From Bdellovibrionales bacterium RIFOXYC1_FULL_37_79 (lineage in GTDB: Bacteria > Bdellovibrionota > Bacteriovoracia > Bacteriovoracales > Bacteriovoracaceae), in the NCBI GenBank assembly GCA_001770015.1, contig MEQB01000011.1, positions 1 through 64,000 on the forward strand: a DNA stretch of 64,000 nt. The letters run 5' to 3'. Numbering within the stretch: position 1 is the stretch's first letter; every line of letters starts with the position of its first letter. The notes beneath the pieces are model-generated. The model did no database searches and was not told where the DNA came from. It saw nothing but the letters and a program-made list of their open reading frames with translations. Positions 1 to 64,000 of this stretch are shown here, piece by piece. A program made the translations under genes and the position numbers.

Positions 1-240
1 TTTATCAATATTTACTTGATCGGGTTTGTGGATATGGGAAAATTCCGAAATTATCTGAAATAATATTGAGGACTTGCCCCAAAGTTAGCTAACCTTACTC
101 AATATCATAGTATCTCTTAATTATAGTCATTATTGACTATTTTTAAACTTAAATTTAGTCATTTTTGACACATTTATCTGTTAAAAAAAGGCAAATACTT
201 GAATTTAAATGACTATGGGCTGTGATGTATCTCTAGAAAG
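1..240. other. AT-rich left-edge region, no gene called
   Basis: No convincing gene. On the minus strand a 28-codon frame (about 84 down to 1) is open to the window edge after a TAA. It could be the start or a relic of something outside the window, but it has no start codon and no recognisable motif. Confidence 0.3.
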
Positions 241-652
241 TCAAGCCGTACCAAAATACCTAATGCCAAGAAGTGATCCTGCTGCGCAGATATGTGCTTG
301 GGGATAATCATCCGCCAGATATTTTAGTGATGCCAGAGCATTTTCACATAATTGAATTTCGTCAAAAATGATTAAATCATTTTCAGATGAAATTTTTGAC
401 TTAAAAAAAAGTTCCAGACTCTGCCAAAGAGTTTTTGAATCAATATTTCCTTCAAATATTTTGTGTGAATTTTTTTGTGCGAAAAAATCCAGTATAAAAA
501 CTTTTGGATAATATTTTTGTCCAAACTCTTTTAACAAAAAGGTTTTTCCGACTTGACGTGCCCCCTGCAATACCAAAGGTAATCAAGCAGGTATAATCGC
601 TGCTAAAATTTTTTATTGTTTTTTTCCACCAAGGAAAATTTATTTTTCTCAT
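241..652 (-). pseudogene. AAA_14/DUF4143-type ATPase, frameshifted and truncated
   Basis: This is the N-terminal part of the AAA_14 (later joined to DUF4143) ATPase family often found in bacterial accessory DNA. The reading frame starting at 652 (KINFPWWKKTIKNF) must shift near position 585 to join the frame carrying the P-loop LQGARQVGKT. The Walker B-like LIIFDEIQ and sensor-like CAAGSLLG follow. Shortly after GSLLG, where the family normally continues with SFPVGKV and a DUF4143 domain, the frame ends at FGTA-stop. Only about 135 of the usual ~400 residues remain, so it is almost certainly non-functional. The motif order leaves little doubt about the family; the exact indel position is inferred. 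Confidence 0.75.
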
Positions 653-860
653 ATCTCAGATTTTAAACAAAACGTGAAATTGGGCAATAATTTGAACAAA
701 ATAGCGTGAAATTTTCACATTATTTTCATGAGCTAAAAGCATTCAAATTGTTGATTTGCATTTTCAAAATCTTTGTAAGAAAAAAGAATAATTCAATAAG
801 GCCTAATATTTATGTAATTATTTATTCATTTAAAAACTATTTACTCAGCCTGATTTTTTC

Positions 861-1679
861 TCAACTCCACTTAAACAAGTCAAAATTCATCTGATATACT
901 TCCGTTTCATTACTTCCATCCACCCAGTTTTTTATTTTGCTTAAAAATTTTAAAAACTCTCGATGAATTTTGCTTTGCACTTCCGGCGAAGTTGAAAATG
1001 TTACTGAGAAACTATATTGATTATCTGAATCTAGTTTTTCCAATTTATTTAAACAATGATCTCTGGTTAATCTTCTATACGTTTGGAAAACTGGGGAATC
1101 CTTTGATAAATGAAGATTATCCTTCACCACCACATACTTCGTATCTTTTTTTTCAATAATCCCAAGCTCAACTAATGAGTTAAGATAAAACTGCAATTTA
1201 TCGTTGGTTAGAGATAATACATTGATCAATAATGCAGGACTTTTACTAAATCGTTCAATCGTAAGAAAAACATGAATCAATTGAAAATTAATATCCAGAT
1301 AGTAAAGCGTAATATTATCAATTAAATTTGATTTCAAAGGTTGAACTTGAATATGTTTTTCTGATCTTTGATTGATTTTTTTTATTAGATTGATTTCTTT
1401 TGTTAACTCATCCGACCGACGTTTTACACCAGAGCGATCCCGCTGATGAAGCAGAGAAAAAAATTTTGCCTCCTCATTATTCAAATTCATTTCAAGGCCG
1501 GCCAAATAAACCTGATCTTCGGATAGATCAGCAAATGAATTGATAACTCTTGATAAGTATGTTTTTTGGATATGACAAGCGGTAGCCATCTTTTGCATGG
1601 TAAAGCTCTTATCCATCTTTTTTTTGTTATTAATTAAATACTTAAGTAAATCTTTGTAATTATCATATTCAAAAACCAT
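861..1679 (-). CDS. TIGR02147 family protein (DUF4423 regulator-like)
   Basis: A 272-residue protein of the TIGR02147 family, which is expanded in Bdellovibrionota and Fibrobacteres. It starts with the typical aromatic VFEYDNYKDLLKYLI, followed by a helix-turn-helix-like segment (about residues 25-60, with TACHIQKTYLSRVINS) and FSLLHQRDRSG. The C-terminal half (about 105-260) matches the usual DUF4423 layout with LGIIEKKDTKYVV. The family is thought to be regulatory; its ligand is unknown. It is divergent from the secreted protease at 1815, with 135 bp between the starts, so it might control that gene. The family call is strong, the target is inference. Confidence 0.8.
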   Translation of the reverse strand: MVFEYDNYKDLLKYLINNKKKMDKSFTMQKMATACHIQKTYLSRVINSFADLSEDQVYLAGLEMNLNNEEAKFFSLLHQRDRSGVKRRSDELTKEINLIKKINQRSEKHIQVQPLKSNLIDNITLYYLDINFQLIHVFLTIERFSKSPALLINVLSLTNDKLQFYLNSLVELGIIEKKDTKYVVVKDNLHLSKDSPVFQTYRRLTRDHCLNKLEKLDSDNQYSFSVTFSTSPEVQSKIHREFLKFLSKIKNWVDGSNETEVYQMNFDLFKWS

Positions 1680-1814
1680 ATATATTTGTTAACTTTTAGT
1701 GTTTGCATCGTCAACAAAATAATTAATTTTTAATTTACTCACCTACTTTAACTGCATAAACTTGTAATCAAGCTGCAGCAACTATGTTAATAAACTAATC
1801 AATGTGAGGACAAT

Positions 1815-2951
1815 ATGAAAAAAATAATTTTAGCAACCTTCCTACTATGTTTTGGAAATAACCTATTGGCCATACACGAAGGTTGGACCAGCGGAGGAGG
1901 ATCAATCCTCAAAGATAGTAACAACCCGTGGTTTCTTTTTAACACAAAAGAAGTTCGCTATTGCATCCTACACGATCCCGAAAATTTTAGCGCTTCCGAC
2001 GAATTGATCAAAACCGTAATCACACAGGCTGTTGAATTTTGGAAAAAAGATTTTTCTGAAAACGTTATTTTCGATTTGGGTCAAGATGGATATGGTGTTG
2101 CCACACAAAATTTTGTTTTTGAAGAATGCTCAGATAATACAGATATCAGATTTCAATTTGGAGTATTAAATCCTGAACAAAAAAAATATCTTGGTGACCC
2201 TAGGGATTACATAGCAATTACAGTCAGAACCAATTACGATAGGATCAATCTTAAAGGCAAGGGGTTCATTTATCTTTCGTCTGACAATGGGCCACTGAAA
2301 TATAATACGAAAGAAAAAATACCAAACCCATGGAGTCAAGGAGATGGTGGAGTTTTACACAAAGTTATTGCTCATGAACTAGGACATGTTTTTGGAATTA
2401 ATCACACGGACACAACTCATACTGGTTTAATGAGATCTGATTACCCACAATATTTAATAAATCATGCTAACGATTTTGATATTAGTATTAATCAAAACAT
2501 AAGACCTTTTTTTAATTATAATAAAATAAACTCGCATCCCTTTTGTGATCTAGAGAAGAATGTGAGAGAATTTTTAAATCTTGGCCCTAATGTCAAATGT
2601 ATTGGTTTCAAACACAAAGCCTACAATAATGAATGGTTTTTATATGAAGTTGTTGAAGGAGAATATACAAAAATATTAGCTACATTTTTATCAGGCATGA
2701 ATACTTCTTCATTTACCAGCATAGTAGGGATATGGGTACCCGAAGAACAAACTCTATTCCCTAAAAATTATAGTGGTAAAACACTTGGCGCAAATTGCCA
2801 TTCACGTATGACGGCATTTGGAAGTATAAACTCAACTACGTCAGAAAATAAAACATTTTATTTTGATCTCGATCTATTTGCTGACACGGTTATTTTTTTT
2901 AGAAATGGTCACCCCATTTTTACACGACATGTTTTTTCCAAAAAAAATTAA
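1815..2951 (+). CDS. secreted matrixin-like zinc metalloprotease
   Basis: A 378-residue exported protein. Residues 1-19 form a Sec signal peptide (KK, hydrophobic core, cleavage near NNLLA). The catalytic motif HELGHVFGINH lies at residues 187-197, the extended metzincin site HExxHxxGxxH, followed by a possible Met-turn (GLM, residue 206). This layout is that of matrixin/M10-like peptidases, with zinc bound by His187, His191 and His197 and Glu188 as the base. About 180 residues after the active site have no family I recognise. The start is supported by GAGGA upstream. It probably acts in the periplasm or outside the cell; the substrate is unknown. Confidence 0.8.
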   Translation: MKKIILATFLLCFGNNLLAIHEGWTSGGGSILKDSNNPWFLFNTKEVRYCILHDPENFSASDELIKTVITQAVEFWKKDFSENVIFDLGQDGYGVATQNFVFEECSDNTDIRFQFGVLNPEQKKYLGDPRDYIAITVRTNYDRINLKGKGFIYLSSDNGPLKYNTKEKIPNPWSQGDGGVLHKVIAHELGHVFGINHTDTTHTGLMRSDYPQYLINHANDFDISINQNIRPFFNYNKINSHPFCDLEKNVREFLNLGPNVKCIGFKHKAYNNEWFLYEVVEGEYTKILATFLSGMNTSSFTSIVGIWVPEEQTLFPKNYSGKTLGANCHSRMTAFGSINSTTSENKTFYFDLDLFADTVIFFRNGHPIFTRHVFSKKN

Positions 2952-2984
2952 GCACACTCATTTGACCCCTAAAATAAGTACTCT

Positions 2985-3020
2985 GAATCAAAATCGGCAA
3001 GAAGTTGCCGATTTTGATTC
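2985..3020. terminator. 16-bp perfect inverted repeat downstream of the protease
   Basis: The arms 2985-3000 and 3005-3020 are perfect complements around a GAAG tetraloop (core aaaatcggcaa/ttgccgatttt). It sits 33 bp after the stop codon of the protease gene, so a transcription-terminator role is likely, though only a short T run follows. Confidence 0.55.
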
Positions 3021-3538
3021 ACTTTCGGCGAGTAACAAAAGTTTCTAATGTACTTTTAAAAAAATTCAAAAACCCTTCCTCATCTTCTTTACAAAAAGTC
3101 AATGGCTATGCATCAGGATTAAAAGATATAGACTAAGCTAAAATTCCTTCAGTATATGTTATTGTGGTATTTTTCTGCATAAATTTTTAAAATTTATAAA
3201 CTTGGGTAAATTTTTGCTAGATATTGGGGGGGGAGTTTGGATTTCATGCTTAGGGAGTGAAGTCATCTACCCCTTTATTCTTCCTAGACTCATTAATCCC
3301 CCCCCCTACCACAATATTCTCTTCGAATTATAAATAATTATGACTTGTATGCCAAAAAATCTTGGCATTTTTTTTCTATATATTTTTATTTTTATATTTA
3401 TAACTCGTTAATTTGTTTGGAAATTTTAATAATTTTGACTCAACTTCATCAAATTTTGATGTTTAATGCGATACTGTGATTACTGCACATAAAATAAAAG
3501 ATTACATTTTGAAAGGACAAATTAAGAAGGGAGCGATT
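3021..3538. other. long intergenic region with facing G8 and C9 tracts
   Basis: No gene is supported here; frames are short and broken. A run of eight G (3226-3233) and a run of nine C (3298-3306) face each other about 64 bp apart and could pair. The segment before 3538 is very AT-rich and probably carries the promoter for the small exported ORF at 3539. Confidence 0.4.
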
Positions 3539-3703
3539 ATGAAAAACTGGATGATTATTTCTATTAGTTTTTTATTAATGATCTTACTCACAAGTCTTTA
3601 TGCAAATCAAGACATTCAAAATAGTAGTAAAGTTTCTTACCCAAATTCAAATATGAAGATTGAGTCACCAGATGCTGCATTATATTCTCCCACTCCTCGA
3701 TAA
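3539..3703 (+). CDS. small exported protein of unknown function
   Basis: A 54-residue ORF. I chose ATG 3539 rather than an earlier in-frame ATG because AAGAAGGGAG lies just upstream and because the protein then begins with a clean signal peptide: KNW, a hydrophobic stretch of about 15 residues, then SLYA-NQ. The mature part is about 35 polar residues ending in SPTPR. No family is recognised. The ribosome-binding site and signal peptide argue for a real gene. Confidence 0.5.
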   Translation: MKNWMIISISFLLMILLTSLYANQDIQNSSKVSYPNSNMKIESPDAALYSPTPR

Positions 3704-3814
3704 TCAAATTATTAACTGGTACAGAACAATGGTGTTGAATTTTATCTAACAAATTAAAATACAAGAGCTTTTGTCACAAAATTTTCGATCTAGAGAGGCC
3801 TTGAGTTAATTTCC

Positions 3815-4009
3815 TTATCCCGCCAGGACGACATAGGATACTCGTCCTGTTCCCTCCGTTAGCAAAGGAGCCTCATGGGATACAGGGATACGTCCGACGA
3901 ACGTTTGATCACCTTTCGAAAGAATAACTCTAGATGCTGGTTTCACATCTATTGCTTGCATTGCATGTATGTTTGATGCCAACAAGGTCAATAGGATTAC
4001 CTTATACAA
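3815..4009 (-). CDS. possible small exported protein
   Basis: A 64-residue frame with a TTG start and no good ribosome-binding site. It has a signal-peptide-like start (YKVILLTLLASNIHAM) and a mature part with SRVILSKGDQTFVGRIP. The coding stretch is visibly richer in G and C than the DNA around it. It may be a small secreted protein, a fragment of a transferred gene, or chance. The rest of 3704-4347 shows nothing convincing. Confidence 0.3.
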   Translation of the reverse strand: MYKVILLTLLASNIHAMQAIDVKPASRVILSKGDQTFVGRIPVSHEAPLLTEGTGRVSYVVLAG

Positions 4010-4347
4010 TAGGACACTACCGAGAGTCGTAGTTGTTTGTAGCTTGGTTGTGCGAAAGTTAGTTTAAAATATTGTAGTTTTTATTTATTACTACACTACT
4101 ACACTTTAATTCAAAACTATCATCAACTTCTTGTATTCTAAGCGGTCCATTTCCAAAAATATCTGGTTTAAGATCAGTAATTGTAAATAAATACCGGAAT
4201 TTTTTTGGATTGTTGACCAGCAGACTTGATCGGAAATTTTTAGATAAAACCCGCTAATATTAACTTTAAATTTTAAATTTAAAAATCAATTAAATTCCTT
4301 CGAAAAATGTAGCATAATGATATGAGTAATTGCGACCAAGGATTTAT

Positions 4348-5235
4348 ATGACCATCATTAATGATTTTGACTACGTAAGACCGACTAATCTAAAAGAGGT
4401 TTTTAAACTTTTAAATCAAAACAAGTCAGCAATGCTTCTGGCAGGGGGAACTGATTTGATAGGGAATTTAAAAGAGGAAGTGATTAAACCGAAACTGCTC
4501 ATTGACATTAAAAATATTAAGGGACTTAATAAAATTAAATACGCTAAAAACGAGCTTTTAATTGGGGCCTTGGTTACTTTTGATGATTTGATTCACTCTC
4601 AAGTTATATTGAATAAATGTCCTGTGGTGATGGAGATGGCAAAGACCGTGGCCTCCAAGGCAATTCGTAATCGCGCTACCATGGTTGGAAATATCTGTTC
4701 AGCAGTTCCCTGTATGGATAGTGGCGCCATTTTGATGGTATATGATGCCAGGATTGTGATTAGTGATGGGAAAAATGAGTGGGATGAGCCAGTTAAAAAA
4801 TGGTTCAAGGGGCCCAGGAAAACTATTCTTAAAAAAAATCAAATGGTGATGGGAATTAAACTTCCAATTCCAAAGGGTGATCATAGCGGTGTATATATGA
4901 AACTTGGTCGTTATAAGGGAGAAGATCTTGCTCAAGCGACATGTGCAGTTGTCCTAAGTAAAAAAGAAGGAATCAAAATTTCCTTTGGATCAGTTGCTCC
5001 AACTCCGGTGCGAGCACTTTCAATTGAAAAATTTCTAAAGAATAACGAGTTAAATGAACAAACAGTAAATGAAATAAAAAAATTGGTGGAAAAAGAAATT
5101 TCACCAATTGATGATATTAGAGCTTCAAAAGAATATCGTATGCATATGGTGAAAATCATGCTGGAGCGCTCTCTTGTGATTGCTAAAGAACGATTGGTAA
5201 ATCCAGCTCCAGCTTACGGCATCAGTCATCTTTAA
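4348..5235 (+). CDS. molybdenum hydroxylase, FAD-binding subunit
   Basis: Medium (FAD) subunit, 295 residues, of a xanthine dehydrogenase/CoxM-type molybdenum hydroxylase. It passes electrons between the 2Fe-2S clusters and FAD. The FAD-binding PCMH-type domain fills the first ~175 residues, with LLAGGTDLIGNLKEE for the pyrophosphate and NRATMVGNICSAVPCMDS for the flavin. The CODH_C-type C-terminal domain follows, with KLGRYKGEDLAQATCAVVL. ATG 4348 is preferred over an upstream TTG because AAGGA lies 5 bp before it. It is the first gene of a three-gene operon (next gene 12 bp on). The substrate is unknown. Confidence 0.88.
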   Translation: MTIINDFDYVRPTNLKEVFKLLNQNKSAMLLAGGTDLIGNLKEEVIKPKLLIDIKNIKGLNKIKYAKNELLIGALVTFDDLIHSQVILNKCPVVMEMAKTVASKAIRNRATMVGNICSAVPCMDSGAILMVYDARIVISDGKNEWDEPVKKWFKGPRKTILKKNQMVMGIKLPIPKGDHSGVYMKLGRYKGEDLAQATCAVVLSKKEGIKISFGSVAPTPVRALSIEKFLKNNELNEQTVNEIKKLVEKEISPIDDIRASKEYRMHMVKIMLERSLVIAKERLVNPAPAYGISHL

Positions 5236-5247
5236 AAGGTAAATATT

Positions 5248-5712
5248 ATGAATCAAGAAATTAAAGTAATGGTAAATGGTGAGAAAAGAAAAATTGAGGT
5301 TAAACCGACCGACATTCTCTTAGATGTTCTTCGCAACAAACTTGGTTTAAAAAGTCCCAAGTGTGGTTGTGGAAGGGGGGATTGTGGAACATGCACGGTT
5401 TTAATCAATGGGAAATCGGTTAAAAGTTGTTTGGTTCTTGGGATTGAAGTGGATGGGCAGGAAGTTACGACGCTTGAAGGACTTATGGATAATGGATTAC
5501 TTAGAGTGCAGGAAAAAATGTTGGAGGGAAATTCCTTTCAATGCGGATTTTGTGCTCCTGGATTTATTGTCATGTCTCACGAATTACTTGAAGAAAATCC
5601 TGGTCCTACTAAGGAAGAAATTAAAGAAGCAATGGCCGGAAATCTTTGTCGTTGCACAGGGTATACGCCAATCTTGGAAGCGATAGAAAAAACTTGTGGA
5701 TGTAAGGAGTAG
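5248..5712 (+). CDS. molybdenum hydroxylase, 2Fe-2S subunit
   Basis: Small subunit, 154 residues, carrying two 2Fe-2S clusters. The plant-ferredoxin-type N-terminal domain has CGCGRGDCGTCTV, and the all-helical C-terminal domain has CGFCAPGFIV and CRCTGY. All cluster cysteines expected for the CoxS/XdhA-like family are present, and the length is typical. It lies between the FAD subunit (12-bp gap) and the Mo subunit (2-bp gap), so the three are surely co-transcribed. It relays electrons from the Mo site to FAD in the cytoplasm. Confidence 0.92.
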   Translation: MNQEIKVMVNGEKRKIEVKPTDILLDVLRNKLGLKSPKCGCGRGDCGTCTVLINGKSVKSCLVLGIEVDGQEVTTLEGLMDNGLLRVQEKMLEGNSFQCGFCAPGFIVMSHELLEENPGPTKEEIKEAMAGNLCRCTGYTPILEAIEKTCGCKE

Positions 5713-5714
5713 CG

Positions 5715-8078
5715 ATGGGTAATTTAAAATATGTTGGTAAATCTGTTGTGAGACAGGATGGACTGGAAAAAATAACTGGTGCCGCTCAATATGTCGATGA
5801 TCTTGATTTTGGTCAGCATCTTCTTTATGCTGCCATTGTAGAAAGTCCTCATGCCAATGCTGAAATTCTAAAAATAAATATAAAAAAAGCGCAAGGTCTT
5901 GAGGGTGTGGTTAGAGTGGTTACCGGAGATGAATTTCCCTACCGCTTTGGTCTTTATATGCATGATCGCTATATCTTTGCACAACAAAGAGTGCGTTTTG
6001 TTGGAGAGCAAGTTGCGGCGGTTATTGCAAGAACCCCTGAGATTGCTTATCAAGCGGCTAAATTAGTTGAGGTAAAATATAAAGTTTTAAAACCAGTTCT
6101 TTCTGTGCATGATGCACTCGGTGTTCATCAGGATTTTGAAGTAGAAAAAAATAATATGATTCATCCAGACCTTTCGGAATATAAACATGTGCCTTGGTTT
6201 TTTCCAAAAGATAAAACCAATATTGCTCATTTTAGAAAGATCAGAAAAGGCAACATGGAAGAAGCTTTTAAAAGTGCAGATCATGTTTTTGAGGATGAAT
6301 ATTCAGTTCCTCGTTATGCTCATTGTGCAATTGAAAATCATGTTGCGGTTGGATTATTAGACCATTCAAAAAGATTGACATTATGGACTGCCAGTCAGTC
6401 GCCTCATACTCAGAGACATCTCTTTGCTGAAGCACTCTCCCCACTTGGACTCACCCATAAGGATATTCGAGTTATTACTCCCTATGTAGGAGGAGGATTT
6501 GGTGGGAAAGCGGGGGTTTCCATGGAGATTCTGGCTGCGGCATTGGCCACGACTGTTCCTGGAAGTCCGGTGAAAGTTTTATGGAATCGGTCCCAGGAAT
6601 TTGTAAATACTTATCAACGTCAAGGTGTGAATGCTAAAATTAAAGTGGGTGTAAAAAATAATGGGGAGATTGTAGCCCTTGAGCAACTTCTTTATTGGGA
6701 CGCCGGTGCTTATGTTGAATATGGGGCCAATGTTGTAAATGCCGCAGGATTATCGGCCACAGGTCCTTATAGGATTCCAAACGTCAAAATAGATTCGGTT
6801 TGTGTTTATACCAATCTTCCTCCCGGCGGTCCTTATCGGGGATTTGGTTATTCAGAATTTTTATTTGGATTGGAGAGTCACTTTAACGAAATCGCTAAAA
6901 AATTAAATATTGATCCGGTGGAATTTCGAGAGATCAATGCCATTAAGGAAGGAGATGAACTTTCTTATGGTGCCAAGATGAACCCTAATGGGTTGATGGA
7001 AGCAATTGAAAAAGTAAAAAAGGAAATTGAGTGGGGGAAAAAGGATAAATCAAGCGATCCTAATATTAAAATAGGAAAAGGATTTTCGCTGTTTTGGAAA
7101 GCACCGGCGATGCCGCCCAATGCCTCTTCAACTTGTTTTTTAAAATTTAATGAAGATGCTAGTATCAATTTACTTATTTCTGGAATGGAAATTGGGCAAG
7201 GGTATTTTACAGTCATGGGACAAATTGCGGCAGAAGTGTTGCAAATACCTCCTGAAAAAATTCGTTGCGTGACTCCAGACACCGATCGTAATCCCTATGA
7301 GTGGCAAACGGTTGCCTCTCACATTACCTGGTCCTGTGGCAATGCCGTCAAGAGAGCCGCTGAAGATGCTCGTGATCAAATATTGGAAGTGGTGCATAGA
7401 GCACTTAATAAAAAAATTGAAGATTTGTATTTAGAGGATGAAGCAGTGAAGTCCAAAACGGAAAGGGATTTCAATTTGCCGCTTAAAGATTTTGTAATTA
7501 ATGGAATTGGATTAAAGGATGGAACTTTTAGAGGTGGACCGATAGTTGGTAGGGGAATGTATATGCCGGAATTTTCCTCAGCTCTTTCCAATCCAGAAAC
7601 CGGTCAAGGTGGAAAGCCAAACGTCCATTATACAGTCGGAGCAGCCGCCTGTATTATTAAAATTGATAAGGAAACCGGGAAGGTTCAAGTACCTAAAATG
7701 GTTTTGGCGGTGGATGCAGGAAAGGCACTTAATCCAGATCTGGTTAAGGGACAAATTACTGGAGGGCTTCTGCAAGGCCTTGCCACCGTGTTATATGAGG
7801 ATATGCGATTTGATAAAAATGGAAAACTTCTAAATTCCAATTTTACCGATTATAAAATTCCAACTACCTTGGATGTTCCGGATGAAATCGTACCAATCAT
7901 TATTGAAAATCCTCAATCTGATGGCCCGTTTGGTGCCCGTGGGATTGGAGAGCATACCATGATTCCAGTGGCACCCATGATTGGTAATGCAATTGAGGAT
8001 GCCCTTGGAATTAGAATGAGGCATATGCCTTTAACTGCGGAAAAAATTTGTATGACCCAGCTAACTAGGAGAGATTAA
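5715..8078 (+). CDS. molybdenum hydroxylase, molybdopterin-binding subunit
   Basis: Large catalytic subunit, 787 residues, of the xanthine dehydrogenase/aldehyde oxidase superfamily. It starts with the family hallmark VGKSVVRQDGLEKITGAAQYVDD. The Moco-binding GGGFGGK follows and, near the C-terminus, GARGIGEH carries the conserved active-site Glu. The segment GGPYRGFGYSE replaces the AYRCSFR loop of CO dehydrogenases, so it is not a CODH. No xdhC/coxI-type maturation gene or MobA-like gene lies beside it; these must be elsewhere. The oxidised substrate cannot be read from the sequence; an N-heterocycle, aldehyde or aromatic thioester are all possible. Confidence 0.9.
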   Translation: MGNLKYVGKSVVRQDGLEKITGAAQYVDDLDFGQHLLYAAIVESPHANAEILKINIKKAQGLEGVVRVVTGDEFPYRFGLYMHDRYIFAQQRVRFVGEQVAAVIARTPEIAYQAAKLVEVKYKVLKPVLSVHDALGVHQDFEVEKNNMIHPDLSEYKHVPWFFPKDKTNIAHFRKIRKGNMEEAFKSADHVFEDEYSVPRYAHCAIENHVAVGLLDHSKRLTLWTASQSPHTQRHLFAEALSPLGLTHKDIRVITPYVGGGFGGKAGVSMEILAAALATTVPGSPVKVLWNRSQEFVNTYQRQGVNAKIKVGVKNNGEIVALEQLLYWDAGAYVEYGANVVNAAGLSATGPYRIPNVKIDSVCVYTNLPPGGPYRGFGYSEFLFGLESHFNEIAKKLNIDPVEFREINAIKEGDELSYGAKMNPNGLMEAIEKVKKEIEWGKKDKSSDPNIKIGKGFSLFWKAPAMPPNASSTCFLKFNEDASINLLISGMEIGQGYFTVMGQIAAEVLQIPPEKIRCVTPDTDRNPYEWQTVASHITWSCGNAVKRAAEDARDQILEVVHRALNKKIEDLYLEDEAVKSKTERDFNLPLKDFVINGIGLKDGTFRGGPIVGRGMYMPEFSSALSNPETGQGGKPNVHYTVGAAACIIKIDKETGKVQVPKMVLAVDAGKALNPDLVKGQITGGLLQGLATVLYEDMRFDKNGKLLNSNFTDYKIPTTLDVPDEIVPIIIENPQSDGPFGARGIGEHTMIPVAPMIGNAIEDALGIRMRHMPLTAEKICMTQLTRRD

Positions 8079-8098
8079 GAGGCATTCTTTAATCTCTC
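8069..8098. terminator. inverted repeat spanning the operon stop codon
   Basis: Arms gagagattaa (8069-8078) and ttaatctctc (8089-8098) are perfect complements with a 10-base loop. The left arm includes the TAA stop codon of the Mo subunit. No T run follows, so a weak terminator or 3'-end stabilising hairpin is the best guess. Confidence 0.4.
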
Positions 8099-8114
8099 GC
8101 AAGAGTAATTATTT

Positions 8115-8711
8115 ATGAGTACCTATGAAGAGTTAAAAAAAATATGGAAAAGATTAAGGATCAATGGTCAAGTTAAAAATTATTCTTCTAAGAAGTTATG
8201 GGTTTTAGAAACTAATACTGGTGTTGCAATTGCTCATATTTTATTGCCAGGCCAAAAATCTCCCCAAAAAATAGATGCAGATGCCTTTAAAAGAGTGGAT
8301 GGTATTCCTGTAGAAAAACATTTTTCATGGTGGAAATTTTATGATTTTTCTACTGTTGATGTATTTGATGATAATCAAGAACTTCTGATATCTGTTATCA
8401 CCAAAAGATCTGTCGATGATTCTGAATTTGAAGGTAGTCAAAGAAAAATTCAGTATAATAAAAATAGTAATTGGGGAGAGAGAATTAGGTTGATTATTAA
8501 TGTGGTCAGAGATGAAAAGAATAAAAGAATTATTGGATATCAAATATCAGATATTGGAGTAATTGGATTTGATCAAGTTCTTGAGATGGTATGTAATGGG
8601 GAAATTGATAATGCTAGACCTGTTTTTTCAAATTCTAGAAAACCATATATAAGAACACAGAAAGATAAAAAGTGTTTAAACAATATAGTGTATATGGGGC
8701 ATCAAGATTGA
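8115..8711 (+). CDS. hypothetical cytoplasmic protein
   Basis: A 198-residue soluble protein with no signal peptide or membrane segment and no family I recognise. It opens with TYEELKKIWKRLRINGQVKNYSS and contains LWVLETNTGVAIAHILLPGQ and FKRVDGIPVEKHFSWWKFYDFS. It is followed, with stop and start overlapping, by a small membrane-anchored protein, so the two probably form a unit. It starts 36 bp after the molybdenum hydroxylase operon, but the hairpin between them suggests separate expression. Confidence 0.6.
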   Translation: MSTYEELKKIWKRLRINGQVKNYSSKKLWVLETNTGVAIAHILLPGQKSPQKIDADAFKRVDGIPVEKHFSWWKFYDFSTVDVFDDNQELLISVITKRSVDDSEFEGSQRKIQYNKNSNWGERIRLIINVVRDEKNKRIIGYQISDIGVIGFDQVLEMVCNGEIDNARPVFSNSRKPYIRTQKDKKCLNNIVYMGHQD

Positions 8712-9082
8712 AAAAGAAATCAAAACTTAAATTTATAGTTATAATTCCGCTTTTATTTATATTTTTTATAGGAATCAATAAAATCAGATATAATTATAAT
8801 TGGAGTGATACTTTTTGGAGAACATTGATGACACCTTTTACTGGGACAATATGGTCAAAAGGTTTCTCAGAAAATAATTTTTTAAAAATAAAAATTGGTA
8901 TGCAAAAAAGTGAAGTTGATAAGTTAATTGGCGATCCGTTATTGTACAGTTGCGAAAGCAAAGGGTGTAGTGCATATTATTCTAGACAAGATACTCCCAC
9001 CGCTGATTATGATAGAAGATGGATTGAATTTGATTCATCTGGAAAAGTTTTTAAAGTGATAAAAAAGTTTTATATAGATTAG
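8708..9082 (+). CDS. membrane-anchored SmpA/OmlA-like protein
   Basis: Start chosen at TTG 8708, which overlaps the TGA of the previous gene; the ATG at 8672 would overlap it by 40 bp. This gives a 124-residue protein with an N-terminal membrane anchor (KLKFIVIIPLLFIFFIGI). The C-terminal part has FLKIKIGMQKSEVDKLIGDP and ends with FDSSGKVFKV. The GMxxxEVxxLIGxP pattern is that of the SmpA/OmlA (BamE-like) fold, which binds proteins at membranes. The fold call is tentative. It is coupled to the unknown protein upstream. Confidence 0.55.
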   Translation: MKKKSKLKFIVIIPLLFIFFIGINKIRYNYNWSDTFWRTLMTPFTGTIWSKGFSENNFLKIKIGMQKSEVDKLIGDPLLYSCESKGCSAYYSRQDTPTADYDRRWIEFDSSGKVFKVIKKFYID

Positions 9083-9107
9083 TTTTGAATGATTTGGAGG
9101 AGAACAG

Positions 9108-11123
9108 ATGAATGCGGTCACGGCCATCATTCCTTGTTTTATTTTATCTATTCCTTTTTGGTCTCAAGATGCCCAATCTTTTTTACAAAAAGAGTGGATT
9201 GAGACCAATGGCCTAGGTGCAGTCATTTCGGGCACTGCCGGCATGGCGAATACGAGAAATTATCATGCCCATTACGGTTTGATAAATAAATCTGGCGAAA
9301 GGATTACGCTGGTAAATAATTTGGAAGTGAATATTATCGATTCTCATGGGAAAACCACAAGTTTGTCCTCTCAAATATATCCCGGTAATATATTTCATCC
9401 TTCAGGAATTGATCACATAAAAGAATTTAGTTCACAACCCAATCCACGTTGGTCATTTGAGCTGGGAAATGCAGACATCATAACCAAGGAGATTATTTAT
9501 ATTCGTAATACCGATAAAGTCATAGTGAAATTTAAATTACATGGAAAAGATACCTACAAGTTGATTGTCCGACCTCTTATGAGCGGACGTTCTTATTTTG
9601 GAATTCGTAAAAGCTATTATCCCCTCTCTTTTCCCCCGCTTACTGTCTTGCATGAAAAAGTCCGGTTTCACTGGGATAAAGCTATTCCGGATTTTTATAT
9701 GGGCCATAATGGTATTTGGAAATCTCAAGAATTATATTATTGGAATACTTTTTATCCCCTCACGGCTCAGCGAGCTGAAGATCCCTTGGAAAATCTTTAT
9801 TCACCGGGAGAAGTTTTTTTTGAGTTGAATGCAAACAATAATGAAGCGTTCCTTGTTTTTTCTGAAAAAGAAGAATCACTAGCAGATGCTAAAAGTGAAA
9901 TGCAAAATGAAATTTTGCGAAGAAATAAACGTGCATTAAAAATTAAGACAAATGATCCTCGTTTAAAATTGATGGCAATTAATTCAGAACACTATCGATT
10001 TACTCGCATTGATGGCAAGAAAAGTATTTTGGCGGGATTTCCCTGGTTTTTAGATTGGGGAAGGGATACTTTCATTAGTATGGAGGGGCTGGTTCTTATG
10101 ATGGGAGAAATAGACGAGGCCCATGAGATTCTTAAGAATTTTGCTACTTATGAAAAAAATGGATTGCTTCCCAATATGTTTCCAACGTTAGGTAGTATCC
10201 CAGTTTATAATTCGGTAGATGCCCCGTTATGGTTTATTTATACTGCTTTTTTGTCTCTTCAATATGGGAATGATAGAACACGTTTTCGCACAGATCTTTG
10301 GCCTACTATTAAAAATATCATTAACGCTTATATCCGGGGGACTCTTTATAATATCCATATGGATTTTAATGACGGACTTGTTGTTGCGGGGGAAGATCAG
10401 GTGCAATTAACTTGGATGGATGCCAAACTTGATAATTGGGTGGTTACTCCCAGGCGTGGAAAGCCGATTGAGATTTCTGCTTTATGGTATCATGCACTTA
10501 AAAATGCAATCGATTTTTCAAATACAAACGGGGAAGTTGTAGATAAAAATTGGATAATAGCTTTTGAACTTATTCAAAAAAACTTTGAAAAAAAATACTA
10601 CTCATTTGAAAAACAGCACTTGATAGACGTGGCAGATGCTTATGATCCCCAAGAGTCATCTTTACTTCGGCCTAATGTTTTATATGCATTAAGTTTGGCG
10701 AGCGAATTGATCAGCACGAACGTTGCACTCAAGACACTAAGTGCAGTTGAAGAAAATCTGTTGACCCCATTTGGTCTGAGATCTCTTTCTCCCAAGGAAA
10801 GAAACTATATTGGTCGCTATGAAGGAAATCTTCATGACCGTGATGCTGCCTACCACCAAGGAACTACGTGGGCGTTTCTTATAGGGGTGTACTTGGATGC
10901 AAAAATTAAATGGATGCCAGAGTTTTCACAAAATAATTTAAGAAAAGAGCTTGATGCACTTTTGGAGGAAGCAATGAACTTCTCTATTGGGCATGCTTCT
11001 GAAATATTTGATGGAGATTCGCCTTGGCGTCCATCAGGGTGTTTCGCTCAGGCATGGTCAGATGCAGAAATTCTAAGGATTGCGTACAAATTAAATTTAT
11101 GGAAGTATTCCAGTGCTAAGTAA
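9108..11123 (+). CDS. glycogen debranching enzyme (amylo-alpha-1,6-glucosidase, GH133)
   Basis: A 671-residue protein with the archaeal/bacterial glycogen-debranching layout. An N-terminal GDE_N domain (about 25-240) opens with EWIETNGLGAVISGTAGMANTRNYHAHY. The GH133 catalytic (alpha/alpha)6 barrel (about 285-665) carries WFLDWGRDTFISMEGL, NSVDAPLWFI, GEDQVQLTWMDAK, YHQGTTWAFLIG and GCFAQAWSDAEILR. It removes alpha-1,6 branch points from glycogen or maltodextrin. A strong GGAGG lies 7 bp before the ATG. It is convergent with the MBL hydrolase and no other glycogen gene is adjacent. The N-terminal hydrophobic stretch (IIPCFILSIPFW) is part of the fold rather than a clear signal peptide. Confidence 0.9.
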   Translation: MNAVTAIIPCFILSIPFWSQDAQSFLQKEWIETNGLGAVISGTAGMANTRNYHAHYGLINKSGERITLVNNLEVNIIDSHGKTTSLSSQIYPGNIFHPSGIDHIKEFSSQPNPRWSFELGNADIITKEIIYIRNTDKVIVKFKLHGKDTYKLIVRPLMSGRSYFGIRKSYYPLSFPPLTVLHEKVRFHWDKAIPDFYMGHNGIWKSQELYYWNTFYPLTAQRAEDPLENLYSPGEVFFELNANNNEAFLVFSEKEESLADAKSEMQNEILRRNKRALKIKTNDPRLKLMAINSEHYRFTRIDGKKSILAGFPWFLDWGRDTFISMEGLVLMMGEIDEAHEILKNFATYEKNGLLPNMFPTLGSIPVYNSVDAPLWFIYTAFLSLQYGNDRTRFRTDLWPTIKNIINAYIRGTLYNIHMDFNDGLVVAGEDQVQLTWMDAKLDNWVVTPRRGKPIEISALWYHALKNAIDFSNTNGEVVDKNWIIAFELIQKNFEKKYYSFEKQHLIDVADAYDPQESSLLRPNVLYALSLASELISTNVALKTLSAVEENLLTPFGLRSLSPKERNYIGRYEGNLHDRDAAYHQGTTWAFLIGVYLDAKIKWMPEFSQNNLRKELDALLEEAMNFSIGHASEIFDGDSPWRPSGCFAQAWSDAEILRIAYKLNLWKYSSAK

Positions 11124-11144
11124 TTCAGGTTATTTTTATTAGTT

Positions 11145-11972
11145 TTACAGAATATAGGTTTCCCCACAATAAGAAGGCTTTACTTTGTCTAAAAAAATAC
11201 TTTTCAGAGCAAATATTTTATCCATACCTGTGCAATGGGAAGGCGCAATCAGTTGAATGTTTTCTTCTTTTAAAAAATTTACCACAAAGTTCAAGCGCTC
11301 ATCAGTTGCATCATGTAAATGGGTTCCCCCTATAACTCCATAAATATTTTTTTTAAAAATGTTTTTAATATGAGATAGGATATTAATAATTCCCCGATGA
11401 GCACAACCTGTAATAACCAGTAGTCCCGAGGGAAGTTCAATTACGAGCGAGAGTTCGTCCGTAAAAGAGTCTTGAATATATGTTTGGCCTTTTTTAATTA
11501 CAAAATAATCGGAGATACTCTCATAAGAGTTGCCTAAAGGAACATCGCCGACGAGATAGATGTTTTTAGAAATTTCAAAGCAATCTTGGCAATAAATCAG
11601 AGGGCATCCCTTTAAAATGGGATTATTTTTTAATGAAGCAAAGGGGTTGGAATTTTCATACTTGGTATCTTTAACAGTGTATCGTTTGGTAAAAATATCA
11701 GAATGAATATATATTTTTTTATCGCCTATCTGGGTAAGGATTTTTGAAAGTCCTTCTGTGTGGTCATAGTGTCCGTGGGATAAAATAATGCCCCCTATAT
11801 CCTTAAGGGAGACATTTAAAGATTTGGCATTTTTAATAACGCAATCACCACTTTGCCCCGTATCAAACAATAATTTTGTTCCATTGAATTCAATCAAGGC
11901 GCTAAAACCCCATTCGGCTAAATCGGTTTTATATGCGTAGTTTTCAGAAAGTATTTGGATTTTTAATGTCAC
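11145..11972 (-). CDS. MBL-fold metallo-hydrolase (dihydropteroate-like family)
   Basis: A 275-residue metallo-beta-lactamase-fold enzyme. The metal site is visible as SHGHYDHTEGL (HxHxDH), then TGCAHRGI, and a final SHCTGM. The layout KIQILSENYAYKTDLAEWGFSALIE plus LLFDTGQSGDCVIKNA is that of the family annotated as 7,8-dihydropterin-6-yl-methyl-4-(beta-D-ribofuranosyl)aminobenzene 5'-phosphate synthase, known from methanogens but widespread in bacteria with no proven role. The hydrolase fold is secure; the substrate is not. The gene stands alone. Confidence 0.82.
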   Translation of the reverse strand: MTLKIQILSENYAYKTDLAEWGFSALIEFNGTKLLFDTGQSGDCVIKNAKSLNVSLKDIGGIILSHGHYDHTEGLSKILTQIGDKKIYIHSDIFTKRYTVKDTKYENSNPFASLKNNPILKGCPLIYCQDCFEISKNIYLVGDVPLGNSYESISDYFVIKKGQTYIQDSFTDELSLVIELPSGLLVITGCAHRGIINILSHIKNIFKKNIYGVIGGTHLHDATDERLNFVVNFLKEENIQLIAPSHCTGMDKIFALKSIFLDKVKPSYCGETYIL

Positions 11973-12077
11973 GGTTTTCTTGTATCATAGGAAGCCGATT
12001 AAATGAATATGAACGTCTAAAACGGGTAATGGTAACAAAATGGCCGGTTAGAAACGCCCCGCTATCTGCGTCAACAT

Positions 12078-12094
12078 ATTGAAATTATTTCAAT
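12078..12094. promoter_or_regulatory. palindrome attgaaattatttcaat upstream of the repeat protein
   Basis: A perfect 7+3+7 palindrome 61 bp before the start of the gene at 12156. A 14-bp palindrome of the same core (ttgaaatatttcaa, 17125-17138) lies upstream of the gene at 17252. It could be an operator for a dimeric regulator, or AT-rich chance. Confidence 0.3.
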
Positions 12095-12155
12095 TGAAAC
12101 TGGCATAATTTTTGATCATAAGGGAGCATAAGTTCTTTTAATTAGGAATTAAAAG

Positions 12156-13148
12156 GTGAAGATTTTTTTAAGTTTAATCATAGTTTTATTAGTTTCCAAT
12201 GTTGAGTCAAAAGAAATTTCTAAACTTTCACTTATGTATCAAGAATTATATCGATATGCAGTAAGTTCAAAAGGACTTCGCCAAAATGATCACCAGGCTC
12301 AACAGTATGTTAGAGAAGAGATTTTAAAAAATGGAAAATTTACGGAAAATAAAAACCTTTTTGAACAATTAGAAGAAGCTTATAATCTGGCAAAATCGAA
12401 AAATTACTTTCATTTAAATCATAAGCAATCCCTCAATTTTGCATGGAAGATGGTAAAGCGACACGGGAAAATGAAATCGGATACTCTTTATGATCAGTAT
12501 AAGGAGGCTTTTGATTTTGCCTATTCAACAATAGGTCTTGATTTATCTATAAAACCTAGTATGGGTTTTGCCAAAGAATTTATGCTAAAAAACATGAAGC
12601 TTCGAGATCTTGATTTGGTCGATCAATATAAAGATGTTTATGAATTTTTAAGAGGAAAGGAGGGCCTAAATTTAAATGAGTTGGAAAGTAGAAAAATGGC
12701 CCAAACATTGATTGAGCAGAAGGCGGTTTTGGGTAGGGATCTGAATCTATTCAAGCAGTATAAAATGATTTGTGATTTTGTCAGTTCTTCCCCCGGGTTA
12801 AAATTATCTCACGATGAAAGTATGGAATTTGCTAAAAAAGTCATCATCAATCGAGGTTATTTCAGGAAAGCTTTTGATTTATATGATCAATTTGATGAAG
12901 CTTATGATTTTGCCCACGCAAAAAAAGGTTTAAGCTTATCAAAATCTGCCAGTAGGAACTGGGCCAGAGAGTTTGTTATGATTCATGGCCATACCACTAA
13001 AATAAAATACCACGAAAAAGTGGAAGAGTTTTTTAAATTTGCTTATTCAACTTCCGGACTGGATTTAAATAGTGTGGAAGCCTATGATTATGCCAACAGT
13101 TTCATGGCCAACCGAGGATTGGCGAGTGCTAATCGAACGGACCTTTAA
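12156..13148 (+). CDS. secreted protein of seven ~43-residue helical repeats
   Basis: A 330-residue protein with a GTG start (AGGAA upstream) and a signal peptide (KIFLSLIIVLLVSNVES). After it comes nothing but tandem repeats, starting near residues 26, 68, 111, 154, 198, 242 and 285. The consensus is L(Y/F)DQYxEAYDFAYSxxGLxL, then a loop, then xxAxxFAxxFhhxxG. Spacing is 42-44 residues throughout. The pattern predicts two helices per repeat, so an alpha-solenoid in the periplasm or outside the cell is likely. It resembles Sel1/TPR in size only; I do not recognise the family. No neighbour suggests a partner. Confidence 0.8.
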   Translation: MKIFLSLIIVLLVSNVESKEISKLSLMYQELYRYAVSSKGLRQNDHQAQQYVREEILKNGKFTENKNLFEQLEEAYNLAKSKNYFHLNHKQSLNFAWKMVKRHGKMKSDTLYDQYKEAFDFAYSTIGLDLSIKPSMGFAKEFMLKNMKLRDLDLVDQYKDVYEFLRGKEGLNLNELESRKMAQTLIEQKAVLGRDLNLFKQYKMICDFVSSSPGLKLSHDESMEFAKKVIINRGYFRKAFDLYDQFDEAYDFAHAKKGLSLSKSASRNWAREFVMIHGHTTKIKYHEKVEEFFKFAYSTSGLDLNSVEAYDYANSFMANRGLASANRTDL

Positions 13149-13267
13149 GAGTTAAATTATTGTTTTCTTATAGTACTTGAGTGAGGTTTCTCATAATTAA
13201 TTAAACTTTTTTTATCAACTTTCCGATGAATGGAGTGGGTGGTTATCATTCAATAGCAGAGGTCAAT

Positions 13268-13837
13268 ATGAAAATTATTATTTTGATCATTTTATTGCTT
13301 AATGTATGCTGGAGTTTAGCATATTCGGATAGTGAACCAAAATCATTGAATACATTTCAAAAACAACATATTTATCAGCTTCGAAAAATTATTACTCAAC
13401 TTAGCGATAAATTGAGGGGATCGTCTAAGTCCGCAATGACAGAGGAGAATAAAGAATTAATTAATGCAGATATAAGCAGGTTAAAGCAAGAGATCGAAGA
13501 AACTGAAAAGAAAGAAAATTGCTATTGCTTAAAGCCCAAATCTCCTGATTTTAAAACTTGTAGTAGCTTTGCAAATGAGCAAAAGAAGCAAGGTTTGAAG
13601 TCAGACTTGAAGAAATATACGGATAAATGTCCGCCAGCGAGTGAGGAAAAACCAGTTTCTAATTTCAAAAATGCATTCGAGTCAGCCCTCTATGGATTGC
13701 AGCCTGGTGCCTTAGGTATTCCAGATGAAGAAGGTGAAAATTCAGCACCGAGATCTCCTGGTAAAGATTTTAAAGAAATTCCAAAAACTCCAGTACCCGA
13801 TTCTTTGCCTGGGGAAAGCACAATGGGGAACTATTAA
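13268..13837 (+). CDS. exported coiled-coil/proline-rich protein
   Basis: ATG 13268 is preferred to the upstream frame start because it places a signal peptide at the N-terminus (KIIILIILLLNVCWSLAYS) and has AGAGG before it. The 189-residue protein then has a charged, probably helical region (about 30-85, with LRKIITQLSDKLRGSSK), a four-cysteine segment (CYCLKPKSPDFKTC plus a later C), and a proline-rich tail. No family is recognised. It is convergent with the TldE gene, overlapping it by 4 bp at the stops. Confidence 0.6.
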   Translation: MKIIILIILLLNVCWSLAYSDSEPKSLNTFQKQHIYQLRKIITQLSDKLRGSSKSAMTEENKELINADISRLKQEIEETEKKENCYCLKPKSPDFKTCSSFANEQKKQGLKSDLKKYTDKCPPASEEKPVSNFKNAFESALYGLQPGALGIPDEEGENSAPRSPGKDFKEIPKTPVPDSLPGESTMGNY

Positions 13838-15183
13838 GATAAACTGACGTTGTTAATTTTCACATATTGGGGAACGGAGATTCCAAAGGGGCTTCGAAAA
13901 CCGTAGCTATTGGTGGCGCTAATATTAACGACCTTGCTGGAAAGCCATTCAATATTGTTAAAAAGGTTGAAAAAGTTATCAAGTAATCGGACTTTTTCCA
14001 GGTTGTGAGTGACTTTGCCATTCTCAATCAAAAAGGTGCCAAAGCGGCTGGTGCCTGTGATTTCAGCTTTAGTAGTATTGGTAAAATTAAGATAATGGAG
14101 AAAATTAATAAAAATCGTGGGAGTTTTACAACTCTTGATCATAGCACTTTGATCGTTTGGTCCAGTTCCTCCTTCCACCATAAGATTATACTCACCCTGG
14201 CTACAGCTATTCATTTTTTTATTAAACCTGTCACAGGTCATTTTATCAGCGTAAGTAAGATCTACTAAAACACCATTTTTAAGTAGATGTCGGTCCGTGT
14301 GTCTGAATCCATTTTGTCCAAATGGACGCTTGAAAAGGGGATGAGTGCTTGGAGCATCTGCGATAGTAAAATTTTTTCCAAAAAGTTGATCACCCACTTT
14401 CCTTTGATCATTAAGGTATGACTGTCCATATTCTTTGGACTCTCCTGAAGAAATCCACAAAAAGTAAGCGCATAATTCACCCATGGCTTCAGCACTTAAA
14501 ATAACGTCATATTTACCTTCACTGAGTTTTTTATAGGGTGTCGTGGTCGTATATTCGTAGAGATTTTCCAGTTCTTGAAAATTTAGATCAAGATCATTCA
14601 TGGTTTCACCAACCATGAGCTTTTGAATTTCTTTCTTGTCATGAGAGTTGATTTGTACCACGATTTCGCCGTTAAAATCCGATCCTTTGTGGTAAAGTGG
14701 TTCTTTGGTTTTGGTGTTAATTATTCCGTAGGAATAACTTCCGGAAGAAAATGATCCTGAGATATGATTGTGTTTATCTTTTTTAATAAATAGCTCGTCA
14801 GCTTTCTTATAAATATCAACCATGATTTGTGAATTAATGTTTTCAAGACTTGGATCGAAATGATCATTTTTTTTATTGGTGCCATTAAGGGGTTCAATTG
14901 GGGTTAAAAAAGAAATCTCAGGCATATGATCAATTTTTTTACTGAGGTCATCAATCATGGCCGAGGCTTCATTTTTATTAATGGCAGAACCTGTAATCAT
15001 TTTTTTGTTTTTGTATAATTCTATGGAATACAGTTCTCTGGTTTCGGTTACGTTGAGAGAAATCTGAGATCTTCCTGCCCTGATCATATTGGAATGATCA
15101 CTTTTGTAGGATACTTCTCCATCAAGATGATGTTTTTTTATTTGGTCACTTAGTTCTGTTAAATTTTTTTGTATTGTTTCCAT
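13834..15183 (-). CDS. TldE/PmbA-like metallopeptidase partner subunit
   Basis: A 449-residue member of the TldD/PmbA family. It lacks the HExxxH of TldD, as the TldE subunit does, and carries the family's C-terminal core with GMxx-like beta segments (ISSGESKEYGQSYLND, APSTHPLFKRPFGQNGF, GTGPNDQSAMIKS and a final YGFRSPFGISVPQYV). It starts 1 bp after the stop codon of the TldD gene, so the two are translationally coupled and should form the TldD/TldE heterodimer, which trims unfolded peptides and matures some modified peptides and toxins. No precursor peptide is evident nearby. Confidence 0.8.
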   Translation of the reverse strand: METIQKNLTELSDQIKKHHLDGEVSYKSDHSNMIRAGRSQISLNVTETRELYSIELYKNKKMITGSAINKNEASAMIDDLSKKIDHMPEISFLTPIEPLNGTNKKNDHFDPSLENINSQIMVDIYKKADELFIKKDKHNHISGSFSSGSYSYGIINTKTKEPLYHKGSDFNGEIVVQINSHDKKEIQKLMVGETMNDLDLNFQELENLYEYTTTTPYKKLSEGKYDVILSAEAMGELCAYFLWISSGESKEYGQSYLNDQRKVGDQLFGKNFTIADAPSTHPLFKRPFGQNGFRHTDRHLLKNGVLVDLTYADKMTCDRFNKKMNSCSQGEYNLMVEGGTGPNDQSAMIKSCKTPTIFINFLHYLNFTNTTKAEITGTSRFGTFLIENGKVTHNLEKVRLLDNFFNLFNNIEWLSSKVVNISATNSYGFRSPFGISVPQYVKINNVSLS

Positions 15184-15184
15184 A

Positions 15185-16642
15185 TTATTTTCCTATTTGA
15201 ACATTATTAAAAACGCATACGGGAACATGGTGACCAAGTCTCATGGCCTGGTTGGGTTGTCCCTTTCCGCATGTAAAGAAAACGTGCTGTTTGCAAGTAG
15301 AGGCATTGCCCACTTTGATGAGGGAATTCCAAAAAGGCATGGAGTCTGCTCGGTAAGTGGCGTTTTTAAGGAGGGGGCCTTTTTTACCATTTTTAATTTT
15401 CCAGGCAACTTCAGTGGCAAAATGAAAGTTTTCTCGATTGGAGCCAATTGACCATGATTTTGCAGAGTCAACCATAATACCGTCTTCAATAGAAGAAATG
15501 AGATCTTCCAGATTACCGTCGTTGCCGGCATCAATGTTTATATTGGTCATACGATCTATGGGCATGCGGTTATAGCTCTCTGATCTTGAGCATCCTCCAG
15601 ATTTCTTAAAAATTTCTTTACCGTGAAGTTGATTGGCTTCGGCTACCATTTGTCTGGAGGTAATGGCACCAACTAAAATTCCTTGATCGATCAAGGTAGT
15701 ATTTTGAGCCTCCACTCCATCATCATCAAAACCAGTGGATCCAGGAGAGTTAGCATTGGTGGCGTCCGCTCTGGCTGTCAGCTTTTTGGATCCAAATTGT
15801 TTTTTTCCAAAGTCGTTAAGAGTGACATGGCTTCCACCCGCATAGCTTAGTTCGTAGCCCAGTATTCGATCAAGTTCCAAAGCATGTCCGATAGTTTCGT
15901 GAGTTTGTAAGGCCATCATTTCAGGCAGAATAAGCAGGTCACATACTTCTGCTTTTGCTTCGTCAGCAACGACCAGCTGAAGTAGTTGTGATTTCAGGGT
16001 TTCGGCTTGTCCGCTAAATTCGTTCGATAAGATACTTTCAAATCCGGTTGTCCCTTTGGGATCGTGAGGGAGTGTATAGTGTCGGCGTTGAATCTGGGAG
16101 TCTTTATCTTTTGCGTTTAGAAAAAGGGAACCATTTACTTCCAACAGGTTTTTTTCTATTTCAGAGCCTTCGCTATCTAGAAAGAGAATCTTTCTATTAT
16201 AAAAGGCAGAACTTACATTCCATATTTCAAAGCTTGGATGAGAGAGACTTTTAGATATTTTTACAAGCTCGTTAATTTTTTCATCAAGATTTATCTCAAA
16301 AGGGTTTATTTTTCTTGGCGTTATGTAAGTGGCCTTGTGAATATTTTTTGGTGCAAGAGTGATTTTATTTTTAATAAAGGTTGAGCTAGCCTTGGCATTG
16401 GAAAGAGCTTTGTTTGCCATCTGATCGAGCAAGTCTAATTTTTCACTAGATGCAAATCCCCAAGCTCCGTTATAAAGCACTCTAATTCCAAATCCAACCT
16501 TGTTTTGACATGAATAATTATCAAGAGTGTCTTTCATGATCGATATGTGTTCAGTTTGATCAACCAGATGCAGTCTGATGTCCGCATAGGTTGCACCGCT
16601 ATTCATAATACGGTCGATCATTTGCTGAGCTTTGTTTTTCAT
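15185..16642 (-). CDS. tldD: TldD-family metallopeptidase
   Basis: A 485-residue catalytic TldD subunit. The zinc motif HETIGH lies at about residues 248-253, after VCDLLILPEMMALQT, and GYELSYAGGSHV follows. I chose ATG 16642 over the longer frame because AAGGAAAG precedes it and the extra 28 residues look unlike the family N-terminus (QQMIDRIMNSGATYADIR). It is the first gene of a two-gene unit with TldE. The family cleaves peptides inside the cytoplasm, with the substrate threaded into the heterodimer. Confidence 0.85.
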   Translation of the reverse strand: MKNKAQQMIDRIMNSGATYADIRLHLVDQTEHISIMKDTLDNYSCQNKVGFGIRVLYNGAWGFASSEKLDLLDQMANKALSNAKASSTFIKNKITLAPKNIHKATYITPRKINPFEINLDEKINELVKISKSLSHPSFEIWNVSSAFYNRKILFLDSEGSEIEKNLLEVNGSLFLNAKDKDSQIQRRHYTLPHDPKGTTGFESILSNEFSGQAETLKSQLLQLVVADEAKAEVCDLLILPEMMALQTHETIGHALELDRILGYELSYAGGSHVTLNDFGKKQFGSKKLTARADATNANSPGSTGFDDDGVEAQNTTLIDQGILVGAITSRQMVAEANQLHGKEIFKKSGGCSRSESYNRMPIDRMTNINIDAGNDGNLEDLISSIEDGIMVDSAKSWSIGSNRENFHFATEVAWKIKNGKKGPLLKNATYRADSMPFWNSLIKVGNASTCKQHVFFTCGKGQPNQAMRLGHHVPVCVFNNVQIGK

Positions 16643-16797
16643 AATCTTTCCTTGGAGATTTATTTTTTGAAATTTACTAATCTTCCAAATACTTGACAAC
16701 TGATTTTTTCTTACATGCCCTGCCACTTGAAATGCAGTAAAATCCTGTGTATCCTCAGGAGTCTTGATCTGGAATAATTATTAATGGGGTTCGTGAA

Positions 16798-17103
16798 ATG
16801 AAGCTTACTAACATTACCAAAATTCTATCATTGCTCGCATCGATTGTTATGATTTGCCTGTTGGTGTTTGCCTCTTTAAAAATTATAGATATGGTTGGAC
16901 TTGGTAATAAAAGGATGGAGACTATCAGGGAGTACTCTGTTAAATATGATCAAATTCCAAGATTGGATGAAAAGATGGCTCACAAGATTAGAAAAGCCAA
17001 CCAAGATCATCAAAGGGCCTTTGCTTGGTTGGGGGGAGGTCTAATTGTGATATTGGGAGCGTTTGTTATCTATGTTAAAGCGACTTCCCAAAAAAACAAA
17101 TAG
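16798..17103 (+). CDS. small two-helix membrane protein
   Basis: A 101-residue protein with transmembrane helices at about 8-32 (ILSLLASIVMICLLVFASL) and 76-93 (FAWLGGGLIVILGAFVIYV). The polar loop between them contains YDQIPRLDEKMAHKIRKANQ. It is divergent from the TldD gene. No family is recognised. Confidence 0.6.
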   Translation: MKLTNITKILSLLASIVMICLLVFASLKIIDMVGLGNKRMETIREYSVKYDQIPRLDEKMAHKIRKANQDHQRAFAWLGGGLIVILGAFVIYVKATSQKNK

Positions 17104-17251
17104 CTCTACTACCTTCTTAACTATTTGAAATATTTCAATTAACTTTAGAAGTAATAAATTGTTCTGGGTAAAAGATGTGCGAATTTTCTTGCTAACATTA
17201 CTGCAGGGTATTACCATGTTTTATTTATAGAAATGTTAGGATTCTGTTAGT

Positions 17252-19030
17252 ATGGCCTACTATTTTGACAATAACTGTGATGGATACATAAATAAGAAGC
17301 TTCTGGAAGAATTGGATGAGTTATGGCTCATTAAGAAATCACTTCTTTTTCAAAAATTTGAATGCTTCCATGAGAAACATGATAACACCAATTTTGAGAC
17401 AGTGATTGCCTACAATCGTCAAGATAGAATCAAAAGTAGCAAACAAAAATATACCATTGATGGATATTTTTTTATTCCTCAATCAATGGATATTCAGGCC
17501 AAGGATTATCGGGCCAAAAGTTTTTTTTCATCGCTTACCAATCACATTAGGTTAAAAAGTCCGGATTTTCTTCCAAGCAGTTTTTTGGATTTGAAAAAAA
17601 GTGACCTTCCGCTGGGGGCTTTAATAAAAATTAAAAAGCAGATGCTTGAAAATCCTCAATTAAATTTAGAGGAAGAAGTTTTGGAAAAAACCAAATTGGC
17701 TGCTAGTTATATAAAACATGCTTTGAAATATTTAAATATTCAAGACCATTTTTCACCAAGTTACAATATTACCAGGCACTATGAATTGGAGGCGGAGTTA
17801 AGCGGTACTTTGATGAAGCTTTTTCGAAGTGTAGTTCGAGAGTATAACGAAATTTTTATGCATAAAATTCCCCAGACTGTAAAAAGTATGAATCTTATTG
17901 AGGAGTTTTTAAGTTATCACTTGGAAGAAAAATGGATAAAGATCCTAAAATATGGTAATCGAAAAAAACTTGATAAACTTTCAGAGATTGTGCAAAGACT
18001 TTTAAATGAGGAAGCTGGTTATAGGAAAAATTTTTCCTATATTAAAATTGATGGACTGGATGCCAAGGAAGATGAGTTAAGGGACTACGATTCAATAGAG
18101 CGAGAAAAGGAATCTTTTATTTATCGATTGGGTATTTTGAAAAAGTTTATTCAAGAACAACTTTATTTGAACGTGAAATACAAGGCTATGAATCAGTATA
18201 TGATTCATTCGGTTGCTATGTTTGCAGCTCTTTTAGCCGCTTTTTTTGCTTATGGCATGGAGCTTTGCCAAAGAAATATTTGGGGTTTTGATTGGTCATA
18301 TAATGCGGGATTTATAATTGCGATCAGTTCGTTTTCATATGTAATAAAAGATCGAATCAAGGATCTTTTTAAGGTTTTGCTCCTGGGAAGAATTGGCAAT
18401 AATTATGATATCAAGCATGATATCTCTCTTCCAGGAAAACATAAATTGGTTTTTGCTACCACCAGGGAAAAAGTAAGATTGACTGACAAATCTAGAAAAA
18501 ATTTACCAGCAGGTATTTTCAACCTAAGAGACGATGGACACATTTTCACTCATGAAAGAATCAAGCGAGAAACAGTTATTCATTACAGCAAGGAAATTGT
18601 CATAGATTGGAGTCTCCTTGAGTCAAACCTGGCGCCGATGTTAAATGAAATTAAAGAAATATATCGGTTCAATTTTAAAGATTTTTTAGTGTACATGGAC
18701 GATCCTAATAGAAAAATTAGAATATATAATCCTGAAAAAAAACAAATTCAAAAATTAATACTGCCAAAAGTTTATCATATTAATGTGGTTTTCCAAATTT
18801 CACCCTGGCTTAGTAAAAAAGTAATAGACCATGAAAATGTTGAGACTTTTCGGGTTAGATTGGTGGTGGATAAAAACGGTATAAAAAGGGTTGAAAATGT
18901 TGATAAGAAATTAAAATCAGTTTATCCTTTATCCACAGCGGAAGTTTCAGCTCATGTAAACAAAGATTTGGATCTATCAAGGAATAAATTTTCACCAATT
19001 GATTCATCCGTAGTTCAGTTACAAGGTTAA
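17252..19030 (+). CDS. large unknown protein with central membrane hairpin
   Basis: A 592-residue protein without a signal peptide. The N-terminal ~320 residues are soluble and helix-rich. Two hydrophobic helices follow at about 325-342 (VAMFAALLAAFFAYGM) and 350-370 (YNAGFIIAISSFSYVIKDR). The C-terminal ~220 residues are again soluble, with beta-rich KLVFATTREKVRLTDKS, and end near PIDSSVVQL. The layout suggests a protein anchored by a hairpin with both large domains in the cytoplasm. I recognise no family. The gene is monocistronic and its stop abuts the stop of the next, convergent gene. Confidence 0.65.
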   Translation: MAYYFDNNCDGYINKKLLEELDELWLIKKSLLFQKFECFHEKHDNTNFETVIAYNRQDRIKSSKQKYTIDGYFFIPQSMDIQAKDYRAKSFFSSLTNHIRLKSPDFLPSSFLDLKKSDLPLGALIKIKKQMLENPQLNLEEEVLEKTKLAASYIKHALKYLNIQDHFSPSYNITRHYELEAELSGTLMKLFRSVVREYNEIFMHKIPQTVKSMNLIEEFLSYHLEEKWIKILKYGNRKKLDKLSEIVQRLLNEEAGYRKNFSYIKIDGLDAKEDELRDYDSIEREKESFIYRLGILKKFIQEQLYLNVKYKAMNQYMIHSVAMFAALLAAFFAYGMELCQRNIWGFDWSYNAGFIIAISSFSYVIKDRIKDLFKVLLLGRIGNNYDIKHDISLPGKHKLVFATTREKVRLTDKSRKNLPAGIFNLRDDGHIFTHERIKRETVIHYSKEIVIDWSLLESNLAPMLNEIKEIYRFNFKDFLVYMDDPNRKIRIYNPEKKQIQKLILPKVYHINVVFQISPWLSKKVIDHENVETFRVRLVVDKNGIKRVENVDKKLKSVYPLSTAEVSAHVNKDLDLSRNKFSPIDSSVVQLQG

Positions 19031-19621
19031 CTATTCAAATTTCAGGGTAACTTTCTCGTCATATCCTATGGTCGTATAATTTCGAAGCGGGACATTTTTT
19101 GCTTTAAAAAATTCCAATAGTTTTTTTAAATATCGTTCATGGGTCCGATAGTGTCCGCTATAGTTATTTACTTCTATTAAGACACCATTTTGAATTTTTA
19201 TCTCACCTGCAAACCAAACCTCTTCTCCTCCTACCAAGCTAGAATGATGAAATTCATTATTTTTGGCAAAATTGGAGATTAAAAGCTCCCCATCTTTGCT
19301 TATAACAAAAATTGCATAGCTACTACTTTTAATTTCATCGTCGACTATAATTTGGGCCATGTCGGTAGAGTATGGGTTACCTTGACTATCAATAAAAAGT
19401 CCCTCCTCTGAAATAAAAAGAGTATGATTTTTTCTCTCTGCCTTGGTCAGCATTTTAACGCCGTTTTTTAAATCAGCAAGGGGTTCGTGGTTTTTTAAAA
19501 GCTTGAGTGGAGACTCTAAAAAAGGGTGTAAAAAGCCAAGACAAGAATTACTGGCCACGGCTTCAAAATTTGGGTGAGCGAATATGTATAGCAAGGTAAA
19601 AATAATGTAAAAAACCTTCAT
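19031..19621 (-). CDS. exported protein of unknown function
   Basis: A 196-residue protein with a signal peptide (KVFYIIFTLLYIFAHPNFEAVAS). The mature part has alternating strands (GLFIDSQGNPYS, YAIFVISKDGELLIS) and a striking NNYSGHYRTHERYLKKLLEF near residue 150. The SGHY-(R/K) segment followed by a helix recurs in uncharacterised bacterial proteins, but I cannot name the family. The stop codon directly abuts that of the convergent gene at 19030. Confidence 0.6.
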   Translation of the reverse strand: MKVFYIIFTLLYIFAHPNFEAVASNSCLGFLHPFLESPLKLLKNHEPLADLKNGVKMLTKAERKNHTLFISEEGLFIDSQGNPYSTDMAQIIVDDEIKSSSYAIFVISKDGELLISNFAKNNEFHHSSLVGGEEVWFAGEIKIQNGVLIEVNNYSGHYRTHERYLKKLLEFFKAKNVPLRNYTTIGYDEKVTLKFE

Positions 19622-19706
19622 GTTTTTTTTTCGTCATAACTATTGATTAATTGAAATAATTGGATGGAAATAATTGAATTGGAAAAATATTACTTGAGTA
19701 ATTAAA

Positions 19707-21911
19707 TCAGCATAATGGCATCACAATAGTGATGCAATCATCTACCCATACTTTGTACTTAGATTTATTGTTGATAATTACGGTTGGGATGGAATGATCA
19801 CCCGGGACGTGGTTGTGTTTTTTGAAGCATCCACAGGATATAAATAACGGGATGTTTTTTAATAATTTATTATGGAGTTGATCAGTGTGTCCAAAACTAA
19901 AATGGAGATTGGGTAATTGTTCCTGCCAAAAGTTATATGCCCATTGGTTGGCTGCATAGGCATAAATATCAAGGTAAAAAGATAGGTTGGAAAAATGTTC
20001 GTTTAAGGTTTTGGCCAATTTAAGGTGAGATATATTGTTAATACCAATTCGTACTTTTTTTATACTTTCCAAGGATAAACCATTTAGCTTTTTTAGAAGC
20101 TTGATAAATTGATTTTGGTAGAATATTTCATCAAATTGAATCGGCATTATGGGTAGATAAATAAAATCTTCATCTTTTAAATTTTCAAGAATGTTTTGAT
20201 TAAAAAATGAGTCAAAATGATCGAGATAATGATTAAGTATGCTGGTTGTAACAAACGGCCAGTCCTGTTTAAAGGGTAGTGGCCGATTAGAGGTAAAGAT
20301 GGTTGGTGAAAGTAAAGGTATGCTGGCGGACATATCTTGCTTAATACTGTCTAGGTGTTGTGCTAGAATTTCTTGATGGATTGAGTTGATTTGCTGATAA
20401 AAATTATTTTTAATTTTTTTTAAGGCAGATAGGGATAGAAAGATTTGATCATCAGGCCAGCTGGTCTGGTTAATAGTGAAAACGGATTTTACTTTGAATA
20501 AGGAATCCTTGGGTTGATTAAACATCTCGAGAATAATATCTTGAATAGGTCGTCTGGTTTTAGCGAGATCTGATTTTAATTCATATTCAAAACTATTCGC
20601 TATTGGAATTATTTTATTCTCTTTTAGTTGAAGTGATATTTGGTTTGGATTGACGGTGACAATAAGCTCTATGGGGAGATGATAAAGGGGGAAGTTTTTA
20701 TAATCCAGGTGGGGATATTTATCCGCCTGATCACTGCTTTGGGTGACATAAACGGACAGGTCTTTTAAATTGTTTGACCTAGTATCTTGAGAAATATCTC
20801 CGTTAATTTTAATGGTAGCCAGGGTTTTGGTAACATTTATTTTTAAATTGAAAGCGTTAAAACGCCATTTTTTAGCCTGGGAGATGATTAAAAGGGTGTC
20901 ATTAGGATGTATTTGATACAAGGAATTTGAATTTAGCTCAATTTTAATCTCGTTGTGTGAATAGTTGATGTCCTTTATTTTCCCCACCAAGATGCCCAGA
21001 TGACCGGCATAACTGGGGTTGATCAAGTCATTTCCTGACCTTTGGTAAAAGTACCCCTTGGTCTGCTTGCGGGCAAAAGATATTTGAGATTGTAATTTGG
21101 CCTGATTGTTTACTTTGGATTTAGCATTACTGCTATCTAAAATTGAGCGATAATATTTTACAGTAGGCACAACGTAGGAAGAATCTTTCATTCGTCCTTC
21201 AATCTTTAATGAATTAACGCCAATTTCCTTTAATTGAAGAATATCTTCTGCGAGTGCCAAGTCGTTACATGAAAAAAGATATTTTTTAGAATGATCCTTG
21301 GTTTCAAAAAAATTTCTGCAGATTTGGGCGCACTCGCCTCGATTGGCAGATCTCCCTAGTTCCAATCCAGACCATAAACACATGCCGGAAAAACTGTAAC
21401 ATAAGGCCCCATGAATAAAAACTTCAAGTTCAATGGAGGGATTTTTTTCTCGAAGATATTTTATATAGCTAAAGGGCAATTCTCTGGACAGGACAACCCG
21501 GGAGATGCCCTGATCTTTTGTTATTTCTATTCCTTTATTATTATGGACTGCCATTTGAGTTGAAGCATGGATTCTTATATGAGAAAAATGTTTTTTGATA
21601 ATATTTAAAAGTCCGGTGTCCTGAATAATGACGCCATCGATTTCCACCAGTTGAAGTTTTTGAAGAGTTTTATGCATTTCTTCGATTTCTTGGTCGTAGA
21701 TAAGCGTGTTGAGCGTGCAAAAAATTTTCTTTTTATTATTTTGGGCAAATTCCTTAATCCTTCTCAGGTCATCCCAAGAGAAGTTTCCGGCAAATTTTCT
21801 GGCGGAGAAATTTTGTAGTCCCAAATATAGGGCATCAGCTCCTGCCTTAAGTGCATAGATACCAATTTCAAGATTACCGGCAGGGGCAAGAAGTTCCATA
21901 AAGCGCATCAT
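19707..21911 (-). CDS. U32 family peptidase-like protein (RlhA/YhbU type)
   Basis: A 734-residue U32 protein. The N-terminal TIM-barrel part opens with ELLAPAGNLEIGIYALKAGADALYLGL and has IHASTQMAVHN and LEVFIHGALCYSFSGMCLWS. The cysteines following (GECAQICR and the nearby SCND) are those proposed to hold an iron-sulfur cluster in this family. The long C-terminal part (about 300-734) fits the size of RlhA, which makes 5-hydroxycytidine in 23S rRNA, but residues there are weakly conserved. An rRNA-modifying role is plausible, and the next genes in the same direction also include RNA-related functions. The start could be either of the first Met codons. Confidence 0.82.
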   Translation of the reverse strand: MMRFMELLAPAGNLEIGIYALKAGADALYLGLQNFSARKFAGNFSWDDLRRIKEFAQNNKKKIFCTLNTLIYDQEIEEMHKTLQKLQLVEIDGVIIQDTGLLNIIKKHFSHIRIHASTQMAVHNNKGIEITKDQGISRVVLSRELPFSYIKYLREKNPSIELEVFIHGALCYSFSGMCLWSGLELGRSANRGECAQICRNFFETKDHSKKYLFSCNDLALAEDILQLKEIGVNSLKIEGRMKDSSYVVPTVKYYRSILDSSNAKSKVNNQAKLQSQISFARKQTKGYFYQRSGNDLINPSYAGHLGILVGKIKDINYSHNEIKIELNSNSLYQIHPNDTLLIISQAKKWRFNAFNLKINVTKTLATIKINGDISQDTRSNNLKDLSVYVTQSSDQADKYPHLDYKNFPLYHLPIELIVTVNPNQISLQLKENKIIPIANSFEYELKSDLAKTRRPIQDIILEMFNQPKDSLFKVKSVFTINQTSWPDDQIFLSLSALKKIKNNFYQQINSIHQEILAQHLDSIKQDMSASIPLLSPTIFTSNRPLPFKQDWPFVTTSILNHYLDHFDSFFNQNILENLKDEDFIYLPIMPIQFDEIFYQNQFIKLLKKLNGLSLESIKKVRIGINNISHLKLAKTLNEHFSNLSFYLDIYAYAANQWAYNFWQEQLPNLHFSFGHTDQLHNKLLKNIPLFISCGCFKKHNHVPGDHSIPTVIINNKSKYKVWVDDCITIVMPLC

Positions 21912-21981
21912 ACACTTTTTTATCTATAATTAAAATTCCAGGTGGAAAACTGGGTAAATAATATAAGTATCTTGTTGGGAT

Positions 21982-22413
21982 TTAGGTGATTTTAATTAAT
22001 TTAATATTAAATGAGAGAGTATGACCGGCCAATATATGGTTGCCATCAAGTACTGCCAGAGCATTCTTTTTTTGAACCTCTTTGATACTCCAAATGATTT
22101 CTTCGCCCTTGTCATCCTGACTTTTTAGTTGCATACCTTTGGAAACTTCCGCCGGGAGTTGATTAAGAGGGACATTCAAGATCAGGGTGTCATTATATTC
22201 TCCAAAAGCATCTTCGGGGGATAGGGTGATTTTTTTTTCTTCATTCAGGATCATACCAATTACTGCTTTGTTAAGCCCCTTGATGACCGAGTAATTACCC
22301 ACTTCAAAAACAATCGGTTCATCTTCTTTGGTGTCCAAGAAGACCATTCCATTTTCCAGTTGGCCTACGCATTCAATTGTAACGTTGTTGCCGGTTTGAA
22401 CTTTATTATGCAT
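21982..22413 (-). CDS. SlyD/FKBP-type peptidyl-prolyl isomerase
   Basis: A 143-residue FKBP-family protein with the order of SlyD-like proteins: VTIECVGQLENGMVFLDT, FEVGNYSVIKGLNKAVIGM, the insert-in-flap region with LSPEDAFGEYND, then GNHILAGHTLSFNIKLIKI. LAGHTLxFxIxL is the SlyD/FkpB signature. The His-rich metal-binding tail of E. coli SlyD is absent. It assists protein folding in the cytoplasm. A strong AGAGGTGG lies before the ATG. Confidence 0.88.
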   Translation of the reverse strand: MHNKVQTGNNVTIECVGQLENGMVFLDTKEDEPIVFEVGNYSVIKGLNKAVIGMILNEEKKITLSPEDAFGEYNDTLILNVPLNQLPAEVSKGMQLKSQDDKGEEIIWSIKEVQKKNALAVLDGNHILAGHTLSFNIKLIKIT

Positions 22414-22430
22414 CTGGTACCACCTCTTGA

Positions 22431-23156
22431 TTAATTATTGTTTTGAAATGAGGAGAAAATACTCCACTGTTTGCCATGGGCAAATCTCTTATTAGCATAA
22501 AATTCAGGAAATTTTGCCTGAATAATTGATTGAACACTATCGCCCTTTGCAACAATAAAAAAACGGTTTGTCGGAATTAAAACTGATAATTTTTTTAAAA
22601 TAAGTTCAAGATCTTCAGGAAAGCTAAAATCATAGATACAATAAATTGTTGCAGAAGGCATCACAAACGATTCTTCCAGGATGTCTTGTTTGATCATTTC
22701 ACAATTATCGAGTTCAAACAGTCTAAACATCCTTCTGGCTTCTTTAATACGGATATCTACAATTTCGTAACCGGTAAAAAAAGCCTGTGGATAAAGAGCA
22801 TTCATCACTACGCCTACTCTTCCATATCCTGCCCCAAGGTCAATGATTTTTTGAGGTTTGAATTTTTTAAAAAGAGATAGAAAATGGTAAATTTCGCTGT
22901 AAGGTGTTTGAAGTACTTGTGGATGCAGACCTATCCAGGCTTGAGTATCCCCAAAATGTTTTTTGTTATTGGAGATGTCAGTTTTTTTATAATAAGCGCG
23001 ATATTTTTGTAATAGCTTTTGTTCCAGCTTTGGAATTTCAAAACCTAAAATTCGGTCTAATTCTTTAGAGTAATGCCGTGGACATCTTCCTATTTTGGGC
23101 AGAAAAATGCCAGGATTTCTTATTAAATCTTTTGGATTTGAAGAATTTAGTAAAAT
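22431..23156 (-). CDS. SAM-dependent methyltransferase, start codon unclear
   Basis: A class I methyltransferase whose reading frame is open from 23189 to 22431. The first ATG/GTG/TTG in frame is at 22808, but that would cut off the SAM-binding motif I (KIIDLGAGYGRVGVV) and about 110 residues that look coding (IGRCPRHYSKELDRILGFEI and WIGLHPQVLQTPYSEIYH). So the true start is probably a rare codon (ATT 23156, CTG 23171 and ATA 23177 are candidates), or an upstream frameshift has removed it. The C-terminal half has GYEIVDIRIKEARRMF and a Rossmann-like IYCIYDFSFP. The target is unknown. It lies right after the RRM gene. Confidence 0.7.
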   Translation of the reverse strand: MLLNSSNPKDLIRNPGIFLPKIGRCPRHYSKELDRILGFEIPKLEQKLLQKYRAYYKKTDISNNKKHFGDTQAWIGLHPQVLQTPYSEIYHFLSLFKKFKPQKIIDLGAGYGRVGVVMNALYPQAFFTGYEIVDIRIKEARRMFRLFELDNCEMIKQDILEESFVMPSATIYCIYDFSFPEDLELILKKLSVLIPTNRFFIVAKGDSVQSIIQAKFPEFYANKRFAHGKQWSIFSSFQNNN

Positions 23157-23176
23157 GCCCTGGCAGGTCAGTGGTA

Positions 23177-23452
23177 TTACCAGCGACCGTTACTTTTGGT
23201 TTCTTTTTTATCCTGGGCGATATTGACTCTAAGTGGTCGACCGTCAAGTTCTTTACCGTCAAGATTAGTGATGCAATTTTGCGCATCTTCATCGCTTTCC
23301 ATTTCAACAAAGGCAAAACCTTTGGTTCGTCCTGTTTCGCGATCGGTGATGATTTTTACAGACTTAACTTTTCCAAAACTTGAAAATGTTTGTTCTAGAC
23401 TGCTTTCATTAACTTGATAAGAAACGTTTCCAACATATAACTTGTTGTTCAT
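23177..23452 (-). CDS. RRM-type RNA-binding protein
   Basis: A 91-residue single RNA recognition motif protein. RNP2 is KLYVGNVSY at the N-terminus, RNP1 is KGFAFVEM near residue 45, and GRPLRVNIA closes the domain. A short charged tail (KKETKSNGRW) replaces the glycine-rich tail of the cyanobacterial Rbp proteins. Bacterial Rbp proteins bind single-stranded RNA and are often cold-regulated. AAGGAG lies before the ATG. The downstream methyltransferase frame begins at or inside its stop region. Confidence 0.92.
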   Translation of the reverse strand: MNNKLYVGNVSYQVNESSLEQTFSSFGKVKSVKIITDRETGRTKGFAFVEMESDEDAQNCITNLDGKELDGRPLRVNIAQDKKETKSNGRW

Positions 23453-23617
23453 AATATTCTCCTTGTATTTGTGAGTGTCTTAATGACATGACTCCCGTAA
23501 TTTTATTCAAAAGAGTCAAACAGAACCGATGATTTGAGTGATTCTTAAGTAAATTTGACTCCCTTTTACATGTATTGAATGAGTGTGTAAAGCGAAATGA
23601 TTTTTATTATGTTATCA

Positions 23618-24757
23618 TCAACCGGCTGATAGTGCTTTGAATTCAATTAGACATTCATAATGCCTGGTGAAGGGGAACATATCAAATATGGCCATTTGGG
23701 TGGGAGTAAATTTAAATTTTAATATTTCAAAATCTTTAACCAACGTTTCAGCATTGCAGCTTGAGTAATAAAGGTGGGTTAGACCTTCTCTAGTTGCAAT
23801 CATTTTTGCTAAATCAGCCCCCAGACCTTTTCTGGGAGGATTTACGATAAGAGTATCAAATTGGTGAGTTGAGTGATTGAAATAAGAAGTGGCATCATCA
23901 TTTATGAACTCTGTATTGGTAAATCTATTGAGAGATTTTGATTTAAGAGCGCAATGAATAGCGTCAGGAGTTATTTCAACGCCGTAAACGAAATCAAGGT
24001 GTTTGGCGGCAAAAAAAGAAAAACAGCCTGTGCCACAGTATAAATCAAGTGCGTTTTGGGCATTTGTTTCACTTAGCCATTTTTGAAAAGTGAGATACAG
24101 GGAGATTGCCACCGAAGGGTTGGTTTGAAAAAAGCATTTGGGGCTAACATAAAGTTGATATTCACTCAAGGTTTCTGTTATATGAGTTTGAGGGGTTAAT
24201 ATAATTTCTTCAAGACCTTCTACAATGGCGTGAGGAATTGGTTGGATATTGGCCGATACTACTTTAATGGTGGGAAAATTTAAAATTATGCTGGAAACTG
24301 CCTTTTTTAAATTATCAAGGTTTTGTTTTGATTTAAGAACAAAGCGAAGCATATGTTCTTTGGAATTTGAAGAGCCAACAATAATTATATATTTAAGCTC
24401 TCCAGTCCTAGTTTTAATATCATAAATGGGAATATCTAATTGGCCTATGATGTTTTTAACTTGAGGGATTAATTTTTGGATTCCATTAAGATAGAGGGGG
24501 CAGTGACTGATATCTTTTTGCACTAAATCACTTGTGGTGATACCCAGACTCGGATTTTGTGTAGTTCCAAATACTGCCAATTTTGCCTTGTTGCGAAAAC
24601 CTGGTTGATCTTTATTTGAAAAGTGGGGAGGTGGAAATGTGATTGGGAGGTTTAAAAATGCCTTTTGAACGAATTCACTTTTTTTTTCTATAAGGGTTGT
24701 CTTTTCAGTGAAGCAACATGAGGAGCATATTTGATTCTTGTAGTATTGACATGTCAT
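23618..24757 (-). CDS. rlmC: 23S rRNA (uracil-5-)-methyltransferase, RlmC-like
   Basis: About 380 residues of the TrmA/RlmC/RlmD family. The N-terminus TCQYYKNQICSSC has the C-x7-C-x2-C spacing of E. coli RlmC, and with a later Cys (HCPLY) it would bind a 4Fe-4S cluster. SAM and catalytic motifs follow: KCFFQTNP, LDLYCGTGCFSF, VNPPRKGLG, and YYSSCNAETLVKD with the nucleophilic Cys. I prefer the Met directly before TCQYY; four extra residues are possible. RlmC makes m5U747 in 23S rRNA. The RlmC rather than RlmD call rests on the Cys spacing and the lack of a TRAM domain. Confidence 0.8.
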   Translation of the reverse strand: MTCQYYKNQICSSCCFTEKTTLIEKKSEFVQKAFLNLPITFPPPHFSNKDQPGFRNKAKLAVFGTTQNPSLGITTSDLVQKDISHCPLYLNGIQKLIPQVKNIIGQLDIPIYDIKTRTGELKYIIIVGSSNSKEHMLRFVLKSKQNLDNLKKAVSSIILNFPTIKVVSANIQPIPHAIVEGLEEIILTPQTHITETLSEYQLYVSPKCFFQTNPSVAISLYLTFQKWLSETNAQNALDLYCGTGCFSFFAAKHLDFVYGVEITPDAIHCALKSKSLNRFTNTEFINDDATSYFNHSTHQFDTLIVNPPRKGLGADLAKMIATREGLTHLYYSSCNAETLVKDFEILKFKFTPTQMAIFDMFPFTRHYECLIEFKALSAG

Positions 24758-24894
24758 GATCATAAACATGTCATTATCAGATATTTTTGGTGATGGCGAA
24801 CTGCTTGTAAAAATTCAATTGTAAAGAGTGTAACGATTACTTGATCTTTCATTTAACCTAGAGAAAATTTAATTATAATGGTATTTGAGATGCC

Positions 24895-25551
24895 ATGAGG
24901 ACGATGGTTTTTTTATTTAGCTTTTTTTCCTTAAGTCAATTAGCGGTAGCTACTGGTTTGGAGATTTCTTTTTATTGCGACAAAAAGGACCAATATTTAT
25001 ATAAAAATATTAGCTGTTGTCTAACCAGAATCTCCCAGGATAAATGCGAGGAATTGATTGACCGGAATTTAAAGGCAAGTACGTTACTTCAGATTGACTC
25101 TACTTTAAATTCCATACGAAATGACATGTGGCCATGGGGGGGATATCCAAACTGTTTTTGGAATGCGATTTCTTATCACGATCAGGATATGGGAAATAAT
25201 CCTGGCCCATTGGAAGTGCAGCAATTTGAATATTACTTGGAGAATGACTATTCACCAATTGGTGAAGAAAAACTGGAATCAGGTGATATGATAGTGTTTG
25301 ATGCAAACTATCTATATTGGGAAATGGGTTTGTATATGAAAAGAGAGTGGTCCCAGATCAACGATGAGCCATTTCACGCCGTAATCCATCTGGGAAATGG
25401 TTTCGCTTTTCAAAAGGAGAGTGCCCTTAATGAGGTTTTTTCTATTGATAGGATAGATTTCATACGAACCCAGATAAACATATGGATAAAAAAGCTCAGT
25501 CACTCAAAAGATCAATATACCACTACCAGGTTCTATCGACGTAACTTTTAG
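24895..25551 (+). CDS. exported NlpC/P60-like protein
   Basis: A 218-residue exported protein (signal peptide to about residue 19, LSQLAVATG). The mature part has NCFWNAISYH (about 84), GDMIVFDANYLYW (about 130) and FHAVIHLGNGFAFQKE (about 160). This Cys...GDMIVF...HAVIHLG order is that of papain-like NlpC/P60 and related cell-wall or amide hydrolases, with Cys and His as catalytic candidates. An extra cysteine-rich part (YCDKKDQYLYKNISCC) lies near the N-terminus. The fold is inferred from motif order only. It is convergent with a large exported protein, sharing stop-codon bases. Confidence 0.55.
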   Translation: MRTMVFLFSFFSLSQLAVATGLEISFYCDKKDQYLYKNISCCLTRISQDKCEELIDRNLKASTLLQIDSTLNSIRNDMWPWGGYPNCFWNAISYHDQDMGNNPGPLEVQQFEYYLENDYSPIGEEKLESGDMIVFDANYLYWEMGLYMKREWSQINDEPFHAVIHLGNGFAFQKESALNEVFSIDRIDFIRTQINIWIKKLSHSKDQYTTTRFYRRNF

Positions 25552-27419
25552 TATTTATACAAATATGGTTCGATTAGACTGACCGGCTCAATTCCATCAT
25601 CATTAAGGTAAATTAAAAAAGGTGGCCCTTCTTTGGTCTTTGATTTAAAAAAACCGCTGGTAAAAATACCATTGTCTCCAAAAAGTATTTTATAGTCGCT
25701 TGGGCCTTGAACGTATTTGTTCAGGGTGATCAGAATATTCCTTATATATTCAGGTGAAATTTTTCCATCATTTTCATCGTAATTAGCATATAATTGATCG
25801 AGTCCTTTTTTGATTGCTGAGTAACAGGATCGTTCGACTGGCTCCATGTTATCAATATCCTTAATCCGGCATAACTGTGCCAAAGCGCCGCTATAGCTTT
25901 TAGCTAAATTGATTATATAATCCAACCCGGCATTGGTTACACTGTTATTAAACATAACTTCAAAAGGGATAATCAGTTGTTCAGATTCAATATTGCTAAC
26001 AATTTCCAATCCTTCTTTTTGATAATTATTTAAAATTTGAATAATTAATCTCTGGTATTTTTTTGAAGTAAAGGAATCTTTCTTAACTCTAACATTAACC
26101 GATGCCCTGGCCAGTATTTGGGGAGTGGGATCGCTGCCATCAACTGGAATCAGGATTGGCTTTTTATTTTCATCTGTGGCATATTCAATTTTGATTTCCT
26201 GGTTTTTGAAAGCATCAAATTTAATTTTATCACTTCCGAACGTTATCATGTTTATTGGAGTACGGGAAAAGCTGGTGGAGGTATTTACTCTCCGGGTGAA
26301 ATATTTCTGATCATGGCCAACATTATTTAGATCAAAATGCTGGGTCTCCGATAAACCGCTTTTTCCCCACATTAAAAACAACCAGCGCCCTTTTTCTTGG
26401 ATGAGGGATGCTTCCTCTTCGGACTTCTGATATTCCGCCACTAAATTTTCAGAAATTCCTTTGAACCTGATCAAGTCATTTATTTCATCGGCAAGGTCAT
26501 CTTGGTTATTAATCGAATCAATTGCTTCTTGGTCAAATTCAAAAACCCGGGCGGTTTCATCAACGGTGGTGTGAGAATACTCTAAATTAATCAAAGTCAA
26601 ATAAACCAGATGAATAAAGTCATTTCCCACTGACGTCTCCACCGTGGTGGCTTTGGTTTTACTTCGGATGTAGGTTAAAAACATTGAAGGTCCATCGTTA
26701 GTGATAGGTTTTTGAATAATGACTTCATTAAGATGGGTAAACATAATGCTGGCTTTATTGATTATTTCTATGAAATAAGGCGATTGGTAGTTGAAGCTGG
26801 CAGATGCGCCTATACCGATAGAATCAGTTTTGCTAACAAGTTCGCCGGGTAAAATGCCGGTATAGTTTGAATGCATGAATTGTTTATAACTATGAGTTAT
26901 ATACCTATAATTGGATAAAAGAGCTTGCTTATAGGTGGCAGCACGATGTTGGTATTTATATATGCGCCTATAGTAGAGTTTGCCAAAGAGTCCAATGTTG
27001 TCCTCAGGAATCGTGACCGTTCCATTATGGGCCAGATCAGTCAGCAATTCTGCACCATTAATTTTTATTCCTATGGTGTCCTCGACGATCCAGCCACCAG
27101 TAGATGATAGATCCGGGTAAAGCTCTCTTTCCACTTTAATTTTAATGAATCCAATACTGATGGAAAAATCAAAACCAATTTGATTTTTGGCACCCAATTC
27201 GAATAAATAATCCCAGCTAAGAATTTCTGCAACCTTGGATTCAATTTTTTCTTGGCAAATTTTTTCAAAATTTTCGGTTAATGCTTCCTCAATTTTGTCA
27301 AAGTGTCCGTTTTTTTGATCCTTATTATTTAAATTGACTTGAAAATAGGTAAAGCTTGGCTCACTAGCAGATAGATTAAAAAATAAACAAACACAAACTA
27401 GCGATAATAATAATTTCAT
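25548..27419 (-). CDS. large exported protein of unknown function
   Basis: A 623-residue protein with a signal peptide (KLLLSLVCVCLFFNLSASEP). There are no further obvious membrane helices. The region about 60-330 is rich in beta strands (GFDFSISIGFIKIKVEREL, SIGIGASASFNYQSP), and about 330-380 is acidic and helical (DDLADEINDLIRF). Two cysteines near residue 560 (LCRIKD and RSCYSAIKK) could pair. No family is recognised. The gene stands alone, and its stop overlaps the convergent NlpC/P60-like gene by 4 bp. Confidence 0.65.
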   Translation of the reverse strand: MKLLLSLVCVCLFFNLSASEPSFTYFQVNLNNKDQKNGHFDKIEEALTENFEKICQEKIESKVAEILSWDYLFELGAKNQIGFDFSISIGFIKIKVERELYPDLSSTGGWIVEDTIGIKINGAELLTDLAHNGTVTIPEDNIGLFGKLYYRRIYKYQHRAATYKQALLSNYRYITHSYKQFMHSNYTGILPGELVSKTDSIGIGASASFNYQSPYFIEIINKASIMFTHLNEVIIQKPITNDGPSMFLTYIRSKTKATTVETSVGNDFIHLVYLTLINLEYSHTTVDETARVFEFDQEAIDSINNQDDLADEINDLIRFKGISENLVAEYQKSEEEASLIQEKGRWLFLMWGKSGLSETQHFDLNNVGHDQKYFTRRVNTSTSFSRTPINMITFGSDKIKFDAFKNQEIKIEYATDENKKPILIPVDGSDPTPQILARASVNVRVKKDSFTSKKYQRLIIQILNNYQKEGLEIVSNIESEQLIIPFEVMFNNSVTNAGLDYIINLAKSYSGALAQLCRIKDIDNMEPVERSCYSAIKKGLDQLYANYDENDGKISPEYIRNILITLNKYVQGPSDYKILFGDNGIFTSGFFKSKTKEGPPFLIYLNDDGIEPVSLIEPYLYKY

Positions 27420-27574
27420 GAAGACTCCTTAAGTGATGTAAATGTTTCTCGGAGTTTTCTTGAAGGTACTGTAGGCTTTTATGGATATTTCTGATTGATT
27501 TATATCAGCTTAAAAGATAACAAAATTGAAAACATGAGGGCCGGATAGGGAGGGAATCTAGTCGGGTATTGAGC

Positions 27575-28315
27575 TTATTTAACTAAGGCAATATTTGCCA
27601 GGAATTCAGTGAATCTTCGCCAAGAATTTTTATCGGCATCTTCACGGTAAGATGGGTTTCCCCATACAGTGAAAGCATGTGGAGCTTTACCATAACTGAT
27701 CATTTCATGTGATAAACCATGTTTTTCAAGTTCTTTGGCCAAGTTAGCAAACTCATCCATGGTGACAGCAGTGTCAGCAGTACCGTGAAAGATTAAATAT
27801 TTTCCTTTTGCGGAAGAATAATTTTGTTCTTTGGGGGTGGAAAGACCTCCATGAAAGGTGACAAAACCTTTTAGATTTGCCCCCGATCTGGCGAACTCAA
27901 GTGCAGCTGCGCCACCAAAGCAATAACCGACCATGACGGTATTGGCTAAGTTGAGTCCTTTGGCCTTTGCTGCATCTAGACCGTGGCTGAGTAATTTACG
28001 TATTTTTATTCTGTCCTTATAGAGCTCTTCGGTTCGTTGACGTTTGTCGGTTGTACTAGTCGGACGCACGCCTGCGCCAAAGAGGTCAACTGCAAAAACA
28101 TTGTATCCCAAATCAGCAAGCATCTGTGCCCGTTTTTTTTCATAATCGGTAATCCCGTCCCAATCATGAATAATCACTACCGAAAGGGCATTGGCTTTGG
28201 AGGAGATCCAATACCCCTGGTAGGATTTACCATCAATGGAATATGATAAATTTTCACCAGCTACGACTATTACAGGGAGTAATGCATGTAAGAAAAATAA
28301 TTTAAAGTAGTGCAT
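27575..28315 (-). CDS. exported dienelactone hydrolase family protein
   Basis: ATG 28315 is preferred over an earlier start because AGGAG lies before it and a signal peptide then begins the protein (HYFKLFFLHALLPVIVVAG). The 246-residue alpha/beta hydrolase has HDWDGITDYEKKRAQML, the nucleophile elbow GYCFGGAAALEFA with Cys as in dienelactone hydrolases, FHGTADTAVT with the acid, and APHAFTVWG with the His. A Cys-Asp-His triad is thus complete. Export is unusual for the classical enzyme but common in this subgroup (YghX/dlh-like). The substrate is unknown. Confidence 0.82.
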   Translation of the reverse strand: MHYFKLFFLHALLPVIVVAGENLSYSIDGKSYQGYWISSKANALSVVIIHDWDGITDYEKKRAQMLADLGYNVFAVDLFGAGVRPTSTTDKRQRTEELYKDRIKIRKLLSHGLDAAKAKGLNLANTVMVGYCFGGAAALEFARSGANLKGFVTFHGGLSTPKEQNYSSAKGKYLIFHGTADTAVTMDEFANLAKELEKHGLSHEMISYGKAPHAFTVWGNPSYREDADKNSWRRFTEFLANIALVK

Positions 28316-28398
28316 AATTGGACTCCTGAATTTTACCCTTACTTCAAGTGCATTAAATGAGTCATTCATTACATGGTATTTTAAATAGGCCTGTTAAG

Positions 28399-30438
28399 TC
28401 ATATATTTGTATTCAGTTTTTTTAATGCATGCTCTCGGCAAAGATCGATTTCTTCGGGGGTGATTTCGAGATCATGGCCCATGATGGTCGATAGCTTGAT
28501 ACCGTGTTTTCTTGCCAGGGAGTCTATTTCGCGAACTTTATGATAGTCGAGGTTTCTTGACAGGGTAAAGGATTCAAAGCGTGATTCCAGGGCAAGCAGG
28601 GCAGTTTCAGCAAGGCAAGCATATACGGTATTGCCGGGAAGGCCAATATCGCATGTGATTTTAGGATTACCTGGAAGTTTAACCTCACCGCTGGCGATCA
28701 CTAGCACATCAGGTCTTTTAGCTGCATCTTCCTTGGTTATATCAAATGGACGGCTGACGTCACAAATAACACATCCTGGTTTAACTTTTTCAATATCAAT
28801 TATTTTTGCCTTGTTTGCACTCGTGGTGGTGATTATGTAATCTGAGGAAGGGGCGTATTTATTACTGTCTGTTGATAGATGGATTTCACAATGAGGGTTA
28901 ATCTTTTCAATTTCTTCTTTTAATTCAAGTAGAGCGTGAGGGCGGGGGGAAATGAGCACGACAGTTTTCCAGGATTGACAAAGGAGTTTAGCACAAACGG
29001 TGCCGATACTGCCGGTCGCACCAATAACCATGACTTGTCCATGGAAGGTTTTATCAACTTTTTTAACCAGACCCATTCTTTCAATTGCAAAACTTCCTGC
29101 CCATAAAGTTGCGGCTGCGGAAAGTGAATTTCCGGTGGTTACCGGCACTGGACTAAATCTGGCAACGGTGACACCTGCATCACCTACAATTTTTGTATAA
29201 GCACCAAGACCCATGACTTGAATGCCATTTTTTTTTGCATGTTTGCATATGGCTATAAGTTTTTTATAAATAGGTTCCGGTTCGCTGGTTAATAACATTT
29301 TTGGCGTTTCAAACAGAGTGTAGATAATTCCTTTGGCCTTGCTTCCATTGGGGCTTATGATTTCCCCTATTTCTCCATATTTCACGCCAGGGGCAAGCGT
29401 GATCATTTTTTCAATCAAAGGATTCATTTTTTTGCTAAAGGGTAGAATGGGTTTGAGCAGAGGGTGCCTGAAAAGATCTCTGGTTGAAAGAGGATGAACA
29501 ATAAAGCCAAATTTTTTGACTTCTTCAAGTCGATCTTTAAAATCTACAACATGGGGTTTTAAATCATAGGTATCAATCCATTCAAAAATGTCTTCGTTGG
29601 AGATAGGAAGTTTGCTTCTCTTGATTATTTGAAAGATTGCCTCAATAACGGCATAATTTAGATCTTCTTGATAAAATGGTGCTGGTGTGCAACTTATGAT
29701 TCTGGTAATACCCGCCAGCTCAAGTCGTTTTTTATTTTTACTATCAAGTCGGTCAAGAACCATGGTTTTTCCAGAGAGTTGGTCAATTTTAACCCTTTCA
29801 AGCTGGGCACAGTTGGAAACGTAAATATCGCAATTATAAAATTTTGAAAGTGATTTATATTTTAACAATTTGTTCTTTGTAAAATCCTTCTCTTTGTATC
29901 TTTCTAATTTGCTCTTTAGAAGAAATTCCTTAATGGTGAAAAAGAACCGCTCGACACTTTTTTTTCCACTTAAGGTGCGGGGAATTCCCATAAGAAAATA
30001 AGGGTCACAGGAGATTAGTTCAGAAGCATATTCTTCAAAGATATTAAGCAATCTGGTTTGTATTATTCCGCTAAAAAATCCAACCTTTTTGTTGATCATT
30101 AAATCAGGGTTTGCGATCAGGTATTTTTGAATTGTCCAAGGAAGATAAATTTCACGAAACTTACTTCCATCGACCACAAGGCTTTGCTTCACCAGTTTAC
30201 TTACTTGAGAAAGGATGGGGTGCATGTAATTTTTTTTTCCAATACTACTTCCGCTTGGAAGGCCTGAAATAGCGATAACATCTGCTCTACCGTCGTGTTT
30301 TGTAACTAGATCGCAATAAAGTTTTATGTTTAAATCAACTCCGTAATGAGTAATGCGAAATTTCTGGCCGGCAAATTCAATAATCTTGCTGAAGTTGGTG
30401 TTGGGGGAGTTGGTGGAGATATTTATTATTTCTTTCAT
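28399..30438 (-). CDS. acyl-ACP reductase (AAR)-like protein with extra N-terminal half
   Basis: A 679-residue protein in two parts. The C-terminal ~330 residues resemble cyanobacterial aldehyde-forming acyl-ACP reductase: QVMGLGAYTKIVGDAGVTVA, the TTGNS segment, the NAD(P)-binding GATGSIGTVCAKLL, then IICDVSRPFDI-like and VYACLAETALLALE segments. The N-terminal ~340 residues (ADVIAISGLPSGSSIGKKNY, DIYVSNCAQLERVKIDQLSG) have no family I can name. The protein overlaps the SDR gene upstream by 4 bp (ATGA). By analogy it could reduce an acyl thioester to an aldehyde within a lipid pathway. The family relation is clear; the reaction is inferred. The usual catalytic Cys of AAR is not obvious to me. 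Confidence 0.72.
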   Translation of the reverse strand: MKEIINISTNSPNTNFSKIIEFAGQKFRITHYGVDLNIKLYCDLVTKHDGRADVIAISGLPSGSSIGKKNYMHPILSQVSKLVKQSLVVDGSKFREIYLPWTIQKYLIANPDLMINKKVGFFSGIIQTRLLNIFEEYASELISCDPYFLMGIPRTLSGKKSVERFFFTIKEFLLKSKLERYKEKDFTKNKLLKYKSLSKFYNCDIYVSNCAQLERVKIDQLSGKTMVLDRLDSKNKKRLELAGITRIISCTPAPFYQEDLNYAVIEAIFQIIKRSKLPISNEDIFEWIDTYDLKPHVVDFKDRLEEVKKFGFIVHPLSTRDLFRHPLLKPILPFSKKMNPLIEKMITLAPGVKYGEIGEIISPNGSKAKGIIYTLFETPKMLLTSEPEPIYKKLIAICKHAKKNGIQVMGLGAYTKIVGDAGVTVARFSPVPVTTGNSLSAAATLWAGSFAIERMGLVKKVDKTFHGQVMVIGATGSIGTVCAKLLCQSWKTVVLISPRPHALLELKEEIEKINPHCEIHLSTDSNKYAPSSDYIITTTSANKAKIIDIEKVKPGCVICDVSRPFDITKEDAAKRPDVLVIASGEVKLPGNPKITCDIGLPGNTVYACLAETALLALESRFESFTLSRNLDYHKVREIDSLARKHGIKLSTIMGHDLEITPEEIDLCREHALKKLNTNI

Positions 30439-31496
30439 TTGATTTTTTCGCTCTTTAAAAAATCATTAAACCCTTTGAAAAATTTTTTTTGATAATTTTT
30501 AAATAAAAAATTATCAAGGAGATCGGGATAATCTTTTAATCTGTTATCAATATGGTAACCGCCGATGTCGTTCATATAAGGTAAAATTTCACTTGGTATC
30601 TCAAGTTTGCGGGCAAAAGCCTTGTACAGGGGTTGAAAAGTGCTAAATGGTTTAAAATCTCCAGCAAGTTTGAATTCATCTCTGCAAACTGCCAGAAATT
30701 CTTTAACGGTAGGATTATTTTCGGGAACGAGGTTATATATTTTTACCGGATCATCCCCCTGAGGGTTGGTTAGCATGTGTGCAATCCAGTTACAGACCAT
30801 ATCAACGGGGATGAGAGGTAAAATAGTTGTTGGATTAAACGGAAACAAGATGAAAGGAAGCTTTTTTATCATTTGAGTGATAAAAAAATTCCCCGATAAA
30901 AATTTGAGAAAATAATAGGGTCCATCAATTCGATTTATCCTTCCGGTAGTACTATCACCAACCACGATGCCTGGCCGATAAATCCGAACCTTGGCATTGA
31001 TGAAAATAGATTTCCTAACCATCAATTCGGCTGACATTTTGGTTTGTGCATAATTATTGGAATATTTAACTTTTGGAATGCGCTCAACACTTTCAAAAAG
31101 ATCCCCTTGTAGATCTCCTTTTACAGCGATGGTTGATAGATAATGGAAGTATTTTAACTTTTTAATTTGCTGGGAAAAGGTTAAAAGATTGAAGGTGCCA
31201 ATAATGTTGGTGATATAACATTCCGTGGCGTCAGCCTGTAAATCATATAAAGCAGCGGCGTGAAGTATGACATCAACATTTTTTAAGATCATTTCGCGAT
31301 CTTCTTTTTTTGAGAAAATCTGTCTTTCGGTGAGATCACCTTGGATTAAGATAATCTTGGGCGTTTTTGAATAAATAGATTTATTTATTTGAGCCGGATT
31401 TCGCACTAAAAGAAATATTTTATCAAAATCCTCCATGATTTTTTTTGTAATTTCACTTCCAAGAAAACCAGTTGCTCCTGTAATTAAAATATTCAT
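30435..31496 (-). CDS. extended SDR, fatty-acyl reductase/epimerase-like
   Basis: A 353-residue extended short-chain dehydrogenase. It has the NAD(P) motif ITGATGFLGSEITKKI, VILHAAALYD, LSTIAVKGD, the catalytic YAQTK (YxxxK) and RPGIVVGDSTTGRI. The last two points, and the loop RIDGPYYFLKFL, are like the reductase domain of fatty acyl-CoA and thioester reductases (NAD_binding_4) and of LinC-type proteins rather than sugar epimerases. It lies between a lipid kinase (6 bp gap) and the AAR-like gene (4 bp overlap), so it probably works on an acyl or keto-lipid intermediate. Confidence 0.75.
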   Translation of the reverse strand: MNILITGATGFLGSEITKKIMEDFDKIFLLVRNPAQINKSIYSKTPKIILIQGDLTERQIFSKKEDREMILKNVDVILHAAALYDLQADATECYITNIIGTFNLLTFSQQIKKLKYFHYLSTIAVKGDLQGDLFESVERIPKVKYSNNYAQTKMSAELMVRKSIFINAKVRIYRPGIVVGDSTTGRINRIDGPYYFLKFLSGNFFITQMIKKLPFILFPFNPTTILPLIPVDMVCNWIAHMLTNPQGDDPVKIYNLVPENNPTVKEFLAVCRDEFKLAGDFKPFSTFQPLYKAFARKLEIPSEILPYMNDIGGYHIDNRLKDYPDLLDNFLFKNYQKKFFKGFNDFLKSEKIK

Positions 31497-31501
31497 AAAT
31501 A

Positions 31502-32479
31502 TTAAAACGCCTCAATCATATCCAATCCGTAGCTATGCTCTTGGATGTTGCCACTTTTAAAACAGAAACAATGGATAAAGTTAGGATTAATGGTAATGTT
31601 AAAAGTTTTGTTGGTTACTAACTGTTCGCCGTCTCCAAAGAACATCAATTGTTCCTTATCTAAATTGGTAAGTTTGACATTATCTGTTTCAAAAAAAATC
31701 AGGTCAGGATCATTTATGGGGAAATTTCCTTTTTTGATACTAAGAATGGCCTGAATTAAGGATTTTCTGGTTTGATGGGTGAAGATGGTAACATTGAATT
31801 TGCCATCTTGGTTGCAGGTGGCAGGGGCTAAATTAAATTTTCCAGCAAGTGTTGGCTGATTGTTTATAAAAAGCATGGGAGTTTTAACTTTAATAATTTT
31901 TTTCTCAAGATGAGATGATTCAATTTTGATATTGTAGTGTGGAAAGTTCCATTTTGTAATCTTAAATCCTAAAATCATGGAATAAATTTGGTCTCCGGTA
32001 TATCTCATAATATCACGAAAAAACGGAAATTTTGACCTAAGGGTATTAATGGAAGTGGCGACATCGCTGGCAAGCCCGATTCCGCCGTTGGTAATCATGT
32101 ATTTCCCATTGATGTTAATCAGATCGATTGGTTCAATTTGCCGGTTTTGAAACATCGTAATTATTTTTTTTATATTTCTACTTATTCCTAATTCGCCAGC
32201 AAGGTCGTTGGCAGTCCCGGTTGGGATAATAAGTAACCTAACCGGGGTCCCGGCCAGTTCTTGGATTAAAACGTTGGCGGTGCCATCTCCTCCTACGGAA
32301 AATATGTATTCTGTACCCTCTTTAATATCGCATGCCACTTCTTTTTTTAACCCGTCAATTGACGGAGGTGTGTGGAATATCAATTTATGTCGAAACAGAT
32401 ATTCCTTAAGCTTGTTTTCCCATACTATTCGATCAGTGCCGCTTGCTTTGGCATTTAAATAAATTGATATCTTTGCCAT
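31502..32479 (-). CDS. diacylglycerol/sphingosine kinase-family lipid kinase
   Basis: A 325-residue DAGK_cat-domain protein. It has the nucleotide-binding SVGGDGTANVLIQEL and the IPTGTANDLAGELG loop typical of bacterial DgkB/YegS and sphingosine kinases. The C-terminal beta-sandwich carries MITNGGIGLASDVA, and FFGDGEQL. It transfers phosphate from ATP to a lipid hydroxyl at the inner membrane. It is the first gene of the three-gene unit with the SDR and the AAR-like enzyme, so the phosphorylated lipid is probably a pathway intermediate or product. Confidence 0.85.
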   Translation of the reverse strand: MAKISIYLNAKASGTDRIVWENKLKEYLFRHKLIFHTPPSIDGLKKEVACDIKEGTEYIFSVGGDGTANVLIQELAGTPVRLLIIPTGTANDLAGELGISRNIKKIITMFQNRQIEPIDLININGKYMITNGGIGLASDVATSINTLRSKFPFFRDIMRYTGDQIYSMILGFKITKWNFPHYNIKIESSHLEKKIIKVKTPMLFINNQPTLAGKFNLAPATCNQDGKFNVTIFTHQTRKSLIQAILSIKKGNFPINDPDLIFFETDNVKLTNLDKEQLMFFGDGEQLVTNKTFNITINPNFIHCFCFKSGNIQEHSYGLDMIEAF

Positions 32480-32579
32480 AATGGGAAAAGAGTATAGTTA
32501 TTTTTAGTTTTAGGCAATGAGGGCATGGATCTATATGTAAAAACTTCTAGATTTCTATCCCAAACCTAGTTCTCTTGCT

Positions 32580-33713
32580 ATGATGGAAAATCTCTTCTTA
32601 TGGGTGAAAAACATGCATAATCAATATTTTAGTGACCTAAATTATTCTCTTGGAAACGAAGATACTAAAGTGGAATATGAGATGGTTAGGAGATTAAAAC
32701 CTAATACTATTATTTCAGTATGTGGTTCAGGCAGTAGGACATTGCCCTTGCTTGCATCTAGTCCCCAAAAAATGATCTGTGTAGATTTGGCTTCTCAGCA
32801 ACTTGGGTTACTGAGACTTAGAATTGAGGTGTTAAAAAAGCTTAGTTACGATGAATTTTTAAAGTTTTGGGGATATGCTCCATATGCGAATACTTCACTA
32901 AATCGAAATGAAAGAAAAGCGATGTTTGAAAAATTATCGTTACTCGCTTCAGACTGGGAATATTTTTATCATTTGTTCACCAAAAATGATTGGGATACGA
33001 TTTTATATGAGGGAAAATGGGAAAAAACCTTTTTTATATTCAGTCGTTTTGTTTATTTGATGTTGAAAGAGAGAAGAGGTGAACTTTTTGAATGCAAAAC
33101 TCTCCTCTTACAAAAGGAGTATATCAAGAAGAAATTTCCCAGATGGAGATGGACGTTTATTTTGTTTATCTTGGGAAATCGTTCCATGTTCAATACGCTT
33201 CTTTACAAAGGCCAATTTGTTAAAAAAAATATCCCAAAGGGGTATTTGAAATTTTACATCGATGCTTTTAATTATTTATTTAACCAGATTCTTGCGAGGG
33301 AAAACTTTTTTTTACAAATTTGTTTTCTTGGGAAAATAATGTTTAGGGAGGCAAATATTCTTGAAGCCGAGCGTGTTTGCTTTGATGAGATGAAAAGTAA
33401 TTTAAATCAACAGTCTACGGAGATAATAGAGGTACAGGGGGATTTGATTCAAACCATCTGTAGTTATGAACAGGTTGATTTTATTTCCATGAGTGATGTA
33501 CCCAGTTATTTTTCAGGTGAACAAGAGAAAAACTTTTTGCAAACAATCAAATCAAGTCTTTTACCAGGAGCAATTCTGGTACTTCGAAATTACCTGCGCG
33601 TACCGGAGTGTGATCAAGGCGGTTATGAGGATGTAACTGACCAATATCGTGACCTTATCGCACAAGAAAAGGTTCAAGTATATCAGTTTTGTATATTAAG
33701 GTACAAGGGTTAA
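32580..33713 (+). CDS. DUF3419 (BtaA-like) lipid aminocarboxypropyl/methyltransferase-fold protein
   Basis: A 377-residue protein of the DUF3419 family, which includes BtaA, the enzyme that transfers 3-amino-3-carboxypropyl from SAM to diacylglycerol in betaine-lipid synthesis. It has the SAM-site-like ISVCGSGSRTLPLLAS and MICVDLASQQLGLL, a family-typical YEGKWEKTF, and a C-terminal FISMSDVPSYF and GAILVLRNYLR. No BtaB partner is next to it. It is divergent from the lipid kinase unit (100 bp) and shares its stop bases TTAA with the convergent dikinase gene. A role in the same lipid pathway is likely; the precise reaction is unknown. Confidence 0.75.
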   Translation: MMENLFLWVKNMHNQYFSDLNYSLGNEDTKVEYEMVRRLKPNTIISVCGSGSRTLPLLASSPQKMICVDLASQQLGLLRLRIEVLKKLSYDEFLKFWGYAPYANTSLNRNERKAMFEKLSLLASDWEYFYHLFTKNDWDTILYEGKWEKTFFIFSRFVYLMLKERRGELFECKTLLLQKEYIKKKFPRWRWTFILFILGNRSMFNTLLYKGQFVKKNIPKGYLKFYIDAFNYLFNQILARENFFLQICFLGKIMFREANILEAERVCFDEMKSNLNQQSTEIIEVQGDLIQTICSYEQVDFISMSDVPSYFSGEQEKNFLQTIKSSLLPGAILVLRNYLRVPECDQGGYEDVTDQYRDLIAQEKVQVYQFCILRYKG

Positions 33714-36457
33714 CCAAGGTTAATGTTATTTAATTCCTCAAGTTTGCCCCCGAGGTGCACTAATCCCTTAGAGCCGTCCAAGGCAACTATCTGTCCATTT
33801 TTAATTTTATCGGTTACATCGGTAAGTCCGACAATGGTGGGTATTCCCATCTCCCTTGCCACTACAGCTGAGTGAGATAAGATAGAGCCTTTTTCAATCA
33901 GTAATCCGCTAATGGATGGAAAGATGGGAACCCAGCCAGGATCAGTTCTCTTGGTGACTAAAATTTCCCCGTTCATTTGACAATTATCCTGGGGAGAAAG
34001 AATCACTCTACATTCTTTTAGTAAAATGCCAGGACAGCATGGTGTTCCTTTTAATACCTCAGGTCCAAGATTAAGTCCTGCCAAGGGGTCAGGGAGTGTT
34101 GGTGTAATTTTGTTTGCCCTGTAATATGGTCCATAGGTGTAAAATCTTTCAGGTGGCTCAGTTCCGTTTTGATAATGATCATATTCCACACATCTTTGAT
34201 TGATTAACTTTTTATAATCAAAGGTAATAGATCTACCTTCAATGGGAGCAATAATTTCTTCCACCGAAAGCATGTATATATCTTTGGGATTGTTGATAAT
34301 TCCAGCCTCACAAAATTTTCTGGAAATTGCATTAAAAATCTGCCTGGAAAGTCCAAAAACTTTGGTGCGGGTAAAACGAAGCTCTTCCCGGTTTCTTACA
34401 GCTTTTTTGGTTTGTTTTACTACCCAGAAAAATATTTTTTTTCTGTTGAAAAAGAATAAAATCTTTTTATTTGGGATCAAGGTTAAACAATGTTTTTCCG
34501 CATTATAGGCTTTTTCCTTTTCCTTTTTTTCTTGAGTTTCTAGATCGATATTTCCCTTGATGAGATAATTTTTGAGCATGGTAAAGATAAAGCGTGGATT
34601 TTCTTTTAAGGAATCTACTTCCAATTTTAGTTCGTTAACGCATCTAAATCCATACACTTCGATGTATTCCTTTAGTTTTTTAGCAAGATCCAGCAACTGT
34701 GGGCCAGGGGATTGATAAATTAACTCATTCGTCAACTCATCTTCGTTGTGATCAAGTATATATTTTTTGATAGTTGGATGAGATAAAATCCAGTTTGATA
34801 GTTTAATCAATTCCTTGGTAGGTTTGGTGCTTTCCAGATCCCCTTGGGCGCACAAAAGATCATTTTGAATGCTTCCAGTTTCGTCAATTTTCCAAGAGAT
34901 GATTAGTTTTTTTAAAACTCCATAGAAAATCATTGTAAAAAAATCATTAACGATGGGGGTTTTCCAATTTCCAAGAAGGTCGCGTTGCAATCTTCGGTAA
35001 ATGTTGACGAGTTCGGTTTCGCTAAGATGGTCAAAGGGCAGCCGGGTTGCCCAGTTTTTGGTGATCTCATAATTTTGATAGAAATTTTTTATAGAGGTAT
35101 CAATTACTATGAATTGTTTGATGATGAGGCAAATGCCTTTGATAAGAGTTGGCAGTTCAATAAAATAGCGTCGGTAAAATGATAATTTTTCTTCTTTTTT
35201 ATCAACGTCCCCGGTATCTTTAACTCCCATCATGGATTCCATGAATTCTCTATTGAAGTTGTAACCCGGAAGTAACTTTAAAGTTTTATACCAATTGGTG
35301 AGGTTGTAATAAATACGGCCGTCAATATTTCCAAGCATGGTAGCAAAAACCGAGCCCATTTCATTTATTCGCTCCATGCTGGTTCCCATCAAGTTATAAA
35401 ATTGACGGTAAACCTGGTCATATGCATAACTTGCAAAGCTAAAGGTAAGTGGGCTGGTCACTCCACTATAGCTTTCAACAATGTTGGAATTATCCCAGAT
35501 CGTTTTTTCAAAGTTGCGATCAATACCCTTAAGGGTGGTGACGGGTCTGGTTTGTAAAACATAGCAAGATTCATTTTCATAGGTCCACTCTATGTCTTGA
35601 GGAATTTTTCCCTGTTCGCTTTCTATTTTTTTTCCAAGTTTGTATAATTCGATAACTTGGTCATCACTTAAACAGGGAATATTTCTTTTTTCTTCGGGAA
35701 CATCGAGAGTTAAGGTTGATTGCTGGGTTTTTTTGTTAAAAGTTATCATTTGGTCTTTTTCAACTATCTCTTTCTTATTGATGGTTGCTATGTTGGATAT
35801 AACCCAGTTATCGCAGTTTAAAACACCAGATACCACTCCTTCTCCAATACCCCAAGTGGCTGATACTATCATTTCGTCTGGATTGTTGGTAAGTGGATTG
35901 GCGGTAAAAAGAACACCGGATACTTCTCCAAAGATCATTTTTTGAATAATAACTGCCATTTTGATATTGAGAAGTTCGAGATTGTTTTGATAACGGTAAC
36001 TCAGCACTCTGGCTGAATAAGAGGAGGCATAACACCCCTTGATCTTATTGAATAAATTGGATTCACCTTTTACATAGAGGAAAGAATCCATCTGGCCTGC
36101 GAATGAAAAATCACTTCCGTCCTCATCTACGGCAGATGAACGGACGGAAAAATAACTATTTTCTAGGTTGAACGACGGTTCGGATTTTATTTTAGATAAA
36201 ATTTTATTTTTAAGCTCGGGTGAAAAATCAGTGGATAGAATAAGTTGTTTTAATTCCTGTTCACTGTTTTCCAATTCTCTTATATTATCAAGGGACCTTT
36301 TTTGGATAATTTCTTTTATTTGGCAAGTAATCTCCTTAGTGAATTCTTCAAAGAGGGTGACATCAAGAATAATAAAAGAGGGAACGTTCAGTCCGATTTT
36401 TTTTAATGCTTCAAGACCCATTGCTTTTCCACCAATTAGTTTTGCTTGATTTTTCAT
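33710..36457 (-). CDS. rifampicin-phosphotransferase-like dikinase (PEP synthase family)
   Basis: A 915-residue protein with the three-part order of rifampicin phosphotransferase. An ATP-binding PPDK_N domain (about 1-320) has LIGGKAMGLEALKKIG, YFSVRSSAVDEDG and VLQTRPVTTL. A long middle substrate-type domain follows (about 330-790), opening with IWDNSNIVESYSGVTSPLT. The swivelling phosphohistidine domain is at the C-terminus, with SILSHSAVVAREMGIPTIVG and His862 as phosphate carrier. The PEP/pyruvate-binding TIM barrel of true PEP synthase is missing. So it should phosphorylate a hydroxyl on a small molecule or lipid using both ATP phosphates. It heads no unit of its own but is read after the AMP-ligase/UbiA gene (18 bp gap). 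Confidence 0.82.
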   Translation of the reverse strand: MKNQAKLIGGKAMGLEALKKIGLNVPSFIILDVTLFEEFTKEITCQIKEIIQKRSLDNIRELENSEQELKQLILSTDFSPELKNKILSKIKSEPSFNLENSYFSVRSSAVDEDGSDFSFAGQMDSFLYVKGESNLFNKIKGCYASSYSARVLSYRYQNNLELLNIKMAVIIQKMIFGEVSGVLFTANPLTNNPDEMIVSATWGIGEGVVSGVLNCDNWVISNIATINKKEIVEKDQMITFNKKTQQSTLTLDVPEEKRNIPCLSDDQVIELYKLGKKIESEQGKIPQDIEWTYENESCYVLQTRPVTTLKGIDRNFEKTIWDNSNIVESYSGVTSPLTFSFASYAYDQVYRQFYNLMGTSMERINEMGSVFATMLGNIDGRIYYNLTNWYKTLKLLPGYNFNREFMESMMGVKDTGDVDKKEEKLSFYRRYFIELPTLIKGICLIIKQFIVIDTSIKNFYQNYEITKNWATRLPFDHLSETELVNIYRRLQRDLLGNWKTPIVNDFFTMIFYGVLKKLIISWKIDETGSIQNDLLCAQGDLESTKPTKELIKLSNWILSHPTIKKYILDHNEDELTNELIYQSPGPQLLDLAKKLKEYIEVYGFRCVNELKLEVDSLKENPRFIFTMLKNYLIKGNIDLETQEKKEKEKAYNAEKHCLTLIPNKKILFFFNRKKIFFWVVKQTKKAVRNREELRFTRTKVFGLSRQIFNAISRKFCEAGIINNPKDIYMLSVEEIIAPIEGRSITFDYKKLINQRCVEYDHYQNGTEPPERFYTYGPYYRANKITPTLPDPLAGLNLGPEVLKGTPCCPGILLKECRVILSPQDNCQMNGEILVTKRTDPGWVPIFPSISGLLIEKGSILSHSAVVAREMGIPTIVGLTDVTDKIKNGQIVALDGSKGLVHLGGKLEELNNINLG

Positions 36458-36475
36458 ATTTGTGATTCCTTCGAA

Positions 36476-38962
36476 TTATTTAAGTAAGGCTAGAATGATG
36501 ATATTAATATGATTTCCCAGAAGACAAATAATCCCCCCTAGTTCGACCAATTTGGAATTTGTGGTGGTTGGATTTTTTATAAATTTAAACAACAATAATG
36601 AGCTTACAAGGAATAAAAGGAAACTGGTAATGTTGTTCCAGGGACTCATGTCAAATATTTTATAAAAGATCGTAGAGATTATAAAAATTAAAAAGTAACT
36701 GCTGGTTAAAATCATGGCGGTCTTTGGGATACCCCAGGTCTTGGTATAGCTGTCGGCGTGTTTATGTTCGCGTTCTTTTGACCATGTTTTTCTTGAAATT
36801 TCATAGGAAAAAGATAGTAGGGCAATAAAAAGAAATGATAACCAGATTTTAATATTAAATAGGAAATAGGGGGTTCCGGTTTGCAGGGATGAACTGACCG
36901 CATAACTGATCATGATAGGCAATATGGCCTGATGAGAAAGCAAATAAAGGGTTATTGATTTTTTCAGTCTTTCAGAGATAAAAAATTCTTTAAACATTAA
37001 AAAGGAGTAGGCGAAGACCGCACTCCACCAAAATAATTGTTCTATGGAAGAAATCAAATTCAATATAATTTGGATTAAAATGATTCCAATTAGTAATTTT
37101 CCAAGGTCTTTAAGCGTTACCACCCCTCTGGAAAGCAGCCTTTCCGGATGAGCATCACAATCATCCTTGTAATCTTTGAATTCATCAAAAAGACGAATAT
37201 GGAAAAAGACAAAAAAGAGTGTCATCAATCCCCAAAGCATGGGTGCGCTAAAAATATGGTCAATCTTATCATAGTAACTCAGTTGCCCCAAATAGAAACT
37301 GCTCAGAGAAAAACAGGTTACAAAAAGTAAAATGGCAACCAGAGGAAAACGTTCATTGGTATAGCAAAGAATTCGTTTAAAAAAATTTTCATTTTTAAGT
37401 TGTTCAATCTGGTCATTACTGTACATTTTTAATACCTCACTATAATCAATTTTACTATTATGTCGTTTGTCGACAGGAATTGTGTTGGCAAAAATAATTT
37501 TGGATGGGTGAATATCAAGTTCATGCAATTTATTTTCAATTTTTAAGCGGGTGTTATCGTTATGCATTCCCGGTTTTACAGAGACTAAAAGGGCGGTGGT
37601 CTTTTTATCTGAATCAAGCTGGAAGTAGGCGCATTTGATTATTTCTTCCAGGTTATTGATGATCGGTTCCACTTGCAAAGGAAAATGAATTTGATCGTTT
37701 TCGTTAATGATAGCATTGACTCTTCCAAGCATAAAAAGCTGACCGGATTTGTTTTGATAGCCAAGATCTCCGGTACGATGCCAGATGTTGCCTTGGTCAT
37801 CGATATATTTATTTTCCCTAAAGGCTTCCTCGTTCTGGTAATATTTTTTTCCAACAAATGGTCCGGTTAAAATAATTTCGCCAGTCTCTCCCACAGGTAG
37901 GGAAGATATGTCGGTCAGGTTATGGCGGGAGAATTTGATTATACGGGCGTTAATTTTTTCAACGGGAATACCCAGGGTGATTCCTTTTCCTTGAAGAGTG
38001 ATGTTTTGTGTATCCATTAAAACTTTGTCAGATGAAAGAAGAGCGATGGGTTCAGCCTCGGTTGATCCATAAACCAGATATAAGCTGGCGTTAGGCATGA
38101 GTTTTTCTAAAAATGAAAAGAGCCATGGGTTGACTGGGCCGCCACCGGTAAAAAATTTTTTCATGGAAGGGAGAGTAACTGAATGTTTGGAGGCATAATC
38201 GGTTAATGGTTCTATCAAAGCAGGAGAACAGGTCATGCTGGTTACTTTATGGGTGTTGATTTGGTTAATTACTTTGGAGGGGGAAAATGCAGAGATTTTT
38301 CGAAGATCAGCATCGATGATGACGCTGGTAATGCCGCTACCTAGATTGCCAAGTACAAAAACTGGAAACATGGCAAGATCGATGTCACTAGCTTCGTGAA
38401 AATAATATTCTTCATGGGCACGGTGTTGTGCTTGTAAAAAACCATGAGTTCGATCACACCCTTTGGGGTTATTGGTGGAACCGGTGGTGAAAGTGATGAG
38501 AGCCGAATCCTCTGGATTCATTTCTTCGCAAATAATATCAATATTAGAATTCAAATTGGCTTTTGAAATTAGTGTATCCAGAATAATTTTGTTTTTAATT
38601 CTAAATATTTCGTTTGCCTTTAACATGAGTATAACGGCTTTTCTGATATAAATGAGGAAATCTGGACGGACTTTTTTGAGACAATTATTTATATAATCCT
38701 TTGAAGCCCAAGGGTCAATAAAGACAGCTATGGCACCCATATGAAATAGGGCGGTGATGAGAACATAAAGATCAATTTTGACAGGAATTAAAAGAAAGAC
38801 ACGATCGCCTCTTTTAACTCCCATGGCCTTAAGGGCGGTTACCGTCTGATTGATTCTTTTATTAAAATCGCCAAAAGAGATGGAGGTCCCATCCGGTTCG
38901 ATAATAGCGGTTTTTTCTGGAAATTTTCTAAATGTTTGTAGGGCATTGGTCACCAAATTCAT
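36476..38962 (-). CDS. OleC-like acyl-adenylating enzyme fused to UbiA-like membrane domain
   Basis: An 828-residue fusion. Residues 1-~540 are an ANL-family enzyme with ITFTTGSTNNPKGCDRTHG (phosphate loop), YGSTEAEP, and WHRTGDLGYQNKSGQLFMLGR. The stretch around FLQAQHRAHEEYY and MFPVFVLGNLGSG is close to OleC, the beta-lactone synthetase of olefin biosynthesis. Residues ~550-828 hold about eight hydrophobic helices and the motif FDEFKDYKDDCDAHPERLLSRG, a UbiA-superfamily Asp-rich site. So one polypeptide may activate an acyl group and join it to, or move it onto, a membrane substrate. It is followed by the dikinase and overlaps the GNAT gene by 4 bp. Confidence 0.82.
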   Translation of the reverse strand: MNLVTNALQTFRKFPEKTAIIEPDGTSISFGDFNKRINQTVTALKAMGVKRGDRVFLLIPVKIDLYVLITALFHMGAIAVFIDPWASKDYINNCLKKVRPDFLIYIRKAVILMLKANEIFRIKNKIILDTLISKANLNSNIDIICEEMNPEDSALITFTTGSTNNPKGCDRTHGFLQAQHRAHEEYYFHEASDIDLAMFPVFVLGNLGSGITSVIIDADLRKISAFSPSKVINQINTHKVTSMTCSPALIEPLTDYASKHSVTLPSMKKFFTGGGPVNPWLFSFLEKLMPNASLYLVYGSTEAEPIALLSSDKVLMDTQNITLQGKGITLGIPVEKINARIIKFSRHNLTDISSLPVGETGEIILTGPFVGKKYYQNEEAFRENKYIDDQGNIWHRTGDLGYQNKSGQLFMLGRVNAIINENDQIHFPLQVEPIINNLEEIIKCAYFQLDSDKKTTALLVSVKPGMHNDNTRLKIENKLHELDIHPSKIIFANTIPVDKRHNSKIDYSEVLKMYSNDQIEQLKNENFFKRILCYTNERFPLVAILLFVTCFSLSSFYLGQLSYYDKIDHIFSAPMLWGLMTLFFVFFHIRLFDEFKDYKDDCDAHPERLLSRGVVTLKDLGKLLIGIILIQIILNLISSIEQLFWWSAVFAYSFLMFKEFFISERLKKSITLYLLSHQAILPIMISYAVSSSLQTGTPYFLFNIKIWLSFLFIALLSFSYEISRKTWSKEREHKHADSYTKTWGIPKTAMILTSSYFLIFIISTIFYKIFDMSPWNNITSFLLFLVSSLLLFKFIKNPTTTNSKLVELGGIICLLGNHINIIILALLK

Positions 38963-40077
38963 TGCAGTTCCTTGTGAAGAAGTTCGTAAACTCCGAAATT
39001 TTCTGCACTAGTAGAATAATTCCCTGAAGGGTTATCTGCAATAAAAAGAGCATGAATTGCTTCCTTATAATTTGCTTGGAGTGCGTAATTATGGGTCCAA
39101 TACATAAGGGCCTTTCCTAGGCCAATATTGCGATAATCCGGATGAACTGCCATGGTCTTGACCAAAAGACGATCTATTTTTCTTTTTTTAATTAAAAAAA
39201 TAAGTTTTGTCAGAAGGTTTTGTCTTCCTTTCATAGCTTTTAACACATCAATGTAGTCGGGCATACAAAATAAAAAACCAATTAGATTGTTGTTTTTTTC
39301 TGCCAGACAAAAATAACGGGGATCAATTAAGGTTTTACCCTCATAGTACATTGTATAAAACTCATCATAGGAAATAGGTGTGTAGAGAAAATTTTCGTGA
39401 AAGGAAATTTTACAAAAATCGTATAGTTTTTTGATCTCTTGATCAAAATTATTAAGTGATAATGGACGAAGTATGATCCCTGCTTTAATGACATTTAAAA
39501 ATGCGGGAGTATTTTTTAAAACGAGATTTTGCATCTCTGGGTGAGTGAGTTTTCTTGAAAGATAGCTTCGTAGTATTTGATAACCAAAATTTTTATAAAA
39601 CACTGGATAATAAGCCGGATTGTAAGGCTCAAAAAGGTAGCTTGGGTGATTAAAATTAAATGTTTTAAAGCGATAGGTATGCCATGTGGTAAAATTGATG
39701 GGAGCAATTATTCGTTTAATTTTATGGTTATTTTTGAAATAATTTTCAACAATTTCCATTAATGTTTTAAAACATGCTTCATCGTTAACACATTCAAAAA
39801 AGCCAATTAGGAGCGTTTGGGTATTATCCAAATTGATGTCGGGATGAATAACGCCAATTGCTCGTGCCGCAGGTGAACCATTCATATAAAGTAAAAATTT
39901 TTTATGGGTTATTTTTTTATAAATAGGGTAATTGGACTTTAAATATTTTGATTCATTGTCTTTAAATGAGATCAGGCGATTTGGATCATTTTGATAAATG
40001 ATGGAAGGTAATTTCAAAAATATCTCAATTTTGTCCTCATCAAACTCAAAAATGTCATGTCTGTAAATTCTATTCAT
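38959..40077 (-). CDS. GNAT-family acyltransferase-like protein
   Basis: A 372-residue protein of the long GNAT type with an N-terminal half of its own (KLPSIIYQNDPNRLISFKDN, then ARAIGVIHP) and a C-terminal acyl-CoA-binding part, LLVKTMAVHPDYRNIGLGKALM, where the RNIGLGKA loop is motif A. Proteins of this kind are often annotated as GTP or lipid-linked acyltransferases with unknown substrate. It is the first gene of a three-gene unit with the OleC-UbiA fusion (4 bp overlap) and the dikinase, and it is divergent from the ABC exporter operon. Confidence 0.72.
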   Translation of the reverse strand: MNRIYRHDIFEFDEDKIEIFLKLPSIIYQNDPNRLISFKDNESKYLKSNYPIYKKITHKKFLLYMNGSPAARAIGVIHPDINLDNTQTLLIGFFECVNDEACFKTLMEIVENYFKNNHKIKRIIAPINFTTWHTYRFKTFNFNHPSYLFEPYNPAYYPVFYKNFGYQILRSYLSRKLTHPEMQNLVLKNTPAFLNVIKAGIILRPLSLNNFDQEIKKLYDFCKISFHENFLYTPISYDEFYTMYYEGKTLIDPRYFCLAEKNNNLIGFLFCMPDYIDVLKAMKGRQNLLTKLIFLIKKRKIDRLLVKTMAVHPDYRNIGLGKALMYWTHNYALQANYKEAIHALFIADNPSGNYSTSAENFGVYELLHKELQ

Positions 40078-40178
40078 GGTAATCTTTTTTGTAGCCGCAC
40101 CTTTTTTTGTCTATTAAACTGACTATTATACGAAGACGTATAGATGTCTATAAGTTTGAAAATTTTGCCGGATATTCT

Positions 40179-40856
40179 ATGGAATCAAAAAATCTCTATC
40201 ATTGCGAAAATTTAGAATTTAACTATTTTTCTGGTACTCAAATCATACCAGCACTTAGAGGAGTATCTACCGAGGTTAACCTTGGTGATTTTGTGTGCTT
40301 GAGCGGTCCGAGCGGATCAGGCAAGTCAACTCTTTTGAATTTACTTGGAATGATTGAACCTGTTCAAAAGGGTGTGATGACTTTTAAGAATTTAAGGATA
40401 AGCGAACTTTCTGAAGCACAAAAGAATCATTTAAGACGTCATGAACTTGGTTTTATTTTTCAATTTTTTCATCTTATGCCAACTCTTTCAGCATATGAAA
40501 ATGTGGAATTTTTTCTTTTGAGACAGGGTATAACCAAATTGGAACGCGAACAAAGAGTTAAACAGGCATTGGAGTCAGTGGGGATATGGGATTTTAGAGG
40601 TCAAAAACCGCTGGAGCTCAGCGGTGGCCAAAGACAAAGGGTTGCTCTGGCTCGAGCCCTGGCAAAAAAACCCTCCGTCATTATTGCTGACGAACCAACC
40701 GCCAGTTTGGATCAAAAAACCGGACGAGAAGTGGTGGATATACTTCTTGAGCTTAATCAAAAACAAGGCGTCACCATAGTACTTGCTAGTCACGACCCCA
40801 TGGTAATAGAGAGATCCCCTAGAAAACTTTCACTTAGAGATGGGAAGCTTACCTGA
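40179..40856 (+). CDS. ABC transporter ATP-binding protein (LolD/MacB type)
   Basis: I prefer ATG 40179 (ESKNLYHCENLEFNYF), since the 24 residues from an earlier TTG do not look like the family. The 225-residue ATPase has Walker A GPSGSGKST, the Q-loop FQFFHLMPTLSAYENV, signature LSGGQRQRVALARAL, Walker B VIIADEPTASLD and H-loop LASHDP. FHLMPTLSAYENVE is typical of the LolD/MacB/FtsE group, which serve FtsX-type permeases. It powers export or extraction from the inner membrane with the permease encoded next. Confidence 0.88.
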   Translation: MESKNLYHCENLEFNYFSGTQIIPALRGVSTEVNLGDFVCLSGPSGSGKSTLLNLLGMIEPVQKGVMTFKNLRISELSEAQKNHLRRHELGFIFQFFHLMPTLSAYENVEFFLLRQGITKLEREQRVKQALESVGIWDFRGQKPLELSGGQRQRVALARALAKKPSVIIADEPTASLDQKTGREVVDILLELNQKQGVTIVLASHDPMVIERSPRKLSLRDGKLT

Positions 40857-40882
40857 TTAGGTCAAGATTTACAGGAGTTTGA

Positions 40883-42091
40883 ATGAAACTGATTATCATT
40901 GCATATAAAAATTTACTTAGAAATACTCGAAGGACATTTACCATTCTGCTTACCATTACTTGTGGTATGGGCGCACTTTTTCTTTATCATGGTTTTAACT
41001 CGGGGATAATGAATCAATATAAGTTTAATTGTATTCGTTCCCGTTATGGACATGGCCAGATCAATCTAAAAAATTACCTGGATCAAACTTATGAGAAACC
41101 TTGGGAGCATTGGATAGAGAATTACTCCGAAGTTGAGAGTTTTCTTAAAGAACAACCAGAAGTCAAACATGTTTTTCCACGTCTTCAATTTTTTGCACTT
41201 TTGACTAACGGAAAAATTAACGTCTCGGGAAGAGGCCAGGGCATTGATGGGGTTGAAGAAGATAAATTTTTTACTGCTATGAATGTAGAAGAAGGAAAAA
41301 ATTTAAGCAATGAAGCAGACGGTATTATCCTTGGCAAAGGACTGGCTAGAACTCTTAATGTAGGTATCGGAGACAATGTAACGGTACTTGCCAATACTGT
41401 TTACGGAAGTTTAAATGGAGTTGATTTGCAAGTAGTTGGTATTTTTCATACAGGTGCCAAGGATTTTGACGACGTGGTTTTTAGATTACAACTTAAACAG
41501 GCCCAAATTCTTTTAGATACCAACAAAGTTGAAAGTGTATCCCTTGGTCTTTATAAGGATGAAAATTGGCAAACAGTTTCAACCCTGATCTCTAATCGGT
41601 TTAAAAATCTGGAGAGTATCCCTTTTGAAATTCTTGATAAGGTATATTACAAGCATGCGGTAGATTTTTTAAAAGCCCAGTTTGATGCCATAAAAATGAT
41701 TATCCTTGTAATCATTATCCTTGGAATTTTCAATACCATTTCAACCGCAGTGCTGGAGAGAAAACAAGAGATTGGAAATCTTAGGGCGAACGGAGAGTCA
41801 GTGGCTGATGTTATGAAACTTTTCTCTTTAGAAGGACTACTTATGGGGATAATCGGAAGCTTGCTGGGTTTATTCGCTGCTTGGCTTTTGAATAATACGA
41901 TCCTTATGAATGGAATTTTGATGCCTCCAAGTCCTGGTATCACTAGACAATTTCATGTTTTTGTCGAACTGCAACCTGGTTATTCGCTGGTGACGTTTGC
42001 TCTTGGATTAGTCACCTCATTTATTGCTACTTTTTTAGCGACATTAAAAGTGGTAAGAAGACCTATTGGGGAATTACTTCGTTCTCACTAA
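40883..42091 (+). CDS. FtsX/MacB-type ABC permease
   Basis: A 402-residue permease with one N-terminal helix (TFTILLTITCGMGALFLYHGF), a large periplasmic MacB-PCD-type domain (about 40-260, with VEEGKNLSNEADGIILGKGLA), and three C-terminal helices from about 280 (IKMIILVIIILGIFNTIST, LEGLLMGIIGSLLGLFAAWL, LVTFALGLVTSFIATFLA). This is the four-helix layout of LolC/E and MacB. With the ATPase before and the LolA-like carrier after it, lipid or lipoprotein extraction from the inner membrane is the most likely role. Confidence 0.85.
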   Translation: MKLIIIAYKNLLRNTRRTFTILLTITCGMGALFLYHGFNSGIMNQYKFNCIRSRYGHGQINLKNYLDQTYEKPWEHWIENYSEVESFLKEQPEVKHVFPRLQFFALLTNGKINVSGRGQGIDGVEEDKFFTAMNVEEGKNLSNEADGIILGKGLARTLNVGIGDNVTVLANTVYGSLNGVDLQVVGIFHTGAKDFDDVVFRLQLKQAQILLDTNKVESVSLGLYKDENWQTVSTLISNRFKNLESIPFEILDKVYYKHAVDFLKAQFDAIKMIILVIIILGIFNTISTAVLERKQEIGNLRANGESVADVMKLFSLEGLLMGIIGSLLGLFAAWLLNNTILMNGILMPPSPGITRQFHVFVELQPGYSLVTFALGLVTSFIATFLATLKVVRRPIGELLRSH

Positions 42092-42108
42092 GATATTAAG
42101 GAGATATT

Positions 42109-42810
42109 ATGCGACGGTTGGTTTATTTAATAGTATGTCTTCAAGTTTTTTTTGCAAACGCAAAAGAAATAGATGTTAATTTCATCTTAGAGAAGTCGGA
42201 TGCCATCCGCAATCCATCTGATTCATTTTTTATGGAAGTGAGGGTTGAAAGTAAAGAGGAGAGTGAAGAAAGCCTGTTTGAAGTTTACACCAAAGGCAGA
42301 GACAAGACTTTGATTAAAACCATAATGCCAACTATGAATAGAGGGAGAAATCTTTTAATGCTTGAAGAAAATATGTGGGTCTATGTTCCTAACCTCAAGA
42401 GAGCGGTGCGGGTTTCTCTTTCTCAAAAGTTAACCGGTCAAGCCGCCAATGGTGATATCAGCCGGATGAGGTGGGCCAGTGATTATGAACCAAAACTGAT
42501 TGGTCAAGATAAACAAAGTTGGAATCTTTTTTTAACTGCAAAGAAAAAAGGATTAACCTATGATAAAATCCGCATATGGGTAAAGAAGAAAAACTTTCAT
42601 CCAATTAAAGCGGAATATCTAACCGTAAATGAGAAGATTTTAAAGACTGCTTGGTTTGATGGATATAGAGAAATTGCCGGGGGTGTGAGACCAACCAAAA
42701 TTCAAATTGAATCTGCCTTGAACAAGAAAGACACGAGCCTTATAGAAATTAAAAAAATGGAAGTGAAAAGCTTTCCTGAATCCAATTTTCAAAAAGATAA
42801 TCTTCAATAA
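42109..42810 (+). CDS. LolA-like periplasmic lipid/lipoprotein carrier
   Basis: A 233-residue exported protein (RRLVYLIVCLQVFFANA) of the LolA_like family annotated as outer membrane lipoprotein-sorting protein. It has the single-domain half-barrel order with YTKGRDKTLIKTIMPTMNRGRNLLMLEENMWVY broken across two segments, LTGQAANGDISRM, then KIRIWVKKKNFHPIKAEYLT and GVRPTKIQIE. Such proteins often sit beside RND or ABC exporters and are thought to carry hydrophobic cargo across the periplasm. The gene lies 17 bp after the permease and 5 bp before a beta-barrel gene. Confidence 0.82.
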   Translation: MRRLVYLIVCLQVFFANAKEIDVNFILEKSDAIRNPSDSFFMEVRVESKEESEESLFEVYTKGRDKTLIKTIMPTMNRGRNLLMLEENMWVYVPNLKRAVRVSLSQKLTGQAANGDISRMRWASDYEPKLIGQDKQSWNLFLTAKKKGLTYDKIRIWVKKKNFHPIKAEYLTVNEKILKTAWFDGYREIAGGVRPTKIQIESALNKKDTSLIEIKKMEVKSFPESNFQKDNLQ

Positions 42811-42815
42811 AAACG

Positions 42816-44015
42816 ATGAAAAAAATAATTTTGCTTTTTGCGCTTTTCACATTTGTAACCTATCAAGCAAACAGCGAACCAGTTTTGACTGGCGAGGCTA
42901 TGTTTGATTATGCTCATTTGTCAAAAACGCAGATTTCCGATGAGGATGACTTGATCAGGTCAAGGCCTTCAGTAATGGCTAATTTTTCAAGATCGCTAGG
43001 CCAGGGCAAAGAGAGGTTATCACCTTTCAGTATTGAAGGAAGTTTTTACGGCTATGCTAATTTTAAAGAAGGAGAAACTGGAAAAAGTGAATTTCGAAAG
43101 TTAATTTTAAATTATAAGGGTGATCATAATGTTTTTAACCTAGGCATGCAAAGTATCAGCTGGAGTGAAACTTTTGGTGTCAATATCATGGACGTGGTTA
43201 ACCCCCGGGATTATTCATTCTATGTTTTTGATGATTTAAACATGAGTAAGATTCCCGTCAGTATCATTAATTATCAGTATTTTTATAATGATTTTTCCTT
43301 CCAGCTTATTTACAACCCTGAGGCTAAATTTGATAGATTGCCTGGACATGGTTCTTTGTTTGATCCTTATGCAAAATATAACTTGCCACTAGAACAGACT
43401 CCTTCTCCTAAAGCTTTCTCTGATAGCGAATTCGGCGGGAGAGTTAGATATCTTTTCAGTGGAGGACTTGATCTGGGATTTATTTATTATTCACACTTTA
43501 ATAGAAATCCCGCAATCTATCTTGACCCAGCTTTAAATAAACTTCATTCCCACTTTGAAAAAGTTAATAGTTTTGGAGAGACCTTTTCTTTGGTAGTGGG
43601 TGAACTCGTGTTGAGAGGGGATTATCTTTATACACCAGATACTCCTTACGCAACCAATGATTTGAGTTTTCGTTATAGCGATAGACATCAAGCTATTTTA
43701 GGTGGGGATTATAGTACGGCAAATGGGTTTTCGTTTGGCGTGCAACTTCATATGGATACGCTTTTCGATCATCAATGGATAAGTGCTCAGCTGAAAAATA
43801 GTTTTATGGGTGAGACTTTCCGGCCGTCATTGATGATCTTTTCAGGTTTAGATAACCAGGATTTATGGGCAAGAGCTGAATTTAGTTATTTTTATACATC
43901 TTCTTTTCAAATTGCTCCCCAGTATAATTATCTAGCAGGAAAAAGCGGGGAAGGAATTTTTGGAGAGTTCACCGATAAAGATTATTATCAGTTGATGGTC
44001 AAGTATTTGTTTTAA
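42816..44015 (+). CDS. outer-membrane beta-barrel protein
   Basis: A 399-residue exported protein (KKIILLFALFTFVTYQANS) rich in alternating amphipathic strands (FSIEGSFYGYANF, YSTANGFSFGVQLHMD), ending YYQLMVKYLF with the terminal Phe common in outer-membrane barrels. The stretch LGMQSISWSETFGVNIMDVVNPRD is like DUF1302-type barrel proteins next to exporters. It is the last gene of the ABC-LolA unit and is probably the outer-membrane acceptor or channel for the cargo. Confidence 0.8.
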   Translation: MKKIILLFALFTFVTYQANSEPVLTGEAMFDYAHLSKTQISDEDDLIRSRPSVMANFSRSLGQGKERLSPFSIEGSFYGYANFKEGETGKSEFRKLILNYKGDHNVFNLGMQSISWSETFGVNIMDVVNPRDYSFYVFDDLNMSKIPVSIINYQYFYNDFSFQLIYNPEAKFDRLPGHGSLFDPYAKYNLPLEQTPSPKAFSDSEFGGRVRYLFSGGLDLGFIYYSHFNRNPAIYLDPALNKLHSHFEKVNSFGETFSLVVGELVLRGDYLYTPDTPYATNDLSFRYSDRHQAILGGDYSTANGFSFGVQLHMDTLFDHQWISAQLKNSFMGETFRPSLMIFSGLDNQDLWARAEFSYFYTSSFQIAPQYNYLAGKSGEGIFGEFTDKDYYQLMVKYLF

Positions 44016-44448
44016 TCAAACCTGAGATAATTGTTCAGTTAACGATACAAGTTATGGTTGTCATATGATTGATCTTCGTCATTAAAATTACTTGATTTGA
44101 ATTGATAATAATCAATTCAATTATCTCTATAATAAAATTAATCTAGGTACGGCTTCAGTATAAACCAAAACGAAATGGTGGTTACTATGAAACTTGTCGA
44201 AATTCTAAATCGTTATCAATTCATTTTTTATTAAGCTTTGAGTCATTTTTTTAAAACTTTGTAAACGTCTTGGCAACGGAAATCCCTATGTTAATTGCTT
44301 ATTGTGATTAAACAAATTGTAATCAAGTAATTTTTTTTGTGGTAACGATATTTATAAGTGTATAAAAATCACTTGATAAATATAGAAAAAGATCTGTATC
44401 ATTATCCAGTCCAATGAGAATAATCACTATCAAAGTTCTGGAGGACTC
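44016..44448. other. intergenic region with a repeat copy and an inverted repeat
   Basis: No gene. A ~42-bp sequence at 44235-44277 (core tttgagtcattttt and aaacgtcttgg) recurs at 46459-46500, on the other side of the C13 protease. A 12-bp inverted repeat (44322-44333 with 44366-44377, one mismatch) lies before the protease gene and may be regulatory. Confidence 0.5.
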
Positions 44449-46125
44449 ATGAAATTTGTAATTATTTTTGCTTTTGCTTTCGCTTTGAGCATGCACTTGT
44501 TTGCTAAAGATCAAATATTAGTTTTATCAGGAGGTTTATCACCAGATAACAACCACTATTCTCAATATCTTCAAACAAGGCTTTTATATAAATATTTAAG
44601 AGATCGTTTTAGGTATAAAAAGGTTGATGTAATGTTTGGTGTGGGGAACAATACAGCTGCTCCGCTTATTTTTCCAGATGTACACAAAATTAATTTTGAA
44701 GATCAATTTGAAATTGCTCAAACAATCCATGGGGTTATTGATAATAATACTTCTGCAACCAAAGAAAATATTATTCGTTATTTTCAAAATGATATTGAGG
44801 GTGATGTTAATACTTTCTTTCTATTTGTAAGTGATCATGGATTACCTAATAAGAACGATCCGAGTTATGACAACAATTGTATTGCTTTATGGAGTTATGA
44901 TCAAAATAATATGAATAATATTAGTTTTGAAAATTTATGTTTTTCAAGGGAAAATCTTGAAGATCTTATTAATAATAATTTTCAAGATAAGAAATTTATT
45001 TTTACTATGGCTCAATGTTTTTCTGGTGGATTTCATCGACTATCAGTAAAATTGCAAGATGGATATCCAGTTGCGAACCATAATGTCTGCGGATTTACTT
45101 CCGTTGCCGAAGATACTGTTGCAAGTGGATGTACACCAGATGCCAGTGGCCCTAATTATCAAGGATATGAAAGATACTTCACGGAACAGTTCACTGGAAT
45201 AGATGTTGTGACCGGATTTGAGTTACCAAATGTTTCAAATGATACCATTTTGAAAGCGCATCAATCTGCCTCATTAATAGATATGACATTAGATGCTCCA
45301 CATACGACTTCAGAGTTTTATTTAAGGGAGTGGAGCAAGCGTTTTTCGAATAGGAATTTCATTCCACGATCAGGAAATTTATCAAGTGAAGAAATAAACT
45401 TAAAATTAAAAAAATATTCATCAACATTTCCACCAGAAATTAATGAAAAAACAAAATCAAAAGAGCTGAAAAATATTTTCCAGCTTAAGCGCAATTTTTT
45501 AATAAAAATGCAATCAGCCATAACAAAAAAATATCCTGATTTGAATTCTGTATTTGAGTCAAATAATATTGACGAAATAATATTGGCACACAAGGATGTT
45601 AAAGAAAAAGCCAGTCAGGAACTTGCTAAATATTTTGATATGGAAAAAAAATATGAATATCTTGTTAAAACCCATATTCAAGATTTATGGATTAATGCCC
45701 TAAAAAATGATGAAATTCCCTATTTATCGGAGATAGAGAAAAAGTTTGAATTAGAAGTTTTACCGAGTAATGATAAAAACTTTATTTTTTTGTTGAGTAA
45801 ATATACGCATGAAAATGGCGAAGAATATGCTAACAGAATTTCTCGTTATAATTCTAAAAGATATAGATTTATGACTGATTATGCCATGATCTATGGAAAT
45901 GAAATTGAACGGGAAGCAGCCAAAGAAATGTATTTACTTGAACATAACATGCGCAATTTTATTGATCCTTATCTTAATCTTGATCGTAAGCAAGGTTTGA
46001 TTAGAAGGATAATTCTCATGAGGGAAGAGTTGGCATCGCTCGTGTTATTAGTTGAAATTGATGATCAAGCAGGATTACAAACATTTGTTGATCTTGAGCA
46101 TTGTGAGCAAACAGAATTTAATTGA
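44449..46125 (+). CDS. secreted legumain-like (C13) cysteine protease
   Basis: A 558-residue exported protein (signal peptide KFVIIFAFAFALSMHLFA). The N-terminal ~270 residues form a caspase/legumain-like hydrolase: ILVLSGGLSPDNNHYSQYLQ, then FLFVSDHGLPN with the catalytic His and MAQCFSGGFH with the catalytic Cys. The His-Gly and Gln-Cys order is that of peptidase family C13. The C-terminal half (about 290-558) is helical and charged with KKYEYLVKTHIQDLW, without a known family. It is preceded by GGAGG. In a predatory relative such an enzyme might act on prey or host proteins, but that is inference. Confidence 0.75.
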   Translation: MKFVIIFAFAFALSMHLFAKDQILVLSGGLSPDNNHYSQYLQTRLLYKYLRDRFRYKKVDVMFGVGNNTAAPLIFPDVHKINFEDQFEIAQTIHGVIDNNTSATKENIIRYFQNDIEGDVNTFFLFVSDHGLPNKNDPSYDNNCIALWSYDQNNMNNISFENLCFSRENLEDLINNNFQDKKFIFTMAQCFSGGFHRLSVKLQDGYPVANHNVCGFTSVAEDTVASGCTPDASGPNYQGYERYFTEQFTGIDVVTGFELPNVSNDTILKAHQSASLIDMTLDAPHTTSEFYLREWSKRFSNRNFIPRSGNLSSEEINLKLKKYSSTFPPEINEKTKSKELKNIFQLKRNFLIKMQSAITKKYPDLNSVFESNNIDEIILAHKDVKEKASQELAKYFDMEKKYEYLVKTHIQDLWINALKNDEIPYLSEIEKKFELEVLPSNDKNFIFLLSKYTHENGEEYANRISRYNSKRYRFMTDYAMIYGNEIEREAAKEMYLLEHNMRNFIDPYLNLDRKQGLIRRIILMREELASLVLLVEIDDQAGLQTFVDLEHCEQTEFN

Positions 46126-46143
46126 TAATTGATTTACTCCTAG

Positions 46144-46401
46144 CATAGGGCATTCGTTGGAACAGAAGTTTACTTACATTGCCCAAGTACCAATGTCTAT
46201 TCCGGATATTATGTCCCATTTACCGATAAGAAAATTAATTAAATCGTTATTAAGGTTGTTCCTTTGGCGGTAGCGGTGTTATCTAAAAGATGGGTAAATT
46301 CAGTTGAAAGAATTTTAGAACTTATGAAAAGGCTTGAAAAAAATAGTAGAATTAATTGTCATGACAAATTTATAGTAGGGTATAAAACGGTCATTTTGTG
46401 A
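46144..46401 (+). pseudogene. decayed short gene with in-frame TAA
   Basis: The frame reads FVGTEVYLHCPSTNVYSGYY and VPFTDKKIN, then TAA, then continues in the same frame with VIKVVPLAVAVLSKRWVN and VERILELMKRLEK to a TGA. The first half is faintly like a PilZ-domain end. No start codon is present. It appears to be the tail of a gene interrupted by a stop, or two unrelated scraps. Confidence 0.35.
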
Positions 46402-46445
46402 AAATATTCTTTTAAAATCAATATGTTGCAGTGCTGTAATAACCG

Positions 46446-46464
46446 CTCACTTCGGGTGAGTTTT
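46446..46464 (+). terminator. short stem-loop followed by T run
   Basis: ctcac-ttcgg-gtgag forms a 5-bp stem with a TTCGG-type loop followed by TTTT, a small intrinsic terminator. It directly adjoins the second copy of the 42-bp repeat. Confidence 0.45.
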
Positions 46465-46593
46465 GAGTCATTTTTTAAAATTTTCCAAACGTCTTGGTAT
46501 GATTGTCGTTGTTTTTAAGTTTCATTATGAGATTATAATTTTTAAGAATAAAGCAGCGAAGATGTGTAGGCTTCGGCAATAAAAATCAGATAA

Positions 46594-46848
46594 CTTGATG
46601 GCTTTAAAAGATTGGAAATGAGATTTTTAGCAAAAAATTATGGTATGGATTTAAATAGTGTTAGAGAGATAATTGCAAATACAATTGATTATGTAGTTTT
46701 TCAAGAGAGACTGCCAGATGGCAAGAAAACGCTATCTGAGATTTTAAAAATTGAGTTTGATAATGATAAATACAAAATAACTCCGTTATATCTTTTTGAT
46801 AAAGAACGAGAGCAGTTTTTTTTGATATCTCAAAAAGATAAATTATAA
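46594..46848 (+). pseudogene. C-terminal fragment of CpaF-type secretion ATPase
   Basis: The frame is open from 46594. It reads GFKRLEMRFLAKNYGMDLNS, then VREIIANTIDYVVFQERLPD and GKKTLSEILKIEF. This matches the last ~75 residues of CpaF/TadA ATPases (LPxxAVREQIAxAIDLxVxxxRLxDG). The Walker motifs and the remaining ~350 residues are missing, so it cannot hydrolyse ATP. A TTG start at 46612 is possible, but it is most likely a relic. Confidence 0.65.
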
Positions 46849-46930
46849 ATTAATAAACTGGTGCTTATTTCCTGATTGACAATTTCTTGGAAAAACTTTA
46901 AATTTTAAGTAATATTATTTGTCATCAGCA

Positions 46931-46991
46931 TAGGAGGTAATCAATGAAAAAAAGAAATTTATTTGTGGCCTCCACGTCTATCAAAGCCTAA
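46931..46991 (+). other. strong ribosome-binding site before a 15-codon ORF
   Basis: aggaggt (46932-46938) is the best Shine-Dalgarno in the neighbourhood and precedes ATG 46944, yet the ORF (KKRNLFVASTSIKA) stops at 46991. CCTCC inside the ORF (46969-46973) could pair with GGAGG. It may be a leader peptide or the stump of a lost gene. Confidence 0.35.
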
Positions 46992-47085
46992 GAGACCACG
47001 TAAACAATTAGTAATTATTTAACCGTTAAAAATTGAAGCTCAATTTTTTGTTGTTGCTTAATTTTTTATGACAAAGGAATCGTGT

Positions 47086-47220
47086 ATGAAATTAGTTAAA
47101 ACTAATAAAGGCGTCTCTATATTTAATAAGGACGTATGCTTAGGAAAACTTGAAGGTGATAATGTAAGCGAAGGATTATACATTATTTATAAAATTGAAA
47201 TTTATGACAATGATAAGTAG
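47086..47220 (+). pseudogene. 5' part of the GNAT-RsgA gene, ended by in-frame TAG
   Basis: ATG 47086 has a good AAGGA 7-8 bp before it. It starts a frame (KLVKTNKGVSIFNKDVCLG, LYIIYKIEIYDNDK) that ends in TAG at 47218. The same frame then continues without further stops into the next feature (KIGNQLLSWVLENYPL), and the joined sequence resembles one GNAT domain. So this is one gene broken by a single nonsense codon, or one read through. Confidence 0.7.
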
Positions 47221-47235
47221 AAGATCGGAAATCAA

Positions 47236-48918
47236 TTGTTGTCTTGGGTATTAGAAAATTATCCCCTTAAAAGGATTATCTGCTTAAGCTGGGATAAAAA
47301 TGAAGATGTAGAATATGAAAAAATACTTGAGTTTCTAGGGTTTGAAATGGAATTTGAAAAGGTGTATTTCAAAAGAGACTTAAAGGATTTTGAATGCACT
47401 GAGAACTCTTTTTTAAAGTATATTTCTTTAAAGGAGATTGATCGAAATATCCTTATACAAGTATTGGATCAGGTAAGAAGGGGCGATCATGCGGAACAAG
47501 ATGCAATTCCAATCGAAGAGAATTTTCCTGAAATTCTTAAAAACAAAGATAAACCCTGGGCAGATAAATGGACTGCCGCTTATTTAGACGATGAAATTGT
47601 AGGTATTGTTTTGCCTGATATATTTCCTGAACAACCCCATAAAGGTACTTTTGCCTATATTGGGATTATGCCAAATTTTAGAGGAAAAGGGTTTGGGACT
47701 TCTTTATTTAAGATGGGGTTAAATTTAGTCAAGGAATTAAAAGCAACAGAATATCTTGATTCAACTCATATCAATAATACTTCAATGATAAAGATTTTTG
47801 AAAATAACGGATGTCAAAAAATAGGTATCAGAAGGCATTGGTCAAATAATTATTTAAGTAAAATGGACCCAACTTTAGTAGCACTTGGATGGGATGCCTT
47901 TTTCCAAAATTATTTTGAAGAATTCAAAAATAAAGGTTTTTTTCCGGCCAGAATATTTAAGGAAGAAAGAAATATTTATTATGTATATAGTATTTATGGT
48001 GAACTAAAGGCAAAGGTAACCGGTAAAATAATGTACAACGCAGAGACGAGAAATGAGTTTCCGGCCGTAGGTGATTGGGTTGTAATTCAATCAAAAGTAT
48101 GTGATGAAATTGCTTCAATAGTTTCCATTTTGCCAAGAAAAACTGTTTTTTCTAGGAAAATAGTTGGAGATAATCTAATTGAAGAACAAATTATTGCAGC
48201 CAACATTGATACCACTTTTATAGTTGTGGGTCTGGATGGTGATTTTAATGTTCGTAGAGTTGAGCGTTATTTAACTCTTGTTCGCAGTAGTGGTTCACAA
48301 CCTATAATTGTTCTAAACAAAACAGATATATCTACTAATCTTACCCAGCAAATTAAATCGATAGAATCAATCGCATTTGGTGTTCCAATTTATATGTTAA
48401 GTGCCGTTCATAATTTAGGATTAGAGCAGTTGCATTGCCATTTTTCTTCTGGAAAAACTTCTGTACTGGTTGGATCGTCAGGAGTTGGAAAATCAACTAT
48501 AATTAATAGCATTATAGGCAGTAATTTATTAAAAACAAGTCCTGTTCGAGAAGATGATAGTAAGGGTCGGCATACTACTACTCGTAGAGAGTTAATAAAG
48601 CTACCATCAGGAGGCCTAATTATCGACACTCCCGGGATAAGAGAACTTCAGCTTTGGGCAAATGCTGATGATGTTGATGAAGCTTTTAGTGATATTGAAA
48701 ATCTTATTCGTCAATGCCGATTCAAAGATTGTAAGCATGACACTGAACCTGATTGTGCTATAAAAGCTGCTCTTGTAAATGATCTTCTTGATTATTCCCG
48801 TTTTGAGAATTATTTAAAGTTACAAAAGGAGATTTCTTATCTAGAAAAAAAGCAGAGGCAAAAAGAAAAAATCATAGAAAAAACAAAACGTAAAAAAATA
48901 AAAATAAAAAAGGATTGA
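47236..48918 (+). CDS. GNAT acetyltransferase fused to RsgA GTPase
   Basis: A 560-residue frame (TTG start assumed). Residues ~50-205 form a GNAT domain with FAYIGIMPNFRGKGFGTSLF (motif A, R-GKG-G). From residue 210 it is a full RsgA (YjeQ): LGWDAFFQNYFEEF, an OB-fold with FPAVGDWVVI, then the circularly permuted GTPase with NKTD (G4) before GSSGVGKST (G1) and DTPG (G3), and the zinc site CRFKDCKHDTEPDC. RsgA matures the 30S ribosomal subunit. A fused GNAT is unusual. An internal ATG at 47863 could make free RsgA, but no ribosome-binding site precedes it. Confidence 0.85.
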   Translation: MLSWVLENYPLKRIICLSWDKNEDVEYEKILEFLGFEMEFEKVYFKRDLKDFECTENSFLKYISLKEIDRNILIQVLDQVRRGDHAEQDAIPIEENFPEILKNKDKPWADKWTAAYLDDEIVGIVLPDIFPEQPHKGTFAYIGIMPNFRGKGFGTSLFKMGLNLVKELKATEYLDSTHINNTSMIKIFENNGCQKIGIRRHWSNNYLSKMDPTLVALGWDAFFQNYFEEFKNKGFFPARIFKEERNIYYVYSIYGELKAKVTGKIMYNAETRNEFPAVGDWVVIQSKVCDEIASIVSILPRKTVFSRKIVGDNLIEEQIIAANIDTTFIVVGLDGDFNVRRVERYLTLVRSSGSQPIIVLNKTDISTNLTQQIKSIESIAFGVPIYMLSAVHNLGLEQLHCHFSSGKTSVLVGSSGVGKSTIINSIIGSNLLKTSPVREDDSKGRHTTTRRELIKLPSGGLIIDTPGIRELQLWANADDVDEAFSDIENLIRQCRFKDCKHDTEPDCAIKAALVNDLLDYSRFENYLKLQKEISYLEKKQRQKEKIIEKTKRKKIKIKKD

Positions 48919-49154
48919 TTTATGTTTAAAGGATATTGGTTTGATAAATAAATGGTCTCCAAGAAAAAGAGAAATAAGTAATTTCCAAGAATTATTAACG
49001 ATAATAATGCCACTGAGATTACTGAAAAACAGATGGTTACACATTTATTGAACCATTCTAAAAAAAATTATTTTCATGCTAGCTTTATATTGATTGAAAA
49101 TATATTTTCAGTTTAACAAAAAACTGATAATTAGTTTTTCACAAAGGAGAGACG

Positions 49155-49760
49155 ATGAAAGACACAATTGAGTATTTAAATTTTTTCACTTCTAAAGATC
49201 CCCAATACGCTCATCTGAACGCATTTTACTTTGATGTGTCAGGGCATGTTATCGCAACAAATGGTTATGTTTTAATGGGATCAAAGCGTCCTTTTAATAT
49301 AAAGTTTTCGGGAAAAGGATTTAGGGCTCCTGAATATCTTAAAGGTGAATTGGTGGAAATTGAAAAGGATTTTCTTAAATGGAAGAAGTGTATTCCAGAA
49401 GAATCTGCGAAAAAAATATGTATTTCAATTCCTACTTGGTTTAAAAAATTTCAACCCACTGATGAAGAAGTAATTATGACCATAGATTATAAAGATATTC
49501 AAAAACCATTTATTAAATTAACTTCAAAAATTAATGAAACTTCTTTTGCTTTTGATGCAAAATATTTATCAGTATTTGCAGGAAAAGAAATACAGATTTT
49601 AATTCTAGATTCATATGGCCCTAAAGTAATTGTTGATAAGAATTCTCTTCTTGACCCATTTTCCAAGAATTTCAAAGAGGATGTTCTTAGGGAAGAATGG
49701 TTTTATCTTTTAATGCCTATTAATCTAGAAAAAGAAGTGGAAAGTGAGGTCTATTTATAA
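49155..49760 (+). CDS. sliding-clamp-like protein of unknown role
   Basis: A 201-residue protein with features reminiscent of the DNA polymerase III beta clamp: FYFDVSGHVIATNGYVLMGS (compare ATDGHRL), FDAKYLSVFAGKEIQILI, and a C-terminus EWFYLLMPINL similar to the clamp end VMPMRL. It is about half a clamp in length. The similarity is by eye and tentative; phage-like clamps or a solo domain are possible. It overlaps the RpiR regulator gene by one base (TAATG), with AGGAGA before its own ATG. Confidence 0.5.
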   Translation: MKDTIEYLNFFTSKDPQYAHLNAFYFDVSGHVIATNGYVLMGSKRPFNIKFSGKGFRAPEYLKGELVEIEKDFLKWKKCIPEESAKKICISIPTWFKKFQPTDEEVIMTIDYKDIQKPFIKLTSKINETSFAFDAKYLSVFAGKEIQILILDSYGPKVIVDKNSLLDPFSKNFKEDVLREEWFYLLMPINLEKEVESEVYL

Positions 49761-50599
49761 TGAATCTTTACGAAAAAATTAAAAATACTGATCTTCCAAT
49801 AAAGCAACAACGTGTTATAGAAAAAATATTGGGCGATCTTGAAAGCGCTGCTTTCTTATCTGGTCATGAAATTTGTGAAAAGTATAATATTTCATTTTCA
49901 TCACTAAGTAGAATGGCAAAAACACTAAATTATAATGGCTTTCCAGAGTTTAAAAAAGAAGTGGAGTTACTTTATAAAAGTGAATTTTCTCCAACGACGA
50001 GAGCCGAAACTTTTTTAGAAGGGATAAAGGGGAAATCGATTGCAGAATCAGTTATTAATGCCGAATTAATAGCTATTAATTATTTTCAAAAGAACTTGTC
50101 TGACAAGGACATTGCCTCAAGTATGAGAAAAGTTAATAGTGCCAAAAGAGTTTTTGTAATTGGAATTGGTCAGCTTGAACCAATTGTAGACAAGTTTCAA
50201 AATTCATTGAAGCTATTAAGAAAGAAAGTTGTCGTTTTTAAAAATATTGGGTTTTCTAAAGCCATAGAACCTTATTCAGTAAGTCAAAGTGATGTCGTGA
50301 TATGTTTTTCTATAAATAAAGAGCTAGTTGAGTTTAAGGAGTTGTTGGATGTATTAAATACAAAAAAAATTTCATCTATTTTAATCACTGATAAAAAAGC
50401 CGGGAGACTTCGAAAAATATCAGAACAAAGCTTTGTAGTGTCTTCTTCTGGGAACGGTATGATTAATTCTCTTACATCATACTTTATTATGACTAATATT
50501 TTAGAAGCATATTTATTTTCGTTAGATAAACATGTTTGCTTGGATAGGATTAAAAATATAGAGAATACTTGGAATAAATTGCCTCTGTTTTTAAATTAG
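49760..50599 (+). CDS. RpiR/MurR-family transcriptional regulator
   Basis: A 279-residue regulator with an N-terminal HTH_6 domain (about 1-75, LSGHEICEKYNISFSSLSRMAKTLNYNGFPEFK broken here into ISFSSLSRMAKTLNYNGF) and a C-terminal SIS domain (about 110-250: AKRVFVIGIGQLEPI and SDVVICFSINKE, ISSILITDKKAG). RpiR proteins sense sugar phosphates or amino sugars. No sugar gene is adjacent, and its start codon overlaps the stop of the clamp-like gene, so those two are co-translated. The target is unknown. Confidence 0.85.
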   Translation: MNLYEKIKNTDLPIKQQRVIEKILGDLESAAFLSGHEICEKYNISFSSLSRMAKTLNYNGFPEFKKEVELLYKSEFSPTTRAETFLEGIKGKSIAESVINAELIAINYFQKNLSDKDIASSMRKVNSAKRVFVIGIGQLEPIVDKFQNSLKLLRKKVVVFKNIGFSKAIEPYSVSQSDVVICFSINKELVEFKELLDVLNTKKISSILITDKKAGRLRKISEQSFVVSSSGNGMINSLTSYFIMTNILEAYLFSLDKHVCLDRIKNIENTWNKLPLFLN

Positions 50600-50668
50600 A
50601 TGATTTAAAGTAAAAAGAGTGATATCAAAACATATTAAAAGCCAAGGGGGTATTTTATCAAATGGTAT

Positions 50669-51514
50669 ATGATTATGTTCTTGATATTAGTGGGAGGTTG
50701 CATTACTAGAGAGAATAAACAAAATTACTCAAAAATATTTAATATGGGTTCATTACATGGATATATGCTTACCCATCCTCAATATAGTTTAAATATTTTT
50801 GTGGATGCAATATACCAGTATAAACCGGATATAATATTAACGGAAGTTCGACCAGAATATCCCGGGCCAATAGATGGTTCTATTGATGGTGGAATAGAAC
50901 AATCTATCATATATGGGATAGGTGAGTTGGAAAATATCAAAATTGTCCCTATAGACTGGTTTGATGATGAATATATAAGTTTAATGAATGCAGAAGAAGA
51001 AAAAAAGGTAACCGATCAAAGAGTAAAGGAATATATTGAACCTCATTTTAAAGAATATTTTAAAAAATTACAGGAAGAGTCTTTCGAAATATTAAATAGC
51101 GAAGAGAACAACAAGCTTGTAAGACATGAATATGCACTATACGAAAAGTTTGGATATAAAGCATCAAAGATTAGAAATATTAATATTTGTAAAAATTTGA
51201 TAAAGGCATTAGATGATAATCAAGGCAAAAAAATATTAACTATTTTTGGTCTAGATCATAAATATTATCTAGATGATTGTGTTAAAGATCAATTTATAGA
51301 AGTATTGGAACTTAAGAGTTGGTATGATAAAAATCGAATTAATCCAATAAAGAAAGAAATAATTGAGTTATCTATAAAAAATTTAAATCATGCCAAAGCA
51401 ATCCTTAAACAGAGAATTGAATCAAATTTTTATTCTGGTGACTATGGACAAAAAATTGCTAAAAAAATTGAATCTTTTGACAAATGGATAAACGCAATAA
51501 GGTCATTAAAATAA
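50669..51514 (+). CDS. lipoprotein with ChaN/TraB-like domain
   Basis: A 281-residue protein beginning with a very short lipoprotein signal (IMFLILVGGC, Cys11 as the lipidation site). The body has FNMGSLHGYMLTHPQYS and KPDIILTEVRPEYPG, a helical insert, then ILTIFGLDHKYYLDD. The GSLH...TEVRP...GLDH order is that of ChaN/TraB/EreA-like folds, some of which bind haem or are hydrolases. The lipobox is acceptable but the signal core is short; GGGGG lies rather far upstream. Family by motif order only. Confidence 0.55.
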   Translation: MIMFLILVGGCITRENKQNYSKIFNMGSLHGYMLTHPQYSLNIFVDAIYQYKPDIILTEVRPEYPGPIDGSIDGGIEQSIIYGIGELENIKIVPIDWFDDEYISLMNAEEEKKVTDQRVKEYIEPHFKEYFKKLQEESFEILNSEENNKLVRHEYALYEKFGYKASKIRNINICKNLIKALDDNQGKKILTIFGLDHKYYLDDCVKDQFIEVLELKSWYDKNRINPIKKEIIELSIKNLNHAKAILKQRIESNFYSGDYGQKIAKKIESFDKWINAIRSLK

Positions 51515-51593
51515 TAAAGTGGATGGACTCTTTAGTATTAAACATTGTTAAAAACCAAAAAAAGGATGAAGTGATCAGAAAATTGTTGATTTT

Positions 51594-51651
51594 ATAAATT
51601 TTTTGAATGCTAGAATAAGTTTTGGTATGGAAAATGGTTTGGAAAGATGAA
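51594..51651 (+). pseudogene. relic of recombinase-like tail (copy 1)
   Basis: The DNA ggtatggaaaatggtttgg and nearby aagatg closely match the end of the recombinase-like ORF at 58300-58335 (ggtgaagggaaatggtttgg, gaagatg). It is a relic of the same tail, with the next gene's ATG lying inside it. Confidence 0.45.
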
Positions 51652-52570
51652 AGATATTGAACAAAAAAATGCATCTTTATTAAATTTTATTTACGGTACT
51701 GCTTGGAAAGAGGAGCTGACAAAAGATTGTGTAATAAATGCTCTCAAAGCTGGATATTTAGCAATTGATACTGCAAATCAAAGAAAGCACTATTACGAGA
51801 AAGGCGTTGGAGAAGCGTTGGTCTTTGCGCAAGAGAACTTTGGGATAAACAGAAAGGATATTTTTTTACAAACTAAGTTTACTTATTTGAATTTTCAAGA
51901 CGACCGTCTTCCTTACAGTAAACAAGCAAGGGTCACTCTTCAAGTCCAACAGTCTTTTGAAAGTTCTCTGGAACACTTGCAGACGAATTATATTGATTCA
52001 TATTTATTACATGGCCCAAGTAATCCTGATTACTTTTCAGAATCAGATTGGGAAGCCTGGTCTGCTATGGAAAATCTGTACAATCAAAATAAAGTAAAAT
52101 ATCTTGGAGTAGCTAATATTAACCACCAACAGCTGGTTGACCTGTATCAAAAATCCAGAGTGAAGCCACATTTTGTTCAAAATAGATGTTATGCTTCTAT
52201 TAAATGGGATAATGAAATAAGAAGGTATTGTCAGAAAAATAATATTGTTTATCAAGGATTTGCCATCTTAACAGGAAGTAAAAAATATTTAGGAGGTGTT
52301 GTCTTACATCCAATCGATAGGACAGTGCCTCAGCTTGTTTTGGATGAACACAGCGCTGGGGCAGAAAATATTCATTCTACTATTCGGAAGATTATTCATC
52401 AAACAGGTAAGAGTATTCCACAAATTATGTATCGCTTTGTTCAGCAGTTAGGGGTTGTACCCTTAACTGGAACGCGATCTAAAGATCATATGATATCAAA
52501 TCTCCAAATCGGAGATTTGAAGTTGACCTTACAGCAGGTTAATCAAATTATGAATATTGAATTAACGTAG
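51647..52570 (+). CDS. aldo/keto reductase
   Basis: A 307-residue AKR. The catalytic tetrad is visible: Asp41 (AIDTANQRKHYYEKGVG), Tyr50, Lys77 (FLQTKFTY) and His122 (YLLHGPS). The DTANQRKHY spacing is that of a subgroup seen in plants and fungi as well as bacteria. The C-terminal NADPH site has VVPLTGTRSKDHMISNL. It reduces an aldehyde or ketone, substrate unknown. Its start lies inside a recombinase relic, so it may have come with mobile DNA. Confidence 0.85.
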   Translation: MKDIEQKNASLLNFIYGTAWKEELTKDCVINALKAGYLAIDTANQRKHYYEKGVGEALVFAQENFGINRKDIFLQTKFTYLNFQDDRLPYSKQARVTLQVQQSFESSLEHLQTNYIDSYLLHGPSNPDYFSESDWEAWSAMENLYNQNKVKYLGVANINHQQLVDLYQKSRVKPHFVQNRCYASIKWDNEIRRYCQKNNIVYQGFAILTGSKKYLGGVVLHPIDRTVPQLVLDEHSAGAENIHSTIRKIIHQTGKSIPQIMYRFVQQLGVVPLTGTRSKDHMISNLQIGDLKLTLQQVNQIMNIELT

Positions 52571-52619
52571 AAGAATATCAATTTTATAAAAATTAAGGTC
52601 TGTAAATTTGATTTGAATT

Positions 52620-53315
52620 TTAATTTCGTGGATATTTGATCAGATATTTTTCAATAATGCGAGGTAATGACAAAGTAAAATCTGGGATATTGAAAAAATC
52701 ATCCAGCATCTTATTTCCATTTTTTTGAAGTTGGTAATTAGGTAAAAAGTTTTGTAAGTATTGCTGACATATTAAATCAACCAGTCTTTCTTTTTCCCAG
52801 TGTTCAAGATTATATTTTTGAATAATACTTTCCTCAATGCCGATATGAACAATTTCATGGATTATAGTTTCAATGGGATTCAATTCGGTAAATAAACCAT
52901 CCGGGTTTACTTGTATAAAAATAGTTCCATTTTCATACGAATAGAATCCACCTGGGCCATATTGTGTTAGTCTGACCAGGTATTGTGGGAACATCTTAAA
53001 ACACCATTTTTCTTTTAATAATGCCAAATGATTAATAGCTTCAACAATGATATTTAGCTTAGATAAAAGAAGTCGGTATCCTTTTGTATAGTCATCTTTG
53101 CAGTATATTTCTTTATCAAATATTGCTAATAGTTCGTTATAATTAATTGTTTTGATTAATTCTGGATTGTTCCAATATTTTTGGAAGTGAGGACTGGAGG
53201 GTAGGACAATTTGATAACCTTGTTTCTTGTACCACGGAATCGTTTCAATTTCATCTCTTAGAATTTTAAATTCATCATCCAGAGAGGGGATTGTGACTGT
53301 AATATTATTTTTCAT
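52620..53315 (-). CDS. zincin-like protein with HExxH
   Basis: A 231-residue cytoplasmic protein with IETIIHEIVHIGIEESI near residue 155. HEIVH and the nearby Glu are the elements of a gluzincin-type site, and YSYENGTIFIQVNPDG is the edge strand that usually comes before. No signal peptide. No family is recognised; a protease or a protein with a relic zincin fold are both possible. Confidence 0.55.
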   Translation of the reverse strand: MKNNITVTIPSLDDEFKILRDEIETIPWYKKQGYQIVLPSSPHFQKYWNNPELIKTINYNELLAIFDKEIYCKDDYTKGYRLLLSKLNIIVEAINHLALLKEKWCFKMFPQYLVRLTQYGPGGFYSYENGTIFIQVNPDGLFTELNPIETIIHEIVHIGIEESIIQKYNLEHWEKERLVDLICQQYLQNFLPNYQLQKNGNKMLDDFFNIPDFTLSLPRIIEKYLIKYPRN

Positions 53316-53693
53316 TTAACGATCAGGATAACAAATTTAGTTTTAATGCAAAAACCTTCGAAAAAAACAAGCCTTTCTAAATAGTACCCCCCCGGCGTCA
53401 CGTTAACAATACATTTCTCCCACTGGGTTACATTGATAAAGAATTATTCACAGGGACGAATTTTTAATGAGTTCAGAAATACCCGTTAAAGTGGTGAAGA
53501 AAAATTTATCGTATCTTGGGTAGATATGAAAAATTGTTGATGTATTCAATCTTTGGAAAGTTAAAACTAGGTCTGGTGATGGAAAATGGTTTGACTGTTT
53601 AAAATTCTATCATTGGTACTAAAATAATATAAAAACTTCACTTAAAATGTTATTTCAAATATAATTGAACAAGATTGATTGGGGGATGACAGC
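53316..53693. other. intergenic with recombinase relic (copy 2)
   Basis: No gene. Contains ctaggtctggtgatggaaa followed by atggtttga (53567-53595), which reads TRSGDGKWF and matches TRSGEGKWF of the 58.3-kb recombinase-like ORF. An 18-codon ORF at 53467 (SSEIPVKVVKKNLSYLG) is too short to support. Confidence 0.45.
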
Positions 53694-54755
53694 TTGGAAA
53701 CCAAGGTTAATTATATTCATTCTTACTATGAATTAATGGACAAATTTCTTATAGCGCAGTTTAAAAATGCCCTTGGGGAAATTTCTCAGGATGATGTTAA
53801 TCATATTTATCATGAAGTTATTGGATATTTAGAAAAAAATATATCTGATTCAGACGCTGACTTTGTTGTGACTCAAAAAGATAAAATTAATGAAATCAAG
53901 GGAATTTTTGACTCTAGCTTTCATGAATTGGCCTTGCTGAAGACCCAATTCAATGCAACTTGTAGTAGCATTAATATTAAGAATCAGCTTGAGAATTTTA
54001 GATGTAATAAAGTATTTGATAACATACTCCTTGTGCTTAGGAAAAGATATGAGGCTGCACTGCCTTTTGTAAGTGGGGTTTTGCCGATTTCACAGTATAG
54101 AACTTGGTTTGCAGAAAATGATTGTAAAATTTCTTGTGGTGGCGCAGATAAATTAATGAATGTTTTGTTGGCGCAACAAGAAATTAATGTAAAAAAAATA
54201 CCTGAAATAAAGTTGTTTCCATCTAAAAATAATAAATATTTTATGATTCAAATGCATTGTAAGCCGACATGTTATGTTGCATATGGAGGACTGGATTCCT
54301 TGTTTAAGGTTTCAACTTTTTGTCATGAAATTGGTCACTGTTGCGGCGATGAAGATGTGGCTTTATTTGACAAGTTCTATTCAGGTCAGATGAAAAAAGA
54401 GCTTATTGTATCTAACGAAATTCCGGCATATAGATTTGAAAAAATATTTTCAGATAATCTTAAAAATTTTTTGATTAATACACAAATAGATGAAGGAATG
54501 TTACAAAGTTGTCTCCTGGATTGGAAAAAAATGAAGTTTTATTTGGACGTACTCTCCTCATATTGTTGCTTATTGTATTTTTCTGGTAAAAAACTTGCTG
54601 AAATACAATTTGGTTTTAATCAATTGGCATTAAAAATGGAACCCGAGTTTAAAATAAGTGAAAATAGCCTGCAGTGGTTTGAATACACAAATCTTGCTTT
54701 TCCGTTATCCAAACTTGGTTATATTGATGCTTATCTTGAAGTTTTTGCGAAATAA
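53694..54755 (+). CDS. zincin-like protein with HEIGH motif
   Basis: A ~353-residue protein. TTG 53694 is preferred because GGGGG lies 8 bp before it; TTG 53679 is the alternative. It has KVSTFCHEIGHCCGDEDVAL near residue 215, an HExxH zinc motif flanked by cysteines. The first ~150 residues are helical and charged; the part after the site is helical with YCCLLYFSGKKLAEI. It has no signal peptide. I do not recognise the family. It is the second HExxH protein in 2 kb, but the two are not visibly related. Confidence 0.55.
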   Translation: METKVNYIHSYYELMDKFLIAQFKNALGEISQDDVNHIYHEVIGYLEKNISDSDADFVVTQKDKINEIKGIFDSSFHELALLKTQFNATCSSINIKNQLENFRCNKVFDNILLVLRKRYEAALPFVSGVLPISQYRTWFAENDCKISCGGADKLMNVLLAQQEINVKKIPEIKLFPSKNNKYFMIQMHCKPTCYVAYGGLDSLFKVSTFCHEIGHCCGDEDVALFDKFYSGQMKKELIVSNEIPAYRFEKIFSDNLKNFLINTQIDEGMLQSCLLDWKKMKFYLDVLSSYCCLLYFSGKKLAEIQFGFNQLALKMEPEFKISENSLQWFEYTNLAFPLSKLGYIDAYLEVFAK

Positions 54756-54833
54756 TTATTCGTTTTCAATAAAAAAATAAAAGATTATAATGGACTTTAA
54801 AATACAATAATTTAAATATAAGGAAGAGACTTA

Positions 54834-54926
54834 ATGACGATTTCACCCTTGATTTCCTTCACACTTTTTTTTCTTGTTTTTTTTTTGCGAATGATAGGTA
54901 AGCGATCCATTAACCACATCTTTTAA
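54834..54926 (+). CDS. possible 30-residue membrane peptide
   Basis: Short ORF with AGGAAGAG 6 bp before ATG. It encodes TISPLISFTLFFLVFFLRMI and a basic tail (GKRSINHIF), the shape of small membrane peptides including type I toxins. The hydrophobic part rests on two long T runs, so it may be chance. Confidence 0.3.
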   Translation: MTISPLISFTLFFLVFFLRMIGKRSINHIF

Positions 54927-55044
54927 TAATTTTCTTTTTAATCATTTAATTTTACATAATCCATATCAAGGGCTATTTACTAACTATCAAGCGGTGAATT
55001 TGAAGATGTAGGAAAAATTGAAGGTATAACGCAATTTTAATGGC

Positions 55045-55164
55045 GTTAGAGGGCTGGATATTGACGTCATTAAAAAAGAATATATTGAAAGTCATTTATC
55101 TTTGTAAAAAAGTTTAAAAGGTCGAAAGGACAGATTGAAAGTGATGTGGTAGAATAATTCCCAC
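55045..55164 (+). pseudogene. relic of recombinase-like HTH part (copy 3)
   Basis: Reads RGLDIDVIKKEYIESHLSL, then TAA, then KSLKGRKDRLK. This matches RELDIDVIKKEFTENGQSL of the ORF near 58.05 kb, also at DNA level (ctggatattga, gtcattaaaaaagaa). It is a decayed copy. Confidence 0.6.
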
Positions 55165-55231
55165 ATGAAAGTGAATATACCTGTAATAACTTAAAGAGTT
55201 TCGCTAAAAAAGTGGAAAATTTTAAAAATTT

Positions 55232-55480
55232 TTGTTTTTGGACACAGTATTAAGAGATGATTTTGATGAGCTAAAAAGTGATATTGATATAATGGTTGAT
55301 TTTCAAGACGGATGTGAGTGGACTCTGTTTGATCATGTTGTCATGAAAGAAGAATTAGAAGTTATTTTTTCTCGCTCAGTGGATTTATTAACTAAAAGAT
55401 CTGTGGAAAAAAGTCTAAACAAATATAGAAAACAAGAAATTCTTAGAACGGCAGAGATAATTTATGACTCAGCAGCTTGA
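55232..55480 (+). pseudogene. MntA-type nucleotidyltransferase antitoxin, N-terminus broken
   Basis: An 82-residue frame resembling MNT-type nucleotidyltransferases (VLRDDFDELKSDIDIMVDF). The GS of the GSx10DxD motif is replaced by DT in this frame. The upstream +1 frame reads KILKIFVFG, and a one-base deletion near 55240 would give FGTVLRDDF, which matches the family. So the gene probably carries a frameshift, or was recently broken. It overlaps the HepT gene by 17 bp. Intact MntA AMPylates HepT to silence it. Confidence 0.6.
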
Positions 55481-55757
55481 TAAGGATAAGGTTTATATTC
55501 AGGATAATCTACAAGCATGCGAAAATTGTATCAATTTTACAAATCAAATGACCTACGGACAATTTGAAAAAGATCTTAAGACTACCTTTGCCGTTCAGCA
55601 CCAGATATTGATTATTGGTGAAGTCGTGAAACGAGTAAGTCAAAAATTGCTAAATGATAATCTAGAGATTCCATGGAAGGCCATGGCCGGAATGCGTGAT
55701 GCTCTTATGCACACATATCAAAGTGCAGACTTTTATGAAATTTGGCAGGCAGTTTAA
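55464..55757 (+). CDS. HepT-like toxin (DUF86), C-terminally short
   Basis: A 97-residue HEPN-family protein. The HEPN RNase motif Rx4-6H is present as R78-DALM-H83, with the following Tyr85 that MntA modifies. The usual HepT end (VWxIVxxDLPxL) is cut to IWQAV-stop, about 15-20 residues short. HepT is an RNase toxin paired with MntA. As the antitoxin looks damaged, the toxin is probably weak or inactive too. Confidence 0.65.
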   Translation: MTQQLDKDKVYIQDNLQACENCINFTNQMTYGQFEKDLKTTFAVQHQILIIGEVVKRVSQKLLNDNLEIPWKAMAGMRDALMHTYQSADFYEIWQAV

Positions 55758-55797
55758 AGGCAATGCCTGAGCTAATTATAAAACTAAAGAGGTTATA

Positions 55798-56349
55798 ATG
55801 AAATATTGTAGAGAAATACTAATACAGGGAAAAAATATATCAATAAAATGTCCAACTCAAGATAATTTGAAGTTTATTAAAAAACTTTGGGAAGACAAAG
55901 CTACTATGGATATTGTTGGTGGGCCGCTAGCTATGTCTGACGAGCAGTACGAGAAATGGTTTAAGGAATATGTCGTTAAAAATCCTAATACTTTTTATTG
56001 TTTGATCTTTAACGCAGAAGATATCCCCATTGGGGAAATTAGTTATCAACTTATTGATAATAAAAAAGGAATTGCTATGTTTAATATGAAGATTCATGCT
56101 GAACATAGAAGAAAGGGTTATGCTAGAGATGCAATGATTAATTTTTTAAACTATGCTTTCAATGTGCAAAAATTATCTATTATGTGTGATGAAATAGGAA
56201 TAGATAATGTAGTTTCTCAAAATTTATTTATTAGCTTTGGTTTTGAGCATAAAAAAGATAAGAGTGAACATTTTTGGACTGAAATTACAAAAAAGAAGTT
56301 TAATTTGTTGTACCTTGAAAAAGTTTCTTCTCACTATGTGCAAATTTGA
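55798..56349 (+). CDS. GNAT acetyltransferase (RimJ/RimL type)
   Basis: A 183-residue GNAT. It has ISIKCPTQDNLKFIKKLWED at the start, IGEISYQLIDNKKGIAMFN, and the acetyl-CoA loop AEHRRKGYARDAM (RRKGYA), then LFISFGFEHKK. The layout is that of acetyltransferases acting on protein N-termini or small molecules. AGAGG precedes the ATG. It follows the HepT gene but is not known to be linked to it. Confidence 0.82.
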   Translation: MKYCREILIQGKNISIKCPTQDNLKFIKKLWEDKATMDIVGGPLAMSDEQYEKWFKEYVVKNPNTFYCLIFNAEDIPIGEISYQLIDNKKGIAMFNMKIHAEHRRKGYARDAMINFLNYAFNVQKLSIMCDEIGIDNVVSQNLFISFGFEHKKDKSEHFWTEITKKKFNLLYLEKVSSHYVQI

Positions 56350-56600
56350 TACTTTTTTGAAAATAACATCCCCGTCTGAAAACTTTCTGCTTCTAATCAT
56401 CCTAGATATGCTTTCCCCCTTGAAAGTACTAAAACTCATCTAGTATCTTAGATAAGGAAATTATTTAAAGGTGGGGTTTATGAAGTGCTGACAAAATAAC
56501 TGTTGGAACTTGATTTTGTAGGATTATTTATATACTATGTGTCGTTTTAAACGTTGAAGATTTCGTAATTGGGACAATAACTAACCATCTGGAGAAATAA

Positions 56601-57722
56601 ATGAAAAAGATCGCCATTGTAATAGTAGGATTATTAATTTTTAGTGGAAGTTTATTTGCGGAGCTACCATATGAAAGATTAATTAAAGAAAGTCGTAATG
56701 TTTCACAATTAATCAATAATAATGCTCGCTTTTTAAGTCTTGAACAGATAAATCAAATTTCAAGTGAATTAACTAGGATAAAGGATATTATCAATGGAAC
56801 GTTGCCACCTCTTTACCAAGCTTCCGTGACGGTTGATAATGTTAGTCGAATTGAGGGTGGATTTATATACGTTTTCAAGTTAGTTACTCCAATCCCCGTA
56901 AATAAATTGGAAGTTCTTGTGAGTGGAAAGAAAATGAAAATCCACAGCGCTAGCATGGTTATGTATCCGAATAGTGTTGTAGAGCTTCCAGAACTAATGA
57001 GTGAAAATTTTCTCTACGATGGTGATAAGCTAGTCACTCCTTATTTTAATAGTCTCACTAGACAAGTTTCTGAGATTCATATCAGGGCTGAAGCTTGGGC
57101 CCAAAATGTTGGTCTTACTCTTACAATAAAATCGCATGTAAGTAATATTCAAATTATTAATAATCAGATGCCGGTAGCTAAGTCGTTTTTGTGTTCTGCT
57201 GCATGCACAAGCCTTAACGGGTTTCCAGATATTTCAACTTCTATTTTAGGTGAAGGACGACGCGAGCAACAAGCAAGAGACAACGCTATAGCTAATTTAA
57301 GAAGCGTTTATAGTTGTAGCTATGGAGTAGCTATAGAAAAATGTTCTGAACTATTAGATAATATGGAACCTGTTATGTGTATTGCTGGCTGTAAAACAAT
57401 TTCTGGAGAGTTAGATATCTCTGTCGCAGTTAAATCATCAGGAAGAAATACTCTTGAAGCGATGTTGAATTCTAGAAGTGAGCTAAAAAGATCCTATAAC
57501 TGTAGTTACGGGATAGTGGATGGTGAGTGCTCAAATTTGAATGATAAGCCAACTTATTGTACAGCAGCTTGTAAGGGCCTAAATGGTAATGCTAATTTAA
57601 CCACTTCAGTCGGAGCAGAGGGCGATAACAAGGTTGATGCAAAGATTAATGCGATTAATGCTCTTAAGGAAAAATATAATTGTAGTTACGGATTGATAAT
57701 TCATCAATGTGAAATAATTTAA
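56601..57722 (+). CDS. exported protein with three regular 4-Cys repeats
   Basis: A 373-residue exported protein (signal peptide to about residue 20, LLIFSGSLFA). The first 190 residues are helix then strand-rich (LEVLVSGKKMKIHSASMVMY). Then come three tandem repeats with cysteines at 198/202/239/248, 260/264/301/310 and 320/324/361/370. Each is C-x3-C-x36-C-x8-C with YxCSYG before the last Cys. The spacing is identical in all three, so each is probably a small disulfide-bonded domain. I do not recognise the family. GGAG precedes the ATG. It stands alone. Confidence 0.75.
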   Translation: MKKIAIVIVGLLIFSGSLFAELPYERLIKESRNVSQLINNNARFLSLEQINQISSELTRIKDIINGTLPPLYQASVTVDNVSRIEGGFIYVFKLVTPIPVNKLEVLVSGKKMKIHSASMVMYPNSVVELPELMSENFLYDGDKLVTPYFNSLTRQVSEIHIRAEAWAQNVGLTLTIKSHVSNIQIINNQMPVAKSFLCSAACTSLNGFPDISTSILGEGRREQQARDNAIANLRSVYSCSYGVAIEKCSELLDNMEPVMCIAGCKTISGELDISVAVKSSGRNTLEAMLNSRSELKRSYNCSYGIVDGECSNLNDKPTYCTAACKGLNGNANLTTSVGAEGDNKVDAKINAINALKEKYNCSYGLIIHQCEII

Positions 57723-57750
57723 ATTCTAAATATTTTATAAAAAAGATACT

Positions 57751-57789
57751 ATGACCCGTTTGTGACCGAGTGTGTTCTAAGCGGGTCAT
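57751..57789. terminator. inverted repeat after the Cys-repeat gene
   Basis: atgacccg (57751-57758) and cgggtcat (57782-57789) are perfect complements with a 23-base loop. No T run follows, so it is at best a weak terminator or an operator-like site. Confidence 0.3.
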
Positions 57790-57933
57790 GTGAAATAATT
57801 CAATACGAAGAAGAGAATTATCCTGAACTGTAATTGTTCAAAATAAATTATCGAAACGTTTTTTTCCATCTTAGTAACATCACATTGTGTTTTTGGTTAC
57901 TCCAATAGGGTAAATTAATATTAAAGCAAAAAA

Positions 57934-57976
57934 ATCCTCGAATTAAGGCGAGGCTTTTTAATCTAATGGTGGTCCA
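57934..57976. repeat. copy A of terminator plus tRNA-3'-end-like segment
   Basis: aaggcgaggctttttaatc, then taatggtggtcc, almost repeats the terminator and 3' end (CCA side) of the tRNA gene at 59603 (aaggcgaggctttttaatc, then aaatggtggga). As a hairpin it has stem cctcg/cgagg and is itself a terminator. It may be a duplicated attachment site or the stump of a second tRNA copy. Confidence 0.6.
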
Positions 57977-58351
57977 TCAAAGTCACGATATGAACAAAAC
58001 GTCATTAACTCATATATTATTGATACTATTAAATATTTTAAGTGTGCCAGAGAGCTGGATATTGATGTCATTAAAAAAGAATTCACAGAAAATGGTCAAT
58101 CTTTAAGGAAACTTTCTAAGAAATTTAAAAGATCGAGGGGGAGCATAAGGCGACAATTAGAAAAAGTCGGCATTGATGACTTTAGTGTGAAGACAGAGCA
58201 AGATCCAAGGTTGGTTGAAATGGTTAAAGACTTCAAAGACCAAGGAATGAGTTACCAAAAGATCGCTGAGCAATTTAATCAAAGCGAGATTGGTACCAGA
58301 AGTGGTGAAGGGAAATGGTTTGGGAAGATGGTAAGAGTTATTATTTTGTAA
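57962..58351 (+). pseudogene. recombinase-like C-terminal fragment (copy 4, longest)
   Basis: A 129-codon frame without a start codon. It contains CARELDIDVIKKEF, the helix-turn-helix-like QSLRKLSKKFKRSRGSIRR, then GMSYQKIAEQFNQ, and ends IGTRSGEGKWFGKMVRVII. The end is like that of large serine recombinases (helical part, then T-SG-GKW-xxxVxxIL). The catalytic domain is missing. It starts inside the copy-A tRNA-3' segment, so integration and truncation may be linked. Confidence 0.6.
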
Positions 58352-58463
58352 TGTTAGATGAAGAGTTTAAAGCACTGGAACAATTGGAATATTAATTTTA
58401 TTTTACATTTTTTGTTAACTATGTGTTACTATGTACCGATACAAAGACATATAAAGAGTGTTT

Positions 58464-58838
58464 ATGGAAATTGAAATAGATATTAATGATCCTATTCCTG
58501 TGTATGAACAGATAGTTTTTCAAATTCAGAAAGCAATCATTGAAAAACGATTGCTTATTAAGTCGCCCCTTCCTTCTATTAGGCAGCTGGCAGAAGAACT
58601 TGGCATTAATCCTGGAACGGTTGCTAAGGCATATCAAATTTTAGAGTCAAATAGTGTAATCATAACGGCCGGAAGAAAAGGAACTTTTGTTAAAGAAAGT
58701 GCTGTGGAAATGATTCAGAAATATAAAGCACAGGTTAGAGTTAGAAAGATTAAAGAACTTATTTTTTTCTTAAAAAAAGATGGCATCAATAATCAAGAAA
58801 TAAAAACTCTTTTTATACGGGAGCTTAGAAATGATTAA
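58464..58838 (+). CDS. GntR-family regulator (YtrA type)
   Basis: A 124-residue short GntR protein. The winged helix has DINDPIPVYEQIVFQIQKAI, LPSIRQLAEELGINPGTVAKAYQILE and GRKGTFVKE, with a short C-terminal helix but no ligand domain, which defines the YtrA subfamily. Such regulators are usually found next to an ABC transporter or membrane gene and control it. Here the next gene is a membrane protein overlapping by 8 bp. ATG 58464 is preferred over GTG 58458. Confidence 0.85.
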   Translation: MEIEIDINDPIPVYEQIVFQIQKAIIEKRLLIKSPLPSIRQLAEELGINPGTVAKAYQILESNSVIITAGRKGTFVKESAVEMIQKYKAQVRVRKIKELIFFLKKDGINNQEIKTLFIRELRND

Positions 58839-59559
58839 CCAATCTTTTACTGATCTACAAATTACTATCATTCTTTTGCAAGGAATTGTTATTCCGATGA
58901 TAATTACTTTGTTATATAAAAAGCTTAATTGGGAAAATCATCAAGAGATCATACTCTATTTGAAAGGACAAAGATTGATCAGTTTTTTTGCTGGAGCAAT
59001 CATTTCTCTTCTTTCGTTAGCTATGTTAAAAATGTTTCCAGCAAAAATATTTATCTATGATATTTTAAGCGTCAATGCATATGCCATCTGTTTTATTCAA
59101 CTTCTTTTGCTTGGAAAAAAGTGGGAGGGTTATGCTTTTAAAAAGAGTGTAAGAAAAGCATCTTTGGTAAAAAAAGGAATCAAAGAAAATATTTCCAATG
59201 GTGATTGGATTATTTTGGGTATTTCTTTTGTAATTTGTTTATTTTCTTTAGTTATATATGTTTACTATTCAGTATCACTTTCAATAGTCCCCTTTCACGT
59301 AAAAGAATTTTTAAGGCTACTCGTTATGATAGGTATTATTGTAGTATTTCTCTATCGGGGCGATACATACGATAAAGCTATGTGTAAAGTTGTATTTTAT
59401 TCAATGTCTTTCTTATTATTGTTACTGTCGTATGGGTATTTAAAAACTTGCTTTTTTCAAGATTTGTCAATTACAGTATCAGGTGGATTAAATATTTTAC
59501 CATTAATGCTTGGTGCATGTTTTGCTATTTTTATTCTGTTGAGATTTAGAAAGGTTTAA
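58831..59559 (+). CDS. multi-helix membrane protein paired with GntR regulator
   Basis: A 242-residue protein with about seven transmembrane helices (FTDLQITIILLQGIVIPMI near the start, AKIFIYDILSVNAYAICFI, ILGISFVICLFSLVIYVYY, LLVMIGIIVVFLY, ILPLMLGACFAIFILLRF at the end). No family motif is seen. It overlaps the GntR/YtrA-type regulator, so it is probably regulated by it. In other genomes such a pair is followed by an ABC transporter; none is present here. Confidence 0.7.
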   Translation: MINQSFTDLQITIILLQGIVIPMIITLLYKKLNWENHQEIILYLKGQRLISFFAGAIISLLSLAMLKMFPAKIFIYDILSVNAYAICFIQLLLLGKKWEGYAFKKSVRKASLVKKGIKENISNGDWIILGISFVICLFSLVIYVYYSVSLSIVPFHVKEFLRLLVMIGIIVVFLYRGDTYDKAMCKVVFYSMSFLLLLLSYGYLKTCFFQDLSITVSGGLNILPLMLGACFAIFILLRFRKV

Positions 59560-59567
59560 AATTAAAA

Positions 59568-59598
59568 AAAGCCCCGCACTAAGGCGAGGCTTTTTAAT
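59568..59598. terminator. bidirectional intrinsic terminator
   Basis: aaaaagccccgc-acta-aggcgaggcttttt forms a strong hairpin with T runs on both sides. It ends the tRNA gene (minus strand) and the GntR/membrane unit (plus strand). This is copy B of the repeat also seen at 57934-57976. Confidence 0.8.
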
Positions 59599-59602
59599 CA
59601 AA

Positions 59603-59679
59603 TGGTGGGACTACTGTGGGTCGAACACAGGACCGCCCGGTTATGAGCCGGGAGCTCTAACCAACTGAGCTATAGTCCC
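59603..59679 (-). tRNA. tRNA-Met (anticodon CAT)
   Basis: A full 77-nt cloverleaf with encoded CCA. Acceptor GGGACTA/TAGTCCC, D-arm GCTC...GAGC, anticodon arm CCCGG-CTCATAA-CCGGG with anticodon CAT, T-arm CTGTG-TTCGACC-CACAG are all perfectly paired. The A-box/B-box-like conserved bases look like elongator tRNA-Met; a tRNA-Ile with modified CAT (lysidine) cannot be excluded. Confidence 0.95.
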
Positions 59680-59761
59680 ATAAAGGACTTGTATTATGCA
59701 CGAAATGTTATATCCTTTAACCTAATTATTGGCAATTTAAAAATAGAAAAAATGGTGCGCC

Positions 59762-60565
59762 GTGAAAATTTTATTCCATAAATATTCTTCGACCGGTAAT
59801 GATTTTATTCTTTTGGATAATAGAGATAAAAAATATGATTTTATTCAAAGTTCAATTGTTGAGAATTTATGCCATCGACGATTTGGGGTAGGAGCGGATG
59901 GGGTTATTTTTTTGGAAAAATCAGCCAAGTTGGATTTTTCCATGCGGTTTTTTAATGCAGATGGGAGTGCTGCAAGTTTTTGTGGTAATGGGGCACGAGC
60001 GATTACTCATTTTGCCCATCATTTGCTTGAGGATAAATCAAGTGATCGTTATACATTTGAGATCAATAACCGGGTTATTAAATCTGAGATATTGGATAGG
60101 AATGAGGTGATAGTTGAGATGCCGGCCATCTTTGATTTAGACAAAATCAAACTCAATGAATTTGGCCTTTTTCTTGGTAGCTTGTATGTGGATACGGGTG
60201 TTCCCCATGCGGTTTTTATCACGGATGCAGTTTTTTACGATTATGACTTGAAGAGTTTATATAAAAAAGTGAATAAAAACCATAAGCTTTTTCCCCATGG
60301 GGTGAATGTTAGCGTTATGGAAGTTATGGATGATGGTTTTATTGCACTTCGCACTCAAGAACGAGGGGTTGAGGATGAAACTTACTCTTGCGGGACGGCG
60401 GCAGTGGCGGCAGCCATATTAACGTGTCGATTTAGCGGATTTCATGAGGAAATAAATATACAAGTTAAAGGTGGAAAACTTAAAATATTATTAGATAAAG
60501 ATTTTAAAAAGATAAAACTGTGTGGAAAAGCTGAAAAAATATTTTGTGGAGAAATTGAAGTATAA
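59762..60565 (+). CDS. dapF: diaminopimelate epimerase
   Basis: A 267-residue DapF converting LL- to meso-diaminopimelate for lysine and peptidoglycan. It has FHKYSSTGNDFILLDN at the start, the first catalytic Cys in SFCGNGARA and the second in SCGTAAVAAA. GTG is the start. Length is normal. The neighbouring genes downstream (exported protein, LOG, carbonic anhydrase) run in the same direction. Confidence 0.95.
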   Translation: MKILFHKYSSTGNDFILLDNRDKKYDFIQSSIVENLCHRRFGVGADGVIFLEKSAKLDFSMRFFNADGSAASFCGNGARAITHFAHHLLEDKSSDRYTFEINNRVIKSEILDRNEVIVEMPAIFDLDKIKLNEFGLFLGSLYVDTGVPHAVFITDAVFYDYDLKSLYKKVNKNHKLFPHGVNVSVMEVMDDGFIALRTQERGVEDETYSCGTAAVAAAILTCRFSGFHEEINIQVKGGKLKILLDKDFKKIKLCGKAEKIFCGEIEV

Positions 60566-60566
60566 G

Positions 60567-60977
60567 ATGACACTTAAAATGCTGCTCATGTTGATGGTTT
60601 TATTTATATCCTTTAATGGTTATACTAAAATTATTTTAAATACTTGCATTGTTTACAAAAAAGGTATTGATAAGGGCCTGGTTTTGGTAAGCGAATATCA
60701 TTCCGTTGAAGAAGTAGATAATTATGGCATGGCCAGTTTGAAAATCAAGGATGAGTTAGAAATTTTGCTGACCGCCAGCTTTATTGATGACAATCAATTT
60801 TATGGGCCAAGCAATTTAATTAAGATTGATGGGCAACTGATTTTGAGGAAGAAGATAGTTCAAAATTCTTTTTTCAATAAAGGGATTCATATTCCTCTTG
60901 GAGTTAGTCAAACTTTAATATATCAAAACGATACTGGTCATATGGTAGAATTATCAATTACTCCCGAAGTAAGGTAA
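60567..60977 (+). CDS. exported protein of unknown function
   Basis: ATG 60567, one base after the dapF stop, gives a signal peptide (TLKMLLMLMVLFISFNGYT) and a 136-residue protein. The mature part is strand-rich (GLVLVSEYHSVEEVDNYG, DELEILLTASFIDD, LIKIDGQLILRKK). It is coupled to dapF and precedes LOG. No family is recognised. Confidence 0.65.
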   Translation: MTLKMLLMLMVLFISFNGYTKIILNTCIVYKKGIDKGLVLVSEYHSVEEVDNYGMASLKIKDELEILLTASFIDDNQFYGPSNLIKIDGQLILRKKIVQNSFFNKGIHIPLGVSQTLIYQNDTGHMVELSITPEVR

Positions 60978-60994
60978 TAAATTGAGGAGGACGG

Positions 60995-61555
60995 GTGAAA
61001 AAATTATGTGTTTTTTGTGGTTCATCTACCAATACCGCTCAGAAATATCTTGATTTATCAATTGAGGTCGGAGCATTGCTGGCTGAAAATCAGATTGATT
61101 TGATATATGGTGCTGGATCGATAGGGTTAATGGGAGAGATGGCGGATGCTGTTTTACAAAAGGGTGGAAAAGTTTATGGGGTTATTCCCGAATTTATGGT
61201 TCCTTGGGAGGTATGCCACCAAGGATTAACCGATCTTCAGGTGGTATCTTCTATGCATGAGAGGAAAAAAATCATGTACGATATGAGTGATGGTTTTGTG
61301 GCGTTACCGGGTGGTCTGGGAACCATGGATGAACTTTGTGAAATTTTAACCTGGAGACAGCTCGATAATCATCAAAAGCCAATATGGATTTTAAATTTTG
61401 ACGGTTTTTATGACGGACTAATAGATCACTTTAAAAAATTAAAAGAAGAGCGTTTTGTAACGGAAGCGCATTTTAATTTGATTCAAATTAAAAATTCCAT
61501 GAGCGAAATTGTTAAGGAATTTCTAAAAACAGGAAAGGAAGATGAGCTTGTATGA
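60995..61555 (+). CDS. LOG-family nucleotide 5'-monophosphate phosphoribohydrolase
   Basis: A 186-residue TIGR00730/LOG protein with CVFCGSSTNTAQKYLDLSIE, GAGSIGLMGEMADA, SSMHERKKIMYDMSD and PGGLGTMDELCEILTW. The PGGxGTxxE motif and the R of MHERK are the catalytic residues. It hydrolyses the glycosidic bond of (cytokinin-type or other) nucleoside monophosphates. GTG start with GAGGAGG just before it. It overlaps the next gene by 14 bp. Confidence 0.92.
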   Translation: MKKLCVFCGSSTNTAQKYLDLSIEVGALLAENQIDLIYGAGSIGLMGEMADAVLQKGGKVYGVIPEFMVPWEVCHQGLTDLQVVSSMHERKKIMYDMSDGFVALPGGLGTMDELCEILTWRQLDNHQKPIWILNFDGFYDGLIDHFKKLKEERFVTEAHFNLIQIKNSMSEIVKEFLKTGKEDELV

Positions 61556-62072
61556 ATACCATGGTGTAAGGCCAAACTTAGGTAAAAATTGTTTTATTGC
61601 TGATGGAGCAAAAGTTATCGGTAATGTGGTAATGGGGGACGATGTTAATATCTGGTTCAATGCGGTGGTGAGAGGTGATATGGCCCAAATTAGAATTGGA
61701 GATGGAACCAATATTCAGGATTTGTGTATGTTGCATGTTGATTTTAATATTCCGCTTACGATTGGAAAAGGTGTGACGGTCGGGCATAACGCTATTTTAC
61801 ATGGATGCACCATCGGTGATAATGCCTTAATTGGCATGGGGGCACAGGTTTTGGACAAGGCTTATATTGGAAAAAATTCCCTGGTTGCTGCCGGAGCAAT
61901 TGTTCCTCCTGGGAAATCTTATCCTGATAACAGTCTGATCATGGGGGCACCGGCAATAGTAAAAAGAGCGTTGACTGAAGAAGAAGTTCAAATGTACGGT
62001 AATCAATATAAATTATATATAAAAGAAAAAATTGAATATTCAGATAGTGAAATTGTAAAAAAAATTGAATAA
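61542..62072 (+). CDS. gamma-carbonic anhydrase family hexapeptide protein
   Basis: A 176-residue left-handed beta-helix protein of the gamma-carbonic anhydrase/YrdA group. Hexapeptide repeats run from about 15 to 150. The zinc-type histidines are present as CMLHVDFN and VGHNAILHGC (three His). WFNAVVRGDMAQIRIGDGTNIQD is typical. Whether it hydrates CO2 or only binds metal is unknown. It overlaps the LOG gene, so translation is coupled. Confidence 0.9.
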   Translation: MSLYEYHGVRPNLGKNCFIADGAKVIGNVVMGDDVNIWFNAVVRGDMAQIRIGDGTNIQDLCMLHVDFNIPLTIGKGVTVGHNAILHGCTIGDNALIGMGAQVLDKAYIGKNSLVAAGAIVPPGKSYPDNSLIMGAPAIVKRALTEEEVQMYGNQYKLYIKEKIEYSDSEIVKKIE

Positions 62073-62075
62073 AAA

Positions 62076-62105
62076 AAATAGGGAAGAATGTCTTCTTCCC
62101 TATTT
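62076..62105. terminator. bidirectional intrinsic terminator
   Basis: An 11-bp perfect stem aaatagggaag/cttccctattt with an 8-base loop, A run before and T run after, lies between convergent genes and should end transcription from both sides. Confidence 0.85.
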
Positions 62106-62130
62106 AAAATTTTAACATTTTAAAACAAAA

Positions 62131-62328
62131 TTAAATGTCGCTGGCTTTTACCGTTTTTCTTCCGTTGGCAACACATCGGTCCTGGGCATCTTTAACAATG
62201 GCGTAAACTCTTTCATTTAATTTTTCAAGAGCTTCCCCTGAAACATTAAGACCAGTAGATTTTAAGGCTTCTTTGGTTTTGGAACTTACAAGTAACATTT
62301 CTTTTTCATTTTGGTTTTCGGTTGTCAT
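62131..62328 (-). CDS. bacterial histone-fold protein (HBb-like)
   Basis: A 65-residue protein. ATG 62328 is chosen because GGAG precedes it. After a short tail (TTENQNEKEM) it has LLVSSKTKEALKSTGLNVSG, a long central helix EALEKLNERVYAIVKDAQDR and the ending GRKTVKASDI. This helix-long helix-helix pattern with the A-xxRAxxNGRKTVxxxD-like end is that of the single histone-fold proteins found in Bdellovibrio (Bd0055), which coat DNA as major chromatin proteins. Only ~55 residues of fold, no eukaryotic tails. It follows the glutamine synthetase gene in the same direction. Confidence 0.8.
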   Translation of the reverse strand: MTTENQNEKEMLLVSSKTKEALKSTGLNVSGEALEKLNERVYAIVKDAQDRCVANGRKTVKASDI

Positions 62329-62459
62329 ATTATTCTCCGTTTTAATAGTTCTAGAAATTAACAACATAGATATTGTAGAGATAAAGTTCCTTTATCCTCA
62401 AGTAAAAAATGTTAAAAAAATTAAAAAACATTTTTGCGATGGGTGTTATGAATAATTAA

Positions 62460-64000
62460 TTAGTGTTTATGCAGATCTTTATGCATGATTTCACGGGTTG
62501 CCTGCAGCCGTTTATCAGCAGTTAAATGACTAAATCGGTTATTAATATCATTATCCTCTTCAGCTTGTAGTTTTTTTATTACATGATTGATAATTTCTTT
62601 TGAAAATAACCCATCTTTTTCGTAAAGATATCGCTCGTTGTTTAGTGCTTCTGCCGATTCATAGCAGCTAGTCGGTAGCGAATCATAATCACCGGGTTTT
62701 TTATTTGAACCCTTAGGAAAATGAAGTTTTTCCGCAAAGGCCAGGGAGTTTTCATCAGTCAGTCCATCAATCGCTGCACATACAATTGCCGCCAGTAATA
62801 AGTGAACATGCGCAGATCCGTCAGGGCTTCGAAGTTCAACTGTTTGCCTGGAGCCAATTTCTGCTTCATAGCTATCTTTTTGATAGGGGTTGACTAATTT
62901 TGCTAAATCCTCGTGCATATTCCAACCCAGGGGAATACGAATGAGTGCTGCTCGATTCTGTTCTGACCAGCACACTGTCGTGGGAGCTTCTTGATGGGCC
63001 ACTAGACGTAGATAAGCGCTGGAAACAGAGTTACCAAAAGCGGTCATGGATTGAGCATGTTTAAGTAAACCACCGATCAGTTTTTTAGCTTGGGTGCTTA
63101 GGTTTCCGTCACTGTTGGTCATTATGTTCTTTTTGCCATCAACTAGTTCCATATGGAAATGAAGACCATTTCCGGCCATGCCTTCTTCCAATTTGGGGGT
63201 GAAGGTGGCGGTACATCCCCAGCGATATGCCACATTTCTAATGACCCATTTGGCAAGTGGAATGTAGTTGGCCATGTCTTCAATTGGCCTGGGTAGAAAT
63301 TCAATTTCGTATTGCTCACAACGTTTACCAGAAATTTCGGTATCCGTTGATTTTAGGGAATCGATATAACCAACTTCGGAGTGAGCATATTTCACCGAAG
63401 CTGTGATGGTTGAAATAATATCCATCATTTCATTTAACATTTGTCTTGATTTTACGAAGGGGGAAGATTGATGATAACCCCTTTGAGGAATACCTCTAAA
63501 AAGGTGATCCTTGTGATCATAGATAATATAAAATTCTAGTTCTCCCAGAACGTTGAGTTTTAAATTGGTATTTGCTTCCAATTTTTTATGAGCCTCAACT
63601 AAAATATTGTACGGAGAACACATTGCTGGTTTTCCCTCTTTATCAACGAAACGACAAATGATTCCCAAAGTATTTTCCTCGAAAGGAGAAATAAAAGCAG
63701 TCTTGTAAATAGGAACGATATAGAGGTCACTATTGGAAGGATCAATAATGCCTTTAAAAATGCTGCTTCCGTCAATTCGTTCTCCTTGAGCTAAAATGAG
63801 TTCGGCATATTTATATGAATTGACAGGGACTTTTAATTCCTTAAGTTTCCCATCGAAACCTATGTAGTGCAAATTAATTTGTTTTATATTGTGCTCTTCA
63901 ATAACTTTCATTAAGTCTTTTCTTTGAAATTCATTGGGATTTTTTCCAAGAATTTTTACCAAGGGAGTAAGTGCCAGCTCATTATAGTTTTGATGTACCA
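62460..64000 (-). CDS. glutamine synthetase (partial, start beyond window)
   Basis: At least 512 residues. The frame is open through the right edge (TPLVKILGKNPNEFQRKDL precedes the usual YIGFDGKLKELKVPV), so the start lies outside; a TTG at 63962 is only an internal codon. The family motifs are present: ERIDGSSIFKGI, GELEFYII, MAGNGLHFHMEL, APTTVCWSEQNRAALIRIP, and VELRSPDGSAHVHLLLAAI. It makes glutamine from glutamate, ammonia and ATP. The type is the longer form seen in Bacteroidetes and Deltaproteobacteria-like groups, not E. coli GlnA; the adenylylation Tyr loop is not evident. Confidence 0.92.
   Translation of the reverse strand, partial: VHQNYNELALTPLVKILGKNPNEFQRKDLMKVIEEHNIKQINLHYIGFDGKLKELKVPVNSYKYAELILAQGERIDGSSIFKGIIDPSNSDLYIVPIYKTAFISPFEENTLGIICRFVDKEGKPAMCSPYNILVEAHKKLEANTNLKLNVLGELEFYIIYDHKDHLFRGIPQRGYHQSSPFVKSRQMLNEMMDIISTITASVKYAHSEVGYIDSLKSTDTEISGKRCEQYEIEFLPRPIEDMANYIPLAKWVIRNVAYRWGCTATFTPKLEEGMAGNGLHFHMELVDGKKNIMTNSDGNLSTQAKKLIGGLLKHAQSMTAFGNSVSSAYLRLVAHQEAPTTVCWSEQNRAALIRIPLGWNMHEDLAKLVNPYQKDSYEAEIGSRQTVELRSPDGSAHVHLLLAAIVCAAIDGLTDENSLAFAEKLHFPKGSNKKPGDYDSLPTSCYESAEALNNERYLYEKDGLFSKEIINHVIKKLQAEEDNDINNRFSHLTADKRLQATREIMHKDLHKH

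Follow-up and report, generated by a model that had tools for sequence, protein, structure and literature searches.

An ANL–UbiA fusion protein in a putative lipid-biosynthesis-and-export locus of the Bdellovibrionota

The stretch of contig MEQB01000011.1 of Bdellovibrionales bacterium RIFOXYC1_FULL_37_79 that was analysed (hereafter the window, 64,000 nucleotides in total) encodes a protein in which an acyl-adenylate-forming (ANL) half is followed by a UbiA-fold membrane half. This raises the question of whether the two halves are joined because their reactions are coupled, and to which pathway such reactions might belong. It is judged slightly better than an even chance that the halves catalyse consecutive steps of an uncharacterised pathway for an exported outer-membrane lipid, and we infer that, at the membrane, one and the same lipid passes through both reactions in turn. 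The fusion in itself is a sign of functional coupling, not of a hand-off of substrate from one half to the other.

Domains, motifs and nearest families of the two halves

The reading frame of the fusion protein is uninterrupted from ATG to stop (Table 1). Pfam identified an AMP-binding domain (PF00501) at residues 11–375 with an E-value of 2.8e-46 and a UbiA domain (PF01040) at residues 573–799 with an E-value of 6.9e-8, the latter at 32.5 bits in the whole protein and 34.7 bits when the membrane half was scanned alone (gathering score 34.2). AlphaFold prediction of the whole chain from a 52-row alignment (pLDDT 90.8, pTM 0.79) contains both folds, joined by helices across residues 507–538, and the UbiA half modelled alone reached a pLDDT of 88.4. 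Foldseek analysis with the whole model returned ANL enzymes (best E-value 7.6e-29), and with the UbiA half the matches ranked 1–14 all belong to the UbiA superfamily, the first being the DGGGP synthase 6m31 (E-value 4.4e-7, TM-score 0.64). An earlier note made from the sequence alone had described a single polypeptide with an ANL domain and a membrane part of the UbiA superfamily, which agrees with these results, and the two motifs that it quoted are present, the proposed OleC-like signature FLQAQHRAHEEYY at residues 175–187 and the Asp-rich motif DEFKDYKDDCDAHPERLLSRG at residues 593–613. Its junction at about residue 540 has to be moved to approximately residues 507–526, closer to 515–525, with the UbiA half beginning at about 515–524; residue 540 is roughly where the first long membrane helix begins.

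The ANL half features the P-loop (residues 157–168), A5 (298–305), A7 (394–401) and A8 (from 413) motifs, and the A10 Lys is kept inside RHNSKID (498–506). The P-loop is slightly altered (GSTNNPKG). The AMP-binding domain, P-loop, A5, A7, A10 Lys and predicted ANL fold place this half in the ANL superfamily. The earlier note called it OleC-like, and this stands insofar as OleC and NF006754 (PRK09274) are the nearest named sequence families and share with it the ANL fold and an RHNxKI A10 motif. It does not extend to OleC itself. The ANL half scored 244 and 225 bits on the curated OleC models NF045785 and NF045786 (cut-offs 850 and 900) and 395 bits on the broader NF006754, below the cut-off of 478, whereas OleC genes within the OleABCD clusters of relatives scored 475–510 bits on the OleC models, likewise under cut-off, and 607–625 bits on NF006754. 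The phylogeny that the note had proposed, rooted on OleC, placed the OleC proteins from OleABCD clusters in their own clade with support of 99, apart from all 57 ANL proteins of the locus. The A5 motif reads YGSTEAEP in the window copy and YGATExLP in OleC, and the partners are UbiA and a dikinase as opposed to OleA, OleB and OleD, none of which was found alongside the fusion in the window's locus. Membership of OleC is rejected by the model scores, the separate clade, the differing A5 motif and the missing partners, and on these comparisons the ANL half is placed as a sister of OleC. True OleABCD clusters are found as separate loci in relatives of the same bacterial family, in keeping with the note's view that the fusion is not part of the classical olefin pathway. 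Upstream of most of these clusters in the Bacteriovoracaceae (L175–L184) lie additional genes for a ketoacyl synthase, a carrier protein and an FAD oxidoreductase.

The intact motifs of the window copy are not shared by the whole family. In relatives associated with a GNAT gene (L038, L039, L076, L083, L090 and others) the A10 Lys is replaced by Arg and the A8 hairpin is lost or its region shortened, so not every family member need adenylate, and adenylation may be changed or absent in part of the ANL family.

The UbiA half has D593, E594, K596, D597, D601 and R608 in the region of motif 1, followed by H677, and E721, R724, K725 and Y739 in the region of the second motif. Among 64 UbiA relatives an Arg, the DExKDxxxD and Arg of motif 1, a His, and an E-x-x-R-K with a later Tyr are invariant. 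The first Asp motif aligns with motif 1 of 6m31, the N-D of the canonical NDxxDxxxD being D-E here. The conserved Asp pair of the second motif is absent in the 64 relatives, and E721..R724 K725...Y739 is invariant in the expected region; the E..RK stretch appears to occupy the place of canonical motif 2, where the automatic alignment is loose. Use of a prenyl diphosphate is doubtful because this second Asp motif has apparently been replaced. Comparison with the canonical UbiA proteins of relatives by hhalign gave a probability of 98, and PF01040 matched 10 of 19 subfamily members at E <= 0.01; two stand-alone UbiA relatives had no match at all in a Pfam scan. Taken from sequence profiles and predicted structure, the UbiA half is a divergent subfamily inside the UbiA superfamily that retains the first Asp motif and appears to have replaced the second. 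The likeness to DGGGP synthase (6m31/7bpu) extends across about 300 columns of the fold, with motif 1 in the equivalent position. The differences lie in the two motifs and in the genome: a search of 36 related genomes, among them the genome of the window, gave no PcrB/GGGP synthase above the cut-off.

In the window's genome (96% complete) one polyprenyl synthase was identified, and no UbiA protein besides the fused one was found. Most other family members carry separate UbiA proteins of the quinone/heme type with high PF01040 scores in addition to the UbiA of this subfamily, which makes a role of the latter as quinone or heme O prenyltransferase unlikely. In a genome of the same genus (G001, 85% complete) no UbiA-superfamily protein was found, and a loss of quinone or heme O synthesis is possible in both genomes, as judged from gene content. 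CarS-like genes (CDP-archaeol synthase, PF01864, cut-off 22) stand beside two sister UbiA genes, one scoring 37.3 bits (L041:9719-10270) and the other just under the cut-off at 21.9 bits (L037:9008-9568).

Gene order around the fusion and in related genomes

On the minus strand of the window the locus reads GNAT, fusion, dikinase, lipid kinase, SDR and AAR-like gene; the plus strand carries the DUF3419 gene and an ABC/FtsX/LolA-like/DUF1302 export set (40107–44015), of which the DUF1302 protein is the probable outer-membrane part. The gene calls are the longest ORFs, with small overlaps and start sites being approximate, and the family HMMs were built from seeds that include the window.

Table 1. 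Features of the locus, in window coordinates.
Feature	Coordinates	Strand	Basis and remarks
Acyl-ACP-reductase-like (AAR-like) protein	28399..30438	-	NF053554, TIGR04058 below cut-off; 4ppm, 6jzu
SDR, NAD_binding_4 / thioester-reductase type	30435..31496	-	PF07993 E 5.9e-43; TIGR01746 below cut-off
Lipid kinase (DAGK/YegS family)	31502..32479	-	PF00781, PF19279
DUF3419 protein (BtaA-type aminocarboxypropyl transferase family)	32580..33713	+	PF11899 E 1.8e-29; syntenic in relatives
Rph/PigC-type dikinase (ATP-grasp, middle domain, C-terminal swivelling His domain)	33710..36457	-	PF01326 + PF00391
ANL-UbiA fusion protein, 828 aa	36476..38962	-	single ORF; AlphaFold over whole chain
UbiA-fold membrane half, residues 515-828	36479..37420	-	PF01040, AlphaFold, Foldseek, invariant residues
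ANL (acyl-adenylate-forming) half, residues 1-514	37421..38962	-	PF00501, motifs, Foldseek
GNAT N-acyltransferase	38959..40077	-	PF00583; overlaps fusion start codon by 4 nt
ABC transporter ATPase (LolD-like)	40107..40856	+	PF00005
FtsX/MacB permease (LolE-like)	40883..42091	+	PF02687, PF12704
LolA-like periplasmic carrier	42109..42810	+	PF17131 E 7.8e-40
DUF1302 protein	42816..44015	+	PF06980 E 2.7e-10

The dikinase gene is located 18 nt downstream of the fusion. Its product has the ATP-grasp domain and the C-terminal swivelling domain with the catalytic His that assign it to the Rph type by sequence; its closest solved chains are 5fbs and 5hv1, and the His motif SHSAVVARE is kept. It resembles rifampin phosphotransferase and the PigC/RedH ligases in these two domains and in the long domain between them, but forms its own subfamily, which nearly always adjoins UbiA. 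The C-terminal half of the AAR-like protein is homologous to the reductase domain of PigE and to cyanobacterial AAR. This acyl-thioester reductase domain is also featured in prodigiosin PigE and tambjamine TamH (PMC8341465), and evidence has been given for the proposal that PigE's reductase part reduces an acyl thioester to an aldehyde (PMC8341465). The AAR-like protein differs from both in having no aminotransferase domain and in its N-terminal half of 300 aa. The DUF3419 protein belongs to the same domain family as BtaA of betaine-lipid synthesis, but no BtaB-like methyltransferase was noticed in the locus, which has an acyl- or formyl-transferase instead. The GNAT, SDR and lipid kinase genes hinted at a sphingolipid locus, a candidate set aside as no serine palmitoyltransferase was noticed within the locus. 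Sphingolipids have been reported for Bacteriovorax.

The same genes recur across the Bdellovibrionota in varying arrangements, and the order ANL, UbiA, Rph-type dikinase is conserved in this phylum, with the dikinase immediately downstream of UbiA in 50 of 64 relatives. Many relatives have a formyltransferase and an alpha/beta hydrolase in place of the GNAT, and the hydrolase is often fused to the ANL domain. In three loci (L029, L159, L160) homologues of the export genes come straight after the dikinase and share its strand, P450 genes lie alongside several relative loci, and the AAR-like gene is absent from some genomes with the ANL–UbiA–dikinase core. In Silvanigrella-like genomes (L225, L226, L110, L114) parts of the locus are split over two places, one sublocus encoding the ANL–UbiA fusion, dikinase, ABC and FtsX proteins. 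Outside the phylum, a Ketobacter-type locus (L227) has the UbiA–dikinase pair beside an MMPL exporter, an ICMT-family methyltransferase and a fatty-acid hydroxylase. A search of the open-access literature returned nothing relevant on UbiA with OleC, DUF3419 with a prenyltransferase, or UbiA in Bdellovibrio. With membership drawn from synteny, the locus looks like an apparently undescribed lipid-biosynthesis-and-export pathway of the Bdellovibrionota.

Recurrence and origins of the fusion

Besides the window copy, 13 distinct UbiA relatives have the ANL–UbiA architecture, as do two Silvanigrella-like genomes (L225, L226). The 13 comprise ORFs of 741–809 aa (L076, L082, L083, L085, L086, L090, L164, L165, L166, L174) and contig-edge fragments (L038, L087, L091), and with L091 counted as fused, 14 of the 64 distinct UbiA relatives are fused to an ANL domain. 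Nearly all of the fused relatives of stated source are metagenome-assembled, yet the assemblies are independent. A frameshift or assembly error at the junction, which the earlier note had named as grounds for abandoning the fusion, is excluded by the presence of the same architecture in so many other genomes.

In 42 of the 50 unfused cases an ANL gene lies immediately upstream of UbiA on the same strand, mostly overlapping it or no more than 12 nt away, and the association is not due to chance for this reason. The window fusion is thereby read as one representative of a pair of genes whose linkage is conserved among Bdellovibrio-type bacteria. UbiA genes with no adjacent ANL gene do occur (G005, G019, G012, G036 and similar genomes), so UbiA is not strictly dependent on ANL.

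Fused copies fell into three groups in the UbiA tree, which require three changes. With a support of 92, below the starred level, the window copy groups with L091, L164 and L174; the second group consists of L076, L082, L083, L086 and L087, and the third of L038, L085, L090, L165 and L166. One origin of all fusions was rejected by the AU test (p 1e-48), as were the pairwise joins (F2+F3, p 2e-4; F1+F2, p 6e-4). The trees come from rapid IQ-TREE runs and contain some long branches, and the fused groups were named after the tree had been seen; about three independent fusions of the pair is for these reasons a best estimate. At the junction of several fusions the former UbiA start Met is apparently kept, as expected from the loss of a stop codon between overlapping genes. 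At the UbiA–dikinase boundary, which overlaps equally, no fusion was seen among the 64 relatives.

Proposed pathway and alternative readings

The substrates, order of steps and product offered here are a guess from family membership. In the proposed scheme the ANL half would bind ATP and adenylate a long-chain, possibly hydroxylated, fatty acid, and the UbiA-fold half, lying in the inner membrane directly below it, would catalyse the chain-joining step that follows in the assembly of the same lipid. Like DGGGP synthase, it would attach a prenyl or alkyl chain, the acceptor being a hydroxyl or phosphate group of a lipid. The AAR-like protein and SDR could act as a reductase pair producing fatty aldehyde or alcohol, with the Rph-type dikinase phosphorylating a pathway alcohol and the lipid kinase providing a phosphorylation step. 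The DUF3419 enzyme would add an aminocarboxypropyl (homoserine-type) group, an amine may be capped by the GNAT, or by the formyltransferase in relatives, and the LolD/E/A-like and DUF1302 proteins would take the product to the outer membrane.

A neutral origin, in which overlapping genes were joined by lost stop codons and the two steps remain separate, coupled through co-expression only, is a possible but doubtful reading. Fusing is mechanically easy, because the two genes, where unfused, often share a 4-nt overlap and the old UbiA Met is kept at several junctions, and the hydrolase and ANL genes are likewise often joined; the same pair has nevertheless been fused about three times, and the dikinase boundary never in the relatives seen. 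At the other extreme, in a sharper version of the direct transfer put forward in the earlier note, the acyl-AMP made by the ANL half could itself be the donor for the UbiA-fold half, its acyl group being joined to an alcohol or amine in the membrane. The second Mg-binding Asp motif would then have been lost because an allylic diphosphate is no longer bound. That these two genes in particular are fused repeatedly and are almost always adjacent speaks for this direct transfer, as do the apparent replacement of the second motif by the invariant E..RK...Y and the genome's single polyprenyl synthase with no other UbiA protein. To our knowledge, however, no UbiA protein has an acyl donor, the first motif is retained, the family includes UbiA proteins not adjoined by an ANL gene, and the A10 Lys is missing from many ANL partners. 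Direct transfer is for us an unlikely reading, and equally unlikely is its boldest form, in which a UbiA-fold protein that has lost the second metal-binding motif accepts acyl-adenylate straight from a fused or adjacent ANL domain and would represent a chemically new type of membrane acyl/alkyl transferase, in an outer-membrane lipid pathway of the Bdellovibrionota not seen before.

True OleC activity, by which the ANL half would make a beta-lactone from a beta-hydroxy acid that is then opened in the membrane, is quite improbable. OleC/PRK09274 is the nearest named family and the A10 RHNSKI together with an FLxAQ stretch is OleC-like, but all three model cut-offs were missed where the OleC proteins of relatives score far higher, the clade and A5 motif differ, no OleA, OleB or OleD lies alongside, and relatives possess both systems. 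Very improbable is a bacterial DGGGP synthase in a locus leading to archaeol-like ether lipids: its fold is the best solved match and CarS-like genes stand beside sister UbiA genes, but the second Asp motif is apparently lost, and the archaeal ether-lipid pathway was rejected on the lack of a GGGP synthase over cut-off in the 36 genomes. Consecutive steps on one exported lipid is the reading that we retain, at the strength given at the outset.

The locus suggests an entire lipid pathway, distributed widely in the Bdellovibrionota, and no described product of it was found. Predatory lineages are among the members of this phylum. Should the proposal prove true, a further class of outer-membrane lipid would be present in bacteria some of which depend on recognising and invading other bacterial cells, and the UbiA superfamily would gain a subfamily whose chemistry is altered. 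Recurrent fusion also gives a concrete lead as to the two steps that are coupled, and closed genomes carrying the unfused pair exist as candidates for knock-out and lipidomics.

Elsewhere in the window, three ORFs of 558–623 aa (44449–46125, 17252–19030 and 25548–27419) had no Pfam match at E <= 1e-5. One further ORF (47236–48918) encodes a GNAT domain fused to the ribosome-assembly GTPase RsgA.
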